From Bacillota bacterium (GTDB lineage: Bacteria > Bacillota > Sulfobacillia > JACIYH01), in contig JBFLXJ010000020.1 in NCBI GenBank assembly GCA_040757085.1, positions 1 through 43,950 of the forward strand: a DNA stretch of 43,950 nt, written 5' to 3'. The position numbers and the translations under genes are program-made. Position 1 is the stretch's first letter. The number at the start of each line of letters is the position of its first letter. The notes beneath the pieces were generated by a model. The model was not told where the DNA came from and searched no databases. It worked only from the letters and a program-made list of their open reading frames with translations. Positions 1 through 43,950 of the stretch are shown here, one piece after another.

Positions 1-39
1 CCATTCTCGCCGCAGTTTCTGCCGCGCACCACTCGCCAT
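1..39 (-). CDS. IS66 TnpA (OrfA), N-terminal fragment cut by window edge
   Basis: An ATG (or the GTG just before it, at 42) lies six bases after a GGGAGG ribosome binding site on the minus strand. The first residues, MASGARQKLRREW, resemble the beginning of the IS66 OrfA at 13369 (basic residues followed by an EW/REW motif before the helix-turn-helix). OrfA is the small accessory protein of IS66 transposition. Only 13 codons are in the window, so intactness cannot be judged. Confidence 0.55.
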   Translation of the reverse strand, partial: MASGARQKLRREW

Positions 40-126
40 CACGGACCCTCCCCGAATTGATGAACTTCGGGGAGATTATCCTTCAGCGCCGAGCAGCACA
101 CCAGGTGGGTACAGTTTGACGCTTAC
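1..126 (-). mobile_element. IS66-family insertion sequence, left terminus (runs off window)
   Basis: Read on the minus strand, the sequence beginning at 126 starts GTAAGCGTCAAACTGTACCC and stays closely similar to the IS66 copy at 13288 for about 60 bases, including the stretch GATAATCTCCCCGAAGT. IS66 elements typically begin with GTAA. Downstream on the same strand lies an IS66 TnpA start, so the identity rests on both the terminus and the gene. The element continues beyond base 1. It sits inside the IS1634-type transposase gene that occupies 127-1067, so it inserted into an older mobile element. Confidence 0.85.
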
Positions 127-1067
127 GTTCTCGCACACCTTCGCGTACCGCCCCGGCCTCCCCAGGGCCCGCCGGGCCACATGCTGCCTGAGCTTCATGC
201 CCACGATGTACTGCCAGCCCGCATCAGCCAGCCTGGCCAGATTGGCCTCCGATACCATCCCCCGGTCAAGCACCAGGATGGGCTTTGTGGCCGGTACCCG
301 GCCAAGCAGCGATTTCACCGCCTCCTCCAGGCTCCTCAGGTCGGCCGTGCTGCCGGCAGGGTGAGGTGGCCTACCGGCAACCCCTCCCGGGTCGTCATCA
401 GCCCCAGCACGAGCTGCCTCTTGTCCGGCCTCCTGTCCCGGCTGTACCCGAACTCCGCAAGGCCCTCCGGGCCATCCCCTTCGAAGTAAACGCTGGTGGT
501 GTCAAACAGGCACAGGCTGGCGTCCACCGCCACCAGTTGCCCCAGCGCAGGCAGGAGCTTAGGCTCAAGCCGCGGCCAGACGTGGTAAAGCACGTCCAGA
601 GCCCGGTACAGCTGGTGAAGCGAGAGCCCTCCGGCTCCCTCCACGTGAGCGGTCCTCAGCCACTCGCACACCTTGCGTTCGGACGACGGGCTGTGCAGCC
701 TGGCAAACACCATCGCCCGTACTGCAGCATCCAGGTCAAAGGAGATCTTCCTGTCCCGGGCGAGTTCCCGGAACCAGAATCCCAGCCCCAGCTTCTCCCA
801 CAGCCGGTCCAGGGCCCAGGTGCTCCCGTATACCTTCCCGCCCCGGCTGCGCACGTCGCCGGGCCCTCTCACCACCGCCACCCGGTCTGTGAGGCTGGCC
901 AGTGAATCCACAAGCCGCGCCATTGATTCCGGGTCAAGCCGGTCCACCCTGCCCAAGCTGGCGATCACCCTGTGCCTCGGCTTGCCCTTGTCCCAGTAGC
1001 TTTCGACGAGCTGGGCGTATGTATATACCTGCCCTCCCGACCTCACCCGCGTGCGCTTAAGGAACAT
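127..1067 (-). pseudogene. IS1634-type (IS4 group) transposase, frameshifted and interrupted by IS66
   Basis: The likely start is the ATG at 1067 behind GAGGTGG, giving MFLKRTRVRSGGQ..., with the SYWDKGK..RHRVIASLGR pattern common at the N-terminus of IS1634-type transposases. The frame stays open to about 336 and contains the first DDE-region motif (VDASLCLFDTTSVYFEG). Near 350 one base is missing: the protein continues in another frame as a STADLRSLEEAVKSLLG-type segment followed by ILVLDRGMVSEANLA (second catalytic Asp region). At 126 the coding sequence stops at the IS66 end. Family members are roughly 500-600 residues, so about the last third, with the catalytic Glu, is missing from this side. 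Not functional as it stands. Confidence 0.8.
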
Positions 1068-1076
1068 GCCGACCAC

Positions 1077-1152
1077 CTCTGCCACTATTGTACTAGTGGC
1101 AGAGATCTCGGGCAAGCCGCTCAGAAAACGCATGCGTTGCCACTATGATACT
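1077..1152. repeat. 11-bp palindrome plus diverged direct repeat upstream of the IS1634-type transposase
   Basis: CTCTGCCACTA (1077-1087) and TAGTGGCAGAG (1094-1104) form an inverted repeat around TTGTAC. The core GCCACTATTGTACT (1081-1094) recurs with one indel or substitution as GCCACTATGATACT (1139-1152). The position just upstream of the transposase start suggests an IS terminal repeat or transposase operator, with the element's outer end near 1150. The other end is not in the window, so this is unproven. Confidence 0.5.
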
Positions 1153-1625
1153 CTGCTGCTCGCGCAAACGCTTGCCGCACAAGGCTCTGGTGGGACCGGT
1201 CTCGGGAACTGTCAAAGATGCGTCCGAAAATCGTTGAGCTACTGGACTTGGTGACGGAAGGGTTCTGTTGCGACCTGGGCAAGTAGGTGCGGAATCAACT
1301 GCCTGAGGAATTGGGGGTGGGGGTACAAGAACGCGGCGCGGGAAAGTCCTCTGTCAGAGGATCCATGCGAAAGCTTCACGTAGTCGCCGGAGGTTGTGCG
1401 TGAAAACGAGGCCGCCCTTGGGGGCATGGATCGAGGTTGATTATCGCGTCGATCCTGCGAGTCATCTAGGCCTCCCCGGTTGCCCCTAGCATTGGCGGCT
1501 GAGATGGCCTCACGCCACGATTGGGATTCCCAAAGTCCGTTTGAAGCCCACCCAATCTTTTTCCTGGGGGCGGGACTGCTCTAGGATTCTTGAGCTACTT
1601 GGATCACGGTCCCTGCTTCCTTTTC
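1153..1625. other. Non-coding stretch between IS debris and the sigma-54 cluster
   Basis: No convincing gene is seen. A short reading frame from ATG 1218 (MRPKIVELLDLVTEGF...) ends after about 22 codons and may be debris of a lost gene. Upstream activator binding sites for the sigma-54 regulator encoded at 8207 would be expected here, but I could not identify a clear repeated site. Confidence 0.4.
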
Positions 1626-1631
1626 ACGCTC

Positions 1632-1646
1632 TGGCATGAGAATTGC
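1632..1646 (+). promoter_or_regulatory. Sigma-54 (RpoN) -24/-12 promoter
   Basis: TGGCATGAGAATTGC carries GG at the -24 position and GC at -12 with the obligatory spacing, matching the RpoN consensus TGGCAYR-N4-TTGC at every conserved base. It lies about 80 bases before the first gene of the cluster (start 1726). The cluster ends in a sigma-54-dependent activator (8207-10330), which makes a functional site much more likely. Transcription would begin near 1658. Confidence 0.8.
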
Positions 1647-1725
1647 GTAAAGCGGTGTGCAGAGGAAGGGGCGCCCGCCAGGGGTGTCGTGGAAGCACAG
1701 GCTACAGGGAAGGGAGGTGTGTTTC

Positions 1726-1947
1726 GTGAACAGCGGATCGGGCGAGTGGGTTCGGGTGCCGTGGTTCCGTTTCATCGGTATGAGCTTGTTCCTGCTGCTC
1801 ATGGCGCTGGCACCATTCGTCAGGTGGCCGGCAGGGCCTGCGTCGCTGGACTGGGGAGTCTGGATGGTGTGCTACTTCGCTTACTTGGTTCTGCTGGCCT
1901 CCTCGGTAGCCCACGTGATTCTTGCTGAAAGGAGGGAGAAGGAATGA
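1726..1947 (+). CDS. Small two-TM membrane protein, probable symporter partner
   Basis: GTG start with GGAGGT seven bases upstream; 73 residues. Two hydrophobic segments (about residues 13-32 and 42-65) with a short charged tail (ERREKE) predict two membrane helices. The stop overlaps the ATG of the following sodium:solute symporter, so the two are translationally coupled. Small two-helix proteins accompany several SSS carriers (YhdT with PanF in enterobacteria, DUF3311/DUF485 proteins elsewhere), and a role as an accessory subunit is inferred from that. I cannot assign it to one of those families by sight. Confidence 0.7.
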   Translation: MNSGSGEWVRVPWFRFIGMSLFLLLMALAPFVRWPAGPASLDWGVWMVCYFAYLVLLASSVAHVILAERREKE

Positions 1948-3422
1948 CCGAGGCGATTGTGGCCAACCGCGTGTGGTATATTTCCGTGCTTGCTGTTTAC
2001 CTCTTGGGGATACTGGCATTGGGTACCTACTTTACGCGCCGTATGAAGACAGACGAAGACTTTTACGTTGCTGGAGGCAAGCTCAGCGCTGTGGTAACCG
2101 GTGCGTCGTACTCCGCCACCCAAATCAGCGCGGGTACGTTCATTGGCGCCGTGGGAGCAGCAGCCACGATGGGTTACAACTACGTCCCCGTTGCCATCAG
2201 TGCTACGGCGGCGCCGTGGTCGACCTTCTTGTTCATTGGTGAGCGGGTGCGCCGGGTCGCAGGGAGGATCGGTGCGCTGACTTACGGTGACATACTGGAA
2301 CGGCGGTTCGGGCCTGCTTGCAGGCTCGTGTATGCGGTGATTATCGTCTTGTTCTATGTGCCCCTCCTCGTGGCACAGTTTAAGGGTGCCGGCAACATAA
2401 TGCAGGTACTGCTGGGCTGGGATTACGTTCCGTCGGTGTTCCTGTCTGCGGCTATTGCGATCTTCTATACAGCAGCGGCCGGCATGCTTGGCGACGCATA
2501 CAGCGATCTGATCCAGGTCATCGTGATGGTGGTCGGCCTGATCATCCTGCTCCCCACCGCCGTCAGTGCGGCGGGTGGATTCGCTGGCATGCATGCCAAG
2601 CTTGCCACAATTGACCCCAAGCTGGTTCACCTCGCCGGCATCATGCCTGCCATCTGGGGTTTCTCTAACATCATCCACTGGTCCGTCCTCAACATCGGAG
2701 GCGCACCGCACGCTATTTTCCGGTTCCTGGCGGCGAAGGACGTGAAGCAGTTGCGTCGGGCGCTACTGTGGGCGCTATGTTTCAATGGCTTTCTCCTGTT
2801 CGCCTGCGGCATGCTGGGGCCAGTCGGGCGGGTGATGTTCCCCACGCTTAAGGATCGGGACCTCACGACGCCGCTGCTTGCGGCCACTCTGCTCCACCCA
2901 TTGTTGACGGGTCTCATGCTCTCCGCCATCATCGCCGCCATCATGTCCACGGTCGACTCGGTGATGGTGCTGGGGGCGTCGGCAGTGTGCCGGGACATCT
3001 ACCAGCGATTCATGAACCCGCAGATGACCCCGGCGCAGCGTCTCAAGATATCCCGCATCGTCACAATTATCCTGGGGCTTATTGGGGTGGTGGGTGCCGT
3101 GCGCCCCATTACTGCCGTGCAATGGTTCGTGGCCTTCTCGTTCGCCGTAGGAGCTGCTGCCTTCACTTTTCCGCTGCTATTCGCGATGTGGTGGCCACGC
3201 GCGACCAAGGATGGTGCCCTGGCAGGTATGGTGGGTGGCGCTGCGGTCTGCCTGTTCTGGTATGGCCTTAGCTGGTCGTGGTACAGGTCGTTTTCCAAGT
3301 TCCCATATGGCATATGGCCCTCGATCATAGGCACCGCAGTTTCCCTTGTGCTGACCGTGGCTGTGAGCCTGCTCACCAAGCCTGCGCCCAAAGAGGTCCT
3401 GCATGAATTCTACGCTCCATGA
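1944..3422 (+). CDS. Sodium:solute symporter (SSS family, PanF-like)
   Basis: 492 residues with about 13 hydrophobic segments, the usual SSS size. The N-terminal part shows family hallmarks: an ...RRMKTDEDFYVAGGKL segment after TM1, then GASYSATQISAGTFIGAVG, which is the sodium-site helix region. Segments such as TYGDILERRFG and VAQFKGAGN are reminiscent of the pantothenate carrier PanF, but similar wording also occurs in other carboxylate carriers, so the substrate is open. It should import an organic anion with Na+ across the cytoplasmic membrane. It is the second gene behind the sigma-54 promoter, overlaps the small membrane protein by 4 bases and the next gene by 20 bases. Confidence 0.88.
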   Translation: MTEAIVANRVWYISVLAVYLLGILALGTYFTRRMKTDEDFYVAGGKLSAVVTGASYSATQISAGTFIGAVGAAATMGYNYVPVAISATAAPWSTFLFIGERVRRVAGRIGALTYGDILERRFGPACRLVYAVIIVLFYVPLLVAQFKGAGNIMQVLLGWDYVPSVFLSAAIAIFYTAAAGMLGDAYSDLIQVIVMVVGLIILLPTAVSAAGGFAGMHAKLATIDPKLVHLAGIMPAIWGFSNIIHWSVLNIGGAPHAIFRFLAAKDVKQLRRALLWALCFNGFLLFACGMLGPVGRVMFPTLKDRDLTTPLLAATLLHPLLTGLMLSAIIAAIMSTVDSVMVLGASAVCRDIYQRFMNPQMTPAQRLKISRIVTIILGLIGVVGAVRPITAVQWFVAFSFAVGAAAFTFPLLFAMWWPRATKDGALAGMVGGAAVCLFWYGLSWSWYRSFSKFPYGIWPSIIGTAVSLVLTVAVSLLTKPAPKEVLHEFYAP

Positions 3423-4047
3423 GAGTGTGCGGGGCGGCAGTGGGGGCTGCGGATCGAGCATGGTTGCAGCGTTTCTTCTCGGAGCAGCCCCCAGTGCCGC
3501 CCTCCTCGGGGGTGTGCCGGTGGGCTACAAGCTTGTGCCGTGCCTTCTGACTCTAGAGGCTGCTACGGCAGTGGTTGAGAAGACCGCCCGAGCGTGCGGA
3601 GCCGTGGTTCGTTGCTGGGAGGGGCGGCTGGCGTATCTGCCCGTGTGGGTTGCGCACACCCTGTGCACGGTGCGCCAGCCTTTTGGCGGAACGAGGAAGC
3701 TGCCCTTGCTGGTTGGTGCTGACGGCTGGTCCGGGGTGGTCGCGGTACTGGCCGGCGCACCGCTGTTCCAGGTCGTCGAGGAGGTCAGGGCCGAGGAGTT
3801 GCTCCTACCCGTCCGGTTTGGTCCGGCCGATTTGGAACCACTTGTCGTCAGGGAGGCTCAAGAGTACCTGATGAGCCGGTGGAGGCAGCTCTCCGAGGTG
3901 TCCGTGCTGGCCATGGACTTGCTCTACAGGCCGGTGTGGGTGTGCCTCGACGAAAGGCGCAAGGTGAGGATGGTTGACGGTCACACCGGAGAGCGCCTGT
4001 ACCACTTGGATAGGATGAGCGAGAGCCTGGTTTCGCTGTTCGTGTAG
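3403..4047 (+). CDS. Hypothetical protein, 214 aa, of unknown family
   Basis: The ATG at 3403 overlaps the end of the symporter gene and follows AAAGAGG, so the two are probably coupled. I do not recognise the family. The N-terminal 45 residues are Gly/Ala-rich and mildly hydrophobic (SMVAAFLLGAAPSAALLGG), possibly one membrane segment or a signal-anchor. The remainder is a soluble-looking alpha/beta pattern with no Cys/His clusters or nucleotide-binding loops. The C-terminal third (about 160-214) ends DGHTGERLYHLDRMSESLV. Its fixed place between transporter and catabolic enzymes suggests a role in the same pathway, for example an accessory or sensor protein. Confidence 0.65.
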   Translation: MNSTLHESVRGGSGGCGSSMVAAFLLGAAPSAALLGGVPVGYKLVPCLLTLEAATAVVEKTARACGAVVRCWEGRLAYLPVWVAHTLCTVRQPFGGTRKLPLLVGADGWSGVVAVLAGAPLFQVVEEVRAEELLLPVRFGPADLEPLVVREAQEYLMSRWRQLSEVSVLAMDLLYRPVWVCLDERRKVRMVDGHTGERLYHLDRMSESLVSLFV

Positions 4048-4099
4048 TTTGTGCCGCGGCAGGCGTGCGGCACCAGATAAGAGAGGAGGTAGGGCTGCC

Positions 4100-4855
4100 T
4101 TGCGTCTTGCGGGTTGCAAAGCGGTGATAACGGGGGCTGCAAGGGGCATCGGTCGCGCCATTGCCCATGCTTTTGCCCAAGAGGGTTGCGACCTAGCCGT
4201 TAACGCCTTGCACGAGGAGGGGTTGAGAGCCCTGGTGCAAGAGCTGGAAGGCCTGGGCGTCTCGGTGCTCCCGCTCCCCGGCGATGTGTCCGACCACGGC
4301 CTAGCCAGGGAGCACGCAGCCACGGTACAGCGGGCCTTTGGCCGGGTGGACTACCTTGTGAACAACGCGGGGGTGTCGCAACCCAAGCTGGTGGCGGATC
4401 TTTCCGAGGAGGAGTGGGACCGTACCCTGGCAATCAATTTAAAGAGCGGCTTTAACTGGACCCAGGCATTCTTGCCTCTGCTCATGGCAGCACCTGCCCC
4501 TGCGGTGGTGAACATATCTTCCATTAGTGCAAAGCACGGGGGTGGCTTCGGTACGGTCAGCAAGGCGTGCTATGCTGCTTCCAAAGCGGGTGTTTTGGGC
4601 TTCACCCGCGGCCTCGCCAAGGAGTTGGCCCCCAAGGTGCGGGTAAACGCTGTGTGTCCGGGTTTGATCGCGACGCCCATGACCGCGCGGCTCGTGGAAA
4701 GCCCCCAAGCCCCGGAAATCCTCAAGACCATCCCCCTCGGCCGTTTCGGCAGACCCGAGGAAGTGGCTGCGGTGGTGCTGTTCTTGTGCCTCCCGGAGGC
4801 CTCGTACATCACAGGGGAAGTCGTGGACGTCAACGGAGGAATGCTCATTGACTAA
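4100..4855 (+). CDS. Short-chain dehydrogenase/reductase (SDR, FabG-like)
   Basis: I chose the TTG at 4100, nine bases after GAGGAGGT; the protein is then 251 residues, the classical SDR length. The Rossmann motif TGAARGIG is at residues 11-18, the NNAG motif near 88-91, the catalytic Ser in NISSIS near 140, and the YxxxK motif as YAASK from Tyr158. These make a working NAD(P)-dependent oxidoreductase likely. The sequence is FabG-like, but the setting (transporter, M20 hydrolases, sigma-54 regulator) points to oxidation of a hydroxy acid or alcohol in catabolism rather than fatty acid synthesis. The specific substrate is not readable from sequence. Confidence 0.88.
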   Translation: MRLAGCKAVITGAARGIGRAIAHAFAQEGCDLAVNALHEEGLRALVQELEGLGVSVLPLPGDVSDHGLAREHAATVQRAFGRVDYLVNNAGVSQPKLVADLSEEEWDRTLAINLKSGFNWTQAFLPLLMAAPAPAVVNISSISAKHGGGFGTVSKACYAASKAGVLGFTRGLAKELAPKVRVNAVCPGLIATPMTARLVESPQAPEILKTIPLGRFGRPEEVAAVVLFLCLPEASYITGEVVDVNGGMLID

Positions 4856-4882
4856 GCATGGCCTAGCGGGGAGGGAAAAGTG

Positions 4883-6070
4883 ATGGCCGAACGCGTAAAC
4901 CCAGAGCGACTTCTGGATTTAGCTCGTCGCCTGGTGTGCATTCCCAGTATCAACCCCCCGGGCGAGTACGGTCGGGTGGCGGCAGAGGTAGAGCAGGCGA
5001 TGAGGGAGGCCGGTCTGGTTACCCGGGTCGTAGAGGGCGAGCCGGGTAAACCGAACGTGTTGGGAATCCTGCCGGGGTCGGACCCGGCCCGGCCGGTTTT
5101 GCTCCTCAGCGGGCACATGGACGTGGTACCCGCGGGCGACCCGGGTGCCTGGCAGGAAGACCCGTTTAGCGGTAGGGTGGTGGGGGGGTATTTGTGGGGC
5201 CGCGGGACGGCGGACATGAAGGGTGCTTTGGCGGCGCAGGTAGAGGCGGCTCGGGTGCTGGCCGCGGGCCGCCGCATGCCGGGTTCGCTAGTGGTGGCCG
5301 CGACGGTGGACGACGAGACGGCCGGGCCGATGGGGATGAAGTACCTCATCGAGTCCGGGTGGCCTTCGGGCTTGCCCTTACCCTTCCTGCACGTGCTGGG
5401 GGAAGCCAACGACCTCAATGTGACGGTGGCGTTCAAGGGCAGGGTCTGGTTCCGCATCGCGACCAGGGGCGTTGCCGCCCACGGAGGCGCCCCGGAGACG
5501 GGCGTCAACGCGGTCGAAAAGATGATTGAGCTGTTCCGGCACCTGCGGGCACTGCCGGGCCGGGAACACCCTCTTATGGGGCGGGACACTCTGAACTTGG
5601 GCACTATTCGGGGAGGGGAAAAAGTGAACATCGTCCCCGATTGCTGCGAGGCGACGTTTGACTACCGCGTTTGTTCTCCGTGCTCGGCAGCGGAAGCTGA
5701 AGCGCGCTTCCGGCAGGTTGTAGAAAAGTTGAGCCGAGAGGATTCGGAGTTCGTAGTGAGCCGGTTTGAGGTGTTCGAGAAGAGGGATCCGCTGGAAGTT
5801 GACCCCGATGGCAGGGCCGTCCGCCTGGTGCGCGAGGTGGTCAGGGATGTAACCGGGCGCGAGCCCCGTCTGCTGGGGACCCTTTCTGCGGGGGATGCGT
5901 ACTACGTGCTTCAGAAGTCCATCCCCGCCGTATGGGTGGGACCGGGCGACAGTTCCCTGTTGCACGCCGCCAACGAGCGCATAGCCGTACGCGACCTGGA
6001 AGTAGCCGCCCTCGTTTACGTCGAGCTGGCACGGCGAGCCTGTTCGGGTGGCTGGAAGAAGGATGAGTGA
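4883..6070 (+). CDS. M20 family metallo-amidohydrolase (ArgE/DapE type)
   Basis: 395 residues from the ATG at 4883 (a GTG directly before it is possible), behind GGGAGGG. It has the M20 pattern: metal ligand and nearby Asp in GHMDVVP, WGRGTADMKG with the bridging Asp, VDDETAGPMG where ADEE is usual, and a late His in SLLHAANE. A lid/dimerisation domain with GVAAHGGAPETGVNA lies in the middle. In the region where most relatives have GEPT it reads GEANDLN. The family hydrolyses N-acyl or peptide-like amide bonds with two Zn ions. It is followed by a second M20 gene overlapping by 8 bases; the two may act on related substrates. Confidence 0.87.
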   Translation: MAERVNPERLLDLARRLVCIPSINPPGEYGRVAAEVEQAMREAGLVTRVVEGEPGKPNVLGILPGSDPARPVLLLSGHMDVVPAGDPGAWQEDPFSGRVVGGYLWGRGTADMKGALAAQVEAARVLAAGRRMPGSLVVAATVDDETAGPMGMKYLIESGWPSGLPLPFLHVLGEANDLNVTVAFKGRVWFRIATRGVAAHGGAPETGVNAVEKMIELFRHLRALPGREHPLMGRDTLNLGTIRGGEKVNIVPDCCEATFDYRVCSPCSAAEAEARFRQVVEKLSREDSEFVVSRFEVFEKRDPLEVDPDGRAVRLVREVVRDVTGREPRLLGTLSAGDAYYVLQKSIPAVWVGPGDSSLLHAANERIAVRDLEVAALVYVELARRACSGGWKKDE

Positions 6071-7283
6071 CATGCCCCACCCGGTGCTGGATTGGATGTA
6101 TGCGCAGCAGCATGTCATGGTGCAAGTTCTGGCGGATCTGGTCGCCGTGGATACCGGGCCTGGTTGTGCTGACGGGATCATGGCGGCCGGCAATATCCTT
6201 CTTGAGTTGCTGAAGCCCGTCGGTGTGAAGGTTACCGAGTTCCCTTCCGATAAAGGGAGGAACCTCCTTGTCGAAGGGGGTAAGGGGACAGGGTTGCCCG
6301 TTCTCATTCTCGGCCATCTGGATACTGTTTTTCCCAGGGGGACGACTGTAGCTCGACCGTTTCGAATCGAAGGCGATCGGGCCTGCGGGCCAGGAGTGTG
6401 CGACATGAAAGGAGGCCTTGTGACGGCTGTCTTTGCTTTGCGGTATCTGGCCTTGGAAGAGGGTGACCTTCCGCCTGTGATCGCGGTGTTCAATGCGGAC
6501 GAGGAGACGGGGTCTCGTACATCGCGTAGCCTTATTGAGCAGGTGGCCCGGCGGAGCGCTGCTGCATTTGTCATGGAGCCGGCGCGGCCGGACGGATCTG
6601 TTGTGGTGAGGCGTAAGGGGGTGGCCTGGTATCGGGTGGTGGTGCGGGGACGGGCGGCCCACGCTGGTTCCGAGCCAGACAAGGGATCCAGTGCTGTGGA
6701 GGAACTGGCCCATAAAATCCTGCAGTTCAGTGGTCTCAACGATCCCTCGGTGGGTCTCACCGTCAACGTAGGCCGCGTGCTCGGGGGTACTGCGGCCAAC
6801 GTGGTGGCGGAGCACGCCGAAGCGGACGTCGACCTGAGATTCTGGCGCGAGAGTGACCTCGCCCGAGCAGCGGCGACCATGCGGGAGCTGTGTTCAAAAC
6901 CCACGATACCCGGGACGGGGTGTCAGCTGGAGGAGGTGGTTTCCCGCCCGCCTCTGGAAGTGACGCCCGAGAGTGCGGTCCTTCATTCCGTCGTACAGGA
7001 TGCGGCCAGGGATTTGGGGTTTGCTGTGGAAGGCGCGGCCACCGGGGCGTACTCCGACGGCAATATCGCCGCGAGTGTCGGTATACCTGTGGTCGATGGG
7101 ATGGGCCCCGTTGGCGGTGGCACGCACAGCGACCACGAGTACGTCGAACTGGGCACGCTTCCGCAACGGGCTGCTTTGCTGGCTCTGTCAATCAGGCGCG
7201 CGGCCCAGCAGTTGGCTCGGGGTGGGGGAGGTGATCAGGGTGGCTGGTCTACAGGATTGCCCCTCTCGCCCGCTTGCTGGTAA
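6063..7283 (+). CDS. M20 family peptidase, carboxypeptidase G2-like
   Basis: The ATG at 6063 overlaps the stop of the preceding M20 gene, giving 406 residues. Motifs: GHLDTVFP (metal ligand), GPGVCDMKGG (bridging Asp), FNADEETGS (general base and metal Glu), VMEPARPDG, RGRAAHAGSEPDKGSSA (dimer-domain His) and GGGTHSDHEYV (last metal His). This combination is that of the glutamate carboxypeptidase/CPG2 branch, which releases a C-terminal amino acid from an acyl group. The C-terminal 20 residues (after AQQLARGGG) overlap the next gene's start and are probably dispensable. It differs from the ArgE/DapE-type neighbour, so this is not a simple tandem duplication. Confidence 0.87.
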   Translation: MSDMPHPVLDWMYAQQHVMVQVLADLVAVDTGPGCADGIMAAGNILLELLKPVGVKVTEFPSDKGRNLLVEGGKGTGLPVLILGHLDTVFPRGTTVARPFRIEGDRACGPGVCDMKGGLVTAVFALRYLALEEGDLPPVIAVFNADEETGSRTSRSLIEQVARRSAAAFVMEPARPDGSVVVRRKGVAWYRVVVRGRAAHAGSEPDKGSSAVEELAHKILQFSGLNDPSVGLTVNVGRVLGGTAANVVAEHAEADVDLRFWRESDLARAAATMRELCSKPTIPGTGCQLEEVVSRPPLEVTPESAVLHSVVQDAARDLGFAVEGAATGAYSDGNIAASVGIPVVDGMGPVGGGTHSDHEYVELGTLPQRAALLALSIRRAAQQLARGGGGDQGGWSTGLPLSPACW

Positions 7284-8079
7284 GGTGGCCGTGGTGACCG
7301 GCGCCTCACGAGGGATCGGAGCCGCCATCGCGCGTGAGTTGGCCCGGCGCGGCGCCGCGGTGACGGTTGTGTCACGCACTGCGGAAACGCTCCAGCCGGT
7401 GGCGCAGATGATCCAGGACGAGGGGGGTACCTGCCTGCCGCTGGCGGCGGACGTGAGGGATACTGCTCAGGTGAGAAAGCTGGTCGATTCCACCTATGGG
7501 GAATTCGGGCGCGTCGAAATCCTGGTGAACAATGCCGGCTTATACCCCGTCACGCCCTTCCTGGATCTCACCGATGAGGAGTGGGACGAGGTGGTGGCCA
7601 CCAACTTGCGCGGCCCGTTCGTGTGCTCACGAGAATTCGCACGCCGGATGGTGGCCGATCCGCGTTCCCGGCGTGGCACGGCGGACGGCGCAACCCCCCA
7701 ACCCTGGGGTCGCATCATCAACATAAGTTCAACATCCAGCCTGCTCGCGCGCCCGGGCATCGCCCACTATTCCTCTTCGAAGGCGGGCGTCAACGGCCTC
7801 ACAAGGGTGCTGGCCATAGAACTGGCCCCTTACGGCATCACAGTGAACTCGGTTTGCCCCGGTCTCATAGCCACCGAGACCATCGTGGCTCAGGCTCAGG
7901 ATCCCGGTCGTCAGGCAGAGCACCGTGCCAAGCTGGCGCGCATACCTCAGGGTCGATGCGGTCAGCCCCAGGAAGTTGCAGCAGTGGTTGCCTTCCTGGC
8001 CTCCGACGAAGCGGCGTATATCACGGGAGCTGTCATCGTCGTGGACGGCGGCTACACCTTGGGCATTCCCGGTTATTAG
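7240..8079 (+). CDS. Short-chain dehydrogenase/reductase (second SDR)
   Basis: The GTG at 7240 lies eight bases after GGAGG inside the end of the preceding gene (44-base overlap); 279 residues. TGASRGIG is the nucleotide loop, NNAG begins near residue 97, the active-site Ser lies in NISSTSS, and the catalytic Tyr177/Lys181 are in HYSSSKAG. An insertion of about 15 residues (RRGTADGATPQPWG) before the Ser strand lengthens it relative to the SDR at 4100. NPG-type loop reads CPGLIATE. A classical NAD(P)-dependent oxidoreductase, probably of the same catabolic pathway. It is the last enzyme gene before the regulator. Confidence 0.88.
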   Translation: MAGLQDCPSRPLAGKVAVVTGASRGIGAAIARELARRGAAVTVVSRTAETLQPVAQMIQDEGGTCLPLAADVRDTAQVRKLVDSTYGEFGRVEILVNNAGLYPVTPFLDLTDEEWDEVVATNLRGPFVCSREFARRMVADPRSRRGTADGATPQPWGRIINISSTSSLLARPGIAHYSSSKAGVNGLTRVLAIELAPYGITVNSVCPGLIATETIVAQAQDPGRQAEHRAKLARIPQGRCGQPQEVAAVVAFLASDEAAYITGAVIVVDGGYTLGIPGY

Positions 8080-8206
8080 TCCCTCCGTGGCCCATCGCGT
8101 TTCTCCCGGGGTACACCCTGGGCCGGTTCCGGCGTGGCAGGATCGTATGCCGGGGGCATCCAAAATGCATAGTAGGAGCGAAGGGTGTCAGAGGGGCAGC
8201 GCACAG

Positions 8207-10330
8207 ATGTTGGGTGACGGACGGGTGTGCCGTGTGGTCGTGGTGGCGAGCGACCGGCTGGTGTTCGAGGTTTTCCGCCGGCAGTTGCTGGACTTTTTCG
8301 GGTCTGCCATCGACATCGAAGAGGTGGTCCTGGAGGAATGGGAACCAAAGCCGCTGCAAGCCCGCATCGTGGTTGCGTCCTGTAACACGGTTGCCGACCG
8401 TATAAGGGCCTACCTGGCCCCCGATGCGCAGTTACTGGTTGCGTGCCGAGCCATAGACCCTGCGAACCTGGAAGAACTGTTGCGGCTTCCCCCTAATACG
8501 CGCGTGTTGCTGGTTAGCAACTTCATGGAGACGGCCCTCGACACTATCCAGATGCTGAAGAGGCATGGACTCACGCACCTCGAATGGAAGCCCTACGTGC
8601 CCGGTGCCGGCAGTATGCGAGAGGAGGCTGATGTCGCTGTCACGTGTGGCCTCCCTCACCTGGTTCCCCGCGGCGTGTCTCGGGTGGTAAACATCGGCGT
8701 GCGCAAGCTGGATGTCTCCACCCTCGTCGCCCTCCAGTTGGCCGCCGGCGTGCCGGTCGAGAGGATAAACTACATTTCCATAGGCTACCTGGATGAGATA
8801 GTGAAGACCACGCGCAAGTACTTGCAGGAGGCCGAGCGTGCGGCCCGCCTCGGGGCCCAGCTTGAAGCGATCCTGGACAGCATAGGGATAGGCGTTGTGG
8901 GGGCAGACCTCCGCGGGCTGGTCACTTTCTGTAACAGCGAAGCTCATGCTATGCTGGGGGCGAAGCCGGGGGAGACGGTGGGACGCGCCGCACGAGAAGT
9001 GCTTCCGCAGGTTGATTGGGAGGCAGAGGGGTGGAAGGAAGGCTCCGGTGTCCAGGTGGTTGAGGCAGCGGGGAACCGCTTGGCGGTTAGCGTGCTGCCT
9101 GTCACGCGGAACGGCGAGATGTTCGGTAGCGTTGCGATCCTCCGGCGGGTGACGGAGGTTCAGTCCACCGAGGCAGAAGTCCGGTGGCGTCTGACTAGGT
9201 CAGGGTACCTGGCAAAATACCGGTTTGAGGACATCATCGGTATGAGCGACGTTATGGCCAGGCTCAAGAGTCAGGCCATGCAGCTTGCGGCCAGCGAGTT
9301 GCCCGTCCTTATTGTCGGCGAAACCGGTACTGGGAAAGAGTTGTTTGCGCACGCTATTCACCAGGCATCACGGCGTCGTGACGGACCTTTCGTGGCCATC
9401 AACTTTGCTGCTGTCCCCGAGTCGCTGGTGGAAAGTGAGCTGTTTGGCTATGAAGAGGGTGCGTTCACGGGGGCGCGGAAGGGCGGAAAACCTGGGCTCT
9501 TCGAGCAGGCGCACCGAGGAACCCTTTTCCTGGATGAGGTTGCAGAAGCACCTCCGTCTATTCAGGCGCGGCTGCTCCGGGTGCTCGAGGAAAAGCGCGT
9601 CCTGCGCGTTGGGGGCAGCCGCATGGTTCCCGTAGATGTACGTATCATCGCGGCCACAAACCGTGATCTGGTGGAGTTGATGCGGAGTGGCCGATTTCGG
9701 CCGGACCTGTACTTCCGACTTCATGTGCTGCCACTGCACATCCCGCCACTTCGCAGCCGGCCACAGGACATACCGGACCTGATCCGGCACTTTATGAGCG
9801 AGAAAGGATACCGCTTCACCCTTGACGCCAGCGCACTGGATATCCTGATGTCTTACCACTGGCCCGGAAACGTTCGCGAACTGGAGAACCTCCTCGCTTA
9901 CTTGGCTGTGACTTGCGGTGCAGGAATCGTGTCAGCTTCGCACTTGCGCGCTCTTCTGCTTCCGGACCACAGCCGACCGGAGCCTGCGGGAGGCCTCGAC
10001 GCTGCTTACCCCGTAGAAGAGCTGGCTAGCCGTCTCGCAGCCTCGGGGTGCGATCGACTGGCAGTGGAGGTGTTGATTCGGTTGCACTCCGATTCACAAG
10101 TGGGACGCCGTTCGAGCCGACGCCGCATCTTGAGCCAATTGAAACAAAGGGGGTATGATGTGAGCGAAGGGCGGCTGCGTTCGCTCCTTCAGTTGTTTGC
10201 CCAGTATGGCTGCGTACAGCCAGGTCCCACCCGGCGGGGAACGGCCATCACGCCCAAAGGTTACAAGCTGTTACGCTTATTGGACAGTGAGGTGCGGGAG
10301 CCAGAGAGTCTCACGGCGTGGAGGGCGTGA
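8207..10330 (+). CDS. Sigma-54-dependent transcriptional activator with PrpR_N-like and PAS-like regions
   Basis: About 707 residues from ATG 8207 (GAGGGG upstream); an in-frame ATG at 8165 has no good ribosome site. Residues 1-190 have the alternating pattern of a PrpR_N effector-sensing domain. About 220-330 is a PAS-like module (ILDSIGIGVVGADLRGLVTF). The AAA+ core follows: Walker A GETGTGKE at 371-378, sigma-54 contact loop GAFTGA at 418-423, Walker B FLDEV, and R-finger region DVRIIAATNRDL. The C-terminus lacks a recognisable Fis-type helix-turn-helix; about 600-700 instead resembles a winged-helix pattern. It should activate the RpoN promoter at 1632 in response to the pathway substrate. 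Confidence 0.9.
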   Translation: MLGDGRVCRVVVVASDRLVFEVFRRQLLDFFGSAIDIEEVVLEEWEPKPLQARIVVASCNTVADRIRAYLAPDAQLLVACRAIDPANLEELLRLPPNTRVLLVSNFMETALDTIQMLKRHGLTHLEWKPYVPGAGSMREEADVAVTCGLPHLVPRGVSRVVNIGVRKLDVSTLVALQLAAGVPVERINYISIGYLDEIVKTTRKYLQEAERAARLGAQLEAILDSIGIGVVGADLRGLVTFCNSEAHAMLGAKPGETVGRAAREVLPQVDWEAEGWKEGSGVQVVEAAGNRLAVSVLPVTRNGEMFGSVAILRRVTEVQSTEAEVRWRLTRSGYLAKYRFEDIIGMSDVMARLKSQAMQLAASELPVLIVGETGTGKELFAHAIHQASRRRDGPFVAINFAAVPESLVESELFGYEEGAFTGARKGGKPGLFEQAHRGTLFLDEVAEAPPSIQARLLRVLEEKRVLRVGGSRMVPVDVRIIAATNRDLVELMRSGRFRPDLYFRLHVLPLHIPPLRSRPQDIPDLIRHFMSEKGYRFTLDASALDILMSYHWPGNVRELENLLAYLAVTCGAGIVSASHLRALLLPDHSRPEPAGGLDAAYPVEELASRLAASGCDRLAVEVLIRLHSDSQVGRRSSRRRILSQLKQRGYDVSEGRLRSLLQLFAQYGCVQPGPTRRGTAITPKGYKLLRLLDSEVREPESLTAWRA

Positions 10331-10893
10331 CGGCATCGTGTTCCGGTGGAACGGACCGAGGCACCTCCATGTTTCCGTAATAGTCCATGAGAGGCACTGG
10401 CTACTCACAGTTGGCCTGTTCAACAACTCTGGATCCACTTTTGGGCAGGACGGAGCTATGGCTGTGATCTTGGGCGTCGGCTCGGGCGGAGCACGCCGAA
10501 GCAACCGACCATGCCGGTCTCGGGGGACGTGGCGCCTATAGCGGCCTCGGCGTAGTAGCCTGAGTCGCCTGGGCCTCAAGGGAAACGTGAAGTGTGGGCT
10601 GCGTGCGATTGGAGGACGCATTGAAGAGGTCGAGGGGCTGGCTATCGATTCGACAACGGACGTTGTCCGACGGACGGGAGCACGCGCTTCGGGGATCGGT
10701 GTTCTCCCGTAGGCGGAACCTGACGGGCGTGTTGCCCTCCGGGCTTCCGTTGGAAGACGTCTTGGGGCGGGGCTGCTGTTGGACGTGCGGGTGCCCGACC
10801 TGCCGGACAACGTCACGGGGGACCAGCGGCGGGTTGCAAGCGGTGCAGTCCGGTGTTACTCTAGTACCGTCAGCCCAGTCAGCTTTGGGGGAG
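10331..10893. other. Non-coding stretch between activator and toxin/antitoxin genes
   Basis: No gene is supported. Short open frames exist, including one running into the antitoxin, but they have no recognisable domain. A segment at 10740-10840 could be read as ...LLLDVRVPDLPDN..., possibly a remnant. No sigma-54 site and no clear terminator were found. Confidence 0.4.
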
Positions 10894-10899
10894 ATGGGT

Positions 10900-11097
10900 A
10901 TGCGGCGTAGGGTGCCGCGCTTGGTGGTGGAGGACGGCAAGGCAACTGCTGTGATCCTCGATATTGAAGTCTATCGGGAGATGCTCGAGCGCCTTGAAGA
11001 CCTTGAGGATTTGAGGATGTTGGAAGAGATTCGGAAGAGGCCGTTGGACTTGCAGAGCCTGGAGGACTTCTTGGCGGAGCACGCCTCGGATGTATGA
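10900..11097 (+). CDS. Antitoxin of a RelE/ParE-type toxin-antitoxin pair
   Basis: ATG 10900 with GGGGGAG about eight bases upstream; 65 residues. The pattern (VPRLVVEDGKATAVILDIEVYREMLERLEDLEDLRML) follows Phd/YefM- and RelB-type antitoxins: a short beta-strand DNA-binding part with a variant of the 'VILS..EY..L' motif, then an acidic coiled helix that wraps the toxin. It overlaps the toxin gene by 8 bases. It would neutralise the toxin and repress the operon. Confidence 0.78.
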   Translation: MRRRVPRLVVEDGKATAVILDIEVYREMLERLEDLEDLRMLEEIRKRPLDLQSLEDFLAEHASDV

Positions 11098-11350
11098 GGT
11101 TTTTCTGGAGAGGACGGCGCGGAAAGACCTGGAGGCCCTGCCAGCACGGGTCTTCCGCCAGGTGATTGCCTGCGTCCGCGGTCTGGCCCATAATCCCAGG
11201 CCTCCTGGGGCGAGGAAGATAGTCGGATCGGACAACGCCTGGCGGGTGCGCGTGGGAGACTACAGGGTGGTCTACGAGGTCGATGATGCGGCCTTTCGGG
11301 TCATTGTGTACCGGGTAAGGCACCGGAAGGAAGCGTACCGGGGCCTGTGA
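11090..11350 (+). CDS. RelE/ParE superfamily toxin
   Basis: 86 residues from ATG 11090. The family pattern is clear: MYEVFLERTARKDLEALP at the start, a central basic loop (NPRPPGARKI), and the C-terminal strands NAWRVRVGDYRVVYEVDD and VIVYRVRHRKEAY. Conserved Arg residues in RVRVGDYRVVY and the final RHRKEAY are those of RelE-like mRNA interferases, so RelE is more likely than gyrase-poisoning ParE. The gene overlaps the antitoxin upstream. The pair marks the boundary between the catabolic cluster and the IS-rich debris, consistent with an acquired segment. Confidence 0.85.
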   Translation: MYEVFLERTARKDLEALPARVFRQVIACVRGLAHNPRPPGARKIVGSDNAWRVRVGDYRVVYEVDDAAFRVIVYRVRHRKEAYRGL

Positions 11351-11397
11351 TGGGTTGCCCATGCGGTAATGGCAGTTCCCTTGGGTCGTCTGGCAAC

Positions 11398-11463
11398 ATG
11401 AGATATCGGAAGCTCGGTGCGGAGGTGTCCGGGATCCGGCTATCCAGGTACCTGGCGGTGTAG
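11398..11463 (+). pseudogene. Possible aldo/keto reductase N-terminal fragment
   Basis: ATG 11398 opens a 21-codon frame, MRYRKLGAEVSGIRLSRYL and a stop. It resembles the typical aldo/keto reductase beginning (M.YR.LG.TG..VS.IGLG) with a few residues lost. No further part of such a gene follows. It may be a decayed remnant, or chance. Confidence 0.35.
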
Positions 11464-11517
11464 CACCTTGAGCCACGCCGCGGCCAGATGCAAAGCTGCC
11501 ATTGGGGGTGACTTATT

Positions 11518-11853
11518 ATGCGTCGGTGTGATGTGCGGCCCGGTTACTGGTTGGTCACCGAAGATGGGGCCATTCACTCTCTGTCCGCGGACCCCAAGTG
11601 TCCGCGATGCGGAAGGGCAAACTGGTGTAGTACTCACTCCTACACCTACTTCAAGTGGTGGTTGGGGCTATCAAGAGCGCTCGGGGGCCCTTCGAACGAG
11701 GATGAACTCCCCGTCTTCCGCACGCGGGAAGAGGCAGCCAGCGAAGCGCAGAAGAAAGGGAAGCCTTCCGCGGCCCGGCCCTGTCCGCTGAGCACCCATT
11801 CGGATGCGGAGGGCAGGTGCGGATACGCTATCCCAGCATGCTGTGCGGATTAG
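11518..11853 (+). CDS. Hypothetical protein with one zinc-ribbon-like CPRCGRANWC motif
   Basis: 111 residues from ATG 11518 after GGGGGTG. Residues about 28-38 carry CPRCGRANWC, a CxxC-x6-C arrangement that could bind a metal. A Trp/Tyr-rich stretch (YTYFKWWLGL) follows, and then a charged segment (RTREEAASEAQKKG), reminiscent of a short DUF2188-like repeat. The C-terminus has two more Cys. The family is not recognised. It may be real, but the surroundings are gene debris and codon evidence is weak. Confidence 0.4.
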   Translation: MRRCDVRPGYWLVTEDGAIHSLSADPKCPRCGRANWCSTHSYTYFKWWLGLSRALGGPSNEDELPVFRTREEAASEAQKKGKPSAARPCPLSTHSDAEGRCGYAIPACCAD

Positions 11854-12531
11854 CTAGACTCCCGAAGTAATCTTCCACCTTGGCGCTGCAGTTGACGACG
11901 TGGTTCTTCATCGTACCCGGGTCGCGGGAGCGTTTCCCCAGTTGTTCGTTCACGAGGGGAGTGGTGGTGCTGGTGATCGGGTGCATTTCGGGAGCGTGGA
12001 AGGGCCCTGCATGACGTCCACCACGTTTGTGGGTGAGCTTGCGGCCCATGTCCAGCACCGTTCCTCCAGTGGGGGGCAGCACCGCGAAGCGGTCCTGGTA
12101 CGTTTCCAAGATGGCCACTATGGTGCGGCACAGCTTTTCGGTTTTGACCTCCACGCTGCCTCACACGTGAACGACTCGGTCGAAATACCACGGCGCGGAA
12201 AGTGAATTGTCCGACACGCGGTGATGTCGGTGGGTTGCCGGCTACCTCCCGCGCTGCGAGGTTGGTTACCTCCTGGTAGAACCGCTCCGAGGAGGCGGGG
12301 GTGCAATCGTGCCACTGCCTCAGCAGGGCCAGGGAAGCTTCCCGCTCCCGGCCAGGAGGTGTCTTGGGCGGAGGCAGCACGCCGTTTTTCGGCAACCCTG
12401 TCCGGGGCAGCCTCCTTGCTGTCCCAGTAGCGGGCCCAGAGTTCCAGCCAGAGGCACCAGAGCAGGAGCGTGACGCGGATTGCATCGCCACTTTTGAGGT
12501 GGTGAGCAGGCCGTTCTGCTTCACCCGCCAT
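11830..12531 (-). pseudogene. Decayed protein-coding relic in several frames (possible transposase)
   Basis: Three overlapping minus-strand frames each hold protein-like pieces: one with LLLWCLWLELWARYWDSKEA (start near 12531), another with REREASLALLRQWHDCTPAS and RFYQEVTNLAAREVAG, a third with TIVAILETYQDRFAVLPPTG and KLTHKRGGRH. Read in order they look like one protein of about 220 residues broken by at least two frameshifts. I cannot name the family; the location between TA genes and an IS suggests a transposase or other mobile-element protein. Confidence 0.4.
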
Positions 12532-12685
12532 TCCTCAAGGTCCGAGACCCTTTAATCTATCGGAGCCACTCCCACCTCACAAGGTTGCAGCCACCGGAGG
12601 CTACCTCCTGCCAATGCAGCTGCAGGGAAGCTTCTGCCAGCAGCGAATATGTTTACGCCGAGCAAGGAGCAGGAGGTATGCCAAG

Positions 12686-12955
12686 TTGGAACAGTACATA
12701 GACCGGCTTACGCAACTCAGAACTGAGTTGTCCCTCGCCTCCGAGCGCGGGGACTCGGCAAGGCTCCTGACACTGTCTCAAGAGCTTGACCGCCTCGTCC
12801 TGGACATCATGGCCGAGATGAGGGTGAGCCGTGGAACTGGAACAGCTGTGCAACAGGATCAGGCAGCTGTGCCGGGAGGTGACGGCCACCGAGTCGGAAG
12901 CAAGGCGGAAAGAGATCCTACGGGAGTTGCTGACCCTTCTCGATCATTTGATTGA
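12686..12955 (+). CDS. Spo0E-like aspartyl-phosphate phosphatase
   Basis: TTG start at 12686, ten bases after AGGAGG. The first 50 residues (LEQYIDRLTQLRTELSLASE... and LLTLSQELDRLVLDIM) match the two-helix Spo0E pattern, including the SQELD signature that contacts the phosphorylated response regulator. These small proteins dephosphorylate Spo0A~P and restrain sporulation. The usual length is 50-85 residues, and here the reading frame continues for about 40 residues of unrelated Gly/Arg-rich sequence overlapping another small frame. That tail is either an add-on or the mark of a lost stop codon. A spore former is implied. Confidence 0.62.
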   Translation: MEQYIDRLTQLRTELSLASERGDSARLLTLSQELDRLVLDIMAEMRVSRGTGTAVQQDQAAVPGGDGHRVGSKAERDPTGVADPSRSFD

Positions 12956-12977
12956 CGTGCTCAAGCGCGAAGAATAA
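12831..12977 (+). CDS. Small helical ORF (48 aa) overlapping the Spo0E-like gene
   Basis: GTG 12831 opens VELEQLCNRIRQLCREVTAT...LLDHLIDVLKREE, an amphipathic, probably coiled-coil protein of 48 residues. It overlaps the Spo0E-like frame by 125 bases in another phase. Its heptad-like pattern looks more protein-like than the overlapping C-terminal tail of the Spo0E frame. It may therefore be a separate gene, or the true continuation of the upstream gene after a frameshift. Confidence 0.4.
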   Translation: MELEQLCNRIRQLCREVTATESEARRKEILRELLTLLDHLIDVLKREE

Positions 12978-13070
12978 CGAACAGGCGCCCCTGCTGGGGT
13001 GCCTTCAGCTTATAGTGTGGCCTCCGGAACTCAACCCCGGGCATGGCGGCTCACCTTTACGCAGGCTCAG

Positions 13071-13286
13071 GTGTCAAGTGTGGCAGACACCCTTCTATCG
13101 CGGGTTCTGGATGAGCTTCCCGTGCTGGTGCGGGCCTGCCGCCTGCTGGAAGCGGCGAAGAGCGGCGCGGACGAGGACGTGAGCAACGCTCTTGCGGCGC
13201 TGAGGGAGGCTGTGGTTTCGGCTTCGGCTGCGGCTGGCGCCCTGGAGTTGTGGGCGGAGCGGGCGAGGCTGAGGAAGCCGAGCTAA
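13071..13286 (+). CDS. Hypothetical small alpha-helical protein next to IS66
   Basis: A frame from GTG 13071 gives 71 residues, VSSVADTLLSRVLDELPVL..., Ala/Leu/Glu-rich and helical throughout, with no known motif. It forms a short series with the two preceding small ORFs. The stop codon lies one base before the IS66 terminus at 13288, so the gene may originally have been longer and been ended by the insertion. Ribosome binding site is weak. Confidence 0.35.
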   Translation: MSSVADTLLSRVLDELPVLVRACRLLEAAKSGADEDVSNALAALREAVVSASAAAGALELWAERARLRKPS

Positions 13287-13368
13287 GGTAAGCGTCAAAC
13301 TGTACCCACCTGGCTTGCTGCCCGGAGTTGAAGGATAATCTCCCCGAAGTATGAATCGGGGAGGGTTT

Positions 13369-13713
13369 GTGGTGACCAGGGCCGAGCGGGAGAAAGAGCG
13401 ACAGGAATGGGAGACCCGCATCGCGGAGTTCAGGGCGAGCGGACAGAGCGTGAGTGAGTGGTGCGCTGCCAACGGCATAAAGCCTGGCCGGTTATGGTAC
13501 CGGTTGCGTCAGGAGAGACGCCAAGGGAAGGTCGACAGGGGAAGCGGTGTGGCGCCGATATGGCTGCAGGCAACGGTGACCGGCCCGGCTTGCACCGAAG
13601 AACAAGACAACAAGAGGCTCATCCGGATAGGCGAGGCCAGCGTAGAGGTGAGGGCCGGGTTTGATCCCGAGTTGCTTTCCGGCTGGGTGCGGGTACTGTT
13701 GGCCATATGCTGA
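13369..13713 (+). CDS. tnpA: IS66 TnpA (OrfA), helix-turn-helix accessory protein
   Basis: 114 residues from GTG 13369 (GGGAGGG upstream). The N-terminal helix-turn-helix reads ...WETRIAEFRASGQSVSEWCA-ANGIKPGRLWYRLR, the standard IS66 OrfA motif. The C-terminus (IRIGEASVEVRAGFDPELL, then VLLAIC) is typical of the family. The gene appears intact and overlaps the following tnpB start by 7 bases. Confidence 0.85.
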   Translation: MVTRAEREKERQEWETRIAEFRASGQSVSEWCAANGIKPGRLWYRLRQERRQGKVDRGSGVAPIWLQATVTGPACTEEQDNKRLIRIGEASVEVRAGFDPELLSGWVRVLLAIC

Positions 13714-14065
13714 GCGATAGTCCCGTGGACCGGGTTTACCTTGCCTGTGGCCGACCGACCTGCGGAAGTCCATCGACGGGTTGGCAGTGCTCGTGAAGGA
13801 ATCCTTCGATCTTGACCCTTTCTCGAGCAGCCTCTTTGTCTTCTGCAACCGGCAGAGGGACAAGGTCAAGATCTTGAGGTGGGACCACAACGGGTTCTGG
13901 CTGTACTACCGCCGCCTGGAGCGGGGCAAGTTCCAGTGGCCGCCGAGAACAGGCGAGAACATCCCCGTGGCGATCGATTACCGTCAGCTGCGCTGGCTCC
14001 TTGACGGGCTGGCCTTGAAACAGCCCAAGGCGCACCCGGAGGTGAAAGCAAGAACGATCGTGTGA
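13707..14065 (+). pseudogene. tnpB: IS66 TnpB (Orf2), one-base frameshift
   Basis: ATG 13707 opens MLSDSPVDRVYLACG and then the frame is lost near 13749: one base is missing between TGTGG and CCGACCGACC. In the restored frame the IS66 Orf2 signature follows: PTDLRKSIDGLAVLV, LFVFCNRQRDKVKILRWD, GFWLYYRRLERGKFQWP, and a C-terminal LDGLALK. The protein would be about 119 residues. A programmed frameshift is unlikely because no slippery run is present. Confidence 0.8.
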
Positions 14066-14124
14066 GACTGCATATTCCGTCCAAATTAGGAGGAATTCGG
14101 CGATAGATGTAGAATAACACAGAT

Positions 14125-14388
14125 ATGGACAATTCATCCTCCGGCATGACCATAGAAGAGCTAAGAGAACGCTGCGCTCTGCTCGAACAAGAAAACGCTG
14201 AGCTGACAGCCAAACTGAAGTGGTTCATGGAGCAGTTCCGCTTGATGAAGCACCGTCAGTTCGGGGCCTCCAGCGAACGGACGGTTCCCGGCCAGGAGGA
14301 GTTTTCGTTCTTCAACGAGGCGGAAAGAGAAGCCCGGCCTGAGGAGCCGGAGCCACCGGTGGAGACGATCAACCTGTTGGACAGTTGA
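14125..14388 (+). pseudogene. tnpC: IS66 TnpC transposase, N-terminal remnant
   Basis: From ATG 14125: a leucine-zipper-like helix (EELRERCALLEQENAELTAK) followed by the family signature KHRQFGASSERT and FFNEAEREA. These are the first 80 or so residues of IS66 transposases, which normally exceed 450 residues and carry the DDE catalytic domain. The frame stops in foreign sequence where panB begins. Confidence 0.8.
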
Positions 14389-14684
14389 TCACTGAAGCTG
14401 TCAAGGTACCAACTATCGGGATAGGCGCGGGGCCCCATTGCGACGGGCAGGTGCTGGTCCTCCATGACATGCTGGGCCTGTTCGAACGTTTTGTGCCAAA
14501 GTTCGTTAAACGTTACGCGCGGCTAGCCGATGAAGCGCGGGAGGCTCTTTCTCGTTTTGCGTTGGAGGTTAGGGAGGGTCAGTTCCCGGCGGCAGAACAC
14601 TGCTACCCGATGAAACCGGAAGTAGCAACCGAGGTGCGTGCCCGGCTGGTTCAGGCCGGCCACCTAACGGAAGTGCCCATGTGA
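14385..14684 (+). pseudogene. panB: PanB (3-methyl-2-oxobutanoate hydroxymethyltransferase), C-terminal remnant
   Basis: About 99 residues match the C-terminal third of PanB: ITEAVKVPTIGIGAG, CDGQVLVLHDMLGLF, PKFVKRYA, and GQFPAAEHCYPM. The enzyme (about 270 residues) makes ketopantoate from 2-oxoisovalerate and methylene-tetrahydrofolate. The N-terminal two thirds, with the Mg-binding acidic residues, have been replaced by the truncated IS66. The in-frame TTG at 14385 is an artefact of the junction. panE follows after 15 bases, so a panB-panE operon was cut here. Confidence 0.82.
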
Positions 14685-14699
14685 GATGAGGTGAACGTT

Positions 14700-15653
14700 G
14701 TGGCCGTGCCAGTATTGAGAGTCGGCGTTGTTGGTGCTGGGGCCATGGGGTCTCTGTTTGGGGGGTACTTGGCTGCTGCGGGTCATGAGGTGTGGCTCGT
14801 AGACAAGTGGGCCGAGCACGTCAGCGCGATAACCGAGCATGGACTGCTTATCATGGAACCGTCCGGTGAGGAGAGGATTGTGCGGGTGCGGGCCACTACC
14901 GAGGTCGGCGAGGTAGGTCAGTGCGATCTCGTACTGGTTTTTGTGAAATCGTACCACACCGCAGCGGTCGCGAGCGAACTCACCCCTATCGTCGGTTCCG
15001 GCACTGTGGTGCTTACTCTTCAAAATGGATTGGGCAACGTGGAGGCTTTGGCTGAGGGTGTTCCGAGAAACCAGATCTTGGCGGGCACCACAGGGCAGGG
15101 TGCGAATGTGCTGGGACCGGGGCGTGTCCACCACGCTGGCGTTGGTGAAACAGTGATCGGTGAGTTGGACGGCCGCGTAACTGAACGTCTTCGGCTGGTC
15201 AGCCAAGTCTTCAACGAGGCTGGGCTGCCCGCTTCGACCAGCACGAATATCGAGGGGATAATGTGGGGCAAGCTGCTGGTCAACATCGCCATAAATCCCT
15301 TGACGGCGATCTTACGGGTACGTAACGGCCAGCTGCTCGATGTGCCCGCGGCAATGGAGGTGATGAAAGAGGCGGTCTCGGAAGGATTGGAAGTAGCTCG
15401 CCGCGCCGGAGTGCACATCCCGTACAGTGATCCTTGGTTAAGGGTGTTGGAGGTAGCTCGGCTCACCGCAGCCAACCGTTCGTCTATGATGCAGGATGTG
15501 GAGGCTGGCCGAAGGACTGAGATTGACTTCATCAACGGAGCAGTGGTCAGGGAAGGGGTGCGCCTCGGGGTGATCACTCCCGTCAACCTAACCCTGACGC
15601 GGCTAGTGCATTGCCTAGAAACCACGGGGACGCGTATTTTTAATCAACCGTGA
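14700..15653 (+). CDS. panE: Ketopantoate reductase family protein (2-dehydropantoate 2-reductase)
   Basis: 317 residues from GTG 14700, behind ATGAGGTG. The Rossmann loop VGAGAMGSLFGGYLA is at the start, GNVEALAEGVP and ILAGTTGQGANVLGPG follow, and the C-terminal domain contains the family motif MWGKLLVNIAINPLTAILR (catalytic Lys) and the late SSMMQDVEAGRRTEIDFING. These are standard for PanE/ApbA, the NADPH-dependent reduction of ketopantoate to pantoate. Because panB next to it is broken and the surroundings look catabolic, this copy may act on another 2-keto acid or run in the oxidative direction; that is inference. Confidence 0.88.
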   Translation: MAVPVLRVGVVGAGAMGSLFGGYLAAAGHEVWLVDKWAEHVSAITEHGLLIMEPSGEERIVRVRATTEVGEVGQCDLVLVFVKSYHTAAVASELTPIVGSGTVVLTLQNGLGNVEALAEGVPRNQILAGTTGQGANVLGPGRVHHAGVGETVIGELDGRVTERLRLVSQVFNEAGLPASTSTNIEGIMWGKLLVNIAINPLTAILRVRNGQLLDVPAAMEVMKEAVSEGLEVARRAGVHIPYSDPWLRVLEVARLTAANRSSMMQDVEAGRRTEIDFINGAVVREGVRLGVITPVNLTLTRLVHCLETTGTRIFNQP

Positions 15654-15740
15654 TGGTAATCAAGGGAGGTGAAATAGCGAGTCGCGTTAGGCTGTCCGGA
15701 CTAGACGGTACAAGATGATGGCTTGAAAGGAGGCGCCAGA

Positions 15741-17129
15741 ATGTCGGAGAAAGAGAAAAAGCCCTTGCAAGAGGACTTTGAAGCCAGGGAACGCACGACG
15801 GCCGACGTGAAAGAGCCGCCGGCGGGGTGGAAGCAAATCCTGGCTGCGTTCGGCCCTAGCTTCGTGCTTGCTGGAGCCACCGTGGGTTCAGGCGAGATTA
15901 TTGCTACGCCTATCCTGGGGGCTAAGGTCGGTCTCGTCATGCTGTGGGCCATAATTGCTAGTTGCCTCATCAAGCTGCCGGTGCAAGAGCAATTTGGAAG
16001 GTATGCCGTTTACTCAGGCAAGAGCTTGCTTACTATCCTTGATGAGTTACCTGGGCCCCGGCTCCGTGCTTCGTGGGCTGTCTGGTGGGTCCTGTTTCTG
16101 ATGACCTTCTTGTTGATCATAATGGCGGGTATCGTTGGCGTAGTTGGCCTCGCCTTACGAGGACTGTTTGGTGTTGGGAGTGCGAACTTGTGGGGCTTGA
16201 TAGCCGGGGTGGTAGGCCTGGCCCTGATATTCCGGGGTTTGTACACCGACTTGCAAAGGGTGAGGCTGGTCATGGTGGTAGCCTTCTCTGCTATCACCGT
16301 GCTGCTGGCATTCATAGTCTTGCCTTTCACCCCATACGCTCCTTCAGGGCAAGATCTTCTCCGCGGGTTGGCCCTGCATTTCCCCAAGGAAGGATGGGCG
16401 GTAGCCCTGGCTGTATTTGGCATGACCGGCATAACGGCAAATGAAATGATTACCTACACCTACTGGGTACTTGGGAAGGGTTACTCTGCATGGTCCGGAC
16501 CTGTGGGCTCACCGAACTGGTTGCACCGGGCGCGAGGCTGGATCCGCGTGATGCACTGGGACTTGGTGTGCGCGGCGATCGTCTACACCATCACTACGGT
16601 GGCCTTCTACGTGTTGGGCGCTGCCGTGCTGGCAAAGCTCGGAACGATCCCGGCTGGTTTCAAGGTCGTTGACCAGCTGGCGGCGATGTACACGAAGACG
16701 GTCGGCGAGTGGGCCAGGGTGCTTTTCATGATCGCTGCATTCGCTATCCTCTACAGCACCTACATTGTAAACACTGCGGGCTTTGGGCGAGCGTTTCCTG
16801 ATGTGCTCGCGCGCCTACGCCTGATTAAGCTGGACACGCCCGAGGCGTATTTGTTCTGGCGTCGCTTCTTTACCGTCGCGAGTGCAGCATGCATGTTCGT
16901 CCTTTATTACCTCGTCCCTAGGCCGACGGTGTTGATCATAACGGGTGGTATGATTCTGGGGTTGTCTCTTCCTCTGGCGGCCCTTGTGGCTCTCCTGCTG
17001 GATTCCAAGTTGCGGCGCGAGCAGGTTGATCTGGCTCAGCCGTCCTGGCTTCGGGCGTTGTTGTGGGTGGCTTCGCTCGGGATTTGGGTGTTTACGATCT
17101 GGGGCTACGCGACGGGTGCCATCAAGTAG
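15741..17129 (+). CDS. Nramp-fold transporter lacking the canonical metal-site motifs
   Basis: 462 residues from ATG 15741 (AAAGGAGG upstream), with about 11 hydrophobic segments and a charged 35-residue N-terminus. The first helix reads GPSFVLAGATVGSGEIIATP: the Nramp pattern 'GPG....a.iDPGN' is recognisable, but DPGN has become TVGSG. The sixth-helix MPHN motif is also absent; the matching area is FGMTGITANEMITYTY. Both motifs supply the metal ligands in true Nramp carriers. It is therefore probably a relative with another substrate, perhaps an organic acid. A 15-bp hairpin follows the stop codon. Confidence 0.8.
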   Translation: MSEKEKKPLQEDFEARERTTADVKEPPAGWKQILAAFGPSFVLAGATVGSGEIIATPILGAKVGLVMLWAIIASCLIKLPVQEQFGRYAVYSGKSLLTILDELPGPRLRASWAVWWVLFLMTFLLIIMAGIVGVVGLALRGLFGVGSANLWGLIAGVVGLALIFRGLYTDLQRVRLVMVVAFSAITVLLAFIVLPFTPYAPSGQDLLRGLALHFPKEGWAVALAVFGMTGITANEMITYTYWVLGKGYSAWSGPVGSPNWLHRARGWIRVMHWDLVCAAIVYTITTVAFYVLGAAVLAKLGTIPAGFKVVDQLAAMYTKTVGEWARVLFMIAAFAILYSTYIVNTAGFGRAFPDVLARLRLIKLDTPEAYLFWRRFFTVASAACMFVLYYLVPRPTVLIITGGMILGLSLPLAALVALLLDSKLRREQVDLAQPSWLRALLWVASLGIWVFTIWGYATGAIK

Positions 17130-17136
17130 GGCTAAC

Positions 17137-17180
17137 ACGGGCAGGGAGAAGACGTGTCTGCGGGCCTTCTCCCTGCCCGT
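17137..17180 (+). terminator. 15-bp perfect hairpin after the Nramp-fold gene
   Basis: ACGGGCAGGGAGAAG (17137-17151) pairs perfectly with CTTCTCCCTGCCCGT (17166-17180), leaving a 14-base loop. Only a weak T stretch (GTCTTTC) follows, so it may be an attenuator or mRNA-stabilising stem rather than a strong terminator. It separates the transporter from the LarA-like gene 50 bases downstream. Confidence 0.6.
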
Positions 17181-17229
17181 ACCGTCTTTCGCCATATGGC
17201 AACGGGCCTGTGCGGGGGAGGGAGAAATC

Positions 17230-18504
17230 ATGCGGTTTCCCAAGGTGCTGACGGTAAAGCAAAAGTTCAGTAGCTTTGCTCTCCCTGACGTCCGCGAAGC
17301 GGTGCGGAGCGAGGTTCGGCGTGTGCTGCCCCACACCCGGATAAGGCCCGACAACAGCGTGGCGGTTACGGTCGGCAGCCGGGGCATCGCAAATTTGGCG
17401 ACGATTGTAAGGGGGATTGTTGATGAGCTGCTCAGTTATGGTTGTAGGCCGTTTTTGGTGCCGTGCATGGGGAGCCATGGCGGCGCCACGGCGGAAGGTC
17501 AGAGAAAAGTGTTAGAAGAGTACGGGATCACGCAGTCCTCGATGGGTGTCCCGATCGAATCAGCCATGGACGTGGGGGAAGTTGCCCGTACCGAAGAGGG
17601 TTTAAGGGTGTTTGTCGACAAGAACGCCCTCGGGGCAGACCATATTGTCGTTTTCAACCGGGTGAAGCCTCACACCGATTTTCGCGGCACGATAGAAAGC
17701 GGCCTGATGAAGATGATGACCATCGGGCTTGGCAAACACAGTGGAGCGCAGTATTACCATCGGGCGGCTGTGACCTACGGGGGAAGTAGGGTCATCAGGG
17801 CGGTGGGGAGGGCGGTGCTGAGGAACTGTCCGGTGGCGTTTGGTCTGGCGGTGGTCGAAGACGCTTACGACAACACTGCGCTTGTGGAAGCGATTCTACC
17901 GGACGACATCGAGAGACGAGAGGCTGAGTTACTTGCACAGGCTAGGGAAATGATGGCCAAGCTGCCGTTTAAGAAGATCGATGTGCTTATCATAGACCGG
18001 ATGGGGAAAAACATTAGCGGCACCGGGATGGACACTAACGTGATCGGTCGCATCCACAACATTTACGAACCGGAACCGGAGTGGCCCAAGATAACCAGGA
18101 TAGTGGTAAGGGATCTCACGGACGAAACCTTGGGGAATGCGACCGGGGTCGGACTCGCCGACTTTGTAACGAAGCGGTTGGCGGACAAGATAGACTGGCA
18201 CGTGACGTATACGAATTGCCTCACAGGGCTGGTGGTTGAAAAAGCACGTCTTCCAATGGTTTGCCCAACGGATCGCGATGCGGTGGAGGCAGCTCTGGGG
18301 ACTGTAGGCCTGGTGGAGCCAGAGCAGGCGAGACTGGTTTGGATTCGCGATACTCTCAGCCTACACGAAGTAGCAGTTTCGGTAGCGTTCTTGCCGGAAA
18401 TAGAAGATCGTGATGATCTGTTGGTTATGAGCGAGCCGTTTGACTTACCTTTTGACGAAGTAGGGAATCTCCGAGACATGTGGCACGGGTATGACCCTCG
18501 GTAA
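17230..18504 (+). CDS. LarA-like protein (DUF2088, lactate racemase domain)
   Basis: 424 residues from ATG 17230 (GGGAGGGAG upstream). It has the LarA-type core: VPCMGSHGGATAEGQ (His83), NRVKPHTDFRG (His148), ESGLMKM (Lys161) and GLGKHSGAQYYH (His170/His177). In LarA comparable residues hold the nickel-pincer cofactor and abstract the alpha proton. This protein belongs to a divergent branch whose reactions are mostly untested; 2-hydroxy-acid epimerisation is a reasonable guess. No larB, larC or larE is nearby, so the cofactor would have to come from elsewhere. It is the last gene of the apparent catabolic region. Confidence 0.75.
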   Translation: MRFPKVLTVKQKFSSFALPDVREAVRSEVRRVLPHTRIRPDNSVAVTVGSRGIANLATIVRGIVDELLSYGCRPFLVPCMGSHGGATAEGQRKVLEEYGITQSSMGVPIESAMDVGEVARTEEGLRVFVDKNALGADHIVVFNRVKPHTDFRGTIESGLMKMMTIGLGKHSGAQYYHRAAVTYGGSRVIRAVGRAVLRNCPVAFGLAVVEDAYDNTALVEAILPDDIERREAELLAQAREMMAKLPFKKIDVLIIDRMGKNISGTGMDTNVIGRIHNIYEPEPEWPKITRIVVRDLTDETLGNATGVGLADFVTKRLADKIDWHVTYTNCLTGLVVEKARLPMVCPTDRDAVEAALGTVGLVEPEQARLVWIRDTLSLHEVAVSVAFLPEIEDRDDLLVMSEPFDLPFDEVGNLRDMWHGYDPR

Positions 18505-18909
18505 GCGCCCATGAACCAGGTTTTCCCCGGGGTCATTGCTGGTTGGCCGACCTTCCGGGTGTGCCAGGAGGGAGCGAGGTAACCACTATGGCGCCGAACC
18601 AACCTCTTCCACTGTAACGCCGCGCTGGCCTGGGTATGATGCGAAGGCCTTTCGCGTGGGCAGGCGCTTGAAGGTGGGTTTCAGGCGCTCTTTGAGCAGG
18701 TCGGGGCTGTGTCCGGTGACCCGACCCCGGGCATGGGTGAAGGTGGCACGCCGAAGTACTGCAGACTGGTTCGGGGGTGGGCAGCGTTCAATATGCGACA
18801 CACGGACTCCCTGTTCGGGGGAGAAAGGTGGCGGCGGCGGCCGGTTAAGGGCGCCGCATCGCGTCGGATAATGTCAGGGGCTTTTTCAGCCACCAGTTTG
18901 GTATGAGTT
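18505..18909. other. Non-coding stretch after the LarA-like gene
   Basis: No gene is supported. AACCAG and CTGGTT around 18511-18543 could form a weak hairpin after the LarA-like stop. The open frames on both strands have no recognisable domain. Near 18878-18890 lies GGGGCTTTTTC, terminator-like, just before the group II intron relic; class C introns prefer to insert behind terminator hairpins. Confidence 0.4.
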
Positions 18910-19745
18910 GTGGGCTTTTCGTCCTAGCACGGACCGGGTGAAAGTACCGGGCTCAACCGGGGACATCCGGTTCGCAGGTGGCTCTGGGCGGTGAACTCTG
19001 GCTGCCCCGGGGGTAAGGCGGCGTGGCAACCCATCAGGAATAGCGGTACCAGGATCGGGCTGTCATGCGGGGACTGGCTGGTGCCGAAACCTGCTGAGGC
19101 GGTGCAGGTCCCGGTGGCCGGGTCGCGGGATAGGCGGCAAGCCCGCTGCTACGGGGCGTGGTGTGGGGGTGGTGGGGCAGTAGCTCGGAGCGGTGGGACA
19201 GCTGGGGGCCCGCAGGGGAACCAAGAGCAAAGGGCTGCCGCTGCAGTACGGGGTGTGGACGAGTCGGCAGTAAGCCCATGGCCCGAGACTTTCGTGCTCG
19301 GGTGAGCTTGAAAGGGAAGGCGAAACCCCTCTTGCCGAGGGGCGTGGCGGTTAACGCGGCAGGCGCAGTACCCAGGAGCGCCCGAGCGACCGGGCGGGGT
19401 GCGCCGCAACGGGAGTCAGCAGAAGCCCTCCTACCGGTGTCTGGGAGCAGGGGGCGAACGTCAGCGAAATCGCAGCCCGCGGCGGGAGGAAACGGCGAGG
19501 CCGCATGGGCTTGCCAGGCGCGAGTGAGCTGATGCTGGAGCGGGATAACCTGGAGCACCCTTCCGGGTGGATCCAGAGGGCGGGGGCTCCCGGAATGCGT
19601 CCGGTCGTACCCGGCCGAGCACCGGGGGCAGGGATCCACCGCCCCAGGCCGGTGTGGGGGTGGTGGGGGAGTGCGGCTGGGGTTCCGACGGCGGTTGACC
19701 GCTGCACCGAGCGGGCCGTGCCGTGTTTGAAGTCCAGGCCGGGGC
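18910..19745 (+). mobile_element. Class-C group II intron relic (RNA domains plus decayed RT)
   Basis: The RNA part has landmarks I know from class C introns such as Oceanobacillus O.i.I1: GGGTGAAAGTACC near 18938 (compare GGGTGAGAGTCCC), GGGGGTAAGGCGGCGTGGC near 19010, and GGAGTCAGCAGAAGC near 19412 (compare GAAGTCAGCAGAAGT). The 5' end is set at the GTGGGC of 18910, a poor match to GTGYG, and so is approximate. The intron-encoded reverse transcriptase begins after the RNA domains and is broken. The 3' end with domains V and VI was not found; the element is truncated near 19745. Confidence 0.68.
19505..19745 (+). pseudogene. Group II intron reverse transcriptase (LtrA-like), N-terminal relic
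   Basis: The frame holds pieces of the RT 0-2 region in order: ELMLERDNLE (usual 'lmE.VlerenL'), IQRAGAPGM (usual 'v..NkGApGiDG'), HRPRPV (usual 'Y.PqPVRRv'), and GVPTAVDRCTERAV (usual 'LGIPTv.DRliQqA'). Residues between the pieces are missing or scrambled, and the catalytic YADD box and maturase domain are absent. Full-length proteins are about 420 residues. Non-functional. Confidence 0.65.
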
Positions 19746-19828
19746 CAGGCTAGTGCGGCGGGGTCCTGACGCGGCGCCCGTGGCCGTCGCTACGCGGAGG
19801 AAGGCTGCAATCACGAGGTGCTCATGGC

Positions 19829-20205
19829 CAGGTGGCAAGCAGGTGTTGCGGCTCGTCCGGCCCTGGCGGTGGAGCTTTACCTGCGGGGCGAGGACCTCAC
19901 CTCGGTGAGAAGGAAGCTTTGCTGTTCCCGCACCGCCTGGCGCAGGTGGTGGCAGATCTTGTGCAGGTGGGCGGCCTGGGCGAGGAGGGCCCCGAAGAGG
20001 CCGCCCGCCGGCTGGGCCAGCCGCCGGCCCTGGTGAACAGCTTCCGGGAGCTGTGGGGCGAGGTCAGGCAGGATGCCCGCCCGCCCGAGAGGGTGAAGCG
20101 CGAGGGGTTGTGGGTGCTGCCAGCGCCGCCCGGTGGTGGCCCCCGCCAGGCCTTCCGGCAGCTTTTGCTCGAGCGGCACCGCTACACCCCGGCGGCGGCC
20201 GACCA
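19829..20205 (+). pseudogene. DUF1670-like helix-turn-helix protein, frameshifted relic
   Basis: The first frame reads ...AVELYLRGEDLTSVRRKLCCSRTA and the continuation in a second frame reads VVADLVQVGGLGEEGPEEAA-RRLGQPPALVNSF and RQLLLERHRYTPAAADQL. Together they follow the two successive helix-turn-helix blocks I associate with DUF1670 proteins, which are commonly mobile-element-linked. A frameshift near 19920 separates them and the N-terminal part is missing. The family name is from memory of the pattern and is tentative. Confidence 0.4.
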
Positions 20206-20211
20206 ACTCGC

Positions 20212-20886
20212 CTATCCATGCTTCCGCCCCAGGATTATCCTCTGCTCGGCGCGGCTGGAACCCGAGAACTCGAGCATCTCCCACGCCGCCTCGAACAGGC
20301 CGGCGATTTCGTCGTTCTCGTAGATCCGGAGCAGCATCCCATCCTGCTCCCCGCCCGTGTAGCGGATGGTCCCGTCGGCCAGGACCTGGTGGGGCGCGTC
20401 CGCCTGGTCCTCCTCCCCATCAAACGAACAGAGCAGGAGACCGCCGGACCTGCATGCGCGTGAACTCCCTGGCCACCACCTTTGCCTCCAGGAGCGTCAT
20501 ATGATCGAGCACGCTCAGGCGAGCACGCCCTCGAAAGACTGCGCTTCTGCGTCGATGGCCCCCCACTCATACGCGCATCTCTCCACCCTGAGACCTTCGC
20601 GCCGAGCCCTCTGCTCGCAAAGGCGGACGGCCTCTGCCGATATATCCGTCACCGTCACGCGATAACCGAGCCTGGCGAGGGCGAGAGCGTTGCGACCCAG
20701 GCCGCATCCGAAGTCCAGGACGTGCCCGCCTTTCGGCAGCAGCGCCAGGAAGCTGCGGGGCGCCCGGCGGGGCCCTTCGAACACGGATGGTCGGGCCGGT
20801 CCACTGGCGTGTACGGCCCGGCGCACAGACTCTTCCCAGAACTCCCGTGGTGTCCTCACCCCTGGCCGCTCCCGGCTGCCGGTCAC
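20212..20886 (-). pseudogene. Class I SAM-dependent methyltransferase with two frameshifts
   Basis: GTG 20886 overlaps the stop of the upstream nucleoside phosphorylase (GTGA). The first 120 residues contain VLDFGCGLGRNALALARLG (SAM-binding loop I) and VTVTDISAEAV (acidic loop II). The frame then breaks at about 20518; the next frame gives SVLDHMTLLEAKVVAREF (motif IV region) and breaks again near 20440. The third frame gives GGLLLCSFDGEE, DGTIRYTGGEQDGM and a natural stop at 20212. Each break looks like one indel base. The order of motifs shows a recently decayed, otherwise complete enzyme of about 225 residues. Confidence 0.72.
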
Positions 20887-21752
20887 CCTGAGACCTCGTC
20901 CGTCGCCCCGCAGACCACGGGCGGCGCCCGGCGTCCCAGGACACGGGGTAGGGCGTGGCAGACCGCCTCCAGGGTGGTCGCCACCCGCTCGGTCCGGTAC
21001 CCCTCCTCCCAGCTTTCGCCGAAGAGTTCATCGCTGATGAAGAGCACGGCGGCAAACTCGATACGGCGGTACATGGCGATAGACATGAGGGCGGTGCATT
21101 CCATCTCCACCGCCAGAACACCTTCCCGGGCATACTGCTCGACCTTGTCCCTTGTCTCGCGGCAGGGGGAATCCATGGTCCAGACGCCCCCTTCCGTCAC
21201 GCGCATCCCGGCGAGGGCTGTCCTGAGTTCCGCCAGCAGTGCGGGCGACGGCCGGCAGGCCGCACCCGGAGGCAGGTAGTGGTAAGACGTCCCCTCCTCC
21301 CGCACACCCCAGGTGGGCAGGACGATATCTCCAATCCTGCACCGCGGGCTGAGCGAGCCGGCCGCCCCCACCATGAGTATGCGCCCTACTCCCGACGCGA
21401 TCAGGGCTTCCATCAACATGCCCGCTGCCGGCGCGCCGATGGAGGACAGGTAGACGGCCGCCTCGTTGTCCATCCTGCCCTCCACCGCACCCGGGAGCAC
21501 GGGCGCCTCCCTGGCGTCCACAAGCCCGAACGCCCGCAGCAAGGACTGGTAAGATCTCCTCGTGAAAGACAGCACGGCCAGGTCCGCAGCAATCTCTTTC
21601 GCGAACACCGCTGGGTCTATCACCGCCGGCGCTGCGGACAACCACATTGGTCCCGCCAGGCCTACCGGCGCGCCCTGCCCCGCCGGCCCTGCCGAGCCCG
21701 GCCCATCCGGGCACACGGGCCCTTCCCAGCCCGCAGCACCTTCTTTGCCCAC
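20883..21752 (-). CDS. Nucleoside phosphorylase (PNP/UDP family)
   Basis: GTG 21752 is preceded by GGGGGA at good distance; 289 residues, with an unusual Gly/Pro-rich first 35 (MWLSAAPAV may be the start of the true fold, ATG about 21649). Motifs: SSIGAPAAGMLMEALI and ILMVGAAGSLSP (phosphate/ribose-binding), GDIVLPTWGVREEGTSYHY, the AVEMECTALMSIA segment (ribose-binding Met/Glu) and a late ISDELFGE. The enzyme splits a purine nucleoside or uridine with phosphate for salvage. It is the only intact gene in a 5-kb decayed region. Confidence 0.82.
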   Translation of the reverse strand: MGKEGAAGWEGPVCPDGPGSAGPAGQGAPVGLAGPMWLSAAPAVIDPAVFAKEIAADLAVLSFTRRSYQSLLRAFGLVDAREAPVLPGAVEGRMDNEAAVYLSSIGAPAAGMLMEALIASGVGRILMVGAAGSLSPRCRIGDIVLPTWGVREEGTSYHYLPPGAACRPSPALLAELRTALAGMRVTEGGVWTMDSPCRETRDKVEQYAREGVLAVEMECTALMSIAMYRRIEFAAVLFISDELFGESWEEGYRTERVATTLEAVCHALPRVLGRRAPPVVCGATDEVSG

Positions 21753-21940
21753 AGAAGCTCCCCCTTTCGCTTCGCCAGGAAAACCTTGAGCCCTGATATC
21801 CCTCGACCTCCCGTTGCGGGGCCAGTCTGCTCGGGACGGCCACAGCCCGCAGCTAAAGCGAGGAGGACGACCGCGCACAGGAAGATGACGGTGAGCGCCC
21901 TGATGATCCCCGGGCTTTTGCTTCCGCGCACTCCTGCCAT
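21662..21940 (-). pseudogene. Lipoprotein signal peptide remnant
   Basis: ATG 21940 behind GGGAAGGGG opens MAGVRGSKSPGIIRA and a hydrophobic stretch ending LLALAAGCG, a clear lipobox with Cys as residue 32. The mature part GRPEQTGPATGG... soon becomes basic and low-complexity and runs into the nucleoside phosphorylase start in another frame. It is probably the 5' end of a lost substrate-binding lipoprotein; such genes often sit with nucleoside phosphorylases. A genuine 92-residue lipoprotein cannot be excluded. Confidence 0.45.
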
Positions 21941-22193
21941 GCCCCTTCCCGCACGGGGTCCAGGAACAAGCCAATAACTTCCACGCCACCGGCTGGCATT
22001 TCGGCAGAGCAACACCCGATTCCTCCTGAACAGGATTGCCTCAGCGAGCGACGCGCTGCCTTCACTGCGGTTACAGAAAGCTACCATGGGGAGGGTCCTC
22101 GGCCATTGTGGCAGCGGCGGTGGACGGGCATCCCGGCATCGGTCCGTCCCTGTCAGGGGTCATGTAATTCGCCCACCGGGCCGCTGGAAATGC

Positions 22194-22980
22194 CAAGAAA
22201 TTCTGCCGCGCGTCGAGCGGGCCGTGCCTTACGTCAGAGAGAGTCTGTGGCGGGGCAGAAACTTCCTCAGTGAGCAGGAGGCGAACCGGAAGGCGGTGAG
22301 GTGCGCCTGGAGGTGGCGGGCCACAGGATCCACGGGACCACCCGGCAGCGGCCGCTGGAGTTGTTCGAGCAGGAGGAGCGAGCCCACCTACTTCCCCTGC
22401 CCGCCGAGCCCTGGGAGATGCGGCAGTGGACCACTGCGAAGGTGGCGCCGGACGCCCACTGCCACGTGGCCAAGGGCTTCTACTCGCTGACCTGGCGCTG
22501 GTGCCTGATCGGTTGCGGACTGGAGGTCTGCATGAGGGAGAACACGGTTCAATTCTTCTTAGGGATGAGATCGTTAAGCCCCACCCGCGGGTGGCGCCGG
22601 GCAAGAGGCAGACCGACTTTGCGGACCTGCCTGCCGATCGCAGAGCCTTCTTCCAGCGCACACCCCAGTGGTGCGTCAAGCGAGCCAGGGAACTCGGGCC
22701 CGACGTACTGGAGGCCGTGACCCGGGTGCTCTCGGTGAACACACCTCAGGCAGGCACAGGGGATACCGCGCCTGGAGGAAAAGTACGGGGCCAAGCGCCT
22801 GGATGCTGCCTGCAGGTGCGCCCTGGCCTACGGCGACCCCAGGTACCGCCCGGTGAAGAACATCCTGAAGAACGACCTGGACGGAAGGCCCGTGGACATC
22901 CCGCAAGATGGCGGCAGCTGGGTGGGGGCATTTCTCCACGGCCAGCACACTTTGCCCTGCCGGCGGCGGAGGGGGAGTGA
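22194..22980 (+). pseudogene. istA: IS21-family IstA transposase, C-terminal relic in several frames
   Basis: Successive pieces in different frames spell the end of IstA: ILPRVERAVPYVRESLWRG, VAGHRIHGTTRQRPLELF, EERAHLLPLPAEPWEM, VKPHPRVAPGKRQTDFADLP, FFQRTPQWCVKRARELGP, VLSVNT, LEEKYGAKRLDAACR and ALAYGDPRYRPVKNILK. IstA is normally about 500 residues and its DDE core lies upstream of the first piece, so the 5' half is lost. At least three frameshifts are present, for example near 22565. Confidence 0.78.
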
Positions 22981-22989
22981 GAGCAGAAG

Positions 22990-23050
22990 GTGCACCAACT
23001 GGAACCCAAAGCTGGAAGCCCTGCGCCTGGGAGGGATGCTGGAGTTGATA
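22990..23050 (+). pseudogene. istB: IS21 IstB helper ATPase, N-terminal scrap
   Basis: Directly after the IstA relic, NPKLEALRLGGMLE matches the typical first helix of IstB ('L..LrL.GMle'). The rest of the roughly 250-residue ATPase is missing and other sequence begins at about 23050. The order istA-istB confirms the IS21 assignment. Confidence 0.55.
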
Positions 23051-23054
23051 CGAA

Positions 23055-23365
23055 GTGCACATCAACAGGATCGCCGTCGAGAACGTCAAGAGCTTTCGCA
23101 CTCGGCAGGTCATCGAATTCGACCCCGGCTTAAACATCTTGCACCGGCATCCCCTTTCCACCCTGTAGGCTCGTACTTGGACAAGTTCCAGGGTGCCGAA
23201 GGCCTCCGCCAAGCTATCGAAATTGACTTCGCCGTGACTCGCACGGACCTTGAAAATCTCGCGGTCATAAGGGCACATAGGAGGGAATTCGAGGAACGGT
23301 TGCGTATCTACAGGAACAAACCTCCGTTTCCCCGAGTGGATTTATGGGATCCGGGGCTCCTGTAG
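23055..23365 (+). pseudogene. RecF/SMC-type ATPase gene with the P-loop region deleted
   Basis: GTG 23055 opens VHINRIAVENVKSFRTRQ and VIEFDPGLNIL, the standard N-terminal strands of AAA_21/RecF-like ATPases that should lead straight into the Walker A loop (GPNGSGKSN). Instead the frame ends at 23168. A second frame then gives DKFQGAEGLRQAIEIDFAV and ENLAVIRAHRREFEERLRIY with a stop at 23365, which looks like the C-terminal tail of such a protein. An internal deletion took the P-loop and the rest. Confidence 0.5.
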
Positions 23366-23371
23366 GAAGCA

Positions 23372-23404
23372 AACAGAAAGGGGCGGGGGCATTACCCCCG
23401 CCCC
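23372..23404 (-). terminator. Rho-independent terminator of the spore protein gene
   Basis: GGGGCGGGGG (23380-23389) and CCCCCGCCCC (23395-23404) form a perfect 10-bp GC stem with a 5-base loop. Read on the minus strand it is followed by TTTCTGTTTGC. It lies 30 bases behind the stop codon of the SASP gene. Confidence 0.8.
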
Positions 23405-23433
23405 CGCGAGGACCACACTCGCGCAGGCCCTCG

Positions 23434-23676
23434 CTAGAGGTTAGAGCGACCCTGGCCCTGGCTGTTTTGTTCCAGCGCTTGCTCGGCGTGGCGGATCATC
23501 ACCTTGACCAGATTGCCACCAATCTTGCCGCCCACGCTGCATTCGCGCGCGGGAAAGTCACACCAGTACGCATCGCGGATCTTGGGCGTGATGCCCAGTT
23601 CATTCGCCAGTTCGTACTTGAAGGTATCAAGTACGGACTCTGGGAGCACCTTGGGCTGATTCATGAATTTGGGCAC
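23434..23676 (-). CDS. Alpha/beta-type small acid-soluble spore protein
   Basis: GTG 23676 has a perfect GGAGGT seven bases upstream; 80 residues. Family features are present: ...LDTFKYELANELGI (first DNA-binding helix and the GPR protease region), DAYWCDFPARECSVGGKIGG (usual GYWGNL.sRecGavGG) and VKVMIRHAEQAL (second helix). These proteins coat and protect DNA in dormant spores and are made in the forespore, so the gene should depend on sigma-G; I could not identify that promoter with confidence. The GPR cleavage site Glu-Leu-Gly is conserved as NELGI. Ends in a strong terminator. Confidence 0.9.
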   Translation of the reverse strand: MPKFMNQPKVLPESVLDTFKYELANELGITPKIRDAYWCDFPARECSVGGKIGGNLVKVMIRHAEQALEQNSQGQGRSNL

Positions 23677-23866
23677 GCTCCTCACCTCCTCGGGTCATGT
23701 TGTGCACGCGCCGGTCGGTCTCATTTCGGCATTTGCTGGTCCGCCCGGCAACACCGCTTAAAGTTGCCACCCTCCGAAGTCACGGTTTGAAGTCGCGTTG
23801 ACATCGGTCAAGCAGGGGAAGTACACTCGATGCAGAAAACGTATGAAGCGAAAGGGGAGTGGGCTC

Positions 23867-24088
23867 GTGCCCATTTACGAGTTCAAATGCAGCGCTTGTG
23901 GTCACAAGTTCGAAACCCTGTGCCGGGTGGGGGAAACGGAGGGCGGCCTGGAGTGCCCCCGGTGCGGGGCCAAGAGCCTGACCAGGCTGGTGTCTGCGTT
24001 CCGGGTGGGTGGGGGATCAGGCGGGGGTAATGGCTCCGGCAGCGGGTGCTCCGGGTGCTCATCCCGCTCGTGTTCCACATGCAGGTGA
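23867..24088 (+). CDS. FmdB-family zinc ribbon protein
   Basis: GTG 23867, seven bases behind AAAGGGGAG; 73 residues. VPIYEFKCSACGHKFE and LECPRCGAK give the paired CxxC knuckles of the FmdB/CxxC_CXXC_SSSS family. The C-terminus is a Gly/Ser-rich linker ending in CSGCSSRSCSTC, the Cys/Ser tail frequent in this family. The role is unclear; the name comes from a putative regulator of formamidase. It lies upstream of the ferredoxin-AOR genes. Confidence 0.82.
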   Translation: MPIYEFKCSACGHKFETLCRVGETEGGLECPRCGAKSLTRLVSAFRVGGGSGGGNGSGSGCSGCSSRSCSTCR

Positions 24089-24135
24089 GGCTCCCGAGGA
24101 CCGGGAAGGGGTTCGGGCGGGGCCTCGAAATCACG

Positions 24136-24170
24136 CCACCGGTGCGACCCGGTAATGATAGCACCGGTGG
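24136..24170. promoter_or_regulatory. 10-bp inverted repeat upstream of the ferredoxin-AOR operon
   Basis: CCACCGGTGC (24136-24145) and GCACCGGTGG (24161-24170) are exact inverted repeats separated by 15 bases, 19 bases before the ferredoxin start. Each arm itself contains the palindrome CACCGGTG. No T run follows, so an operator with two half-sites or a 5' leader hairpin is more likely than a terminator. Confidence 0.6.
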
Positions 24171-24188
24171 GGCCAGGGGGGGTATGGG

Positions 24189-24602
24189 GTGAAGATCGGG
24201 CTGAAGGAAGAGCGCTGTTCGGGATGTCTGGTATGCGAGATGGCGTGTTCGCTCAACCTGTTCGGAGAACTCAACCCCAAGAAGTCGGCCATCGTGATCA
24301 GGGGGCAGTTTCCCGAGCCGGGGCGCTACAGCGTCCTGGTTTGCGACCAGTGCGGCGAATGCGCCAAAGTGTGCCCGGTGGAATGCATCACCCTGGGGGA
24401 CAACGGCGCCTACCGGATTGACCGGGAGGCCTGCACCGGGTGTCTGGCTTGCGTGGAGGCATGTCCAACGGGGGCCATGCGCACCCACCCCGACGACGAC
24501 GTCCCCTTCAAGTGCACCCTTTGTGGCGACTGCATAAGGTTCTGCCCGCGGAGTGCGGTATACGACCTCGACGGTGAGATTGCCGAACGGAGGTGGTACT
24601 GA
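24189..24602 (+). CDS. 4Fe-4S ferredoxin-type electron transfer subunit of AOR
   Basis: 137 residues from GTG 24189. Four cysteine groups bind up to four [4Fe-4S] clusters: CSGCLVCEMAC near the start, CDQCGECAKVCP, CTGCLACVEACP and CTLCGDCIRFCP. The pattern is that of HycB/AorA-like ferredoxins encoded in front of tungsten aldehyde oxidoreductases. It would take electrons from the AOR catalytic subunit. The stop overlaps the ATG of the AOR gene (24602), so both are made together. Confidence 0.88.
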   Translation: MKIGLKEERCSGCLVCEMACSLNLFGELNPKKSAIVIRGQFPEPGRYSVLVCDQCGECAKVCPVECITLGDNGAYRIDREACTGCLACVEACPTGAMRTHPDDDVPFKCTLCGDCIRFCPRSAVYDLDGEIAERRWY

Positions 24603-26452
24603 TGCTGTACGGTTACGGCGGGCACGTCCTGCGGGTAGACCTTTCTTCCCGCTCGGTGACCAAAGAACCGCTATCGGAGAGCCTGGCCCGCGGCTGGCTA
24701 GGGGGACGGGGCTTCGTGTCCCGTACCCTCTGGGAAGAGCTACCACCAGGAACCGATCCCCTGGGGCCCGGCAACCTGGTCATCATGGCCTCCGGTCCCC
24801 TGGCGGGGTGCTTCCTGCCGGGCTCGGGCAAGATCCACTTCGGCACCAAATCTCCCGCCACGGGGGGATACGGAGACTCCAACATGGGGGGCCATCTGGC
24901 CGCCGAACTCAAGCATGCCGGCTACGACATGGTCATCTTCCGCGGCCAGGCCAGCTCGCCCGTCATGCTGGTGATCGATGACGACCGGGTGGAGATCCGG
25001 GATGCCTCCCGCTACTGGGGCATGGGATGCCTCAAGACCGAGGAGGCTCTGAAGAACGACCTGGGTGAGGATTTCCAGATCGCCACCATAGGACCGGCGG
25101 CGGAGAAGCTGGTACGCTACGCCTGCATAAGCCACGATTTCGGCCGCCAGGCGGGCCGCACCGGGGTGGGCACGGTCCTGGGGAGCAAGAAGGTCAAGGC
25201 CGTCGCGGTGCGGGGATCCCGGGCCATCCCCCTGGCTCGGCCCCGGCAGGCCTGGGAAAAGGGCAAGGAAATGTTCCAGGCCTGCTTCTCCAATCCCGGG
25301 TTGGCTCAGTGGACACCCCAGGGCACGGCCGGTGTCACCGATTGGGTCAACGAGGTAGGTGCATTTCCCACCCGCAACTTCTCCAGCTCGTACTTCGAGG
25401 CGTACAGGCAGATCAACGGGCAGGCCCTCCTCGACAGGCTGGTACGCACTCACAAGGGATGCCACGGATGCCCCACTCCCTGCGGCAAATACTCCTTCAC
25501 CCGGTCGCGGATGGGGGAGGCCTGGGTGGAGGGACCCGAGTACGAGACCATCGCCCTGGTGGGAGGGAACTGTGGCCTCGATAGCATCGAAGATATCGCT
25601 TATCTGAACCACGTGCTGGACGACCTGGGCATCGACACCATATCGGGCGGCGCCGTGATCGGGTTTGCCATCGAGTGTTATCAGAAGGGGATTCTTTCCC
25701 GCGAGGCGGTGGGGAGGGAGCTTTCCTTCGGTGATCCCGAGGCGGTCCTGTACCTGGCCCAAAAGATCGCGGCCCGCGACGGGATTGGGGACCTGCTCGC
25801 TGACGGGGTCAAGAGGGCAGCCGGGGAACTGGGTCCGGAGGCAGAGCGCATCGCTCCCCACGTAAAGGGGCTGGAACTGTCCGGATACGAGTCCCGGTAC
25901 GCGCCGGCCATGATGCTGGCCTACATGACCTGCGACATCGGTGCCCACCACAACCGGGCCTGGGCCATCACCTACGACGTACAGGTAGGGCAGGACAAGG
26001 TGGAAGGGAAGGCCCAGCGAGTGATCCAGTTGCAGCACATCCGGCCCCTGTTCGACGCCCTGGGTCTGTGCCGTCTGCAGTGGGTGGAGATTGGGTTTGA
26101 CCTCAAGCACTACGCCGAGGTGTTCCCCCTGGTCACAGGGTGGGACTACTCGTGGGATGACCTCCTGCGCATTTCCGAGAAGATCTGGAACCAGAACCGT
26201 TGCTTCAATGTCCGGGAGATCCCCGGATTTGGGCGCAGTTGGGATTACCCACCCTCCCGTGTCTGGGAGGAACCCGTCCCCACGGGGCCGGCGCAGGGCA
26301 AGTTTATCCCCCGCCAGCGGCTGGACGACCTGCTGGACGATTATTACCGGCTGCGGGGATGGTCGCCCGACGGGCTGCCTACCCGCAGGAAGCTACACGA
26401 ACTCGGGCTGGACGACGTGGCCAACACCCTGGCCGACAAGCTACCCGAGTAG
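24602..26452 (+). CDS. Aldehyde:ferredoxin oxidoreductase family tungstopterin enzyme
   Basis: 616 residues from ATG 24602, eight bases after GGAGG. The N-terminal domain shows the AOR hallmarks LGGRGFVSRTLWEE, MASGPLAGCFLPGSGK and SPATGGYGDSNMGGHLAAEL, which surround the bis-pterin. A [4Fe-4S] cluster is held by Cys287, Cys290 and Cys294 (CHGCPTPC) and Cys490 (LGLCR). The family oxidises aldehydes to acids, or reduces acids, with ferredoxin; related enzymes act on other substrates. The coupled ferredoxin and the MoaD-like gene just downstream fit a complete working set. Length is normal for the family. Confidence 0.92.
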   Translation: MLYGYGGHVLRVDLSSRSVTKEPLSESLARGWLGGRGFVSRTLWEELPPGTDPLGPGNLVIMASGPLAGCFLPGSGKIHFGTKSPATGGYGDSNMGGHLAAELKHAGYDMVIFRGQASSPVMLVIDDDRVEIRDASRYWGMGCLKTEEALKNDLGEDFQIATIGPAAEKLVRYACISHDFGRQAGRTGVGTVLGSKKVKAVAVRGSRAIPLARPRQAWEKGKEMFQACFSNPGLAQWTPQGTAGVTDWVNEVGAFPTRNFSSSYFEAYRQINGQALLDRLVRTHKGCHGCPTPCGKYSFTRSRMGEAWVEGPEYETIALVGGNCGLDSIEDIAYLNHVLDDLGIDTISGGAVIGFAIECYQKGILSREAVGRELSFGDPEAVLYLAQKIAARDGIGDLLADGVKRAAGELGPEAERIAPHVKGLELSGYESRYAPAMMLAYMTCDIGAHHNRAWAITYDVQVGQDKVEGKAQRVIQLQHIRPLFDALGLCRLQWVEIGFDLKHYAEVFPLVTGWDYSWDDLLRISEKIWNQNRCFNVREIPGFGRSWDYPPSRVWEEPVPTGPAQGKFIPRQRLDDLLDDYYRLRGWSPDGLPTRRKLHELGLDDVANTLADKLPE

Positions 26453-26486
26453 TCTGCCCGGCGTTCGGGCGGCACACCAGGTTGGG

Positions 26487-26516
26487 AAGGGCGCTGCTCG
26501 CGGGCAGCGCCCTTTT
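26487..26516 (+). terminator. Rho-independent terminator/attenuator between AOR and MoaD-like genes
   Basis: AAGGGCGCTGC (26487-26497) pairs with GCAGCGCCCTT (26504-26514) around a 6-base loop, followed by TT and AT so that the run reads TTTTAT. It begins 34 bases after the AOR stop and ends only about 10 bases before the MoaD-like start, so it must also influence that gene. Confidence 0.78.
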
Positions 26517-26525
26517 ATGGTGGTG

Positions 26526-26762
26526 ATGATGGTGGTACGTATCCTGGTGCATGGACATGTAGCCGAGTTCTTTCCGGGTGGCCAGCACGAACACAGGCTT
26601 AGCCTCTCGGAACCCATGTCGGTGACCAGGGTCATCGAGAGCCTGGGAGTCAACCCGAAGCTCATCATGAAGGTCTTCCTGAACGGCAAACCCGCCAGTA
26701 AGGAGGACCTCGTCCACGACAGCGACGAGCTACTCCTCATCGCTCCTGCCTCGGGCGGCTGA
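26526..26762 (+). CDS. MoaD/ThiS-like sulfur carrier protein
   Basis: 78 residues from ATG 26526 (ATGs at 26517 and 26529 are equally possible). The beta-grasp pattern (VRILVHGHVAEFFPGG, VTRVIESLGV, LIMKVFLNGKPA) ends in PASGG, the C-terminal diglycine that is thiocarboxylated. MoaD proteins feed sulfur into molybdopterin, needed by AOR. No Shine-Dalgarno sequence is visible, and the terminator hairpin lies right in front of the start. Confidence 0.8.
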   Translation: MMVVRILVHGHVAEFFPGGQHEHRLSLSEPMSVTRVIESLGVNPKLIMKVFLNGKPASKEDLVHDSDELLLIAPASGG

Positions 26763-26835
26763 CGCATGAGGACGGGGGGCATGCGGATAAGCTTCCCATA
26801 GTCAACGCCGGCCTGATTGGGGAGGGGTAGGTGGG

Positions 26836-28044
26836 ATGGCGCTGCACGTGGCCATGGTCACCTCGTGGGCACCGCGCTGGTGCGGTATCGCCATCTACTC
26901 GGCCGAGTTGTGCGCCGCCCTGGAAGAGGCGGGCATGCGCGTTTCCGTGGTCGCCCACACCGATGCCGCCGTCCGGGGCGTCCGGGCGGTCATAGACCAG
27001 GCCGACCCCGCCTGGCCCGAGAAGCTGGAGGAAGCGGTAGAGGAACTCGACGCCGAAGTGATCCACATCCAGCATGAGTTCGGCCTGTTCGCCACCCCCC
27101 TTCCCACGGGCGAGTTCAGCTTTGCTCCCGAGGATGCCTTCCGGCTGGCTGTCCCCCTGTTCCGGTGGCAGGTGAGACGCCGCCCGGTGGTGGTCACCTA
27201 CCACTCGGTATTCACGCATCTCACCCACGCGGAGGCGCTTTACTACGATCACATGATGGCCCTGGCCACGGCCAACATCGTCCACGAGCCCATCCAGAAG
27301 ACCCACCTTCCCTACAACCTGGGACGGGTGCCTGCCAACGTGTTCGTGTGCCCTCACGGGGCAGGGAGAGAGCGACCACCCGCTTCCGCCCGGCAAGAGG
27401 TGAGGGACGAACTGGGACTGGGAGATGCCGTGGTGGTGGGCATGATGGGGTGGTTCGAGCCCAACAAGGGATTCGACCGCGTGCTGCGCATGTGGCCCCG
27501 CGTCAAGAAAGCCTGCCCGGAGGCAGTGCTGGTGCTAGCAGGGGAAGCACGTCCGGGCAGCCCCACCGGTCCCCGCGCGCGGGAAGAATACCTCGCCCTG
27601 GCCCGGCACTCTCCCGCTGCGGATTCCATCCGCGTGGTGCTGGGCACCTTCTCCCCGGATCGTTACCTGGCTATCCTCTCCGCGTTCGACCTGATGGTCC
27701 TGCCCTATACATACGCTACCCAGTCGGGCAACCTGGCTCACGCCTATCAGGTGGGTCTTCCCGTGGTAGTGGCGGCCCTGGAGGGCCTCAAGTCCTCGGT
27801 GGAAGCCAGCCGGGCGGGATTGCTGGTGCGCGACGACGAGGAGCTAGAGCAGGCCGTAATGCGCCTGGTGCGCGATAGGAGCCTCCGGCGTCAGCTCGCA
27901 CGGTCCGCCCGGAACTACGTGGCGCGGGTCACCGCCTGGGACCGGGTGGCCCGCCGTCATCTCGAAATCTACCGCTGGGCCCGACGCCGCGTGACGGACC
28001 CCACACGCTACGCTCACTATGCCAGACGGGAGGTGCATGTGTGA
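26836..28044 (+). CDS. Glycosyltransferase family 4 (GT-B fold)
   Basis: 402 residues from ATG 26836, behind GGGAGGGG. The N-terminal domain starts AMVTSWAPRWCGIAIYSAEL with the GT-B acceptor-side loop, then VIHIQHEFGLF and the motif VTYHSVFTH. The C-terminal Rossmann domain reads VVVGMMGWFEPNKGFDRVL, LVLAGEARPGS and the sugar-nucleotide site region VVAALEGLKSSVEASRAGLLV. It resembles mannosyltransferase-type GT4 enzymes; donor and acceptor cannot be told. The next gene overlaps by 4 bases, so the two products may act in one pathway. Confidence 0.86.
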   Translation: MALHVAMVTSWAPRWCGIAIYSAELCAALEEAGMRVSVVAHTDAAVRGVRAVIDQADPAWPEKLEEAVEELDAEVIHIQHEFGLFATPLPTGEFSFAPEDAFRLAVPLFRWQVRRRPVVVTYHSVFTHLTHAEALYYDHMMALATANIVHEPIQKTHLPYNLGRVPANVFVCPHGAGRERPPASARQEVRDELGLGDAVVVGMMGWFEPNKGFDRVLRMWPRVKKACPEAVLVLAGEARPGSPTGPRAREEYLALARHSPAADSIRVVLGTFSPDRYLAILSAFDLMVLPYTYATQSGNLAHAYQVGLPVVVAALEGLKSSVEASRAGLLVRDDEELEQAVMRLVRDRSLRRQLARSARNYVARVTAWDRVARRHLEIYRWARRRVTDPTRYAHYARREVHV

Positions 28045-29276
28045 GCGCACCTGTCCGTGCACCGGTCCGGCTGGGTGTGGTGGGGTGCGGGGCTTTTGGC
28101 CGGTTCGCCCTGCAGGCGGTTGCCGGCTCACCCCTGGTGACCCTGGTAGCCCTGGCCGACCCCCGCGAGGAGTGCCGCCTGGAAGCAGCCCGCGTCTGGC
28201 ACCAGGCCGTCTCAACGCCCGATCTCGGGAATGATGCCCCTACCTCCCGCACGAACGACCCTGTAAGCCCCCAGCAACGAGCAGACGTGCGCCTGTATGA
28301 GGAGGGGGCAAAGGTTTGCCAGGATCCCGGGGTGGACTTGGTCTGGATCCTGGCGCCCCCTTACCTTCACTATCCCCTGGCAAGGGTGGCGCTTGAGCAC
28401 CGCAAGGGGGTCTTCCTTGAAAAGCCGGGAGCCATCCGCCCCGGGGAAATGGAAGAGCTGGGTGCGCTGGCGGAGAGTAGCGGAGCTCCTGCTTCCGTGG
28501 ATTTCGTCCTGCGCCGTACGCCTCTGGCAACATTGGTTTCCCGCATCGTGAACAGCGGGGTCGTGGGTCCCGCCGAGCGGGTGGTTCTGGAGAATGTGGC
28601 CCACGACGAGCGGCTTCCCGAGGGGCACTGGTTCTGGAACCCGGTCCTGTCCGGCGGCATCTTCGTGGAACACGGCGTCCACTTTTTCGATCTGGCCAAC
28701 TGGTGGTTTGGCGTAGGGGAGGTGAAAGGAGCCCTCGGCCTCCGCCGCACCAGGTGGAAGGACGCTCCTGTAGACCGGGTGCTGTGCACCTGCCTGCACG
28801 GGGCTTCTGCCTCGCCCGTGCTGGCCACCTACTACCACTCATTTACCACCGTGGAGAGGTTCGAGCGCGCTTCCTGGCACCTGGTACTGCACCGGGGCTT
28901 CCTGGACGTGGAGGGGTGGATCCCGACCGCAATCCGGGGGGAGGTCCTCGTCACCGACCAGGAGGCTCAATGGCTAAAGTGGCGGTTGGGGTGTGCCCTG
29001 GACGCCCTCGACCAGCCGCAACCCGACCGGGACCCGGCCTGGGGAGGCCAAGACGCTCCGGAAGGCACGGGTGGCAGGCCCCTGCGCTACCGGGCCCGCC
29101 TGCTCGTGGAGAACCCTGACCGGACTGCCGTGTACCGGCAAGCCATCCGGGCCGGGTTGGAGGACGTGGCCGCCTGCCTGATCGAATCCGGACGGCAGCC
29201 CGCGGTGACTCTGGAAGATGCCCGCCGTGCCCTGGAAATGGCTTACGCAGCTACCCGATCGGCAGAATCTGCTTGA
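28041..29276 (+). CDS. Gfo/Idh/MocA family oxidoreductase
   Basis: 411 residues from GTG 28041, overlapping the glycosyltransferase stop (GTGA). The NAD(P)-binding loop is LGVVGCGAFGRFALQAV; LVWILAPPYLHYPLA and the EKPGAI motif with the conserved Lys (GVFLEKPG) are classical for this family. The C-terminal alpha/beta domain has the FVEHGVHFFDLANW segment with the catalytic His. The enzymes oxidise or reduce a sugar hydroxyl. Paired with a glycosyltransferase it may make or alter a sugar in a surface polysaccharide. An insertion of about 50 residues after LADPREECRLE (to ADVRLYEEGA) is longer than usual. Confidence 0.86.
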   Translation: MSAPVRAPVRLGVVGCGAFGRFALQAVAGSPLVTLVALADPREECRLEAARVWHQAVSTPDLGNDAPTSRTNDPVSPQQRADVRLYEEGAKVCQDPGVDLVWILAPPYLHYPLARVALEHRKGVFLEKPGAIRPGEMEELGALAESSGAPASVDFVLRRTPLATLVSRIVNSGVVGPAERVVLENVAHDERLPEGHWFWNPVLSGGIFVEHGVHFFDLANWWFGVGEVKGALGLRRTRWKDAPVDRVLCTCLHGASASPVLATYYHSFTTVERFERASWHLVLHRGFLDVEGWIPTAIRGEVLVTDQEAQWLKWRLGCALDALDQPQPDRDPAWGGQDAPEGTGGRPLRYRARLLVENPDRTAVYRQAIRAGLEDVAACLIESGRQPAVTLEDARRALEMAYAATRSAESA

Positions 29277-29887
29277 GCGCTGCCGCACGCCTGTTCGCTG
29301 CTGCCAGTGGAGAGGTTGCGCCTGTTGCAGTGCGGGTGGGCTGGCCCCTACAACACCGCCGGGCAATGAGAATCAATGATCGCTGTCCTGGAGAAGTGCG
29401 TACGCCGCGGTGCGCTCTACTGCAGCCCGCGTCCGTGTTTTGCACGATCTCTGTTCTCAGAGTGGACGGCAGCCTGTAGACACCATTGACGGGCGCATCG
29501 GGGCCCCAATCTACGAACCTCTCTTAGGCCAGGCGGCACCGGGCCGGGAACCGCTGGCTCGGCAGCGGGCGCGCCCGTGTTCCCTTGTGGTCGCCACCCG
29601 GACGGCAGAAACAGGCTACCGGGTGCCTGCAGTCCCTGCGCAGTCTTGCTATTTACATAATGTATATTATCGGACGTCACAATCGTGCAGCACCGAACCA
29701 AGCCACCGTGCAGCTGGCCCGGACCGCAGACACCCTACACCGGTATCAGGACTCCGTGGACCCTCACGGACGAGGAAACTTGGCGTATCACCCACCGCGT
29801 CAACCGGCATCCCTTCATGGCCGCCGGGGGCGTAACGCGCCGCTGTTCCGGCCCCTGCACCTTATCGTTACCGCACTCGCCCGGGGG
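29277..29887. other. Intergenic region between convergent genes
   Basis: About 600 bases without a recognisable gene. The only unusual item is an AT-rich island at 29647-29674 containing ATAATGTATATTAT, an imperfect palindrome in otherwise GC-rich DNA. On the minus strand TTGTGA and TATGTA sit 17 bases apart there, like a sigma-A promoter, but no gene follows. No clear terminator was seen on either side. Confidence 0.4.
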
Positions 29888-32296
29888 TCAGCGCACGCTG
29901 CTGGCCGGCCTGAGTATGGTCTTGTTTCGGGCAAAGCGGGCCCGGATTTCCTTCTCGTCGAACCACATCGTCTTGTAGCGTCCGGTGAGCCACAGCTCCA
30001 TCTGGTCCTGATAGTGGGGACTGGCGGGCTGTCCGGAGACGCCTATGGCCAGCACGTCGCGCCCGTGGTCTAGGTCACCCAGGTCCACGGCGTAGCGCCA
30101 GGGAGCAGCTACGTTCACGGCGAAGGGATCGGTCAGGCTGTAGGAGGCGGCCCCAGCCGTGATCTTGCTGCCTCCGTACGGGAAGGGCCCGCGATTGAAG
30201 AGCCGGTCAAGCGGTTTGACCTTGCCCAGGGGGTGGGCGAAGGTGATGGCGTGGAGGCGCCCCCACTCCCACTTATCCGGGTCCTTCCCGAGCTTGCCGG
30301 CCAGTTCGGTCACCGTATCGCGAAAGGCCAGGCGGATGATCTCGTCCCTGGTCTCCTTCTCGGGGGTGGTCACGTCGTCAAACCAGGGCGAATCCCTCCG
30401 CAGCAAGGTATCGAAAACATTCATGGCGGAGCCATGTTGCAGGAAGCGGGGGTAGAGTTCTCCCAGCTCGTCGTGGAAGGTGCGCCAGAGCATTTTCAGA
30501 TAGAGGGTGTGAAAGATAGCCGGTCCGGCTGCACCGGGTACATCGCGAGGATCAGCGGACCAGCGGGCCAGCACCTGCCGGGCCCGGTTTTCCTCGGGGG
30601 ACCATTGCCCCCCTTCCAGAGCCCGCCCAATAATTGGATAAAGGATGGCCGCCTGGAGGTTCTTCCAGTCGGTCTGAATCTTTTCCATATCGGCCAGAGT
30701 CAGCCCCTTCTTGCCCTCGAGCTCCTGCCGGATGCTCATGGCGCGATAGGGAAGGGCCCACTGATGGCTGAGGAAATACGGGTAGTCGTCGCCAACCACC
30801 CTGTTGTTGGCGGTGACGATGAATCCCTCCGGCGGATTCAGCACCTGGGGCACCTCGTCCCACGGTATCCAACCCTTCCATTCATATTCGTCCGTCCATC
30901 CGGGCACCGGTAGCAGCCCCTCGCCCTTGTTGCGGACGGGAAAGAGACCGTTGGCCCGGTAGGCGATGGTGCCGTCGATATCGGCAAAGACGAAGTTCTG
31001 GGCGGGAGCCATGAAGTGTTCCAGAGCCTTTTTGAAGTCATCCCAGTTCCGGGCACGCATGAAGCCCAGCACGGCTTCGAACTCCCCGGTATGTTCGTAA
31101 GCCGTCCAGCGCAGGCTGAGCGGCTGGGTTACACCCGTGACCACGTCCGAGATGACGGGACCGTGCCGGGTGATGACCACCTCTTTGACCACCGGTTCTT
31201 TCTGTCCCTTGACACGAATCTCTTCCCTTATGACCCTCGCGTTTTCCCACCGGCCGTTGTATTCGAATTGATAGGGGTTCGCCGGATTGGGCCTTTCCAC
31301 GTACAGATCCTGAACGTCGGGGCCAACGTTGGTGACCCCCCAGGCGACCCGTTCGTTGTGACCGACGATGACCCCCGGCACTCCGGGAAACATGACGCCC
31401 GTGACATTCAGGCGTCCGGGCACTACCAGGTGGTTCTGATACCAGATGGACGGCGCTCCCATTGCCAGGTGCATGTCGTTGGCCAGCATGGGGCGGCCGG
31501 AAGCGGTCATCTGCCCCCCAACCACCCAGTTGTTACTGCCGAGGTCTTCCCCCGATATGCCCAGAACGCGGCCCTGGTCCGCCAGTTCCAGGAGCTGCAC
31601 CAGGGCCCACCACGGGCCTGCAACCGGCGTACCGGCGCTCTGGATGATGGTCAGGTCCTCGGGGGAAGCTGCGGGAAAAAGGGTGCGTGCCCTTTCGGGC
31701 CCCACTTTGTCTACCAGGGCCAACAGGAAGAGTTCGGTCTGCATGTTGCCGCCCAGTTCCCAGGCCATGTACTTACCAATGGCCAGGGAGTCGGCCACCG
31801 TCCAGGGGTCGGGCCGGTAACCGAGGATGGTGAACTCAATGGGCAAATTGCGCCTGTGCCCGGCGATGTAATCGTTTATCCCGCGCGCAAACGCCTCCAG
31901 GGCCTGCCTGGCTTCGGGAGTCAGGAATGCCTCGGACTCTCGGGCCGTCCTCATGAAGCCGATGGTTCGCAGGAACTGGTCGGCGGCCACGAAATCCGGG
32001 CCAAAGATCTCGGCCAGCCGGCCGCTCACGGCGCGTCTGGTCAGGTCCATTTGCCAGAGGCGGTCCTGGGCCATGACGTAACCCTGGGCGTAAAAGAGAT
32101 CTTCCTCGGTTTGGGCGAATATGTGGGGGATGCCGTAGTCGTCACGGTAAATCTCCACCACTGCATGGACACCGGCAGTTCGTTCACTGGCCAGAGCGGG
32201 AACACCCCGCCGGTACACCCACCAGGCGCCGGTACCAGCAGCCACCAGGGCCAGGACCAGGAACAGCACCAGGGCCAGCACGATCTTGCGCCGCAT
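29888..32296 (-). CDS. Penicillin acylase family protein (Ntn hydrolase)
   Basis: 802 residues from ATG 32296 (GTG 32299 also possible), behind AGGAGGGGG. An N-terminal membrane segment (about residues 5-26) suggests an exported, anchored enzyme. VEIYRDDYGIPHIFAQTEED begins the alpha chain. The autoprocessing site is GEDLG/SNNW with Ser254 as the new N-terminal nucleophile, followed by LANDMHLAMGAPSIWYQ. The late Asn-containing segment (VTANNRVVGDDYPYF) completes the catalytic site. Natural substrates are probably N-acyl amides such as acyl-homoserine lactones or peptides; antibiotic cleavage is not implied. Single gene, divergent to nothing obvious. Confidence 0.9.
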   Translation of the reverse strand: MRRKIVLALVLFLVLALVAAGTGAWWVYRRGVPALASERTAGVHAVVEIYRDDYGIPHIFAQTEEDLFYAQGYVMAQDRLWQMDLTRRAVSGRLAEIFGPDFVAADQFLRTIGFMRTARESEAFLTPEARQALEAFARGINDYIAGHRRNLPIEFTILGYRPDPWTVADSLAIGKYMAWELGGNMQTELFLLALVDKVGPERARTLFPAASPEDLTIIQSAGTPVAGPWWALVQLLELADQGRVLGISGEDLGSNNWVVGGQMTASGRPMLANDMHLAMGAPSIWYQNHLVVPGRLNVTGVMFPGVPGVIVGHNERVAWGVTNVGPDVQDLYVERPNPANPYQFEYNGRWENARVIREEIRVKGQKEPVVKEVVITRHGPVISDVVTGVTQPLSLRWTAYEHTGEFEAVLGFMRARNWDDFKKALEHFMAPAQNFVFADIDGTIAYRANGLFPVRNKGEGLLPVPGWTDEYEWKGWIPWDEVPQVLNPPEGFIVTANNRVVGDDYPYFLSHQWALPYRAMSIRQELEGKKGLTLADMEKIQTDWKNLQAAILYPIIGRALEGGQWSPEENRARQVLARWSADPRDVPGAAGPAIFHTLYLKMLWRTFHDELGELYPRFLQHGSAMNVFDTLLRRDSPWFDDVTTPEKETRDEIIRLAFRDTVTELAGKLGKDPDKWEWGRLHAITFAHPLGKVKPLDRLFNRGPFPYGGSKITAGAASYSLTDPFAVNVAAPWRYAVDLGDLDHGRDVLAIGVSGQPASPHYQDQMELWLTGRYKTMWFDEKEIRARFARNKTILRPASSVR

Positions 32297-32983
32297 CACT
32301 ACCCCCTCCTAAGTTAGGCTTCAAACGAGGGGATTCAATTTCGGCTCTGGGGTGGTGATCCAGGGAAAAGAAAGCGATGCTGCACTGCAAGTGAAGTTGC
32401 AGCACAGTGATGTACCAGAATACAGACTACCGCCCTGACAGGCAGCTCTCCAGCTCTTACCTGGGGAGGCGTAACTACCCTTGTGCGTCGATCACCGAGC
32501 GCATCAGGGACGGCAAGTAACCCATGCCGAGTTCGAGATCCCCAACTCTCCCGAGGATTGCGCTAAGTTGCTCAAAAAGCAGCTGAAATGTGGAACCGGA
32601 CAAAAAGCAGGTCCTCTTCGCGCGAGGCTCACGACGGCCCCTTTCCGGCACGCCGGCTACGCCATCTTCCTTCAAACCCCAGGGCCATCAGACGACAAGA
32701 GAGGTTCCGCCTGCCCCCCACCAAGACAGACTCCACCGACGCTCGCATCCGCGCTCACTCCACCGCACCGACCGGCAGGCATTCCTGCCACTGAAACACC
32801 ACGATGAAGAGACAACCCTCTCGTCACGGATGGTCGCCTGGCCGCGAACGTCAGTTACCGATTGGCATGGCGTGCCTGGGTTCCCGACCCATCGGGTCTG
32901 ATTCCACCGGCTGGGATTTTAGCACGCCGCCCCGGACTCCGCAAGGCCCTCCCCCACCCGTGTGCTGTTAGAGGAGACACTTT
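32297..32983. other. Intergenic stretch upstream of the penicillin-acylase-type gene
   Basis: About 690 bases with only short frames of no recognisable family. AGGAGGGGG for the minus-strand gene lies at 32300-32312. A frame reading ...TFQLLFEQLSAILGRVGDLEL on the minus strand (32475-32675) has some helical character but no known match. The promoter of the acylase gene should lie here, but I cannot point to it. Confidence 0.4.
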
Positions 32984-33200
32984 TTTGAACGGGAAGGAAT
33001 CGAGAAGGCTCTACGTGATGGAACAGGCGCTCCAGGGTAAGCTCACCATCGCTCGCAGCCCAGCTCCTTGGCCTCAGCGAACGCCAGGTTAAGCGCCTCA
33101 AGGCGGAGGAATGAAAGTAAACGGCGCAGCAGCCCTGGCCCACAACAACAGGGGGTGCAAGCCCAAGCACGCGCGGTCACCGGACCCCGTATTGCCGTCC
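32984..33200 (+). pseudogene. ISNCY-type transposase, N-terminal relic
   Basis: TTG 32984 begins NGKESRRLYVMEQALQGKLTI, which continues after frameshifts as LLGLSERQVKRLK and VNGAAALAHNNRGCKPKHA. This is the N-terminal helix-turn-helix and linker of ISNCY-like transposases ('...vl.g.lt..eAA.lLglS.RQv.RL...y...G...l.H.nRG..p'). The catalytic domain is absent. Two frame changes occur within 130 bases. Confidence 0.6.
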
Positions 33201-33377
33201 GCTGCGGTGGCGTGGTACACTACCTGCGGCTTTTGCGGCTCCTTTCTGGGCCCCCTTCCATCGGAGGCCACTGCTTCTACCTGTACGCCATCGGTGTTTT
33301 TCGGCTTCCGATATTGGCTCGTGTAATAAGGCTGTAGTGACTGCCTTAAACGAAGAATACACCGGGGGGTGAAAAAC

Positions 33378-33779
33378 ATGTCTGCGGCGTTGAAACTAGG
33401 CTTGCGGGGGGAAGCTTCAACCACGGTTGGGGAAGAAAATACTGCCATTGCCTACGGCAGCGGGGGGGCAAGGGTTTTTGCCACTCCAGCTATGATTGGC
33501 CTGATGGAAAACGCAGCCCTTTCTTCTGTAGACCCCCTGCTGGAACCCGGCCACATAACTGTCGGGATCCGGGTGGACGTAGAGCACCTGGCGGCCACCC
33601 CTGTAGGGATGAAAGTTACCGCCCGCTCGGAGCTATTAGAAATTGACGGCAAGAGGCTGGTCTTCCGGGTAGAGGCGTACGACGACAAAGAGCTGATTGG
33701 CCGTGGTACCCACGTACGCTTTATTGTCAATGAACAGCATTTTCTTTCCCGAGCAGCGGCTAAAGCAAAAAATGAATAA
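33378..33779 (+). CDS. FlK-like hotdog-fold thioesterase
   Basis: 133 residues from ATG 33378 with GGGGGGTG upstream. Key residues match fluoroacetyl-CoA thioesterase FlK with a constant offset of six: Thr36 (FATPAM; Thr42 in FlK), Glu44 (LMENAA; Glu50), Gly63 (TVGIRV; Gly69) and His70 (VEHLAATP; His76). The family hydrolyses small acyl-CoA thioesters. Most bacterial members are not specific for fluoroacetyl-CoA; FlK's selectivity depends on further residues not checked here. Probable monocistronic gene; it ends in RAAAKAKNE. Confidence 0.85.
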   Translation: MSAALKLGLRGEASTTVGEENTAIAYGSGGARVFATPAMIGLMENAALSSVDPLLEPGHITVGIRVDVEHLAATPVGMKVTARSELLEIDGKRLVFRVEAYDDKELIGRGTHVRFIVNEQHFLSRAAAKAKNE

Positions 33780-33780
33780 G

Positions 33781-33915
33781 GAAGTCCGCAGGAAGCACAC
33801 TTCATCGGCCAACTCCTCTACCTCATCCATGGCCTGGGTGGTGAGGAGAACCGTCGACCCCGATCTTTCGCCTCCCTGATCGCCTCCCACACGCGCCGCC
33901 CGTTGGACTTGCCGG
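33781..33915 (-). pseudogene. ABC transporter ATP-binding domain, 40-residue scrap
   Basis: On the minus strand a stretch reads RRVWEAIREAKDRGSTVLLT and TQAMDEVEELADEVCFLR, the part of an ABC ATPase just after the D-loop up to the H-loop (His replaced by Gln: TTQ instead of TTH) and following helix. No Walker A, signature motif or downstream part is found. It abuts the stop codon of the thioesterase gene and is a remnant. Confidence 0.6.
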
Positions 33916-34053
33916 CAAGGCCACCTCCCTGGGCCCAGGGCAATGTTGCGCCTCACCCGGCACGGAGCTCCAGCAAATCGGCCTGGCCGGGGCTGTAGCA
34001 AGATTGTTGGGTCCCCGGACGGATGTAGTTACGTATCAACCGGGTGGAGACTT

Positions 34054-34093
34054 CGAATGGATGTTTACGCGCGGTAACAGGACATGGTACAAT
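34054..34093 (+). promoter_or_regulatory. Probable lexA promoter with overlapping SOS box
   Basis: CGAATGGATGTTTACG (34054-34069) resembles the Gram-positive LexA box CGAACRNRYGTTYC (GAAY-N4-GTTY core with one or two changes). TTTACG (34064-34069) and TACAAT (34088-34093) give sigma-A-type -35 and -10 elements 18 bases apart. The box overlaps the -35, as expected for autorepression. LexA begins at 34133. Confidence 0.6.
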
Positions 34094-34132
34094 AGGCCAG
34101 GCATGAATCCCTGTACGGGGGGAGGAATCGGG

Positions 34133-34759
34133 ATGCCGAGGGACAGGCAGCAACTCAGCGAGCGGCAGCAGCGCATCCTGGAGTTCATCCAGCAATCACT
34201 CGAGGAGCGCGGATATCCACCGTCCGTGAGGGAGATCGCACGCGCGGTGGGACTCAAGTCGCCGGCGTCGGTGCACACCCAGCTTGACCGCCTTGAGAAG
34301 CAGGGTCTCATCAGGCGCGGCCGCATGACCTCCCGCGCCCTCGAGGTCCTGGGGCCGGGCGGCACTCGCTACCGGGGCAAGGTCGCCATGGTGCCCCTGG
34401 TCGGTCGGGTAACGGCTGGTGAGCCCATTCTGGCAGTGGAGAACATAGAGGAATACGTCCCGCTACCCTGGGAGCTAACAGGGGGCGCAGATGGGAACGT
34501 GTTTGTACTCACGGTGCGCGGAGACAGCATGACCGGTGCGGGCATCCTGGACGGGGACCGGGTAGTGGTGAGGCAGCAGGAGTCGGCCGACAATGGTGAC
34601 ATCGTGGTGGCGCTCGTGGGCGAAGAAGCAACCGTGAAGCGTTTCTTCAAGGACCAGGACGGCGTGAGGCTGCAACCCGAGAACCCGGCCATGCAACCCA
34701 TTTACACCAGGGATGTAAAGATACTGGGCAAAGTAATCGGCCTGTACCGTCGTATCTGA
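34133..34759 (+). CDS. lexA: LexA repressor of the SOS response
   Basis: 208 residues from ATG 34133, behind GGGGGGAGGAA. The N-terminal winged helix-turn-helix reads RQQRILEFIQQSLEERGYPP-SVREIARAVGLKSPASVHTQ, nearly the Bacillota consensus. The C-terminal S24 peptidase domain has the self-cleavage bond Ala95-Gly96 (GRVTAGEPI), nucleophile Ser132 (RGDSMTGAGI) and general base Lys169 (EATVKRFF). It represses DNA-damage genes and cleaves itself when RecA is activated. It likely represses its own promoter (34054-34093). Next gene on the other strand is convergent. Confidence 0.95.
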   Translation: MPRDRQQLSERQQRILEFIQQSLEERGYPPSVREIARAVGLKSPASVHTQLDRLEKQGLIRRGRMTSRALEVLGPGGTRYRGKVAMVPLVGRVTAGEPILAVENIEEYVPLPWELTGGADGNVFVLTVRGDSMTGAGILDGDRVVVRQQESADNGDIVVALVGEEATVKRFFKDQDGVRLQPENPAMQPIYTRDVKILGKVIGLYRRI

Positions 34760-34863
34760 CGCGTCCGCCCGCCTGGCCGCTCCCTGTACCCGGCCCGAGT
34801 AAGCTGTCCGTCCAGGCTGTCCGACCGCCTGCCCTTGGCGGTCCGGTAACGGTTCCACTGCGG

Positions 34864-35703
34864 TTAGCTGGCTGCTCTGATGATGCCCAGCGGGGTGCGC
34901 TGTACACCCTGTCCCATGGGATTGTCTCGCATGACGCTCACCAGCAGAACCCGGTCCAGCCCGGGGGTGGCGCCAAGGACGTTGCACCCGATGTCGTTGG
35001 CATCCACCACGGCCGCAGCCACCCGGATGGGGGCAAAGGCAGAGGCAATCTGCCTGGCCAGGCCGTTGGGGTCCCGGGGTGCCAGCACAACGTAACGGTT
35101 GTACGGGGGTAACGTGTAAGGCGTGGGGCCGTCTATGGCGGCCACAGACCGGCCCGCCACCCGGTAGAAATCCCCCCGTCGCCCCAGCAAGCGGCCGATG
35201 GCCCCCACCACTGCTGCGAGCAGGATACGCCACACTCCTACTTCCCGGATGGCCATCTCCATGGTCTCGGGGATGCCAAGGCCAATCCCATACCCCACTT
35301 TGCGCACAAACCGGCAGAGGAAGCGAGCCAGGGGCCGGGGTCGGATCTGGTCCACCGGGTAGGCACGGCCCTGGGCAGCCGCAGCGGCTTTCTGTCCGAT
35401 AAAGACGATGTCGCCGGGCCGCACGTGCGGCCCCAGGTACCTTTTCATGAGGGCGGGGACGTCTTCCCCCGCGCCGATGACATGGGTACGCACGAGAAGG
35501 CGACGGTAGCGCCTCCCCCCTACCTCCACGCATGTATCCGAGACGACCATTCCCGGAGCCTCAGCCCCCTGTACAGTACCCTCGGCCCCAGGGGTAGCTG
35601 CCGCGCCGCCTCGTATTGTGGCCGCGGCGCCTCGCGTGGCGGCATTGGCCCCGGTTGCGGGCACTTGGGCCTCTCTCGCCTGCTGCACTTCAACTTCCTC
35701 CAC
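34864..35703 (-). CDS. CofE-like (F420-0:gamma-glutamyl ligase-type) protein
   Basis: 279 residues from GTG 35703; GTG 35688 with GGAGG seven bases before it is an attractive alternative. Residues about 15-50 are Ala/Gly/Thr-rich and probably unstructured. The folded part has RRYRRLLVRTHVIGAGEDV, VRPGDIVFIGQKAAAAAQGR and VAAAVVDANDIGCNVLGATPG, the pattern of the CofE/F420-0 glutamate ligase fold often found next to spoVB in Clostridia. Coenzyme F420 is not otherwise suggested here; the true reaction of these Bacillota members is unknown. Last gene of the minus-strand run. Confidence 0.75.
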   Translation of the reverse strand: MEEVEVQQAREAQVPATGANAATRGAAATIRGGAAATPGAEGTVQGAEAPGMVVSDTCVEVGGRRYRRLLVRTHVIGAGEDVPALMKRYLGPHVRPGDIVFIGQKAAAAAQGRAYPVDQIRPRPLARFLCRFVRKVGYGIGLGIPETMEMAIREVGVWRILLAAVVGAIGRLLGRRGDFYRVAGRSVAAIDGPTPYTLPPYNRYVVLAPRDPNGLARQIASAFAPIRVAAAVVDANDIGCNVLGATPGLDRVLLVSVMRDNPMGQGVQRTPLGIIRAAS

Positions 35704-35742
35704 CGCTTGCGCACCTCTTCTCAGCCCTGGCCAGGCCCCTAC

Positions 35743-37329
35743 TCAGCGGATGGGCAGTCGGAGCCGGCCGGCCAGGCCGAGTAGCTTTCCCCCACCGGGC
35801 AGGGACACGATTTCTTCCTTCTTTACTCCGCCCGCCAGCAGGACCACCACACCGTACACGAGGGCAGCCACAGCGATGGCAACGAGGGTCCCCGGGTGTC
35901 GGCCCCACGGCCAATACCTGTGGACGAGCAAGGCCACGGGGACCATGATCAGGGAGGCTCCCGCCGGGATCGCCACCCACCTCCGCCAGTCGGGGGCCAG
36001 TTGTGTCCGCACCATCACCGCGCGCAGGTTGAGCAGCGCTGCCACCAGGTACGCCAGCACCGACCCCAGGGCGGCCCCGCGTACATTCCAGGCCGGGATG
36101 GCGGTCAGCGTATACGACGTGATGACCTTGGCGAGTCCCCCCGCCGCTATATGGTATATGGGCAGCGCGGGCAATCCCATGCCCTGCAGGATCGAAGTGG
36201 TTACCAGGTAAAGGTTGAGGAACACCACGGCCAGCGACACCCAGGCCAGCACCGGCCCCGCCTCCGCATCAGCGTAGAGCAGATCCGTGATGGGTGTAGC
36301 CAGGACGAGTAGACCTGCTGCCGCCGGTACAGAAAACAGGCAGCACGCGCGCACCCCCAGCGAAGCACGACGGCCCAGTTCCCGCCGGTTGCCGGTGGCG
36401 TGAGCCTGGGAGATCCAGGGCACCATGTTGGCCGCGATGGCGGTCGCCAGCACCGCGGGCAGGTTCACCAGGGTCATGGCCAGTCCGGTGAGGCGCCCGT
36501 ACATGGTGGTGGCCTCCCGCAGGGAAAACCCCGCCACCCGCAGGCGGTTCTGCACGATGACCGCGTCCAGGAAGCCCATCAGGGGTAGGGCCAGGGATGC
36601 CGCGGCCACGGGTATACCAAGGGCCAGCACCCTCCGGGCCAGCAGCGCGTCCTGCCCGCGGGGCGGCGGCTCGGCACGAAGAAGGCGCCTCCCGCCGCGA
36701 AGGTAGAGACCCGCCACGTATGCGAGGGAGATGAGGCTCCCGGCTACGGCCCCCCCGGCTGCCCCCGCTGCTGCGACCTCGACCCCGCGGGGAGCCAGCA
36801 CCCAGGCCAGTACCAGGATTACCACCACCCGGACGAATTGTTCGGCCACATCGGCTATGGCACTGGGAGTCATGAGGCGCAGGCCCTGGAAGTAGCCGCG
36901 GAACGCCGACCCGGCGGCCACCAGAAGGATGGCCGGGGCCACGGCGGCCAACGCCAGTGCCGCCCGTGGGTCCCCCAGCCAGCGGGCCACCACTCGCGAC
37001 CCCAGCCCCAGGCCTAAGGTAAAGAACAGGCCGCTTGCGACCAGCAAGAACAAACTCAGCCAGAACACCCGGCGCGCATGGGAGTCCTTTCCCAGGGCGT
37101 GGTACTCTGCCACCAGTTTGGACACCGCCACCGGGATGCCCGCCCGGGCAAGGAAAAGCACCGTGACGTAGACGGGATAGGCGAGCTGGTAAATGCCCAC
37201 GCCTTCTGCCCCGATGAGTCGGGTGAGCGGGATGCGGTACACCGCCCCCAGGAGCTTGGCCACAAAGCCGGCGACGCCGAGCACCGCGATCCCGTGCACC
37301 AGGGACTCGTCACGCCGCTGCGCACTCAT
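35743..37329 (-). CDS. spoVB: SpoVB/MurJ-type polysaccharide flippase (MOP superfamily)
   Basis: 528 residues with about 14 membrane helices. The start ATG 37329 overlaps the stop of the upstream gene (ATGA). GIAVLGVAGFVAKLLGAVYR and IPLTRLIGAEGVGIYQLAYP form the conserved first-helix region of SpoVB/MATE-like lipid II or polysaccharide exporters, and the protein contains the matching second repeat around residue 230. In Bacillus SpoVB is needed for spore cortex synthesis; it flips a lipid-linked precursor across the membrane. Close paralogues (YtgP/MurJ, YkvU) exist, so the exact role is by family and by the sporulation-gene context. Confidence 0.85.
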   Translation of the reverse strand: MSAQRRDESLVHGIAVLGVAGFVAKLLGAVYRIPLTRLIGAEGVGIYQLAYPVYVTVLFLARAGIPVAVSKLVAEYHALGKDSHARRVFWLSLFLLVASGLFFTLGLGLGSRVVARWLGDPRAALALAAVAPAILLVAAGSAFRGYFQGLRLMTPSAIADVAEQFVRVVVILVLAWVLAPRGVEVAAAGAAGGAVAGSLISLAYVAGLYLRGGRRLLRAEPPPRGQDALLARRVLALGIPVAAASLALPLMGFLDAVIVQNRLRVAGFSLREATTMYGRLTGLAMTLVNLPAVLATAIAANMVPWISQAHATGNRRELGRRASLGVRACCLFSVPAAAGLLVLATPITDLLYADAEAGPVLAWVSLAVVFLNLYLVTTSILQGMGLPALPIYHIAAGGLAKVITSYTLTAIPAWNVRGAALGSVLAYLVAALLNLRAVMVRTQLAPDWRRWVAIPAGASLIMVPVALLVHRYWPWGRHPGTLVAIAVAALVYGVVVLLAGGVKKEEIVSLPGGGKLLGLAGRLRLPIR

Positions 37330-38615
37330 ACCGCATCCTCCCGGTGGTCTTTACGCAGCCGGGCGGCGGCCAGCATGCATCCCAGCACACCGTGGGCGGT
37401 GACGGTGCCACCCTGCAGATAGGCGGCGTAAGGCGGTCGCAAGGGGGCGTCGGCCCCCAGTTCCAGGGACGCACCCGGGACAAACGTGCCTCCCGCCATG
37501 ATAACCCGGTCCCGGTAACCCGGCATCTCCCCGGGTTCCGGGCGGGCGTGGGCGTCCACCGGACCGGCCTGCTGTAACCCCCGGCAGAAGAAACGCAGGC
37601 GAGCTGGAGTCCCCAGCACCACCGACTGTACGATATCCCCCCGCTCCTCCCCTGCCGCCGGCGACACCTCCAGGCCCAGCCTGGCGAAGAAATGAGCCGC
37701 GAAAACCGCCGTGCCCAGCGCCTGCCCCACGGCGTGGGGGGCCCAGAAGAACCCCTGGGCAGCCAGGCGCAACCAGCTCCCCGTGGGCCCCACTTCCCCG
37801 CCCTGCCCGGGTGCATACAGCCTTGCTGCCACCCGCGCCACCAGATCGACCCTTCCCACTATGTATCCGCCCGTGGGGGCCAGTCCTCCCCCCGGGTTCT
37901 TGATGAGAGAACCCGCGCACAGGTCAGCACCCACCGCGCAGGGTTCGGTTTCTTCCACGAACTCGCCGTAGCAGTTATCCACGAGCACCAGGGCACGGCG
38001 AGAATGGCTGCGCACCACCTCCACCGCCCGCCCTATTTCCCCCACCGTGAGTGCACGGCGCAGGGAGTATCCCCGCGACCTCTGTATCAGGACCAGGCGG
38101 GTGCGCGGCACCACAGCATCCCCCAGTGCGTCCAGCCATCCCCGGATATCGTCATGGGGATCGACCGCGACGGCGCGTGCTCCTACCCCCCACTCGGCCA
38201 GATCCCCTAGTACTCCCCACATGGTGTCGTAGGCGTGGCCGGGCCAGGTGAGCACCTCATCACCGGGCCGCAGCAGCGCCTGGAGGCAGAGGGCCAGTGC
38301 CTGGGTCCCGGTGGCGATCTGTGGCCGCACCAGCGCGGCCTCCGCCGAAAAGACCTCGCTCCAGGCCCGCTCCAGGCTCTCCCGCCCCCGGTCCCCGTAC
38401 CCATAGCCCCAGGAGCCAGCCAGGCCCGGCTCGTCCAGCCCCGAACGAGCCAGAGCAAGCGTCACCCGCACCTGGTTGAGGGCAGCCCGTGCCTGGTATT
38501 TTTCCCGTTCCTGCCTGCTCCCTTCCCAGGCCTCCCTCGCCAGGGCCACCAGGTCAGGATCCACAGAAAAGGCCGACTCTGCAGCCTGCCAGAAAGACGA
38601 TGCCAGCACACTCAT
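37326..38615 (-). CDS. Methionine gamma-lyase family PLP protein (YnbB-like)
   Basis: 429 residues from ATG 38615 (GTG 38627 possible). It matches the 'aluminium resistance/methionine gamma-lyase' family that sits beside hflX in many Bacillota: GSWGYGYGDRGRESLE, a PLP-phosphate segment ALVRPQIATGTQALALCLQALL, VLVDNCYGEFVEETEP (Asp for the pyridine nitrogen) and the Schiff-base Lys in GSLIKNPGGGLAPTGGY (about residue 239 from this start). The reaction in vivo is unproven; cleavage of a sulfur amino acid is the family guess. Overlaps spoVB by 4 bases and lies 25 bases after hflX. Confidence 0.87.
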   Translation of the reverse strand: MSVLASSFWQAAESAFSVDPDLVALAREAWEGSRQEREKYQARAALNQVRVTLALARSGLDEPGLAGSWGYGYGDRGRESLERAWSEVFSAEAALVRPQIATGTQALALCLQALLRPGDEVLTWPGHAYDTMWGVLGDLAEWGVGARAVAVDPHDDIRGWLDALGDAVVPRTRLVLIQRSRGYSLRRALTVGEIGRAVEVVRSHSRRALVLVDNCYGEFVEETEPCAVGADLCAGSLIKNPGGGLAPTGGYIVGRVDLVARVAARLYAPGQGGEVGPTGSWLRLAAQGFFWAPHAVGQALGTAVFAAHFFARLGLEVSPAAGEERGDIVQSVVLGTPARLRFFCRGLQQAGPVDAHARPEPGEMPGYRDRVIMAGGTFVPGASLELGADAPLRPPYAAYLQGGTVTAHGVLGCMLAAARLRKDHREDAV

Positions 38616-38640
38616 ACTTCGCCTCACCTGCTCCTGGGAC

Positions 38641-40437
38641 TCATGCGTTATGCACTCCCTCCGCGGGGGCGGCAGCCGCTCCTGCGAATGACCTTTCCCT
38701 TTCCAGCATCCTCATCAGGCGGGCCGCCCGTACCCTGTCCAGTTCTGCCCGCACGTGTATCTTCTCCGGCGTATATTCCACCCCTGCCACCCGACCGGCC
38801 TGATGAATCCACGAAAGGACCCATCCCTCATCGTATCCCAGGGAGAGGTCGAGGACGTTCCGTTCGTGCCGGAAGAAGGTGTCCAGCTTCTCCAGCAGGA
38901 GGTGCAACCCTTGCCCGGTGAGGGCCGAAACAGCCGCGCACTCCGAGTTGCCGTTCCACCCCTGCCCTTCCCCCGGGGGGAGGAGGTCCACCTTGTTGAA
39001 CACCGTCAGCCTTGGCGTGCGGTCGGCACCCAGCTCGCGGAGCACATCCTCCACCGCCCGTACCTGTTCCTCGCGGGCCGGGTGAGCCGCGTCCACGACG
39101 TGCAACAGCACGTCTGCTTCGACGACTTCTTCCAGGGTGGCCCGGAACGCTGCTACCAGGTGGTGGGGAAGGTCACGTATGAAACCGACGGTGTCCGAGA
39201 TCAAGACGCGCTGTCCCGAAGGAAGGACCAGGATGCGGGTGGTAGGGTCCAGGGTGGCAAACAGGCGGTCCTCGGTGAGCACAGAAGCCCCGGTCAGGGC
39301 GTTCAGCAGGGTAGATTTGCCCGCATTGGTGTATCCCACCAGGGCCACCAGCGGGTAAGGGACAGACTTTCTTTCGCTCCTCTGCAGCGTGCGGGTGCGG
39401 CGCACCTCTGCGATTTCCCGCTCGAGCTGGTGAATGCGCTCCCTCACCCGCCGGCGGTCGACTTCGAGCCGGGTTTCTCCCGGTCCCCGCGTGCCGATGC
39501 CGCCCCCCAGACGGTCCAGTTCCGGCCGCGCCCGTACCAGGCGGGGAAGCAGGTAATTGAGCTGGGCCAGTTCCACCTGCAGCTTGCCCTCCCGGGTACG
39601 GGCTCGCTGGGCGAAGATGTCCAGGATCAGCTGGGTGCGATCCAGTACTCGCCCGCCTATGATTCCTTCCAGGTTGCGGGCCTGGGCTGGCGCCAGTTCG
39701 TGGGAAAAGACCACGAGGTCGGCTCCCGCCTCCCGCCGGGCAGCCTCGATTTCCTGCGCCTTCCCCCTGCCCACCAGGGTTGCCGCGTCTGGTTCTCGGA
39801 TGCTAACGACCACGGAATGCACGGCTCCGGCTCCGGCGCTCCGCGCGAGCAGCACCATCTCGCCGGCCACGTCCTGCGCCCGCCAGGGCGGCTCGTCGCC
39901 CAGGTGCAGGGAGACCACCAGCACCCGGTCCGTACGCCCTCCCGCCCGTGCGTGGTCGAGCATGCGGTGAGCCCGTTCCACCTCGGAAGTAATGTCCAGG
40001 AGCGCGGCCTCCTCGACGGAAAGGGGTCCTACTACCTGGTAAACAGGGGATGATGTATCGTCCGCCCGCGGGTATGCCACCACCACCCCGGTCGGACGGC
40101 CGTTCTTGACCTGCACCACGGCCAGGGAGTCAAGACGCCAGGCCTGGGCCAGTACCAGTTCCCGGCCCAGAGTACCCCCGGCCTTGGCCCGGATGCAGCG
40201 GACTCCGCACAACCCCCTCCGTACGGGTGGTTCCCACTGAGCAAAGGCTGCTCCTCCCCGAACCAGAGCCACCTGATGGCCACGCCGGTCAAAAAAGGCG
40301 GCCCAGTCCTGCCTGTCCCGCGCCACCAGGCGCGCCAGGTCCTGGGCCCACTCGTCCTCGACTACCCTGCCCGGCTGCAGGCTCCTCTTGCGGAGCGCCT
40401 TGACAAGTTCCAGCGTCCTTTCGGCGCTTCTACCTAT
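38641..40437 (-). CDS. hflX: Ribosome-associated GTPase HflX
   Basis: Up to 598 residues. The HflX glycine-rich linker motif GGGIGTRGPGETRLEVDRRR and the coiled helix before it are intact. The G domain has GYTNAGKST (G1, from residue 368), SDTVGFIRDLPHHLV (G3), and FNKVDLL (G4). HflX splits stalled ribosomes. The start is unusual: homology-like sequence (RSAERTLELVKALR...) extends upstream of GTG 40326, and the only codon near a strong AGGAGG is an ATA at 40437, eight bases after it. If GTG 40326 is the start the protein has 561 residues but no good ribosome site. Confidence 0.9.
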   Translation of the reverse strand: MGRSAERTLELVKALRKRSLQPGRVVEDEWAQDLARLVARDRQDWAAFFDRRGHQVALVRGGAAFAQWEPPVRRGLCGVRCIRAKAGGTLGRELVLAQAWRLDSLAVVQVKNGRPTGVVVAYPRADDTSSPVYQVVGPLSVEEAALLDITSEVERAHRMLDHARAGGRTDRVLVVSLHLGDEPPWRAQDVAGEMVLLARSAGAGAVHSVVVSIREPDAATLVGRGKAQEIEAARREAGADLVVFSHELAPAQARNLEGIIGGRVLDRTQLILDIFAQRARTREGKLQVELAQLNYLLPRLVRARPELDRLGGGIGTRGPGETRLEVDRRRVRERIHQLEREIAEVRRTRTLQRSERKSVPYPLVALVGYTNAGKSTLLNALTGASVLTEDRLFATLDPTTRILVLPSGQRVLISDTVGFIRDLPHHLVAAFRATLEEVVEADVLLHVVDAAHPAREEQVRAVEDVLRELGADRTPRLTVFNKVDLLPPGEGQGWNGNSECAAVSALTGQGLHLLLEKLDTFFRHERNVLDLSLGYDEGWVLSWIHQAGRVAGVEYTPEKIHVRAELDRVRAARLMRMLERERSFAGAAAAPAEGVHNA

Positions 40438-40549
40438 GTTCTGGCACCTCCTCTGCTCCCGCCACCATTATACCACGCCCGGGCGAACGCCAGGCTTCTC
40501 CTCCAGCACCTGGATATCGTGCATGCAGCGTTGCGGCAGAACGGGTGCC

Positions 40550-41149
40550 TTAAGCCCGGCCGGCGAGCAGCCTGCGCAACCGGCGGATGCCCTGCCCTGT
40601 CCAGGCAGACGATGCCACCAGCGCGATCTCCGGGTACATCTGTCTCACCAGGGCCAGGCCCGCCAGGGAAGAAGCACAATCCATCCTGGACACCACCAGG
40701 AGATACCGTGGCCGGAGCCGGGCCAAACGCCACAGAGCGATGTCGGCGGCATACACCCGCCCCCGCTCTCCAGTGGCTGCCCCGTCCACGACATGAACGA
40801 CCATGTCTGTAGCCAGTATTCTTCCCAGGGCTTCTGCCACCCCCTCGCGCACGGTCTGGTCATCCGGCACCTCTTCATCCATCCCGGGAGTTTCGACAAA
40901 CGTCCAGCGACGGCCGGGCAAGCCCAGCGTCGCCGCGGCGACCTCTATCGCGAGGAATCCCCCCGCGGGCCGCAGCCTGTGAACCTTCCGTTCCTCTTCG
41001 GGGAGGCGCACGCGCCAGCGCGATGGCGACCCGCCGGGAAACCAGGTGGTCACGGGCAGGCTGCGGCACCCCCACGAGCGCAGCAGGGCAGTCAGAAGGG
41101 AACTCCTGCCGCTGCCGGGCCTACCCACGAGCATGCATTCCACCGTCAT
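40550..41149 (-). CDS. P-loop GTPase-like protein with Lys-to-Arg Walker A
   Basis: 199 residues; the ATG at 41149 overlaps the stop of the spoVK-like gene (ATGA). The first motif reads GRPGSGRSS (residues 9-17), where a P-loop normally has GKS/T; the invariant Lys is Arg15. A G3-like FVETPGMDEE, a G4-like VSRMD (usual NKxD) and an SSAW G5 remnant follow. It resembles small era/obg-like GTPases in order of motifs but departs at two key sites. It may bind nucleotide poorly or act as a structural partner. Always between spoVK and hflX here, so probably a spore- or ribosome-linked role. Confidence 0.72.
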   Translation of the reverse strand: MTVECMLVGRPGSGRSSLLTALLRSWGCRSLPVTTWFPGGSPSRWRVRLPEEERKVHRLRPAGGFLAIEVAAATLGLPGRRWTFVETPGMDEEVPDDQTVREGVAEALGRILATDMVVHVVDGAATGERGRVYAADIALWRLARLRPRYLLVVSRMDCASSLAGLALVRQMYPEIALVASSAWTGQGIRRLRRLLAGRA

Positions 41150-42261
41150 TCATCCCCCAGATCCTGCTCCGTGAGCAGGACGAGGTCGCCACGTGAAAAG
41201 CGTCCGGCCGTCACCAGGCGTACTGCCTGTCTGCGGATAGCCTTCTCCACCAGGTTGCGCACCAGCCGGGCGTTACCGGTAGCTCCCTCCCCTCTCTGCA
41301 GTCGCCCGGCCAGGATGCGCTCCAGCCGTGCCCGGGCCGCAGGGCTGAAGGTGTACTGGCGCTGCCTCACCATCTGCTCCGCGATGGCCACCAGTTCGTC
41401 CAGTGAGTAATCGGGAAAATCCATGTGGATGGGGAACCGCGACCTGAGCCCCGGGTTGGTGCGCAGGAAGTGGTCCATCTCGTGGCGGTAGCCGGCCAGT
41501 ATGACGATCAGGTTGTCACGATGATCCTCCATCGCCTTTACAAGCACGTCAACGGACTCTTTACCGAAGTCCTTCTCCCCACCCCGGGCCAGGGAGTAGG
41601 CCTCGTCCACAAAGAGAACACCTCCCAGGGCACGTTTGATCTGCTCCCGGGTTTTCTGGGCGGTGTGGCCGATGTACTCCCCCACCAGGTCCGCCCGCTC
41701 CACCTCCACCAGGTGGCCCTTGCTGAGGATGCCCATCTCTTTGAACATGCGGGCCAGGATGCGGGCCACCGTGGTCTTCCCGGTGCCCGGGTTGCCCCGG
41801 AAGATCATATGCAGGACGGGCGGCTCCGCGGCCAGGTGCTCCTGCTGCCGCCGCTTCTGGATCTCGGCGAAGGCGTGAATCTCCCGGATCAGTTCCTTGA
41901 TGTCTCTGAGCCCCACCAGGGAGTCCAGTTCACGCCAGACAGCCTCGAGGGAGCGGGTATCGCCCGCCGGTTTCTCCGCGCTCCCTCCCGCCGGTCCCGG
42001 CCAAGCATCCGGTGCCCCGGGGCGCCCTGCCGGGACCGCCGTCCGCGGACCCGCTCCCCTCCACATGGCAGGCGATCCCGCCCGTGTAGGGAGACCCCCG
42101 TATTCCGGCGGGGGCGACACCGCCCGGGGGCCCAGCGACCCCTCACCTCCGCCCCCGTCCCACAGGCGGCTGAGCAAATCCAGGGCCTCCGGCGCCGAGA
42201 CCACACCCTGCCGAACCCATTCGAGCACTTCGTCGGCATTGCGGGGTACGGGCACCGCCAA
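41146..42261 (-). CDS. spoVK: SpoVK-like AAA+ ATPase (CbbX family)
   Basis: 371 residues from TTG 42261, which stands eight bases after AGGAGG; the GTG at 42270 overlaps that site. Residues about 30-100 are a Gly/Pro-rich linker unlike Bacillus SpoVK. The AAA+ core has LVGLRDIKELIREIHAFAEI, Walker A GNPGTGKT (156-163), the pore-loop GEYIGHT, Walker B VLFVDEAYSL, sensor ILAGY and the GLRSRFP arginine-finger region. SpoVK is needed for spore maturation in Bacillus; the related CbbX remodels Rubisco. The location in front of hflX/ynbB as in B. subtilis supports SpoVK. Confidence 0.88.
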   Translation of the reverse strand: MAVPVPRNADEVLEWVRQGVVSAPEALDLLSRLWDGGGGEGSLGPRAVSPPPEYGGLPTRAGSPAMWRGAGPRTAVPAGRPGAPDAWPGPAGGSAEKPAGDTRSLEAVWRELDSLVGLRDIKELIREIHAFAEIQKRRQQEHLAAEPPVLHMIFRGNPGTGKTTVARILARMFKEMGILSKGHLVEVERADLVGEYIGHTAQKTREQIKRALGGVLFVDEAYSLARGGEKDFGKESVDVLVKAMEDHRDNLIVILAGYRHEMDHFLRTNPGLRSRFPIHMDFPDYSLDELVAIAEQMVRQRQYTFSPAARARLERILAGRLQRGEGATGNARLVRNLVEKAIRRQAVRLVTAGRFSRGDLVLLTEQDLGDE

Positions 42262-42289
42262 CTCGGGCACCTCCTGTCGGGCCGCTAAC

Positions 42290-42319
42290 AGTATACGGAC
42301 CCGGCAGAAAGCAGGTCAC
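42290..42319 (-). promoter_or_regulatory. Possible promoter of the spoVK-hflX operon
   Basis: On the minus strand GTGACC (42319-42314) and TATACT (42295-42290) stand 18 bases apart, matching a sigma-A promoter in 4 and 5 of 6 positions. A sporulation sigma-E promoter could overlap (-10 region CGTATACTG compared with CATACANT). It lies about 30 bases before the ribosome binding site. Confidence 0.4.
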
Positions 42320-42943
42320 CCAAGAGAAAGCCCCCGGAGTGCAGCCCCGCGTCCTGGCGCCGACCGCCATCCGATCGGCCATGACGCCGCACTCGTCGCG
42401 GGCCCCGGCAGACCAGTCACGCGCCCCGGGGCACGAACACGACTTGCGGGAGCGCACCACAAACCCACCCGGCCCGCCCCGAGCCGGGCAAGAGCCCATG
42501 CCCCAACGTTATGCGACCCGAAGCGGCGGCCTTCAAGCGCGCCGCCACCACTTTGTCCCCCCACCGCAGGGGCCGCGCCGTCGGACAATGAACGCTAACT
42601 CGAGTATCCCAGGAATTAGTAGGGCACCGCTCGTACTCCACCTGCATCCTCTGCGCCTCCCAAACCCCGGCGGAGTACCCCCTCTTTCCCGCGGTTCTCC
42701 CGCGCGTGCTCACCCTGGAAAGGTGGCAACAGACGGTGCCGCCTCAGGGCATCCAGACCCAACTTGGTGACGGGCTCGTGGCACCAAGACCCCGCGGTCT
42801 TCTGCGTCCTGCTGTTTGGCCACCAGCCTACCGCATTCGCACGAGATTTTCATCCCCGCTGGCGGCGTGCAGCGTCATGAACTACTTAGTGGTTATCCGC
42901 CACCCTGAGGAGGCACACGGGTAGGCCGGAACCGCGCCGACCA
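42320..42943. other. Non-coding stretch between spoVK promoter and truncated transporter
   Basis: About 620 bases without a recognised gene. Minus- and plus-strand open frames are Arg/Pro/Ala-rich and typical of shadow frames in GC-rich DNA. hfq and miaA, which precede spoVK in Bacillus, are not found here. No RNA gene was recognised. Confidence 0.4.
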
Positions 42944-43824
42944 TCACGATCGTGCACACTGAGAGCGGTGACGAAGCCAGGCGACGGTGTAACAGGTAAT
43001 AGCCCAAGCAGATCCGAGCGACGAGATTATGAATGCAGCCACGGGACCCACCTTAGACCAGAGCACCCCGCCAAGCATCATGCCAATTAGGCTTCCGGTC
43101 TCCACGGCCGCCGAAAAGTAGCCTGCTGCTACTCCAGACCTGCGTTCACCCAACAGCCGTACTGCGAAAGCGGGCGCGTTTGAACCGAGGCAGTTCCCCG
43201 CCGCGCTCACAAAGCCTGCGAGGTAAACGAAAGGGAGACTTGGCGCGAAAGGATAGACCAGCCGGGACAAACCCGTTAACATATAGCCAACCACCGTGAC
43301 TGAGTAGGCGCCGACTCTGTCTGCCAGAATCCCCCCGGGTAGTGCCCCAACGGCCCACACCAAGTTGTATATGGAATCGAGGATCCCCATCGGCACTGCG
43401 CTGGTTGTGAACTTACTGGTGAGCAGGTACGGCAGGAACGCAGGCGCAAAATCTAGGGCGCAAAAGCCTACAGCACCCACTGCGATCAAAGCCACAACAG
43501 GGTCCATGCGCCTAGTAGCACCGGCCGTCGGCCCGCTCTGAAGTGTGCCTGTACTTCCACCCATGGGAACTCTGAGCAGCAGCACACTGACCCCTGATAG
43601 CAAGCAGGCTTTCAATAGGAACAAAGAGTGCCAACCGAGTGACTCTGCCACCATAGCCGAAGCCAAAGACCCTGCAATGGGAACCAGCGAGCGGACACTA
43701 CCGAGCAGACCCAAACTCGTTGCGAGTTGGAGAGGGGCAGCACCGGCCACCGCTCTGGTGACCGCGGGACCGAGCATCGCGTCACTTCCATACGTAATGA
43801 TCAGGCCAACTGCACCAGCCCAAG
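42944..43824 (-). pseudogene. MFS transporter, 5' end removed by an IS66-like element
   Basis: The frame is open from 43824 down to a stop at 42944, about 290 codons, with at least eight hydrophobic segments. The early part AGAVGLIITYGSDAMLGPAV and SLGLLGSVRSLVPIAGSLAS is the TM4-TM5 region of a major facilitator; GWHSLFLLKACLLSG follows, then the second six-helix half beginning near residue 110. The first three helices (about 100 residues) are missing and the frame runs directly into the IS66-like end at 43825. The substrate is unknown. An internal ATG (43777) could start a shorter, unlikely functional product. Confidence 0.72.
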
Positions 43825-43950
43825 GTAAGCGTCAAATAGCGCCCACCTCGAGAACGCCCGAGGTGAACATCACCAGAAGCAGGGCAGGCCGCCCTTGACC
43901 TGATGGTTGCCGCGCTGGCGCAAGACAGTCAGTTTCGTCTGCCGATCCGG
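43825..43950 (+). mobile_element. IS66-like terminus (element continues past the window)
   Basis: The sequence starts GTAAGCGTCAAATAGCGCCC at 43825. The first 12 bases equal those of the IS66 termini at 126 and 13288, and CCCACC recurs at the same distance; the rest differs, so this is a different IS66-family member. A short inverted repeat (CCTCGAGAACGCCCGAGG) follows. The frame from ATG 43902 cannot yet be assigned. The element joins the truncated MFS gene. Confidence 0.6.

Follow-up and report, generated by a model that had tools for sequence, protein, structure and literature searches.

PxpT of C. glutamicum, a member of the Nramp-like family PF01566, was reported in 2026 to be essential for growth on 5-oxoproline, with complementation of the mutant phenotype, and is 50% identical to B. 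subtilis YcsG; metal transport by PxpT was not excluded by the authors (PMC13274462). YcsG itself is reported as an Mn importer (PMC10448178), and this branch of PF01566 thus has published support for both a metal and an organic substrate, the organic one being backed by complementation. Homologues encoded in pxpA-transporter-hydrolyase loci are of a type with the motif IGPGF and lack the aspartate of the first transmembrane helix (TM1), and the matching gene order suggests that PxpT and YcsG are themselves of this type. Cellier's orphan outgroup of Slc11/Nramp also consists of PF01566 proteins without the Slc11 metal and proton residues and is described as distinct from the Nramp-related Mg transporters (NRMT) (PMC10606218, PMC9606685). 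NRMT proteins retain the TM1 aspartate, with the signature DxxG-TxxA/T (PMC8806188). In the amino-acid carriers AdiC and LAT1, the carboxylate of the substrate is bound via the backbone amides of a helix-breaking GSG in TM1 (PMC5877779). Within the open-licence literature we found no paper linking Nramp-like carriers to LarA or to sugar-acid loci.

Here we analyse a PF01566 transporter gene encoded on a 43,950-nucleotide stretch of DNA from a Bacillota bacterium (contig JBFLXJ010000020.1), hereafter the window, the features of which are collected in Table 1. The gene has an ATG start and a good ribosome-binding site, and its product matches PF01566 with 58.4 bits (curated cut-off 29.8) and the NCBIfam model NF037982, 'Nramp family divalent metal transporter', with 113 bits (cut-off 50). 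An AlphaFold2 model computed with 59 family members as input has a pLDDT of 92.7 and a pTM of 0.91, and aligns by VIA-align to DraNramp (6c3i) with Z 40 over 384 residues and to EleNRMT with Z 37-38; Nramp-family entries take up the first 22 rows, and amino-acid carriers of the APC type follow at Z 26-28. By sequence, the closest PDB match is EleNRMT (7QIA), and identity to the canonical Nramp/MntH protein DraNramp is 16%. The model confidence and structural scores together make the Nramp fold secure, bearing out an earlier note on this DNA made from the sequence alone.

Table 1. Coordinates of the features discussed, in positions of the window
Feature	Position	Strand	Evidence
PanB C-terminal remnant (~14376-14621), 5' side cut by incomplete IS66-type element	13351-14630		
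PanE/ketopantoate reductase-family gene, upstream of transporter	14691..15653	+	TIGR00745, 308 bits (cut-off 141)
Transporter, GSGE-type PF01566, 462 aa, Nramp fold, predicted organic-acid carrier	15741..17129	+	Pfam, AlphaFold2, VIA-align, tree
TM1 motif G49-S50-G51-E52, replacing DPGN	15885..15896	+	Sequence, profile and family alignments; invariant in 89/89
TM6 motif T232-A233-N234-E235, replacing MPHN	16434..16445	+	Family alignment; register +/- ~1 residue
Perfect 15-bp hairpin without T-run, between transporter and isomerase genes	17137..17180	+	RNA fold
Nickel-pincer nucleotide isomerase, group 22 (LarA superfamily, NF052515)	17230..18504	+	536 bits (equivalog cut-off 400)

Both DPGN and MPHN are absent from the window transporter, as the earlier note had seen, but the strings that it gave as their replacements, TVGSG and ITANE, are shifted. 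Sequence alignments to EleNRMT and human NRAMP1/2, a canonical-Nramp profile alignment and the family alignment all set DPGN opposite residues 49-52 (GSGE), while the family alignment sets MPHN opposite residues 232-235 (TANE), where a gap in some alignments leaves the TM6 register uncertain by about one residue; the AlphaFold2 model breaks the TM6 helix at residues 229-232. Nine residues (G49, S50, G51, E52, K78, T229, G230, E235 and D274) do not vary across the 89 family sequences, a conservation of the motifs that was partly selected for in sequences from the genome-contig scan, the patterns of which contained GSGE or the TM6 motif; the nine family sequences found without a motif search all agree in keeping Glu52 and Glu235. 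The position of the TM1 aspartate is glycine in every family member (Gly49 here), canonical Nramps have methionine at position 232, where the 89 sequences carry Gly, Ala, Ser or Thr, and the TM6 consensus is GADE or GGDE compared with TANE in the window transporter, which also lacks the DxxG and TxxA/T signature of NRMT. The invariance of GSGE and Glu235 over the 89 sequences rules out decay of a degenerate gene as the cause, and, as judged from these alignments, the motif change is family-wide, neither chance nor local decay. Conserved acidic ligands at the equivalent positions, which the earlier note held to be at odds with its reading, are in part what we find: the site still has carboxylates, since Glu52 and Glu235 are invariant at or beside the ligand positions, but it has neither the Asp nor the Met ligand of Nramp. 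Binding of a cation by these two glutamates in the GSGE family could thus occur.

An unrooted maximum-likelihood tree of 87 rows, 31 of them from the GSGE family, resolves that family as one clade (support 100/96) and places the window transporter outside the canonical Nramp (100/99) and NRMT (100/97) clades. Canonical Nramps, Mg-type NRMT and a small DAGS group cluster together (98/94) and are the only rows with the TM1 aspartate, and the pxp-linked IGPGF type forms another separate clade (100/100) that does not include the window transporter; the positions of some long branches in the wider tree are uncertain. Within the GSGE clade, for which the genome collection yields 552 relatives or more, the window transporter belongs to a clade of its own (100/100) with homologues from loci L034, L035, L036 and L020/L029. 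The other PF01566 protein of the source genome (contig C17) is of the NRMT type. The tree and the motifs exclude membership of the window transporter in canonical Nramp or NRMT and make it a PF01566 member outside Slc11 and NRMT, as are the proteins of Cellier's orphan outgroup. The earlier note had spoken of a transporter that lost both metal-ligand motifs, a polarity that the tree does not bear out: the TM1 aspartate is confined to one PF01566 clade and GSGE characterises another, and in the absence of a root the term 'lost' is not supported. A single gain of the aspartate is the simpler reading of the sequences than a loss in the GSGE branch and would fit an outgroup without the Slc11 metal and proton residues, as described by Cellier (PMC9606685, PMC10606218); the motifs of the GSGE branch were probably never metal motifs.

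The isomerase gene downstream of the transporter, already recognised in the earlier note as LarA-like, is a genuine group-22 member by its score and is conserved in the clade. It adjoins the transporter gene in four of the five clade members, downstream in the window, L029 and L036 and upstream in L034; L029 and L036 are near-syntenic, which leaves about three independent cases of adjacency, each with a chance probability of about 0.3% by our own rough estimate (two to four isomerase copies per genome). Group-22 isomerases occur in 86 of 398 genomes of the phylum and a close homologue of the window transporter in only one other, indicating that the pairing does not merely reflect abundance. 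In L029 the genes run acetaldehyde dehydrogenase, 4-hydroxy-2-oxovalerate aldolase, IlvD-type dehydratase, transporter, isomerase, two ORFs (unassigned/regulatory), IlvD and GlcD, an order that we infer to suit dehydration of a polyhydroxy acid followed by cleavage to pyruvate and acetaldehyde. No isomerase adjoins the transporter gene in the fifth member, L035 (53% identity), which instead lies beside corrinoid and URO-D-type methyltransferase genes (5860-11353 of that locus), which suggests a methylated substrate. The source genome carries the isomerase's cofactor genes larB, larC and larE on contig C2 (54%, 32-39% and 48% identity, respectively), and its second group-22 isomerase, on contig C6 (L259 5119-7717), is directly followed by a GlcD-type oxidase. 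A sequence comparison with LarA structures gave no match.

PanE, the other neighbour on which the earlier note had drawn, is a real gene of that family, but its association with the transporter is not conserved and makes for weak evidence: among genomes bearing the clade, four (G138, G446, G447 and W01) gave no PanE match and a fifth (G445) a distant one (28%). An intact PanB is encoded on contig C23 of the source genome, and PanB recurs only in L036. With PanE mostly absent and PanB so restricted, the two genes upstream of the transporter are weakened as a sign of pantoate transport. The hairpin between the transporter and isomerase genes lies in a segment (17125-17229, 105 nt) with a fold energy of -53.4 kcal/mol (z -4.07), and its core occurs only here in the source genome. 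It may uncouple expression of the two genes, the co-transcription of which, given this unique element between them, is predicted as likely only. Elsewhere in the window, positions 1944-10330 hold an apparently separate cluster of a sodium:solute symporter, two SDRs, two M20 peptidases and a sigma-54 activator, and positions 24189-26452 a ferredoxin-type 4Fe-4S protein followed by an aldehyde ferredoxin oxidoreductase-family protein.

Other group-22 isomerases often lie near genes of organic-acid catabolism and uptake. Within three genes of the isomerase at 20 other loci of the phylum we counted 7 oxidases of the glycolate (GlcD) type, 6 IlvD/EDD dehydratases, the TRAP subunits DctM (6) and DctP (6), and aldolases, tallies that rest on simple longest-ORF gene calls. 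Directly upstream of the isomerase, an annotated Sporomusa plasmid encodes a tripartite tricarboxylate importer and an annotated Marinovum plasmid a TRAP importer (a single record each), and the window transporter holds the same gene position as these importers. Relatives of the transporter adjoin UxaA, mandelate racemase-type enzymes, acid-sugar kinase, PdxA and mannonate dehydratase. A Rubrobacter acid-catabolism cluster of ~21 kb combines two LarA-type genes, UxaA, LutABC-type genes, an acid-sugar kinase and PdxA with two 'Nramp' proteins, the only importers annotated there. None of the hydroxy-acid enzyme genes was found within ~4 kb of 20 canonical or other Nramp-type loci. The wider GSGE family has mixed neighbours including sugar-isomerase-like, Gfo/Idh/MocA, amidohydrolase and glucuronyl-esterase-like proteins, one relative adjoins a catechol siderophore cluster, and the isomerase is present in only 4 of the 88 family loci surveyed. 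These mixed neighbours leave a single substrate for the whole family unsupported and restrict any substrate proposal to the window's clade.

Side observations concern other PF01566 types and catabolic neighbours. A Rubrobacter plasmid cluster (L184 8571-20935) encodes two different PF01566 proteins, the one adjoining LutABC-type lactate oxidation genes being a candidate lactate carrier. Another (L241 2442-6257) has GTAD in TM1; its operon also encodes CoA-transferase subunits and a thiolase, a hint that the substrate may be a keto acid. A second type near pxpA genes (IGPGT/TTVVPYN; L136, L137, L140 and L142) is distinct from the IGPGF type.

We posit, with a probability of roughly 0.68, that the window transporter and its immediate clade import a 2-hydroxy or sugar acid; transport itself, substrate class, direction and coupling are all predictions. 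An organic substrate is best supported because the isomerase adjoins the gene in four of five clade members and organic-acid importers occupy the same place at related loci. The transporter would be a secondary carrier with the LeuT fold, from a non-metal PF01566 branch, that works by alternating access and imports the acid coupled to H+ or Na+; the adjoining isomerase would act at C2 of the imported stereoisomer to give the form that dehydratases or oxidases accept. By analogy with AdiC and LAT1, the substrate carboxylate is suggested to be held on the TM1 GSG turn by backbone amides, and the coupling ion to be carried by Glu52 or Glu235. Of the elements of this proposal, the analysis establishes the fold, the clade and the family-wide motifs. 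The conserved adjacency to a group-22 isomerase, the hydroxy-acid genes around that isomerase, their lack at other Nramp-type loci, the lar genes in the genome and the failure to find a metal riboswitch all count towards this function, as does the requirement for PxpT, likewise from a branch without the TM1 aspartate, during growth on 5-oxoproline (PMC13274462). Weighing against it are the absence of the isomerase from L035 and from most family loci, the mixed wider neighbours with their siderophore-adjacent case, the capacity of the two glutamates to bind a cation, the Mn report for YcsG (PMC10448178) and the hairpin between the genes. The organic substrate proposed in the earlier note is thereby retained as the best-supported prediction, on the strength of the isomerase and the importer analogues and no longer of PanE.

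A nickel-pincer enzyme next to a protein with the fold of metal carriers raises the question of whether the transporter instead imports Ni2+ for the cofactor of the adjoining isomerase, with Glu52 and Glu235 as possible ligands. The lar locus of lactobacilli includes a nickel transporter. We consider this reading improbable: a group-22 isomerase is missing from the vicinity of 84 of the 88 family loci surveyed, larB, larC and larE lie on another contig without this transporter, the second isomerase copy adjoins GlcD instead, other group-22 loci carry organic-acid importers rather than metal carriers in this position, and neither the Asp nor the Met ligand of Nramp is present.

A carrier of Mn, Fe or Mg with a site rebuilt around the two glutamates is similarly doubtful. 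The close structural match to DraNramp, the invariant acidic residues at the motif positions, the divalent-metal name given to the family by NCBI and the Mn import reported for YcsG, from another branch without the TM1 aspartate (PMC10448178), speak for it, but the aspartate is replaced by glycine and the methionine by small residues throughout the family, the clade is separate from all aspartate-bearing types, a search for a metal riboswitch found none, the source genome already has an NRMT-type protein, and the neighbours are carbon-catabolic. Transport of a metal-hydroxy-acid chelate, in which acid and divalent cation would both belong to the substrate, would fit an Nramp fold with acidic residues in a hydroxy-acid context. 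Some citrate carriers transport metal-citrate complexes. TRAP systems in the same gene position, as far as known, take free acids, and we rate the chelate lowest among the alternatives. Import of a 2-hydroxy or sugar acid remains our preferred reading.

Extended beyond the window's clade, the same evidence permits a broader and decidedly tentative proposal, which we hold somewhat below even odds: that a large and widespread clade annotated as 'Nramp' consists of H+- or Na+-coupled carriers of 2-hydroxy and sugar acids binding the carboxylate on the TM1 GSG turn, and that metal transport arose later within organic-anion carriers by gain of the TM1 aspartate. Because NF037982 names the clade as divalent metal transporters, many genomes probably carry a wrong functional assignment. 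Carriage of hydroxy acids, if true, would supply the missing importers for nickel-pincer isomerase pathways and would make the origin of Nramp metal selectivity testable by comparing the GSGE, IGPGF, DAGG and DPGN types on one fold.

Set against the described systems, the window transporter has partial counterparts only. Contrary to the earlier note, an organic substrate in PF01566 would not be wholly new, because PxpT, from another branch without the TM1 aspartate, had already been tied to 5-oxoproline uptake (PMC13274462). The PxpT/YcsG branch resembles the window transporter in its family, its missing aspartate and its linkage to catabolic enzymes (the 5-oxoprolinase pxp loci), but is distant and separate, has no Glu at the Asn position, and differs in neighbours and substrate. 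Cellier's orphan outgroup resembles the GSGE clade in its published description, in which we found neither a function nor a gene context. Canonical Nramp/MntH shares the fold but not the sites, since the window transporter is without DPGN and MPH and sits in a separate clade, and NRMT shares both the fold and an altered site but keeps the TM1 aspartate, where the window family has GSGE and falls outside the NRMT clade. The GSG of the window transporter lies in the TM1 region of the fold corresponding to that of AdiC and LAT1; a profile comparison of the GSGE family with AdiC/CadB gave no match. The TRAP and tripartite tricarboxylate importers that adjoin group-22 isomerases have the same neighbourhood position and presumed role as the window transporter, but belong to unrelated protein families and, unlike it, work with a binding protein.
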